21,920 nucleotides of DNA from a virus, in IMG/VR virus record IMGVR_UViG_3300003631_000022, positions 1 to 21,920 of that record; one strand, given 5' to 3'. Shown here piece after piece: positions 1 through 21,920 of this stretch. Numbering within the stretch: the stretch's first letter is position 1; the number at the start of each line of letters is the position of its first letter. The notes below the pieces were generated by a model. It had not been told where the DNA came from. It made no database searches and was given only the letters and a program-made list of their open reading frames with translations. The position numbers and the translations under genes are program-made.

Positions 1-53
1 TGGCGGGGGCCTTCGCGAGCTACGTCGTCGTCAAACTCGTGCCCGGTCTATGA
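1..53 (+). CDS. C-terminal end of an unknown protein (partial)
   Basis: An open frame enters from the left edge and stops with TGA at 51-53, giving the last residues AGAFASYVVVKLVPGL. The tail is hydrophobic and could be the end of a membrane segment, but it is too short to assign a family. Its stop overlaps the ATG of the next gene (ATGA at 50-53), so the two are probably translationally coupled. Lying just upstream of the terminase, it would fit a late small membrane protein, but that is only a positional guess. Confidence 0.45.
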   Translation, partial: AGAFASYVVVKLVPGL

Positions 54-226
54 AACGACCCACGCCTACACAACGAAGCCGCCTCGGCATCCTGAAGGAG
101 CTGACCCGCAAGCGCCGCCGCGGCGGCTGGGAGCGGGTCGAACGCTACCGGCGCCGGATGGAGCGGAAGCGGCAGCGACGCCAGCAGTGCCACCGTTCAG
201 CGCGCGAAATCGATGAGACCCCATGA
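50..226 (+). CDS. Small, very basic 58-residue protein
   Basis: The ATG at 50 overlaps the stop of the preceding frame, and translation runs 58 codons to TGA at 224-226. The product is unusually rich in arginine and lysine (for example KELTRKRRRGGWERVERYRR and a second run RRRMERKRQRR) with almost no acidic residues until the last ten. In a genome whose proteins are otherwise acidic this contrast is striking. It suggests a nucleic-acid-binding or charge-neutralising role, such as a helper of packaging or a small DNA-binding protein. No family is recognised. The ATGA overlap and the position 24 bases before the terminase small subunit support a real gene. It could still be a chance frame in GC-rich DNA. 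Confidence 0.5.
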   Translation: MKRPTPTQRSRLGILKELTRKRRRGGWERVERYRRRMERKRQRRQQCHRSAREIDETP

Positions 227-250
227 AAGCCCCTAATACACAGGTAGCCC

Positions 251-778
251 ATGGCAAAATGCGGAGCGAAAACACGTGACGGTGGCACCTGCGGCCAGCC
301 GGCCGGATGGGGGACCGACCACCCCGGCGAGGGCAGGTGTAAGTTTCACGGTGGGGCGACACCGGTAAAGCACGGCCGCTACAGCGACATCGAGCGCGAC
401 CGTATTTCGGACCTGCTGCAAAAGTTCGAAGACGACGAGGACCCCCTCGACATCCTTTCCGAGATTGCCGCCGCCCGGGCCCTTCTCCAGGACTTCATCG
501 AGCGGTACGACCAGTATCGCGAAGCCCTCATCGCCTGGTACAAGGGGCAGGACCAGAGCCCCAAGCAGATCCTCGACATCTCGGAGGCCATCCGCTTCCT
601 CGACAAGGTGACCAAGATGGCCCACCGCGAGCGGCGCCTGCAGCAGGACAACGCCGTGAGTCGGGACGATCTGAAACGCGTGCTCGTCGAGATGGCCCGC
701 ACCGTCGAGACGGAGGTGGGAGACGAGGACACCGTGCGGCGCATCAAGGACCAGTGGAGCAACATCCAGATCGGATAG
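251..778 (+). CDS. terS: Terminase small subunit-like protein
   Basis: This 175-residue protein would recognise phage DNA and load the large terminase at the start of packaging. The N-terminus has a Cys/His cluster (CGAKTRDGGTC, then GRCKFHGGATP at about residues 28-38), an arrangement I associate with small terminase or packaging-associated proteins that begin with a zinc-ribbon-like HGGA motif. The rest is charged and helical (residues 50-160), ending with a segment like those that contact the large subunit. It lies three bases before the large terminase gene, the classical order. Only a weak purine stretch (AGGT) precedes the ATG. The family call rests on motif and position, not on an alignment. 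Confidence 0.75.
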   Translation: MAKCGAKTRDGGTCGQPAGWGTDHPGEGRCKFHGGATPVKHGRYSDIERDRISDLLQKFEDDEDPLDILSEIAAARALLQDFIERYDQYREALIAWYKGQDQSPKQILDISEAIRFLDKVTKMAHRERRLQQDNAVSRDDLKRVLVEMARTVETEVGDEDTVRRIKDQWSNIQIG

Positions 779-781
779 CTC

Positions 782-2185
782 ATGAGCAGCGTGGCCGACA
801 TTGTGGACGGTACCGATGGCGCTTCCCCACTGGGGGAGGCGATGGGGGAGGCGACTGCGGTGCTCGACCCCGAGGAGGGGACTGATCTGGACGAGTATGC
901 TGCTACCGGAGACTTTTGCGCCTGGATAGAGGAGGCATTTGGCGTACAGCTGTCCGCCGGCATCCGCCGCATGGTGGAGTCGGTCGCCGAGAACCGTGTC
1001 ACGATCGTCCTGAGCGCTAACAGCACCGGGAAGACGCACGCCGCGGCCCGCCTGTCGCTTGCCTGGTGGAAGGTGTACGCCGCCCGCAGCGAGGGGAGCG
1101 TGGAGGTGTACACGGCGGCCGCCCCGCCTGAAAGCAACCTCGACAACGGCCTGTGGGCAGAAATCGACACCGCCACCACCGAGGAGGCGACGGACCTCTT
1201 CAGCGGAGACACCCTGCTGGACAAGCACGCCGAGTCCGGCCCCAAGGAGAAGGTGACTGCGCTCACGATCCCCCAGTCCGGCAGCGACAAGCAGCGGGAG
1301 GCTCGCTTCTCAGGCAAGCACGCCGACAGTCTGCTCTTCATCGTGGACGAGGCCGACGCGGTCCCCCGCCCGGTCTACGACGGCATAGAGTCCTGCATGA
1401 GCGGCGGGTCGGATGCGCGCCTGCTCTGCCTCCTCAACCCGAGGGAAAAGCGGGGGCCGATCTACCAGAAGGTACGCGACGGCGCCGCGAATGTAATCCG
1501 CCTGTCCGCCCTCGACCACGAGAACGTCGTGGAGGGCGAGCAGGTAATCCCCGGCGCCGTGACCCGAGAGACGGTCGTCAAGCGCATTGCTGAGTGGTCC
1601 CGCCCGGTCGCCGAGACGGATGCCGGCGAGCGGGAGGACACGACGGGCAAGGTCACCTTTGAGCTACCAGACTACCTGGTCGGCTGCACGGCGACGAAGG
1701 ACGACGGCACAGAAACCGACCCTTTGGAGCCGGGCACCCGCATCGTCACCGACGGCCGCCTGTGTCACATGGTGCTTGGCGTCTACCCGCCGGCCGGGTC
1801 CGACCAGCTGATCAGCGAGGAGCTCGTGACAAAAGCCCAGCAGCGCTGGCGTCGGTACGTAAGCGAGCACGGGGAGGCGCCCACCGGCGGCGTACTCGGC
1901 TACGACGTCGCCTCGGAGGGAAAGGACGTGAACAGCCTCACGCACCGCGTGGGGGACTTCGTGCGGCGCTACGGCCCGGACCAGACCTGGAACGGCGTCG
2001 ACAGCAGCAAGGGGGCGGAGAACGTGAACGCGCTGCTGCCCCGAATGGAGCCCGACCACGCCTTTGTGGACACGACCGGCGTGGGCGATGGGGTGCCTCG
2101 GCAGCTCAATTGTGACGCGACGGGCGTGCAGTTTGGCGAGAGCGCCCCGGAGCCGTCCGAACGCCAACTGCTTCCGCATGCGTGA
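782..2185 (+). CDS. terL: Terminase large subunit, ATPase and most of the nuclease (frameshifted)
   Basis: This is the motor that packages DNA into the prohead and cuts it with a C-terminal RNase H-like nuclease. A Walker A-like P-loop, SANSTGKTH, sits at about residues 78-86, and Walker B, LLFIVDEADAV, at about 184-194. The nuclease domain begins at about residue 372 (LGYDVASEGKD, with a likely metal-binding Asp) and continues through AFVDTTGVGDGV near residue 427. The frame then ends at 2185 with a non-family-like tail (QLLPHA). The expected helix and last acidic motif continue in another frame (2178-2423). About one base too many near 2156 would explain this. The full gene would span 782-2423, close to the usual length for the family. 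Confidence 0.85.
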   Translation: MSSVADIVDGTDGASPLGEAMGEATAVLDPEEGTDLDEYAATGDFCAWIEEAFGVQLSAGIRRMVESVAENRVTIVLSANSTGKTHAAARLSLAWWKVYAARSEGSVEVYTAAAPPESNLDNGLWAEIDTATTEEATDLFSGDTLLDKHAESGPKEKVTALTIPQSGSDKQREARFSGKHADSLLFIVDEADAVPRPVYDGIESCMSGGSDARLLCLLNPREKRGPIYQKVRDGAANVIRLSALDHENVVEGEQVIPGAVTRETVVKRIAEWSRPVAETDAGEREDTTGKVTFELPDYLVGCTATKDDGTETDPLEPGTRIVTDGRLCHMVLGVYPPAGSDQLISEELVTKAQQRWRRYVSEHGEAPTGGVLGYDVASEGKDVNSLTHRVGDFVRRYGPDQTWNGVDSSKGAENVNALLPRMEPDHAFVDTTGVGDGVPRQLNCDATGVQFGESAPEPSERQLLPHA

Positions 2186-2423
2186 TTACCTCTACTGGTG
2201 CGTGCGGGTGTGGCTGGAGAGCGGGGACGCCATGCTCCCGCCGGATGACGATTTGGAGGAGGAGCTTACCGTCCTCACCTACGAGCGCGATGACAAGCAG
2301 GGCATCAAAGTGATGGGGAAGGACGCGATCCGCTCCGCTCTCGGCCGCAGCCCGGATAAGCTCGACAGCCTCGCGCTCACCTTTGCGCCCAAAGACCTGC
2401 CTGCCGAGCCTGTTCTCTGGTGA
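2178..2423 (+). CDS. terL: Terminase large subunit, C-terminal piece in shifted frame
   Basis: From about 2157 this frame encodes the end of the large terminase: a helix with the pattern FRMRDYLYWCVRVWLE, then a segment with LPPDDDLEEEL, and DSLALTF near the end, where such nucleases often have their last metal-binding Asp. The coordinates given start at the first in-frame ATG (2178), but the family similarity begins slightly upstream, as expected of a continuation rather than a separate gene. The frame relation to 782-2185 is +1. No programmed slippery sequence is obvious at 2150-2165, so I read it as a sequencing error or a disabling mutation. Confidence 0.7.
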   Translation: MRDYLYWCVRVWLESGDAMLPPDDDLEEELTVLTYERDDKQGIKVMGKDAIRSALGRSPDKLDSLALTFAPKDLPAEPVLW

Positions 2424-2456
2424 CCCGACCGACAACCGTTTGCACGCAAAACCGCC

Positions 2457-2669
2457 ATGAACCCATACCTCCGCCGCTTCCTAGTGCACCTTGCCTACGC
2501 CATCCTGGTGGCCCTCGCCGCCGCGGCGGGCACCTATGGCTACGTGCTGAGCCGGTGGGTAGGGGACCCGTGGCCGATCTTTGTGCTCACGGCGCCGGTG
2601 TGGGCCGTTCTGTATGCGGCCGGGCGGACAGTGCACGACATCAACACGCGGCGCATCGACCCGAATTGA
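2457..2669 (+). CDS. Small two-helix membrane protein
   Basis: This 70-residue protein has a short basic N-terminus (NPYLRR) followed by two hydrophobic segments at about residues 9-31 and 38-56, separated by a short polar turn, and a polar tail with TVHDINTRRIDPN. The size and topology resemble small phage holins or inner-membrane accessory proteins. The position between terminase and portal is not where a lysis gene is usually found, so the role is open. It sits 33 bases after the terminase frame and 19 bases before the portal ATG, so it is part of the same transcription unit. A longer overlapping frame (2420-2692) covers the region but lacks hydrophobic logic. Confidence 0.6.
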   Translation: MNPYLRRFLVHLAYAILVALAAAAGTYGYVLSRWVGDPWPIFVLTAPVWAVLYAAGRTVHDINTRRIDPN

Positions 2670-2688
2670 CCGAAAGGACGCCTTTGTT

Positions 2689-3984
2689 ATGAGCTTTGCC
2701 GACTGGATGCGCGACCTCATTACCGCCGGTCCCGGCGGGCGGCAGGTAGAGACGGAGGGCGGGCAGCTCCCCGCTCCGGCCGCTTCGTCGGTCTACACGA
2801 GTCGCCGAACGGGCCTCTTCGACCGGCAGGACCTGTCGGACAAGGAGATTTCCTATGCGTTTCGGGGACGGCCACGAGCCCTGACGGTCTACGTGGCGCG
2901 CAAGATGAGCCAGCACCTGCAGCAGCTGGTCGTTGAGCGGCGCGTGGAGGGGGAGCAGGACGAGTACGAACCAGTCTCCGACGGAGAGAGCCCCTGGATC
3001 GACCTCCTGCGGCGCCCTAACCACTTCATGGCGCCGGCGGTCTTCTACAACCACATGATCCAGCTCTACATCATCCAGGGGCACGTCGACTACCTGGTGG
3101 TGCGAGGCGACGTGAGCGGGGCCCAGCAGCCGGTCGGGCTCATTCCGGTGTATCCCGCGTTCGGCAAGCTTCGCCCCCTCTACGCCGAGGACGGGAGCGA
3201 GGAGGCGTGGGCGTTTTGGCTGAGTGGCGGGCAGCGCAAGGTACTGGACCCGGCCAACGTGATGCGCATCAAGGAGCCACACCCGGCGGCGCCCTGGCGC
3301 ACCACCGGCGTCGTCGACGGCATGCGGCACGAGATCGACGAGGACGTAGCCCTGTCTGAGCACGGGAAGAACCAGGCCGAGCGGCAGGGCATGCCGCGCA
3401 TTGCCGGGGAGACCGATAAGAAGCTCCAGCAAGACGAGGTCAAGCGCCTCAGCCGCCAGCTGGCCGAGCGTTACCATGCGTCGATCCAGAACGATCACCG
3501 TGCCGTCCCGATCTCTCACCAGGGGCTCAAGGTCAAAGAGTTCGACTTGATCCCCCAGGACGAGACGACCGTCGAGCGGGAGTTCCTGCAGGACCTCTTC
3601 TTCGATATGATGTGGGTCCCGAAGGCTCTCTTCAGTGAAGACGCGAACCGGGCCAACGTCAAAGGCGCCCGCCTTCAGTTTGCTGAAAACGTGCTCGACC
3701 CGACGCTCATGATGGTCACCGGGCAGCTGGAGTTCGAGTTCGAGCGGCTCTTTGAGGTGATGGATCCGGGCGCCCTCCGCATCACCTACCCCGACCCCCG
3801 CCCGATCGACAAGCAGGAGCAGGCCCAGATCCGCCGCACGCAGATCGAGTCCGGCCAGCTCAAGCCCGCCGACGTGCAGCGGGAGGAGGGGCGCGACGTC
3901 GACGAGGACATGGACCAGTATTACCTGAACCGCTCCACTGTGCCGGCCGACGCCCAAGAGGGCGGGGGCGGGGGTTTTCTCTAG
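2689..3984 (+). CDS. HK97-type phage portal protein
   Basis: This 431-residue protein forms the dodecameric ring at one head vertex through which DNA enters and leaves and where the tail attaches. Features of the HK97-like portal family are visible. These include YVARKMSQHLQQLV near residue 65, PWIDLLRRPNHFM near 103 with the following helix, a long wing region with GKNQAERQGMPR near 225, and a C-terminal stem/crown ending in a Gly-rich tail. I chose the ATG at 2689 because GAAAGGA lies about 14 bases upstream and the residues coded from earlier in-frame starts are read in the membrane-protein gene. Length is typical of the family. It is followed by the Mu-F-like gene, the common order. Confidence 0.9.
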   Translation: MSFADWMRDLITAGPGGRQVETEGGQLPAPAASSVYTSRRTGLFDRQDLSDKEISYAFRGRPRALTVYVARKMSQHLQQLVVERRVEGEQDEYEPVSDGESPWIDLLRRPNHFMAPAVFYNHMIQLYIIQGHVDYLVVRGDVSGAQQPVGLIPVYPAFGKLRPLYAEDGSEEAWAFWLSGGQRKVLDPANVMRIKEPHPAAPWRTTGVVDGMRHEIDEDVALSEHGKNQAERQGMPRIAGETDKKLQQDEVKRLSRQLAERYHASIQNDHRAVPISHQGLKVKEFDLIPQDETTVEREFLQDLFFDMMWVPKALFSEDANRANVKGARLQFAENVLDPTLMMVTGQLEFEFERLFEVMDPGALRITYPDPRPIDKQEQAQIRRTQIESGQLKPADVQREEGRDVDEDMDQYYLNRSTVPADAQEGGGGGFL

Positions 3985-4049
3985 GCTCCGAAGCTGGCGG
4001 CTCCGGAGCCGAACAAGCCGATGGCGACAGCCAAGAGGGTGGGGGCCGA

Positions 4050-5087
4050 GTGTCGCCCAACAGGGTGCCCCCAGGCACGCCGGCCTGCTGCGCTGAGGAG
4101 GGCACGCACACCTACCCCGTCGGCCACGATCGCGGTCTCTACTACCGTTCGGGCCGGAAACGGCGTCGGGCCCTGCGGTTTCGGGCGCGGAAGGGCCCGG
4201 CCTTTTACCGCATGGACCCGGAGGATCAAGAAGAGATCCTCGCCGCCGAATGGCGAGCCGTCGAGGACGAAAAGCGCGACCCGGAAGAGGCGGTGCGGCA
4301 GCTCGTGGGCGAGGCGTTCCAGGCGCAGAAGGAGCGTACGCTTACGGCCATCGATGAGGTGGTCGAGGCCAACGACCCGGAGCGGGGGGCTGCCTCGACA
4401 GCGTCTCGTGCAGAGCCCGCTCTGACGGCCGAGTCGGTCTTTGATTTTGCCGAGGCGCTGGCGGACATGCAGGAGGCCCTTACTTCCGACGAGGTGTTGA
4501 ATGCCATCCGCATCGGCTTTGAGACCGGCGCCCTGCGGGTTGACGACGAGGACCTGCAGGCCGCTGTGAGCCGCGACACCGAGTGGGTGCAGGAGATCCT
4601 AGAGGTTCTCAACCGTCAGGCCGAGGGCATCACCGAGGTCACGCGGCGCCGCATCAACACAATCGCGGCCGACGTGGCCACCGACTCGGAGCAGTCGATC
4701 GAGGACGCCCGCCGCCGGATCGCCGACGAGTTCGAGTGGATGTCGGACGTGCGCTCGAAGCGCATCGCGGCCACGAGCGTGCAGACGGCCTTCGAAACGG
4801 GGCAGGACGAGTCGTGGGAGCAGTCCGGCATCTACGGCAGCGCCTGGCTCTCAATGCGGGACAGCCGGGTCCGGACTGGGCACCGGGAGGCCGACACGCA
4901 GAAGCGGGAGCTCAGCACGCCCTTCGACGTGGCGCCCCGCCGTGGGGAGCCGACGGAGGAACTGATGTTTCCGGGCGACCCGGAAGGCTCGGCGTCAAAC
5001 ATCATCCACTGCCGCTGTACGCGGAGGCCGCTTACGACGCAGGAGACATTCGAGCAAGCACCCGAGATCGATTCGTTTGACTCTTAG
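4050..5087 (+). CDS. Mu-F-like head morphogenesis protein
   Basis: This 345-residue minor head protein belongs, by its C-terminus, to the SPP1 gp7/Mu F family, which binds portal and scaffold during prohead assembly and may be ejected with the DNA. The diagnostic half is residues 220-335: a helical stretch with RRRINTIAADVATD, then WLSMRDSRVRTGHREAD, ELMFPGDPEGSASNIIHCRC, the usual D-x-RvR...H...MFPGDP...N-x-x-CRC signature. The GTG at 4050 is the first good start, with GGGTGGGG just upstream. The frame is open back to 3984 and codes a Gly/Ser-rich linker-like sequence, so the true start, or a lost link to the portal, is uncertain. The N-terminal half is poorly conserved and acidic. Confidence 0.88.
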   Translation: MSPNRVPPGTPACCAEEGTHTYPVGHDRGLYYRSGRKRRRALRFRARKGPAFYRMDPEDQEEILAAEWRAVEDEKRDPEEAVRQLVGEAFQAQKERTLTAIDEVVEANDPERGAASTASRAEPALTAESVFDFAEALADMQEALTSDEVLNAIRIGFETGALRVDDEDLQAAVSRDTEWVQEILEVLNRQAEGITEVTRRRINTIAADVATDSEQSIEDARRRIADEFEWMSDVRSKRIAATSVQTAFETGQDESWEQSGIYGSAWLSMRDSRVRTGHREADTQKRELSTPFDVAPRRGEPTEELMFPGDPEGSASNIIHCRCTRRPLTTQETFEQAPEIDSFDS

Positions 5088-5108
5088 GGTTGGCACTATT
5101 ACGTTTTG
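5076..5108 (+). promoter_or_regulatory. Candidate Bacteroidota-type promoter of the cas-like operon
   Basis: TTTG at 5076-5079 and TACGTTTT at 5100-5107 are separated by 20 bases. This resembles the known Bacteroidota pattern of TTTG near -33 and TAnnTTTG near -7. The segment 5088-5120 is AT-rich within GC-rich surroundings and lies directly after the Mu-F-like stop and before the Csf1-like gene. The upstream element overlaps the end of the Mu-F-like coding region. Seen motif, inferred function. Confidence 0.4.
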
Positions 5109-5151
5109 AGTAGATTCTAGCCTTCTTTCCCGAGGCCACAGCCACCACTGG

Positions 5152-6096
5152 ATGACGACGAAGACCCACCTCCTCTACCACGCGTTTGACGTGCCGAACC
5201 GTGACCTGGACGACTACGAGGTCCCGGAGGGCACGATGTGCGCGATCACCGGCGAGCCCCTGTCTGTGGGCGTCGAGGCCAACAGCCTCCTCACGAGCGC
5301 CTCCAGCGCGCCGCACGAGATTTTCCCCAACGACACCTCCGAGTACGTCAGCTGGGAGGCGGCGCAGTGCTACAAGTATTTCCGCGGCGGCCTGACGGGA
5401 AACCTCTTGGCCCGTGACCGGGACTGGAAGAAGCACCTGCCGGAGGGGCACAAGCCGATGGTGTCCACCTCCAGCGCTCGCCGAAAGGACCGCCCAAACT
5501 GGCAAAAGCTCCTTTACGGCACCGACCCGCATGCGTCGCTCAAGCCGGGGGACACGACTGTCGCCATTTTTACCGAGGAGTTCCAGCGGCGGCTGTGGTT
5601 AGACGCGACCATGAGCACGGTCGGGCCCCACTGGAAACCCCACCTCTTCAGCGGGTCCACACGGCGCACCCTGGAGGTCTCGTTCGAAGACCTGCGGGAG
5701 GTACTTGCGCTGTGCGAGTACGTCTACACGCTCGGCTTCACGAAGCAGCAGCTTCAAAGCAGCCTCGTCGGCGCGCAAAGCAAGATGGGGCTTTTGACAA
5801 CGCTGGGGCTGCCGCGGGTCAAGGTCCTGGACAATGCCCTCGCCGAGTGGCGGGACACCGACGAACTGAAGCTCGCCGCGTTTTGCTGCCAGCGGGCGGG
5901 CTTCGATCCTCTCGATGACTACCCTGATCAAATCGAGGCGCTTGACGCGCCCAAAGAGTACACATGCCTGATACCGACACCGACGACCTCGTCGACGGCA
6001 TCGACGATGGGGCCAGCGACGACCTCTTCGGAGAGCCAGAGCCCCCAGAAAACGCTGGGGGCGGAGGGGGAGCGACAGATGGGACTGTTCAGCTAG
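5152..6096 (+). CDS. csf1: Csf1-like protein, putative large subunit of a type IV CRISPR-Cas effector
   Basis: In type IV systems Csf1 is the Cas8-like subunit capping the effector near the crRNA 5' end. This 314-residue protein has a segment CAITGEPLSVG at residues 30-40, which resembles the start of the Csf1 zinc-finger region, and a second cysteine at residue 73 (AAQCYKYF). The usual CxxC pairs appear reduced to single cysteines, so zinc binding may be lost. The middle and C-terminal part is helical, with FCCQRAGFDPLDDYP near residue 247. The last 45 residues are Thr/Ser-rich and overlap the next gene by 133 bases. That tail may be non-native read-through. The call relies strongly on the neighbouring Csf2-, Cas6e-, CysH- and Csf3-like genes. 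No clear ribosome-binding site precedes the ATG. Confidence 0.6.
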   Translation: MTTKTHLLYHAFDVPNRDLDDYEVPEGTMCAITGEPLSVGVEANSLLTSASSAPHEIFPNDTSEYVSWEAAQCYKYFRGGLTGNLLARDRDWKKHLPEGHKPMVSTSSARRKDRPNWQKLLYGTDPHASLKPGDTTVAIFTEEFQRRLWLDATMSTVGPHWKPHLFSGSTRRTLEVSFEDLREVLALCEYVYTLGFTKQQLQSSLVGAQSKMGLLTTLGLPRVKVLDNALAEWRDTDELKLAAFCCQRAGFDPLDDYPDQIEALDAPKEYTCLIPTPTTSSTASTMGPATTSSESQSPQKTLGAEGERQMGLFS

Positions 6097-7487
6097 CGGA
6101 GGAGAAGCGGGCCTGGTGGCTCCGCATTACGCTGGAGTCACCCCTGAGCCACCACGACCCCGACCAGCAGGACGACTCGAACGTGAGCCTCTTTCGGCGG
6201 CGGGCCCAGCACGTGCCGCTCTCGCAGACGGGCGACCTGCCGGCGCAGGAGGAGGTCGACGCTATTGCAGAGGCGTTCCCGGTCCCCGCTGAGAGCAAGG
6301 CGTTTTTCGACGACCTGGATCTCGTGGAGTTTATCGCGGTGGCCCTCGTCAAGTCGTTCATCACGCGCTACAAGTCACAGGGTGGAGCCGGCATCTTTGA
6401 GGGCATGGACCGCTACCGCCGTCTGGAGGAGCGCATTGGGCAAAGCGCCGTGCAGGCCGGCAGCCTTCGCGGCTTCTGGGGGCACCTCTGCCGGTCACTG
6501 CAGGTGCCGGGAGCGGTGGGCAGCCCCGACCCCGCCCTCCTGCGCCTCTTGAGCGTGGGCAGCCTTGTGGGGCAGCGCGTCCTGTCGGCGCTCGCAGAAA
6601 CGCCCGCGCCCCACGTAATGATGGGGCGGTTTTGGGACGAGCAGGAGCGTGCGGCCGACCCGGACTACGCCTCGAAGGCTGGCGTGGAGGAGGTCAGTGG
6701 CGAGACGGACGTCGTGTCCCTCTCGGCGGGCAGCCTCACCGAAAGCGGCGACACGATCACGGTCGAGGTGCCGCACTACTCGGCCAACAGCCTCAGGCAC
6801 GAGCTGGTGCGGGAGCCGCTCATGTGGCACCTGTTCCAGGCGCTTGGGCTGGAGTTCGATCAGCCGCTCGGCACCCGTACCTCGCTTTTTTACAACGGCG
6901 GCGACCTGAAAGAGAGTGGTACGGCCTCGACCTTCTGGAAGCGCAAGCGGGCCCGGAACGCCTACCCGGGACTCGCTCTGTTGGGTGGGGCGACCGATAC
7001 GTTTCTCCTTGGCGAGTCGAATCTGCGAGTGCATACGTGGCTTCGCTGCAAGGAGAACAACCGCGCCCTCCAGCGGGTCGGGCTGGAGTCCGATGCCTCT
7101 GCCTTTGACATGATCGACCGGCAGACGCACACGCGCCACTCCGGCCGCCTCGGCGGAGACGGGGACGACGACAACCAGATGCTGTACACCTTCGAGACCA
7201 TCGCCCCCGGCGCGGAGATCGTGGCCCGGCTTGGCCTGACGACGTATGCGCAGGACCTGGAGGTGGGCGCCCTCGGGGCGGCCCTCCAGACGTTCCGAGA
7301 GCTGGACATGACGCTCGGCGGGCAGCCCGCCCGCGGCTACGGGAAGATCGGGTTCGAGGTCGTAAAGGGCGAGGACCTGATCGCCCCCGTGCAGGGCTAC
7401 GAGGAATACCTCGACGCGCACGCGGATGAGCTCAAGGACGGCATCATGGACGGCACGCTCTGCAGCGGGGCGGAGGTGATCACATGA
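5964..7487 (+). CDS. csf2: Csf2-like (Cas7 family) RAMP backbone protein
   Basis: Cas7-family proteins polymerise along crRNA and form the backbone of class 1 effectors. This 507-residue protein shows RAMP features: a first strand AWWLRITLESPLSHHD (residues 50-65), NSLRHELVRE (275-284) resembling the x-SLRG-x-xR motif, YTFETIAPGAEIVARLGL (408-425), and a glycine-rich GGQPARGYGKIGFE (452-465). It is much longer than a usual Csf2 (about 330-350 residues). The extra length is an acidic, Gly-rich N-terminal 45 residues and a helical block at about 94-212 that contains a second SLRG (167-170). The ATG at 5964 is the only credible start before residue 50. The gene ends with GGAGGTGATCACATGA, giving a strong ribosome-binding site and a 4-base overlap to the Cas6e-like gene. 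Confidence 0.72.
   Translation: MPDTDTDDLVDGIDDGASDDLFGEPEPPENAGGGGGATDGTVQLAEEKRAWWLRITLESPLSHHDPDQQDDSNVSLFRRRAQHVPLSQTGDLPAQEEVDAIAEAFPVPAESKAFFDDLDLVEFIAVALVKSFITRYKSQGGAGIFEGMDRYRRLEERIGQSAVQAGSLRGFWGHLCRSLQVPGAVGSPDPALLRLLSVGSLVGQRVLSALAETPAPHVMMGRFWDEQERAADPDYASKAGVEEVSGETDVVSLSAGSLTESGDTITVEVPHYSANSLRHELVREPLMWHLFQALGLEFDQPLGTRTSLFYNGGDLKESGTASTFWKRKRARNAYPGLALLGGATDTFLLGESNLRVHTWLRCKENNRALQRVGLESDASAFDMIDRQTHTRHSGRLGGDGDDDNQMLYTFETIAPGAEIVARLGLTTYAQDLEVGALGAALQTFRELDMTLGGQPARGYGKIGFEVVKGEDLIAPVQGYEEYLDAHADELKDGIMDGTLCSGAEVIT
7469..7478 (+). promoter_or_regulatory. Strong Shine-Dalgarno inside the end of csf2, for cas6e
   Basis: GCGGAGGTGATC at the 3' end of csf2 matches the anti-Shine-Dalgarno extended consensus and lies about six bases before the ATG at 7484, which itself overlaps the csf2 stop (ATGA). 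It fixes the start of the Cas6e-like gene and indicates coupled translation. Confidence 0.6.
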
Positions 7488-8194
7488 AGATGCTTCAGTT
7501 GGCGCTCTCGGACTTGGATTCGTTTGTCCGACGCCGCAGCCTGGATGGAGAGAGCAAGGGGTACGTGATGCACTCCGTCCTCACCGAGCTGTTTGGGGAG
7601 GAGGCGCCGCCGGTCTTCGAGTCGCGAGGACATTCCGTGCTTGCCTACTCGGAGCACTCCCTCCAGGAGCTGCGCTCGGTGGCCGAACTCAAAGCACCGC
7701 CACGCCTCTATCGGCAGTGCGTGTGGGGCGACTGCGCCAGCAAGCCGATGCCGTCTGTCCCTGCGGGCGTCGACGTGGGTTTCGAGGTGACGTGTGTACC
7801 GACTGTTCGGAAGGCTTCCGATGGAGTAGGCGAGAATTTTGATGGGGAGCGCCGGGAATGGTACGAGGGGCAGGAGCTGGATGCGTTTCTCTCGGAGGCT
7901 TGGAAGCAAGGGGAAGGCGCCGACGTCGGACGAGAAGAGGTATACCGTGATTGGCTCTCCGGGCGCCTTGATCGAGGCGGGGCGGACTTGGATGAAATGT
8001 CCCTCTCCGATTTTCGCGTGCAAAAAATGACGCGCCGGAATCACGGCAGCGGCTTCCGCACCATCACGCGGCCCGTGGCGACGCTGGCCGGGCGCCTCAC
8101 TGTGACGGGCGGCGACGCGTTTGGGGACCTTCTGCTGTCCGGTGTCGGCCGACACACGGCGTTTGGGTGCGGGATGCTCAAGCTGGAGCCCTGA
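7484..8194 (+). CDS. cas6e: Cas6e-like CRISPR RNA endonuclease
   Basis: Cas6e cuts CRISPR repeat hairpins in pre-crRNA and can remain bound to the 3' stem. This 236-residue protein has the family length and layout. The N-terminal helix GYVMHSVLTELFG (residues 26-38) places Tyr27 and His30 in the same Y-x2-H spacing as the catalytic Tyr and His of Cas6e. SVLAYSE follows near residue 50. A C-terminal block has REEVYRDWLSGRL (about 149-161) and FRVQKMTRRN. The protein ends with the glycine-rich GVGRHTAFGCGMLKLEP (220-236), close to the usual G-x-G-x-x-x-AFGxGLL signature. It appears catalytically intact. It overlaps csf2 by 4 bases and is followed after 1 base by the next gene. Cas6e is normally a type I-E protein, so its presence in a type IV-like operon without an array is unusual. 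Confidence 0.85.
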   Translation: MKMLQLALSDLDSFVRRRSLDGESKGYVMHSVLTELFGEEAPPVFESRGHSVLAYSEHSLQELRSVAELKAPPRLYRQCVWGDCASKPMPSVPAGVDVGFEVTCVPTVRKASDGVGENFDGERREWYEGQELDAFLSEAWKQGEGADVGREEVYRDWLSGRLDRGGADLDEMSLSDFRVQKMTRRNHGSGFRTITRPVATLAGRLTVTGGDAFGDLLLSGVGRHTAFGCGMLKLEP

Positions 8195-8195
8195 C

Positions 8196-8723
8196 ATGCT
8201 ACACCTTTCGGATTGCTACCTCGGACCGACCCCGGTCCTTACGCCTCGCCGGCCACGCGACCCCATCGCCGGCGAGCCAGAGGTCCCTCGGATTTGCGTG
8301 GCCCCCACCCTGTGGGGGTGCCTGCGGGCCTTGGCCGGATGCCGCTACCGGGGTGGGGGGTGGCACATGTACTCGGCGGCGGCCCCGACCCGGCCCCCGT
8401 TCGGGGTTCGTGATGCGCCGGTGACCGGCGAGCGATGGATTCTCACGTCAACGCGATTTCACTATGCGGGATACCTGGAAGAACGCCTATCGGATGCACT
8501 CCTTTCGCGACGCGTTCAAGCGGCGCTGCCAGGAGGCCCGGCGGACGATTGGGGCGTTCCTGGACGACACCCAGCGCCCCTACGTCGCCTTCTCCGGCGG
8601 CAAGGACAGCCTGTGCCTCCTCATCTTGCTGTCGCAGATGGGGGAGGACATCCCCGTTTTCACACAGGGCGACGACCTGGACTGGCCCGAGAAGGAGGCG
8701 TATTGCAAGCGCGTGGTGGCTGA
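8196..8723 (+). CDS. Unknown protein of the cas-like operon; 3' part overlaps cysH
   Basis: The ATG follows the cas6e stop by one base (TGACATG). Residues 1 to about 95 look like a real folded protein: HLSDCYLGPTPVLTPRRP, PRICVAPTLWGCLRAL (31-46), WHMYSAA (56-62), and APVTGERWILTSTRFHYAGY (74-93). This order reminds me of an unnamed family of small phage and plasmid proteins with PR(I/V)C-x-x-P...GCL-x-AL...TGE-x-W. I cannot attach a function. From about 8481 the frame is Pro/Arg/Gly-rich low-quality sequence that is simply the shadow of cysH and continues to 8723. The true end may therefore have been lost by mutation or frameshift, or the genes may really overlap by 260 bases. Tight spacing argues it belongs to the effector operon. 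Confidence 0.55.
   Translation: MLHLSDCYLGPTPVLTPRRPRDPIAGEPEVPRICVAPTLWGCLRALAGCRYRGGGWHMYSAAAPTRPPFGVRDAPVTGERWILTSTRFHYAGYLEERLSDALLSRRVQAALPGGPADDWGVPGRHPAPLRRLLRRQGQPVPPHLAVADGGGHPRFHTGRRPGLAREGGVLQARGG
8302..8318 (+). other. Perfect 7-bp GC hairpin inside the operon, shaped like a Cas6e target
   Basis: CCCCCAC at 8302-8308 and GTGGGGG at 8312-8318 form a perfect stem with a 3-base loop; one G-U pair can extend it. Stem length and the C-run/G-run composition resemble hairpins of type I-E repeats. It lies inside a coding region 108 bases downstream of cas6e and occurs once, so it is not an array. It may be chance in GC-rich coding DNA. Confidence 0.3.
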
Positions 8724-9204
8724 GCTGGGGTTCAGTGATTACGAGTACAGGCACTCAGAGGTGAGCGCCGCCGAGCAGGTGGCGGCTGGGGAGGAGCGCG
8801 TCCGCGGCACCTTTAGCCATGTGATCGAGGGATACGTCGAGGATCGGGGGCGGGATGGCGTCCTGATGGGGCTCCGAAAGGAGGAAGCCCCTGGGCGGGA
8901 AATGCTCCGCATTACGAAGGGGAAGACCTACGAGACCAAAGACGGACTGACCCGCTGCATCCCGCTAGCCGACTGGGGCGGGAAAGACGTGTTCGGTCTG
9001 ATCGTCTCGACCGGGACCGAGTACATCCATGTCTACGACAACGACGACAACCGCCCGCCGCACGAGATCCGGTTTTCCTGGCCGGTGAATCCTCGCTTCT
9101 ACCACCGCGATGCGGCCAACAGTGCCGCGTGGCTCCGACGAAACTACCCGGAGTTCTACCGGCGCCTCGCCAAGCGTATTCCCGCACTCAACGACCACAC
9201 CTGA
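8464..9204 (+). CDS. cysH: CysH/PAPS-reductase-like ATP pyrophosphatase
   Basis: This 246-residue protein belongs to the adenine-nucleotide alpha-hydrolase/PAPS reductase superfamily. The PP-loop is VAFSGGKDSLCLL at residues 41-53. A region with VLMGLRKEEAPGRE near residues 132-146 and CIPLADWGGKDVFG near 165-178 matches the usual R-x-x-E and P-x-x-x-W-x-x-x-DV motifs of CysH-like phage and island proteins. The C-terminal Cys motif (ECGxH) needed by assimilatory PAPS reductases is not present, so a sulfonucleotide reductase role is doubtful. A nucleotide- or RNA/DNA-modifying role is possible. CysH-like genes are a known companion of type IV-B CRISPR-Cas loci, and here it sits between cas6e/orf and csf3. 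Start ATG 8464 has no obvious ribosome-binding site. Confidence 0.82.
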   Translation: MRDTWKNAYRMHSFRDAFKRRCQEARRTIGAFLDDTQRPYVAFSGGKDSLCLLILLSQMGEDIPVFTQGDDLDWPEKEAYCKRVVAELGFSDYEYRHSEVSAAEQVAAGEERVRGTFSHVIEGYVEDRGRDGVLMGLRKEEAPGREMLRITKGKTYETKDGLTRCIPLADWGGKDVFGLIVSTGTEYIHVYDNDDNRPPHEIRFSWPVNPRFYHRDAANSAAWLRRNYPEFYRRLAKRIPALNDHT

Positions 9205-9207
9205 TCC

Positions 9208-10023
9208 ATGCCTGACACTTACTTCGACGCCGTCGACGCCCTCAATGCCCGACTGGAGACCGATGGGGACCCGGACGCCACCCGGCCGGAGCCCGACCCA
9301 ACGCGGCCGACGCTGATCTCAGAGCTGGAGCCGTACTGGGACCGCTACACCGACGAGGCCTACCAAGCTGACATGGAGCCGATGAGGGTCACGGTCGAAG
9401 TCGACGGCATCATGGCCGGCTACGATAACCCCACCCTCGACGGCATTCTCGCCCGAATGGTGACCGACGAGGCCCTGTCGGGCGACACCCTCGACGGTCG
9501 CCACTCGCCGTATCTCCTGCCGGTGCCGCTCTACCAGCTGTGGACCGATCCAGAGACAGGGCTACCGCTCTGGGCCTGCAACCACTATCAGCCGGCGGGC
9601 CCGAACCAAGAGCTCGCCTACTACTGGCACAAGCGCGCCATCCGCCCCGACCACGCGAAGAAGCAGTCGGGGCAGAAGACGCCGTACACGCGAAAGGGGC
9701 GGTACAAGGAAAAGCGGCGCCCGGTCCCTGCCCAGACCGCAAAGGTGTGGTGGGCCGACTGCATCGGCGACCTGGAGGAGGTAGAGCGACTTCTGGTGCA
9801 GGGGCTCGATGCGATGGGCAAAAAGCGAAAGGCGCTCGTGCGGTCGATCGACGCCAAAGAGATTGACCGGTTTCAGATGGACCGACCGGTCCCGCTCACG
9901 TATTTCGACGATGATACGGAGGTCGAGGAGCATGGGTACATGGGCTGGACCCCGCCGTACTGGCCGGGAGTGCCGCAGGTTCAGGCCGAATGTGGGGTAC
10001 CAGGCACGAAACAACATCAGTGA
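9208..10023 (+). CDS. csf3: Csf3-like (Cas5 family) protein of a type IV effector
   Basis: Cas5-family Csf3 binds the crRNA 5' handle in type IV complexes. This 271-residue protein shows features I associate with Csf3: TLDGILARMV (77-86), LLPVPLYQLW (103-112), YYWHKRAI (138-145), GDLEEVERLLVQGLDAMGKK (187-206), RPVPLTY (226-232) and GWTPPYW (246-252). The first 55 residues are an acidic, Pro-rich extension typical of halophile proteins. It starts three bases after cysH and is followed after one base by a 67-residue gene. Together with the Csf1- and Csf2-like genes it completes the minimal type IV core. Assignment is by motif memory; an HMM comparison would settle it. Confidence 0.68.
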   Translation: MPDTYFDAVDALNARLETDGDPDATRPEPDPTRPTLISELEPYWDRYTDEAYQADMEPMRVTVEVDGIMAGYDNPTLDGILARMVTDEALSGDTLDGRHSPYLLPVPLYQLWTDPETGLPLWACNHYQPAGPNQELAYYWHKRAIRPDHAKKQSGQKTPYTRKGRYKEKRRPVPAQTAKVWWADCIGDLEEVERLLVQGLDAMGKKRKALVRSIDAKEIDRFQMDRPVPLTYFDDDTEVEEHGYMGWTPPYWPGVPQVQAECGVPGTKQHQ

Positions 10024-10024
10024 C

Positions 10025-10228
10025 ATGAACGGGTCACAAAGGGACGAAACCACCATCGCCCTCGAAACCAGAAACTGGCGCGTTGAGCGGGGAGCAGCCG
10101 GGTGGGGCATTCGGCACCGGGGCTCCTGGTACGTCGACCCGGTACAGGGCCGATCGCTGCTCGGGACCGTGTGGAGAGCGTGGACGATCTACACGGACCC
10201 AACCAACCCAGCCAATAAGGATCGATAG
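10025..10228 (+). CDS. 67-residue protein at the end of the cas-like operon
   Basis: The ATG at 10025 follows the csf3 stop by one base (TGACATG), the same junction as between cas6e and its neighbour. The product is Trp-rich for its size (Trp at 19, 27, 35, 50 and 53), including NWRVERGAAGWGIRHRGSWY, and may form a small beta-rich domain. No family is recognised. It could be a small accessory of the effector or a phage regulator; it is not obviously the helical Cas11 small subunit. Its stop codon lies within the candidate terminator hairpin, so it would be the last gene of the operon. Confidence 0.55.
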   Translation: MNGSQRDETTIALETRNWRVERGAAGWGIRHRGSWYVDPVQGRSLLGTVWRAWTIYTDPTNPANKDR

Positions 10229-10250
10229 GATCTCATTATCGGTCCTTATT
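10214..10250 (+). terminator. Hairpin at the end of the cas-like operon
   Basis: A 14-base arm at 10214-10227 pairs with 10237-10250 around a 9-base loop, perfect apart from one G-U pair. The 3' arm ends in CCTTATT and is followed by CTTG, so it is a plausible but not textbook intrinsic terminator. It overlaps the stop of the 67-residue gene. It would separate this operon from the prohead protease gene. Confidence 0.55.
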
Positions 10251-10275
10251 CTTGACCCTGCACTTGGGTCGAAAC

Positions 10276-10304
10276 TTGACGCCCCGCCGCCCCGTGTTTA
10301 GGTT
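10276..10304 (+). promoter_or_regulatory. Candidate sigma-70-like promoter before the prohead protease
   Basis: TTGACG at 10276-10281 and TAGGTT at 10299-10304 are 17 bases apart, the ideal spacing for a primary-sigma promoter. TAGGTTATG also partly fits the Bacteroidota TAnnTTTG element. It lies after the terminator hairpin and before a structured leader. Confidence 0.4.
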
Positions 10305-10361
10305 ATGAGTTGACCCGCCGGAGCACTTCCGGCACACATTTTTGGTACCCCGCTTTTGCAG

Positions 10362-10423
10362 AGGGCGGCTTTCCTGACTGGCACGTGCGTCGTGCCCGTG
10401 AGGAGGGCTGCCCTTTTTCTTTT
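10362..10423 (+). terminator. Branched hairpin with T-run: terminator or attenuator
   Basis: The outer arms 10362-10369 and 10407-10414 (8 pairs, one G-U) enclose an inner 6-bp hairpin (10380-10396), and a T-rich run follows at 10414-10423. It lies between the candidate promoter and the protease start, so it could attenuate that transcript or stop read-through from upstream. Confidence 0.4.
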
Positions 10424-10443
10424 GCCTCAGCTCGCGTTTTCAG

Positions 10444-12888
10444 ATGCCCTGGACCATTGCCCAAGGCCATCCCAGCTGTGACGACGACCAGGTCGGCGTC
10501 GTGAAGGAGGACGGCGACGGCAATGCCGACATGTCCGAGCTGGAGGGCTGCCACGACACGGAAAGCGAAGCGGAGGATCAGATTGCCGCCCTGGAGGCGT
10601 CGGAAGACGATCGGTCGGTCGTTGAGGTCCTCGCCGACACTCTAGACAGCAAACGCGACGTACATCGCGTCCTGGCCCGCGTCGTGAACCGTGCGGCGGA
10701 GGATGTGGACCTGATGCCGCCGTCGGCCGTCGTGAACGCCGCTGAGGCCGCTCTGGAGGCGAAAGAAGAGTACGACGACCTGTCCGACTGCGGGAGCGGG
10801 CGCGGGGAGCAACGGGCCGAGCAGATCGTGGGCGGCGACCTGAGCCCGGCCGACTTCGTGACCCGAGAAAATGGAACGCCCATCCCGGCCTATTTAACAA
10901 GCCACGAGGAAGACGTGTCCGCCGAGGGCACCCCGACCGGCTGGACCGAGGAGGAGTGGACCGATGGTTGCGGAAACGTGCAGTATGCCCTCTGGGGTGG
11001 GACCGGCACGGGCACCGGCCTGGCCTGGGCGCAGCAGACCGCCAACGCGATTGCACGCGAAATGGACGAGGACGAGCCGTATCCAAACGCATCGAACCGA
11101 ATCCCAACTGCCATGCCCCAGCGCGAGATGAGCCTTTCCGACCGCGTCAGTGCGGTCCGAATGGAGTTCTACAATGGATACGACGACCCGGACGGCACCG
11201 GCGCCTGGTGGTACGTGGAGGAGGTGTACGAGGCCCGCATCATCGCGATGGCGGACCACGAGGGTGGCACGCTCTACGAGATCGGGTACGAGATGGAGGA
11301 GGCACCCGACGGGGTGCAGGTCACCTTTGCGCCCGAGCAGGAGTGGACGGTCGTCGTGCAAGAGTACGTGCCGGCTGAGGAGGAAATGGAGCGCCTTCGC
11401 TCGCAAAAGCGGGAGCTCACCGGCGCCGGCACGGCAGAGGAGCCCGGCTGCGGGTGCGGCCAGCGAGCCGAGGCGAGCGACCTGTCAGAAGGGACGATCG
11501 TCACCTGGGGGCCCGACAACGCCCCGCGCTACGGTGCCGTGCAAGAGGTGCACACGAGCGGGGAGGTGACCTCCGATACGGGCGCCGACGACGAGACGAC
11601 CATGGAGGCGAGCGACGACAACCCCGTCATCGAAATCCAGCACTGGAGCTACGACTCAGAAGAGGAGGAGTGGATGGAGACAAATACTGTCACCGTCCAC
11701 CGACCGGACAACCTCGAAATCCTCGACGAACTGCCGGAGCGCAGCCTACAGCGGCACGCCCGCGGCGCGGAGCTTGCCGACGAGATGAGCGACATGGTGG
11801 AAGACATGGCGGAGGGCGGCGACATGTCCACCGCCGACGTGCGGGAGGAGCTGGCCGACGCGGCTGGCATCTCCACGTCGACCGTCGCCAGCATCCTGAG
11901 TGGCGAAATTCAATGCCCGCCCATCGAGCGCCTAGAGGGCTTTGCGCAGGTGCTCGACGTGCCGACTGAGGAGCTCATCGAGACCGCCCGAGAGGACGGC
12001 TGCAGCTACGGCGGGGACGGCAACCGCAGTGCGGAAGAGGGAGACTTTCGGCGCTTCCGTGAGCGAGTGACGGATGGGGAGGGCGCCCTCGACGAAGACA
12101 TTTTGCCGTCGGACAACTACCGCTCGACCTCGACGGACTTCCGTCAGGCCGACGACGAGACCTACACCTTCGAGATCAACAACGACGAGGTCGACCGTCA
12201 CCGGACCATCATCGATCCGGAGGGTGGGGACGTCGATCACTTCCGCGAGAACAACCCTGTCGTGCTCTGGCAGCACGGCATTGATCCAATGCGCGGGGAG
12301 CTGCCCATCGGGCGCGTCGTGCAACTCAACTACAACGAGAGCCGCAACGCCTGGATTGCCCGCATCCGCTTCTTCGAGGACGAGTTCAGCCAGACCGTTC
12401 GCCGGATGGTGGACGAGGGCTTTCTGAACATGTCCTCGATTCAGTTCGACCCCAACGACTCCGAAATGCGCGAGACGGACGCCGGTCGGGTGCGGGCGTA
12501 CACCGACTGGGAGCTCCTGGAGGTGTCGATCGTCTCGATTGGGTCGAACCGCGGGGCGCTCCACGAGCGCATGCTGCGGGAGATGGCGCCCGGCGAGAAC
12601 GAGGTCTACGAGGAGATGCAAGACGCATTTATCGAGTTTCTGCAGGGCTTTCGGGAGGTGCAGAAAGCCCAGGTAGAGCAGATGCGCGCTCTGGCCACGG
12701 CCAGCGCAGCGCCCGACGAGGTCCCTGCCGGTGCCACGGCTCCGGCAGGCGCTAAGGACGGTCCTGCGAGCGAGCGCAACGGGGACACTGGTGGCCCCAA
12801 CGACGACGCCCAGCGGTCAGACTTGACCACAGAGGAGCTCGTTGAAATCACCGTTCGCACTGTACTTCGACAGCAAGGAAGATTGTAG
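10444..12888 (+). CDS. Large multidomain prohead protease
   Basis: The C-terminal third is an HK97-type (S78) prohead maturation protease that trims the capsid before DNA packaging. It spans about residues 570-720, with VVLWQHGIDP (His near 611), NMSSIQF (Ser near 664-665) and WELLEVSIVSIGSN. At 814 residues it is several times the usual length. Upstream are an N-terminal piece PWTIAQGHPSC...GCHDTE...QIAALEASE (1-54), which is common in phage structural proteins, and a region near 155-205 with GNVQYALWGG. A beta-rich segment near 222-315 (FYNGYDDPDGTGAWWYVEEV) follows, then a Tudor/SH3-like segment at about 346-431 (GTIVTWGPDNAPRYGAVQEV). A helix-turn-helix-like segment is at about 467-505 (ELADAAGISTSTVASILSGE). 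The last 100 residues are a coiled, acidic, probably scaffold-like tail. It lies three bases before the capsid gene, as expected. Confidence 0.8.
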   Translation: MPWTIAQGHPSCDDDQVGVVKEDGDGNADMSELEGCHDTESEAEDQIAALEASEDDRSVVEVLADTLDSKRDVHRVLARVVNRAAEDVDLMPPSAVVNAAEAALEAKEEYDDLSDCGSGRGEQRAEQIVGGDLSPADFVTRENGTPIPAYLTSHEEDVSAEGTPTGWTEEEWTDGCGNVQYALWGGTGTGTGLAWAQQTANAIAREMDEDEPYPNASNRIPTAMPQREMSLSDRVSAVRMEFYNGYDDPDGTGAWWYVEEVYEARIIAMADHEGGTLYEIGYEMEEAPDGVQVTFAPEQEWTVVVQEYVPAEEEMERLRSQKRELTGAGTAEEPGCGCGQRAEASDLSEGTIVTWGPDNAPRYGAVQEVHTSGEVTSDTGADDETTMEASDDNPVIEIQHWSYDSEEEEWMETNTVTVHRPDNLEILDELPERSLQRHARGAELADEMSDMVEDMAEGGDMSTADVREELADAAGISTSTVASILSGEIQCPPIERLEGFAQVLDVPTEELIETAREDGCSYGGDGNRSAEEGDFRRFRERVTDGEGALDEDILPSDNYRSTSTDFRQADDETYTFEINNDEVDRHRTIIDPEGGDVDHFRENNPVVLWQHGIDPMRGELPIGRVVQLNYNESRNAWIARIRFFEDEFSQTVRRMVDEGFLNMSSIQFDPNDSEMRETDAGRVRAYTDWELLEVSIVSIGSNRGALHERMLREMAPGENEVYEEMQDAFIEFLQGFREVQKAQVEQMRALATASAAPDEVPAGATAPAGAKDGPASERNGDTGGPNDDAQRSDLTTEELVEITVRTVLRQQGRL

Positions 12889-12890
12889 AT

Positions 12891-13403
12891 ATGAGCGAAA
12901 CCGAAACCAAAGACGGTGAGTCCGTGGCCGAAGTCGTAGAGCGGACCCTCAACAAGATGGGGGTGACGCAGGACCAAGGCATGGATCAGCCCGACGACAG
13001 CGACAGCACCCGTGCCGTGCCCGAAGGGCAGGAAACCCCAGAGGGGCGCGACGGCGTCGACGTTGAGGTCGGCGAGCCTCGCGACAACGACAAGTACCTG
13101 CTGTCCTACCGCCTCATCAATGCGCGCTGGAATAAGGACGCCGAGAAGGTGCGTGAGGTCCAGACCCGTGCGGCAAAGATGGGGCACTACGGAGACGAGC
13201 TACAGCGAGAGGCCAAGCAGGGAGAGCTTCGTGCCCCGGCCCTGACTTCGACCGGCAACGACGCGTTTCTGCCGACGACTGTCGCCGATGAGGTGCAGCA
13301 GATTTCCGAAGATGTCGGCGCCAGGGCGAGAGCCTTGCAACCGTGTACGACCTGGATAGCGGCTCGCTTCGCGCGCCCTTCGTCCCAGGCATCGTCGACG
13401 TGA
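12891..13403 (+). CDS. Major capsid protein, N-terminal piece (frameshifted)
   Basis: This frame codes the acidic, helical N-terminal region (the scaffold-like delta domain removed by the protease in HK97-type phages). It also codes the start of the mature shell protein, up to PTTVADEVQQISEDVGA at about residue 143. After 13322 the sequence becomes unlike the family (RALQPCTTWIAARF), while the expected continuation appears in the -1 frame. Adding one base in the GCC at 13320-13322 would join them as DVGAQGESLATVYDL. With this repair the gene runs 12891-14134, about 415 residues, typical for an HK97 capsid protein. GGAAG lies about 13 bases before the ATG. Confidence 0.8.
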   Translation: MSETETKDGESVAEVVERTLNKMGVTQDQGMDQPDDSDSTRAVPEGQETPEGRDGVDVEVGEPRDNDKYLLSYRLINARWNKDAEKVREVQTRAAKMGHYGDELQREAKQGELRAPALTSTGNDAFLPTTVADEVQQISEDVGARARALQPCTTWIAARFARPSSQASST

Positions 13404-14134
13404 CGGCCGTCAATGAGGGCTCCGAGATCGGGGGCGCCGACTTCGACCCTGAATCGGTGGACCTGCGCCCGAAAAAGTGGGCCGGCATCACGCCGTGGTC
13501 CAACGAGATGACGGAAGAGGTGGGTGCGCAATTCGTGGAGCGCCTCACCGAAGCGGTCGGGATCGGCTTCGGGAAGGCCGTGGACGAGACCGTCCTCATT
13601 GCAGACGGCTCGGCGACGTACCACGGCATCACCGGCCTCTTCAACGACTCCGACATTCCGAAGCACACCATCTCTTCGGCGAATGTCGACGACATGACGC
13701 TCAACGACTACCGCAACGTTGAGGAGGTGCCGTCGCCGTCGCTCGACGAGAACGTGCAGGTGCTTTTCCACCCGAACGTCCGCGGCACCTTCCTCCGCAT
13801 GACCGACCAGGGTGGGCACATCTTCCGGAACCGGAGCGAGCTCCCCGAGCGGCTTGCTTACACGGAGGCCATTCAGACGAAGGGCAACACCGGCGCAAAT
13901 AAGGTATTCGGCGTGGCCGGCGACTTCAGCTACGTCGTGATCGCACGGATCGGCGGCCTCATGATCGACACCCTGACGGAAGGGCAGATCAAGGACGCCG
14001 AGGGCGATGTCTTCAACCTCGCGACGCAGGACGGCCAGGCGCTTCGATTCAAGAAGCGCTGGATGGTCTCCTTCAAGAACGTGGACGATCTCGCGTTCAA
14101 GCGGATCGAAACGGGCTCTGGCACCGGCAGCTAA
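13343..14134 (+). CDS. Major capsid protein, C-terminal piece (HK97 fold)
   Basis: This frame carries most of the HK97-fold shell protein: FVPGIVDVTAVNEGSEIGGA, then LRPKKWAGITPWSNEMTEEV, a helix with QFVERLTEAVGIGFGKAVDE (the spine helix) and ADGSATYHGITGLFND, a typical capsid loop. The C-terminal P-domain strands RFKKRWMVSFKNVDDLAFKR follow. The coordinates start at a GTG at 13343, but the homologous sequence continues upstream to about 13322 in this frame, so it is the second half of the gene at 12891, not an independent gene. It is followed by a strong terminator hairpin, as common after capsid genes. Confidence 0.85.
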   Translation: MYDLDSGSLRAPFVPGIVDVTAVNEGSEIGGADFDPESVDLRPKKWAGITPWSNEMTEEVGAQFVERLTEAVGIGFGKAVDETVLIADGSATYHGITGLFNDSDIPKHTISSANVDDMTLNDYRNVEEVPSPSLDENVQVLFHPNVRGTFLRMTDQGGHIFRNRSELPERLAYTEAIQTKGNTGANKVFGVAGDFSYVVIARIGGLMIDTLTEGQIKDAEGDVFNLATQDGQALRFKKRWMVSFKNVDDLAFKRIETGSGTGS

Positions 14135-14164
14135 GCTGACGGTCAGTGAGCTGACTCTTGCGGG

Positions 14165-14207
14165 CCGCCCCGAGCACTGCGCTCGGGGCGGACTCGCCTA
14201 TTTTGTT
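14165..14207 (+). terminator. Strong terminator hairpin after the capsid gene
   Basis: CCGCCCCGAGC at 14165-14175 and GCTCGGGGCGG at 14181-14191 form a perfect 11-bp stem with a 5-base loop, followed by a T-rich stretch (TATTTTGTT at 14199-14207) after a short spacer. It would end or attenuate the abundant capsid transcript before the following cargo genes. Confidence 0.75.
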
Positions 14208-14228
14208 CTGACATTACGACCGCTAGCA

Positions 14229-14765
14229 ATGGGTACGCTTCCCTACACCTACAAAATGAAGACGAACGGCTCCACGCACGGCCAGGAGAGCAGCCGCCTG
14301 CACAGCTGGGAGCCAGGGGCAGAGTACCGCGTGCCCGAGGACGTGCCGGACGGGGAGTTTCGGCACCTGAACCCCAACGACTACGACATCAAGGAACGCA
14401 CCGACGCCATGGGCGGCCGCACCAAAAACACCGCTATGTCGGGCAAGACGACCGACATGTCCGGCAAAGACACGTCGATGAAGACCGAGGCCTCGGGCGC
14501 CGAGGAGGACACGGGCCCCGACGACAGCGAAGACGCCTCGGACGAAGAAGACCCGGGCGGCTTATTCGGGCAAGAGAGCCCGGAGTGGACGCTTGGCGAG
14601 AGCCACGCGGCCGGCTTCTACTTTGCCCTCTACGGCGGGGAGCGCGTCGAGGACGAGAGCAGCCGGAGCGGCTACAACACAGTCGGCCGCGGCAAGGAAG
14701 CAGCCGAGGCCGAGATTGACCGCCGCAACGAGGAGGGCCTCACGCCCTCGGAGGTCGTCGGATGA
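14229..14765 (+). CDS. Acidic 178-residue phage protein of unknown role
   Basis: I chose the ATG at 14229, after the terminator, because upstream in-frame sequence is shadow of the capsid gene. The N-terminal 60 residues (WEPGAEYRVPEDVPDGEFRH and NPNDYDIKER) resemble small phage head or head-tail proteins that carry a 'PG-x-EY-x-VP' motif. A low-complexity Met/Ser/Lys stretch with the repeat MSGKTTDMSGKDTSM follows (about 70-84). An Asp/Glu-rich linker at about 90-108 comes next, and then a C-terminal domain with SHAAGFYFALYGGERV and GRGKEAAEAEIDRRN. The stop overlaps the sulfotransferase ATG (ATGA). No function is assigned; a decoration or linker protein is possible from its place after the capsid. 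Confidence 0.65.
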   Translation: MGTLPYTYKMKTNGSTHGQESSRLHSWEPGAEYRVPEDVPDGEFRHLNPNDYDIKERTDAMGGRTKNTAMSGKTTDMSGKDTSMKTEASGAEEDTGPDDSEDASDEEDPGGLFGQESPEWTLGESHAAGFYFALYGGERVEDESSRSGYNTVGRGKEAAEAEIDRRNEEGLTPSEVVG

Positions 14766-15379
14766 GCTCTGACCCGGGCACGTTCGTCGTCGGCACCGGA
14801 ACGGGCCGATGCGGTACCTCGTCGCTTGCCGCCCTCCTCAGCGCGCAAAACGGCGCCGACGTCACCCACGAGCGGTGGCGCAGCCGCGTGCCCTGGACCG
14901 AAGGGCAGCACTGGGCCCGCTCCCTCGTCGAGGAGTGCGAGGAGAGCTTGGAAGGCGGCGCCCGAGTTGCCGGGGACGTGGCGTTTCAGTGGCAATGGTA
15001 CGCCGAGGGGCTGATCGAGGCCGGCGCCCGGATCGTCTACCTCCTGCGGAACTGCGAGGAGGTCGTGGAGAGCTTCATCCGGAAAAGCGGTCCGCGCAAC
15101 AACTGGGAGCCGTGGCCAGAACTCGACGAAGACGAGCGGTTCCGCTTTCACGAGTGCTTCCCGTCGTTTGCGGCCGAGAGCAAGCGGGAGGCGCTCCGCA
15201 TGTACTGGCGCCTGTCGGTTGGCCGGGCTCGCGACCTTAACGCTCGGCACGATGCCTTCGAGATCTTCCCGACGGAGGCGCTCAACAGCGAGGGTGGAGT
15301 AAAGGGCATCCTCGACCACTTGCAGGTCCCAACAGCCGCCCGGACGATCGAAACGGGGATTCGAGCCAACACCACGTAA
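14762..15379 (+). CDS. Sulfotransferase-like P-loop protein
   Basis: Sulfotransferases move a sulfuryl group from PAPS to an acceptor such as a sugar. This 205-residue protein starts with a strand and 5'-phosphosulfate-binding loop, FVVGTGTGRCGTSSLAALL (residues 8-26). It later has IVYLLRNCEEVVESF (91-105), matching the 3'-phosphate-binding motif R...S (Arg96, Ser104). It is shorter than most cellular enzymes. It overlaps the preceding gene by ATGA and is followed by two glycosyltransferase-like genes, suggesting modification of a glycan on the virion or host surface. The same phage carries a CysH-like gene, another PAPS-related fold, but no functional link is shown. Confidence 0.78.
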   Translation: MSSDPGTFVVGTGTGRCGTSSLAALLSAQNGADVTHERWRSRVPWTEGQHWARSLVEECEESLEGGARVAGDVAFQWQWYAEGLIEAGARIVYLLRNCEEVVESFIRKSGPRNNWEPWPELDEDERFRFHECFPSFAAESKREALRMYWRLSVGRARDLNARHDAFEIFPTEALNSEGGVKGILDHLQVPTAARTIETGIRANTT

Positions 15380-15393
15380 TCAGAACGGCATTC

Positions 15394-16194
15394 ATGCCAG
15401 ACCCTGTAGAGGTCAGCTTATCGGAAGAGGCGATGGACGCCGTCAAGGGCGGTGCGGCCCAGGAGCAGTCGATTGCCGTCGTTATCCCGGTGCACGAGAC
15501 GCACCTCGCGTACCTGCCGGCAGCGATCGAGAGCGTGCTGCAGCTTGGCGAGGCGCCCGACGAACTCGTCATCGTGGACGACGGGCAGTGTGGCGTGCCG
15601 GACATCTGGAACGAGTACATCGATCAGCTCGAAAAGCAGGGCATTCTGTCCCGCTACCGGTTTACGGCAGAGCAGCGCGGCGCAGCTGCCGCCCGCAACC
15701 TCGGGATCGAAGCCACACGCACCGACTGGGTCCTCTGCCTGGACGCCGACGATCGCCTCAAACCCGAGGCCCTGACGGCCTGGCGGGATGCTCTCACAGA
15801 GACCCCGAACGCCGACGTCGTCGTGTTTGGCTACGAGGCCTTTGGGACGGGCCTGAACGGGGAGCCGGCGACCGGCACCCGCACCTACGACGAGCACGGG
15901 TTTGGTCTTGTGGAAGCGTACCGCTCGAACAAGCGCCTCGCCTGCGCAGCAAGCCCATTTCGGCGGCGGCTGTGGGAGTGGCATCCGTACCGACGGGGCT
16001 TCGGCCTCTTTGAAGACACGGCCTTCTGGCTCGACTGCGCACGGCACGGGGCCTACTTCGCCTCGGTGCAAGAGCCGCTTGTTGACGTGCGCTACCACGA
16101 ACAGCGCACCAGCTTCACGCGTCCGGACGCCGAGCGCGAGCAGAATCGCCGGAAACTCGACCAGATCGCCGAAGAGGCGGAGGCGACCGCATGA
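15394..16194 (+). CDS. Family 2 glycosyltransferase (GT-A fold)
   Basis: This 266-residue protein has the GT2 hallmarks: IAVVIPVHET (residues 27-36), LVIVDDG (58-64), RGAAAARNLGIE (95-106) and the metal/sugar-nucleotide motif CLDADD (115-120). Later it has EDTAFWLD, where the catalytic base of such enzymes often lies. It would transfer a sugar from a nucleotide sugar to an unknown acceptor. The first 19 residues (MPDPVEVSLSEEAMDAVKG) are not part of the GT fold and closely resemble the start of the tape measure gene in this window. It lies 14 bases after the sulfotransferase and overlaps the next gene by 4 bases. Confidence 0.88.
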   Translation: MPDPVEVSLSEEAMDAVKGGAAQEQSIAVVIPVHETHLAYLPAAIESVLQLGEAPDELVIVDDGQCGVPDIWNEYIDQLEKQGILSRYRFTAEQRGAAAARNLGIEATRTDWVLCLDADDRLKPEALTAWRDALTETPNADVVVFGYEAFGTGLNGEPATGTRTYDEHGFGLVEAYRSNKRLACAASPFRRRLWEWHPYRRGFGLFEDTAFWLDCARHGAYFASVQEPLVDVRYHEQRTSFTRPDAEREQNRRKLDQIAEEAEATA

Positions 16195-17543
16195 CATCAG
16201 TTCCGGACGAACACAAGGTCGACGTCTACGCCGCGGAGGGTCACTTCGAGGATCACCTTCAGCCGGTGTGGAATGAGCTCCCCGAGGGGCGCCGCGGCAT
16301 CTTTGCCACGGGGCTCGATGAGCTACAGGACCGCGGCGATCGGCGGCACCTCTGCCTCGTCGCCAGCGGTGGCAACCGTCGGCACGCCACGTCGGTCGGC
16401 TATCCGCGCGTGGTGCTGATGCAGCACGGCGCCGGGCAGTCGTACCTGGGCGGGGGCGGGGCGCCGCACCTCAGCTACGCCGGCTTTCCACACCACCGGG
16501 GCCTGGTCGGCATTCTGCACCCCGGCCCGGACCCGGTCGAGAAGGACGGCCGGGCCTACCCTGATCTCGCCGACAAGGGGCGCATCCAGGCGATCGGCAT
16601 GCCCAAGCTAGCCCCGTGGCGGGCCGGTGACAAAGGCAGGGCGCCGGACTGGCGCCGCGAGGACCGGCCGTTTCGAGTGGCGGTGAGCTTTCACTGGGAC
16701 TGCCGGGTGTGCCCGGAGACGCGTACCGCCCTCGGGCACTACGAGCGGGCGTTTGCCGACTGGAAGGACGCCCTCGAGGAGGAAGGCATCGAGTTGGTGG
16801 GGCACAGCCATCCGCGCATCCGCTCGCGTGCAAAATTCGCGTTCGAGGGGGCGGGCGTGCCTTTCCTCGGTGATTTCGAGCAGGTGCTGCAGTGGTGCGA
16901 CGCCTACGCGGTCGACAATTCAAGCACCCTGTTCGAGTTTGCGGCCTCCGTGCCCAAGGCGGCCGACCGCACCGCCCGGCCGGTGATTGTGCTCAACAGC
17001 CCGCACTACCGCCGGGGCGTGGAGCACGGACTCCGGTTCTGGCAGGCCTCCGGCATCGGCCCCAACGTGAACCGGCCCGAAGACTTCGTGGCGGCGGTGA
17101 AGGGGCTCCGACGCGACTTCGGCACGTGGTGCACGAAAGCGGGCGAGGTGTTGACCGGCGTCTACGCCTACCGCGACGGCAAGGCCGCCGAGCGGGCCGT
17201 CGGCTACGTGCAAGAGTGGGCGGAGGAAACCGCATCCGGGCACAGCGAGCGGCGGCACTGGCTCCGGGCGCACAAGACCTTTGCCAACGCCGGCTACTTG
17301 GCCCACCGCGACGGCGCGACCGTCGAGTCCGGCGAGCGCTTTTACGTCTGGGGAAAGGACGCGGCCAAACGCCTCGCGGAAGAGGGGCACGCCGAGCGCA
17401 TTGACCTGCAAGCCCTCACCGTGGACACGCTCCGGGGAGAAGCGCGCCGCCTCGGCATCGAGGGCCGCTCGTCGATGCGAAAGACCGAGCTGATCGATGC
17501 CCTACAACAAAGCGCCCCAACGGGGGAGGTGAGCCATGCTTGA
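16191..17543 (+). CDS. CDP-glycerol-transferase-like (GT-B type) protein with SAP/Rho-N-like C-terminus
   Basis: This 450-residue protein resembles CDP-glycerol:polyol glycerophosphotransferases and related GT-B enzymes. It has VVLMQHGAGQSY (residues 74-85), GHSHPRIRS near 203, and VDNSSTLFEFAA near 241, where teichoic-acid-type enzymes have their donor-binding D-x-SS-x-x-x-E/D. After a linker, the C-terminus changes character. GERFYVWGKDAAKRLAEEGHA (about 380-400) resembles a small phage head-protein domain, and residues 408-440 (LTVDTLRGEARRLGIEG...KTELIDAL) look like a SAP/Rho-N helical motif. It overlaps the GT2 gene by ATGA and the connector gene by 8 bases. The acceptor is unknown. Confidence 0.65.
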   Translation: MTSVPDEHKVDVYAAEGHFEDHLQPVWNELPEGRRGIFATGLDELQDRGDRRHLCLVASGGNRRHATSVGYPRVVLMQHGAGQSYLGGGGAPHLSYAGFPHHRGLVGILHPGPDPVEKDGRAYPDLADKGRIQAIGMPKLAPWRAGDKGRAPDWRREDRPFRVAVSFHWDCRVCPETRTALGHYERAFADWKDALEEEGIELVGHSHPRIRSRAKFAFEGAGVPFLGDFEQVLQWCDAYAVDNSSTLFEFAASVPKAADRTARPVIVLNSPHYRRGVEHGLRFWQASGIGPNVNRPEDFVAAVKGLRRDFGTWCTKAGEVLTGVYAYRDGKAAERAVGYVQEWAEETASGHSERRHWLRAHKTFANAGYLAHRDGATVESGERFYVWGKDAAKRLAEEGHAERIDLQALTVDTLRGEARRLGIEGRSSMRKTELIDALQQSAPTGEVSHA

Positions 17544-18261
17544 CTACACGGCCCTTACGACCCCGGCGCGCATCTTGAGCGTAGCGCTCGGCGACGGCGT
17601 GAGTCAGTCGCTGGTAGAGGAGGTGCTCACCAAGCGCGGGGACTTCTACGACGAAGCCATTCGCACGATCGAGGCCGTGACCGGCGAGATTGAGAGCCAC
17701 CTACAGCGTCCCCTCATCGTCCGCAAAAAAACGTGGTACCCCGATCATTTTGCCTGGAACGACACCCCGCCGCGACCGGCGCCGGAGGGCTACGCCATCA
17801 TGGCCTACCTCCGGTACTGGCCGCTCGTGGAGGTGGTCTCCACGCAGCCAACCGTAAACCTTGACCCGAAGGTGCAGGTGCGAGGTGAGCGCCTCGTGTT
17901 TGCGCCAAAGCGTCTGGGCGCCCTGACGGCGTTCTTCGGCTACCGCCGGTTCGATCAGGGCCTTGGCCCGCCTGGCAGCGGCGACGACTACACGCTGGAC
18001 CTGACGGCGCAGAGCGGCCTCTCTGGGCTTTCGGCGCTACCACCGATCCTGCCGGGCGAGATCGAGGACGTGTGCATCAAGGTCTGCCTCGCCCGCCTGC
18101 AAGAGCAGATCCAGGGCCTCGTGGGGATTGCCCGCAAGGACAAGCGATTCGGCGGCGAGATGGGGCAGAGCCTGACCGTCGAGCGCAAAGAGATGGACGA
18201 CGAGTACGAAGACCGGCAGATGAGCCGCCTCGACGAGCACGCCTTTACGCCGAGCGTGTGA
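17536..18261 (+). CDS. Head-tail connector (gp6-like adaptor) protein
   Basis: This 241-residue protein is placed and patterned like the HK97 gp6-type adaptor that docks under the portal. The N-terminal helical part TLTTP-type start (YTALTTPARILSVALGDG) leads into a helix with IEAVTGEIESHLQRPLIVRK (about 53-72), the typical 'Ie-x-x-l-gR-l' region of such connectors. The middle has VSTQPTVNLDPKVQV-like strands and the C-terminus has IEDVCIKVCLARLQEQI. A good Shine-Dalgarno (GGGGGAGGTGAGCC) lies just before ATG 17536, inside the end of the preceding gene. Confidence 0.65.
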   Translation: MLDYTALTTPARILSVALGDGVSQSLVEEVLTKRGDFYDEAIRTIEAVTGEIESHLQRPLIVRKKTWYPDHFAWNDTPPRPAPEGYAIMAYLRYWPLVEVVSTQPTVNLDPKVQVRGERLVFAPKRLGALTAFFGYRRFDQGLGPPGSGDDYTLDLTAQSGLSGLSALPPILPGEIEDVCIKVCLARLQEQIQGLVGIARKDKRFGGEMGQSLTVERKEMDDEYEDRQMSRLDEHAFTPSV

Positions 18262-18286
18262 CGGGACACGCCTACAGCCATGACTC

Positions 18287-18895
18287 ATGCAGGTACGCGA
18301 CAACGTACAGCAGTGGATCGACGCCCTCGACATCGAGGAGCAGATCGTCCGCGAGGTGCTCGCGCCGACGGTCAACGCCTCGATCGACACGTTCGAGGGG
18401 CTGGCCACCGGCACGTACATGCGAGAGGCCGGGCTGGGGGCCCGCGACACGCCCAACACGCAGGCCGGCCCCGGCTCGCTCCGGGTCGTGCAGGGGCGCC
18501 TCTCACGGGCCGTGCGGGGGCAGCGCGGGCCGGAGGGCAAGGAGTTTACCGATCAGGGGCCGGTCGTTCGGCAGATGCAGGTGTTCTGGAAGCGGGTCAT
18601 TCAGGTCCCGTACGCTGGCGCCCACGAGGAAGGCGGCTCCTGGACCGTGCCGGCGACCGAAAAGATGGAGGGGTACTTCTGGCACCGATTCTACGACAGC
18701 GGAGAGCAGGAAAAGTGGAAGCGCCTGGCCCTGTGGGTGCGGGGTATTTCCTCCTTTCAGGTGACCGTGGAGGCGCGTCCCTACGTGGGGCCCGCCCTCA
18801 AGGACGACGAGTTCAAGCCGCACGAAATCGGCCGCGACAACCTCATTGATCTACTGATCAGCCTCGATCCGCCCGACGCGGTGCTGCGCGAGTAG
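18287..18895 (+). CDS. Tail completion / virion morphogenesis-like protein
   Basis: This 202-residue protein follows the connector gene and shows features of the HK97 gp10 / Mu virion morphogenesis group of neck proteins. It has a helical N-terminus, a GSLR (residues 64-67) leading into a strand, then VPYAGAHEEGGSW (about 106-118), and close to the end RPYVGPALKDDE (about 164-175). The YA-x-x-HE-x-G and RP(Y/F)-x-GPAL pair is typical. Such proteins close the head-tail junction. The ATG at 18287 is preceded by no strong ribosome-binding site, and another ATG lies a few bases upstream in a different frame. Confidence 0.65.
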   Translation: MQVRDNVQQWIDALDIEEQIVREVLAPTVNASIDTFEGLATGTYMREAGLGARDTPNTQAGPGSLRVVQGRLSRAVRGQRGPEGKEFTDQGPVVRQMQVFWKRVIQVPYAGAHEEGGSWTVPATEKMEGYFWHRFYDSGEQEKWKRLALWVRGISSFQVTVEARPYVGPALKDDEFKPHEIGRDNLIDLLISLDPPDAVLRE

Positions 18896-18922
18896 GCTTT
18901 AGCATTCAAAAGTACCCGATAC

Positions 18923-19495
18923 ATGCCGACCGAAAAGCTCCCCATGATGCAAAAGCGGGATCTCCTGAAGGAGGAGGTGACCCGCCTGGCCCAAGAGCAC
19001 GGCGTGAGCCTGAACGTCGTGTACTGGCCGATCGGGGAGCTGGTGAACATTCAGACGGAGCTCGACCGCAAAAAGCTGATGGGGCGCCCGGTGCGGTACT
19101 GCCGCATCCGCAACCTTTCGGCTTCGACCTCGGACACCGAACCGCAAACCGCCGGGGGCAACACTGACTGGCAGAACGCCAACGTCAAGACGACGCACCG
19201 CTTTCGGGTCAAGCTGCTGTTTGAGTGGGACGTGGCCGAAAGCTACGACCTAAGCAGCCAGAAGGACTGGGACGAGCTCACCGAGAGCCAGTCCCTCGAC
19301 AACGAATACGAACTGCCGATCGGCATCCTGCCGTTTTTTCGGCAGGCACCAACGCTGGCGCCGGAGAGCCAAGAACACCTGACGTGCCAGTGCACGCGCC
19401 CGCAAAACGAAACGCTCCCGAACGTCCCCCAGTGGCAAAACGAGCTGGAGCTCTACACGCACTACCTGAGTTTTGAACTTGGGCTGACCGGATAG
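18923..19495 (+). CDS. Probable tail terminator-position protein
   Basis: This 190-residue protein lies between the neck protein and the tail tube candidate, the usual place of the tail terminator that caps the tube. It contains an alternation of strands (THRFRVKLLFEWDVAESYDL, about 93-112; ELELYTHYLSFELGL near the end) and a helical N-terminus. The last strand pair is the type of pattern seen in tail terminators. I do not recognise a specific family motif, so the assignment is positional. ATG 18923 is chosen as the first start after the preceding stop. Confidence 0.5.
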   Translation: MPTEKLPMMQKRDLLKEEVTRLAQEHGVSLNVVYWPIGELVNIQTELDRKKLMGRPVRYCRIRNLSASTSDTEPQTAGGNTDWQNANVKTTHRFRVKLLFEWDVAESYDLSSQKDWDELTESQSLDNEYELPIGILPFFRQAPTLAPESQEHLTCQCTRPQNETLPNVPQWQNELELYTHYLSFELGLTG

Positions 19496-19571
19496 GCCTT
19501 CGCCCTGAACGGCGGCACCGACAGCCCGCTTCACAGTCGCACTTTTCACAAGGCGCCCGAGAGGGCACGAC

Positions 19572-20030
19572 ATGATGCCTGTAGTCAAAGAGGTACAGAC
19601 GAAGGTCGAGTTCACAACGGACACGCCCGTCAAGTATGGCGGCTCCAACCCGACCTGGACGGAGATCCCCGTTGTGCTCATTCACGGCGACACGGATGCG
19701 CGGGCGACGGAGCCCGAGACGGTCGAGACCCTAAATGGCCTGCAGGGGCAGGCGGCAGACATGCTCGACGCGGCCTACGCGCTCATCTACGACACCGACG
19801 AGTCCTACTACCAAGATTTGCAGTCGGCAGCCGACGACTGGACGCCCATCTGGTTCCGGGAAACGCCTGAAGGGCAGGATCCGCGCATCATCGGCGGCGA
19901 GAACGGCGGCATCGTCACGTTCTCGAAGGAGATTCGCGAGTTTGGCGACGTCGAGGTGCGCAACGTGGGCATGAGCGCCACGAGCGCCACCCCGGGCAAG
20001 ACCATTGAGGTCGACTCCGGCGGCTCCTAA
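19572..20030 (+). CDS. Major tail (tube) protein candidate
   Basis: This 152-residue protein is of suitable size and place for the tail tube subunit, which polymerises around the tape measure. It is dominated by predicted strands (VKEVQTKVEFTTDTP, TEIPVVLIHGDTD, GGIVTFSKEIREFGDVEVRN) with a central loop region and ends in a Gly/Ser tail (TIEVDSGGS), typical of tube proteins that form a beta-sandwich. A short intergenic gap of 76 bases precedes it, containing no clear promoter or terminator. No sheath gene is present, which favours a siphovirus-like tail. Start could be either of two adjacent ATGs (19572 or 19575). Confidence 0.6.
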   Translation: MMPVVKEVQTKVEFTTDTPVKYGGSNPTWTEIPVVLIHGDTDARATEPETVETLNGLQGQAADMLDAAYALIYDTDESYYQDLQSAADDWTPIWFRETPEGQDPRIIGGENGGIVTFSKEIREFGDVEVRNVGMSATSATPGKTIEVDSGGS

Positions 20031-20063
20031 CGCTTCGCGACCCGGTGACCACACGAGAAGCGT

Positions 20064-20660
20064 ATGCCTGTTGCTCAGCCCGACACAGACGAGGAGACGC
20101 GCCTGCGCATCGAGCCGGCGACGCTCACCCTGGATGTGCTCTGCAACGGGTGTCTCGCGCTGGGCGTCGACCCGGATTCCGTCCTGCAGGGAGCGGCGAC
20201 GATCGACGGGGCCGAGCTGCCCGACGGAAGTGCTCTGCAGGCCCGGGTCTTTGCGGAGGCGGTGGCCGAGCGGTTCGTCGTGGTCGACGGTAAAGCCACG
20301 GAGGGCCGCGAGATCGACTGGACGAGCGTCCCGGCGGCCGACCGGCGGGGCGTCCTGACCCGCCTGCGCAGCCAGTTTTCGCAGAACTACCAGATGGAGC
20401 TTTCGGCGGCCACCCTGTTGGTCGGGCAGTGGAAGGAGCACTTTACCCTCTACCCCGATGCGTCCGGAGGTGACCAGGTGAGCGCGCTCCGCTCGACGCT
20501 GACCAAGCTGGAGCCGGACCGCTACGACGCCGTGGTGTGCCGGTGGCCGCTGCGCCGCTTTTTCGTGTGGGCCGAGCAAAGCCGCGTCCGGAAGGAGTTC
20601 GACGACCTCGAGGAGGACGCCCAGGACACGATCGGGCAAACCCGCGACCGCATCACGTAA
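20064..20660 (+). CDS. Unknown tail-region protein, possible assembly chaperone
   Basis: This 198-residue acidic protein lies between the tube candidate and the tape measure gene, a zone that in long-tailed phages usually codes tail assembly chaperones. It looks helical from about residue 20 on (LDVLCNGCLALGVD, LRSQFSQNYQMELSAATLLV, VRKEFDDLEEDAQDTIG). No family is recognised. The next gene begins 21 bases later. No programmed frameshift heptamer was noticed at its end, so the classic G/GT-type fusion is not supported here. Confidence 0.55.
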   Translation: MPVAQPDTDEETRLRIEPATLTLDVLCNGCLALGVDPDSVLQGAATIDGAELPDGSALQARVFAEAVAERFVVVDGKATEGREIDWTSVPAADRRGVLTRLRSQFSQNYQMELSAATLLVGQWKEHFTLYPDASGGDQVSALRSTLTKLEPDRYDAVVCRWPLRRFFVWAEQSRVRKEFDDLEEDAQDTIGQTRDRIT

Positions 20661-20681
20661 AGGAATCTGGTTACTCGCGAT

Positions 20682-21272
20682 ATGGAAGCCACTGTCGGCC
20701 AGTCATTTGACACAGAGCACCCGGTGTGGGACCTGACGTTCGCCGTCCGGGACGATCTGGAGGTGACCCTCCGCCCCCCGACCGCCGAGCGCCTGCGGGT
20801 GGTCGACATGACCCATTTGTTGCGCACGGACCTTCCCGCCGAGGACAAGATGCGCATCGTGACCCGGTACATGGGCCTCATTCCGCGCCGTGACGTAGAC
20901 GGGGACATCACCGCCGTGCAGCTGCCCGGTGGCAAGGAGCGACGGCTGAACCAGGTGACTGGCCTGTGGGCGCATCGCCGGGTTTGTGAGATCGCCACGA
21001 CCGCCGAGAAGGGCAGCCTGACCAGCGAGGAGGCAACTGCGCGCATTGATCCGGACGAGATTTCGCACGCAAATGCGACGTGGGGACTCTTAGCCGTCGG
21101 CGGCACAGAGGCCCTCTCTATCCACACCGAGATGACGGCCGCAGAGGCGCGAGACTACGTCCAAGAGGTGGCCGTGGCCGGCTACCGGGCGCGCCATCTG
21201 TCAGAGTCCGTCGCGATGGTCGCGCGCCGCCTCGCCGGCTTCCTCAATGACCAGCAACGCGATAAAGCATAA
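20682..21272 (+). CDS. Unknown tail-region protein upstream of tape measure
   Basis: This 196-residue protein begins with a beta-rich region (VWDLTFAVRDDLEVTLRPPT, residues 15-34) resembling the N-terminal part of some tail assembly chaperones. It continues as helices (AEDKMRIVTRYMGLIPRRD near 58-76) and ends in YVQEVAVAGYRARHLSESVA near 161-180. Function is not recognised. Its TAA stop shares its last A with the ATG of the tape measure gene, suggesting coupled translation, as expected for a tail chaperone acting on the tape measure protein. Confidence 0.55.
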   Translation: MEATVGQSFDTEHPVWDLTFAVRDDLEVTLRPPTAERLRVVDMTHLLRTDLPAEDKMRIVTRYMGLIPRRDVDGDITAVQLPGGKERRLNQVTGLWAHRRVCEIATTAEKGSLTSEEATARIDPDEISHANATWGLLAVGGTEALSIHTEMTAAEARDYVQEVAVAGYRARHLSESVAMVARRLAGFLNDQQRDKA

Positions 21273-21920
21273 TGGCCGCACCTGTAGAGGTTGGCTTATC
21301 GGTGGACGCCTCTGGTGCCGTGAAGGGCACGAAGAACGCCCAAGGCGCAATGGAGGACCTAGACAACGTCCTCGATGACGTCGCCGCGTCTGGAGAAGCG
21401 ACGTCACAAACCTTTGACGAGGTCCAGGAGAGCGCGCTCAGTGCGTCGAAGCGCATGGAGACTTTGGAGGCCGAGGCCGAGGGCGGGGCCCGGTCGATGG
21501 ACCAGTTGCGCGGTTCGGCCGAGCAGGGGGTGCGGTCGATGGACGAGCTAGGAAGCGAGTCTCGGGAGGCGGCGTCGGACGTGGAGCGCTCCATGCAAGG
21601 CATTGCCTCCGGCTCAGAAGTGGCCGAAAGCAGCCTGCGGGACCTGTCGCAGGCACAGACTCGCGTTCGTGGCACGACCGGGTCCCTCGGCTCCAGTGCT
21701 AGCTCGACCGCTGCGCAGCTCAGCGTCGACCTTACGCAAAGCGCACAAGACGCGGCGTTTGGCATCGAAAACCTGGCCGCGTCGGCGCCTTTCCTGACGG
21801 AGCAGTTCACACGGTTGCAATCGCAGACCGGCGGGACGACCGGAGCATTGTCGGCGCTCTTTAGCGCGATGAAGGGGCCGACGGGCGTGATCGCGGCGTT
21901 CACACTCCTGCTTACGTTCA
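21272..21920 (+). CDS. Tape measure protein, N-terminal part (runs off window)
   Basis: The open frame starts at ATG 21272 and continues without a stop to the window edge (216 codons). It begins APVEVGLSVDASGAVKGTKN, typical of tape measure starts, where a short strand precedes a long helical region (AQGAMEDLDNVLDDV). It is rich in Ala, Ser, Glu and Gln with coiled-coil character. An internal repeat RSMDQL/RSMDEL occurs at about residues 73-78 and 89-94. Near the edge a more hydrophobic segment, GPTGVIAAFTLLLTF, begins, as in the membrane-associated parts of these proteins. The protein sets tail length and is ejected during infection. Confidence 0.85.
   Translation, partial: MAAPVEVGLSVDASGAVKGTKNAQGAMEDLDNVLDDVAASGEATSQTFDEVQESALSASKRMETLEAEAEGGARSMDQLRGSAEQGVRSMDELGSESREAASDVERSMQGIASGSEVAESSLRDLSQAQTRVRGTTGSLGSSASSTAAQLSVDLTQSAQDAAFGIENLAASAPFLTEQFTRLQSQTGGTTGALSALFSAMKGPTGVIAAFTLLLTF

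Follow-up and report, generated by a model that had tools for sequence, protein, structure and literature searches.

Partial gene duplications and the capture of the 5'-end of one gene by another belong to the general processes known from the mosaic genomes of phages. Short repeats tied to gene starts occur in Cluster K mycobacteriophages, where the Start-Associated Sequences (SAS), according to the part of the source that presents them, consist of about 13 bp located upstream of genes at many sites of the genome (PMC3203893). With respect to tail tape measure proteins, the passages of a preprint devoted to phage 80alpha describe the N-termini of the tape measure trimer as each giving a β-strand to a sheet formed with the tail completion protein in the neck, and then going on as helices, residues 1-37 being modelled (PMC11661146). 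For phage TP901-1, the relevant passages state that the N-terminal 154 residues of the tape measure protein are needed for infectivity, and hypothesise that this N-terminus touches the head-tail connecting region (PMC5099701). Glycans decorating the major capsid proteins of phages Che8 and Rita are mentioned as cited work in a passage of PMC11256854.

The window, i.e., the whole stretch of DNA analysed here, is a linear viral record of 21,920 bases in which capsid, glycosyltransferase (GT) and tape measure genes are recognised by profile, and a portal-like gene by a tblastn match to one Streptomyces phage portal. The sugar-enzyme genes, located between the capsid gene and the gene starting at 17536, comprise the GT gene (15394-16194), a sulfotransferase-like gene directly upstream (14762-15379; Pfam Sulfotransfer_3, E 0.011, below the curated cut-off) and a putative second sugar-transfer enzyme (16191-17543). 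Together with the 5' part of the tape measure gene, which is cut by the end of the window (21272-21919; PHROG 167/1535/1272, E 1.8e-5 to 6e-4), all of them, and the features discussed within them, lie on the plus strand. Of the 186 phage records matched by the tape measure gene, 182 are Salinibacter M8 phages; among the matches listed, the match involves residues 159-203 and reaches about 49% with a long M8 phage tail gene. The sulfotransferase-like gene matched 184 records, all Salinibacter M8 phages (about 31% in the 10 of 184 matches listed). From 17536 onward, five genes and the tape measure gene are collinear with those of M8 phage 15_1, in which a sulfotransferase-like gene and a GT, subsequently called the M8 slot GT, similarly occur upstream of the 17536 homologue. 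The genes at 17536-18895 gave no family match in profile searches and are named connector by position only. On the same positional grounds, 17536-18261, 18287-18895 and 18923-19495 are candidate neck or tail completion genes. Owing to these matches and to the collinear genes, the host of the window phage is probably Salinibacter or a relative. That sulfotransferase-like homologues occur in 184 M8 records also hints at sulfated decoration as a possibly widespread trait of this phage group.

The GT and tape measure genes resemble each other at their very beginning. Bases 15403-15424 of the GT gene (CCTGTAGAGGTCAGCTTATCGG) and 21281-21302 of the tape measure gene (CCTGTAGAGGTTGGCTTATCGG) are identical at 20 of 22 positions, which confirms an earlier note on this DNA that had counted two differences and read PVEV-x-LS at codons 4-10 of both genes. 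Each copy consists of codons 4-10 plus one base of an ORF started by ATG, frame and codon numbers being identical in both genes. A degenerate search of the window with up to 3 mismatches, in line with the proposal of the same note to look for further copies, retrieved these two sites only, for a mean of 0.00 expected from 100 shuffles. Among the 253 pairs of gene starts offered by 23 genes of the window, the GT/tape measure pair ranks first with 20/22, the next best reaching 17/22, and the best pair never exceeded 18/22 when each gene's own codons were shuffled (n=300). The shared codons CCT, GTA and TTA are rare, accounting for 7.7%, 7.3% and 1.1% of the codons of their amino acids, respectively. 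TTA, common to both genes at codon 9, represents 6 of 536 Leu codons in a gene set that includes a few overlapping or approximate ORFs, and a slightly revised gene set likewise holds six TTA codons, two of which are codon 9 of the GT and of the tape measure gene. The weaker likeness that had been noticed as far as AVKG is also real: it reaches codon 19, with 11 of 16 residues identical over codons 4-19, and extends over 57 nt at 72% nucleotide identity. It is thus hardly open to doubt that both gene starts derive from a common ancestor.

Scanning viral contigs for the 22-base pattern returned none (the scan may omit the window's own record). An exact 20-base pattern was found, among the viral contigs scanned, in a sister phage described below (there as contig L009) and in contig L010; the latter match is antisense, occurs by chance in an AT-rich unrelated gene, and was rejected as a true copy. 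A tblastn search of phages with the first 26 residues of the GT and the first 40 residues of the tape measure protein gave nothing at E values up to 10.

The GT, a protein of 266 aa, is predicted to be a family 2 (GT-A) glycosyltransferase, taking into account a PF00535 match (E 7.1e-22) of 78.6 bits over residues 29-182, which passes the curated GT2 cut-off of 23.3, and a match of PHROG 9549 that covers residues 27-260. The GT profiles thus start at residues 27-29, after the residues shared with the tape measure protein, as the earlier note had stated. The motif LCLDADDRLKP, of the DxD type and conserved in the window GT and the GT of the sister phage, is presumably the metal-binding DxD. Ahead of the fold lie a tape-measure-like N-terminal extension of 20 codons (15394-15453; MPDPVEVSLSEEAMDAVKGG), which aligns with codons 1-19 of the tape measure gene and with the GT extension of the sister phage, and a variable linker of six codons (21-26; 15454-15471), none of whose 6 residues is identical in the sister phage.

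The VEV-x-LS motif occurs in none of the 12 GT homologues examined, namely 11 GT loci (7 aligned, and 4 devoid of an annotated gene and seen as tblastn alignments) together with the M8 slot GT, which brings the alignment to 8. One haloarchaeal GT possesses a long N-terminus unrelated to the extension. Among the phage matches of the GT (60 of 82 listed), 57 align from residue 18 or later and 3 begin at query residue 15 or lower; the plasmid matches considered were the 15 of 48 listed. In the GTs from MT839775, MT839480, IME_EF3 and Sinorhizobium the local alignment enters the extension, yet none of them contains the motif, and the one Flavobacteriaceae GT recovered by a GT-alignment scan of genome contigs matches residues 27-143 only. 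The alignment of homologues advocated earlier therefore leads to the same picture as the profiles: judged from sequence comparison, the extension is an addition outside the GT fold. A single-protein scan of viral contigs with the GT gave no relatives. The structure model of the GT is poor (mean pLDDT 50.5, with residues 1-22 of the extension region under 50) and assigns, with low confidence, a helix to residues 11-18. A sequence search of solved structures yielded a spurious sybody on top and seven weak matches, named teichoic acid biosynthesis protein F, chondroitin synthase and two other glycosyltransferases.

The extension also occurs in a sister phage, represented by a contig of 10,886 bases (L003) whose portal and capsid are 90% and 95% identical, respectively, to those of the window. 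This contig breaks off within the orthologous GT; the two proteins share 60% identity over 131 residues, and the fragment matches PF00535 with 51.1 bits. The GT of the sister phage starts with MPNPVEVGLSVEALDEVKGG, i.e., with the same extension, and is nearer to the start of the window tape measure protein, PVEVGLSVDASGAVKG, than the window GT is. At codons 8 and 11 it shares G and V with the window tape measure protein, where the window GT has S and E. In a BLASTN comparison of the two records, the GT start of the sister phage even pairs with the tape measure start of the window (60 bases, 77%), and the sequence CATAATG occurs once per record, at precisely these two starts. The presence of the extension in an orthologue means that it is not peculiar to one contig and, most simply, that it was already present before the two phages separated. 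When viral contigs were scanned with the portal and the capsid, this contig alone was recovered; the GT-alignment scan gave it again (as L006), and a scan of genome contigs with the capsid gave nothing. No GT homologue was found that carries this N-terminus without a related tape measure start, the tape measure gene of the sister phage being located outside its 10.9 kb contig.

Besides these differences in the GT, a block of about 5 kb (5152-10023) present in the window is absent from the sister contig and encodes a type IV CRISPR-Cas-like effector set. It comprises Csf2/Cas7 (5964-7487; PADLOC E 1.4e-31), a Cas6e-type protein (7484-8194; E 2.1e-25), a CysH/PAPS reductase (8464-9204; Pfam E 3e-14) and Csf3/Cas5 (9208-10023; E 2.5e-22), the NCBIfam matches to Csf2, Csf3 and Cse3 remaining below the curated cut-offs. 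Profile searches gave no match for 5152-5964, and no direct repeats of at least 20 nt (exact seed 14), hence no CRISPR array, were seen at 5000-10500. The starts of the Csf2-like and Csf3-like genes (5963-5994 and 9207-9238) are themselves alike, both reading ATGCCTGAyAC (MPDT), and with a best stretch of 17/22 they rank directly behind the GT/tape measure pair among the gene starts of the window.

The direction of the transfer can be approached from the M8 phages. The tape measure protein of Salinibacter ruber M8 phages starts with MPNTVEVQMQLDDSGVVQRI and carries a similar motif (MPNTVEVQMQLDDSGVVQ); the 184 M8 records, at least 99% identical over the query, count as about one tape measure sequence. 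The M8 slot GT begins with MVDQIAHIIPTIG, devoid of the extension. Because the M8 tape measure protein has the motif and the M8 slot GT lacks the extension, the motif very probably belonged to tape measure genes before it moved onto the GT. When compared in a fixed register with the gene starts of phage 15_1 (58 of the 59 annotated, leaving out the first, which is 5'-incomplete), the window GT, the window tape measure protein and the GT of the sister phage all have their best match in the 15_1 tape measure start, with 5, 7 and 6 of 19 residues, respectively. The N-terminal likeness to the M8 protein rests on global alignment and fixed register, since BLASTP of the window and M8 tape measure proteins recovered residues 143-203 only and not the N-terminus. 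When shifts are allowed, an unrelated M8 start (40710) scores 31 against the GT start of the sister phage, versus 28 for the M8 tape measure start. Shifts were likewise allowed in a comparison with the tape measure starts of lambda, HK97, Flavobacterium 11b, Dagobah and M8; two of these genes, from 11b and Dagobah, are annotated as hypothetical and were picked by similarity or position. Of 109 control starts, 3 scored as high as the window GT and 4 as high as the GT of the sister phage, and none reached the window tape measure start. Within another M8 gene, residues 3-39 of the GT also had a match, which was not significant (E 0.18). A contig retrieved by the tape measure alignment scan (L011) contains a gene start that resembles the M8 tape measure start. 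A single-protein scan of viral contigs for relatives of the tape measure protein gave nothing, and no solved relative of it was found by sequence, the two weak matches being sc-apCC-6-SLLA and the ribosome-associated protein oga1.

Divergence between the two GT genes indicates how the extension has been treated by selection. Over the extension (codons 2-20) pN is 0.14 and pS 0.65, over the linker (codons 21-26) they amount to 0.65 and 0.75, and over the GT body (codons 27-131) to 0.29 and 0.60. Amino-acid change is therefore lower in the extension than in the linker (Fisher p 6e-4) and in the body (p 0.04, both on rounded counts), a signal drawn from about 20 codons of two GT sequences, one of them a fragment. 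Owing to the low pN of the extension, at a place where synonymous sites diverge as elsewhere, the extension has probably been kept for a function exerted at the protein level. For codons 4-19, the tape measure and GT genes differ with a pS of 0.42-0.45 and a pN of 0.16-0.18, and the two GT genes with a pS of 0.52 and a pN of 0.14. These pS values, alike within and between phages, suggest that the capture and the separation of the two phages are of roughly the same age.

Taken as a whole, the data argue for a single old capture of the 5'-end of the tape measure gene, retained as a functional peptide, and we consider this the likely history, with some reserve. An ancestor of the window phage and the sister phage would have gained a GT gene in which a copy of the opening ~60 bases of the tape measure gene either took the place of the original 5'-end or was fused to it. 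With this copy would have come a start codon and some 19 codons, and hence an N-terminal peptide of the tape measure type on the GT. The earlier note had left the choice between such a capture, which it placed at the possible moment of insertion, and a shared N-terminal signal or translation-start element; the capture has gained from the position of the extension outside the fold, the likeness to the M8 tape measure protein and the occurrence in the sister phage, while the start element has lost ground. A shared N-terminal peptide signal is also possible, and the scarcity of amino-acid changes in the extension speaks for it.

As to what the peptide does, docking on the virion or the tail is put forward tentatively, by analogy. 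The captured piece consists of the strand-like PVEVxLS followed by the start of a helix, and would match the N-terminal part of a tape measure protein. The extension might thus let the GT bind the same kind of partner as the tape measure protein, or the assembling tail or neck, and the docked GT could then glycosylate virion proteins at the assembly site.

Among the alternatives, the one that survives best, though we find it unlikely, holds that the GT took the tape measure start by recombination merely as a working translation start, the peptide being idle and free to drift. Such a capture would bring its own ATG; the GT of the sister phage shows a TAATG stop-start overlap, as found at the tape measure gene, and the extension looks unstructured in the (poor) GT model. 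A drifting peptide is difficult to reconcile, however, with an extension that changes less than the enzyme body next to a linker that varies freely, and in the M8 slot GT the domain addition discussed below is internal and not terminal.

It is very unlikely that the resemblance of the proteins is a by-product of a translation-start, regulatory or recombination sequence shared inside the genes as DNA or RNA. Codons 4-10 are conserved against the sister phage at 19 of 21 bases, yet the same level is reached by 4 of 99 seven-codon windows in the GT body. The shared residues keep their codon in 5 of 6 cases in codons 4-10 versus 31 of 61 in the body (Fisher p 0.21), and no Shine-Dalgarno sequence is visible by eye at either start. 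Against such an element, the stretch is present in 0 of the 21 other gene starts of the window, codons 2-20 have accumulated as much synonymous change as the body, and scanning viral contigs for the 20-base pattern gave the sister phage and the chance antisense match only. Moreover, at the M8 tape measure start the VEV residues are retained, whereas just 14-15 of the 22 bases agree, no better than at several other starts compared with the window GT. A translation-start element was rejected on the basis of the other starts, the synonymous sites and the M8 bases, and a constraint on the protein fits the divergence better than a DNA or RNA element.

Even less probable are copies kept alike by gene conversion, or a movement from the GT to the tape measure gene. 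The similar pS of codons 4-19 between the two genes (0.45) and between the two GTs (0.52) could be read in this sense, but a pS of 0.42-0.45 speaks against recent homogenisation, and recent gene conversion was rejected accordingly. The reverse direction is opposed by the M8 phages, with their motif in the tape measure protein and a slot GT that lacks the extension. Chance or convergence, conceivable for a short stretch rich in common residues (V, E, S, L, A, G, K), is effectively refuted by the same codon numbers and rare codons, by 0 of 300 codon shuffles reaching 20/22, and by the recurrence of the extension in the sister phage.

Related additions are seen in two other putative sugar enzymes of this gene region. 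The M8 slot GT and, more weakly, the 16191-17543 protein near its C-terminus contain a domain of ~45 residues shared with the small head-locus protein 15_1_41. The M8 slot GT (15_1_40, L004 7240-8358) scores 23.0 bits with PF00535, against a cut-off of 23.3 (E 8.5e-5), and its residues 229-271 are 46% identical (E 2e-8) to the N-terminal domain of the product of the next gene, 15_1_41 (L004 8368-8712). The putative second sugar-transfer enzyme of the window, named after a very weak match to CDP-glycerol glycerophosphotransferase (PF04464, E 0.17, below the cut-off), contains a copy of the same domain at residues 358-404 (17262-17402), with 36% over 47 aa and E values of 1e-3 and 3e-4 in the two directions of a five-sequence comparison (0.005 in another comparison), followed by a C-terminal Rho_N domain (E 6.7e-7). 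The C-terminal part of 15_1_41, in turn, corresponds (55% over 74 aa) to the product of the gene just after the window capsid gene (14229-14765). No match between the N-terminal parts of these two proteins was reported in the comparison, which suggests a domain exchange.

Three enzymes, the GT, 15_1_40 and the putative 16191-17543 enzyme, accordingly bear pieces related to genes of the morphogenesis locus. Since the last two, as putative sugar enzymes, carry a domain of a head-locus protein, a pattern is possible, and the pieces would fit a role as addressing tags; a shuffling of domains devoid of function might also explain their presence on sugar enzymes. It is a rather doubtful idea that Salinibacter-type phages mark their virion-decorating enzymes with pieces of virion-assembly genes, as addresses to the assembling tail and head. 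The GT would then carry the neck-docking strand of the tape measure protein, and 15_1_40 and the 16191-17543 enzyme the domain of the head-locus protein 15_1_41, a putative virion or assembly protein.

Should the extension indeed serve as an address, it would reveal the means by which a phage brings a soluble sugar enzyme to the particles it makes, in the form of a short and testable peptide of about 19 residues. Even a plain capture would be a clear case in which the start of a tail gene became that of an unrelated enzyme and recurs in a sister phage; such a case has a bearing on how accessory genes find their place within the densely packed structural operons of phages. Within the literature searched, a fusion of this type between a GT and a tape measure protein was not found in print.

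Compared to the systems mentioned at the beginning, the locus resembles 5'-end capture in mosaic phages in that a short gene start precedes an unrelated reading frame of the same genome, and differs from the generic case in that the piece on the GT occurs in two phages, shows low amino-acid change and leads from a tail gene to an enzyme. Like the SAS, as these are presented in the part of PMC3203893 devoted to them, it is a short repeat tied to gene starts within one phage; unlike them, it is restricted to two genes of the window, lies inside the coding sequence and is translated in the same frame, so that, instead of a repeat upstream of many gene starts, two sites were found, both inside genes. 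The captured piece corresponds to the part of the tape measure protein that, in the passages on 80alpha, forms the β-strand and helix (PMC11661146), although 80alpha is a distant phage and the piece sits on an enzyme in the window phage. The mycobacteriophages, a group with virion-glycosylating members, hold the best phage matches of the GT among the matches listed. In one of them, Minerva, the gene next to the GT match is labelled glycosyltransferase with the note 'head-to-tail connector', and gp17, the one example examined, starts directly at the GT fold, in contrast to the extended GT of the window. The capture of a gene start is thus of a known kind, and the donor, the recipient and the retention of the piece are the new part.
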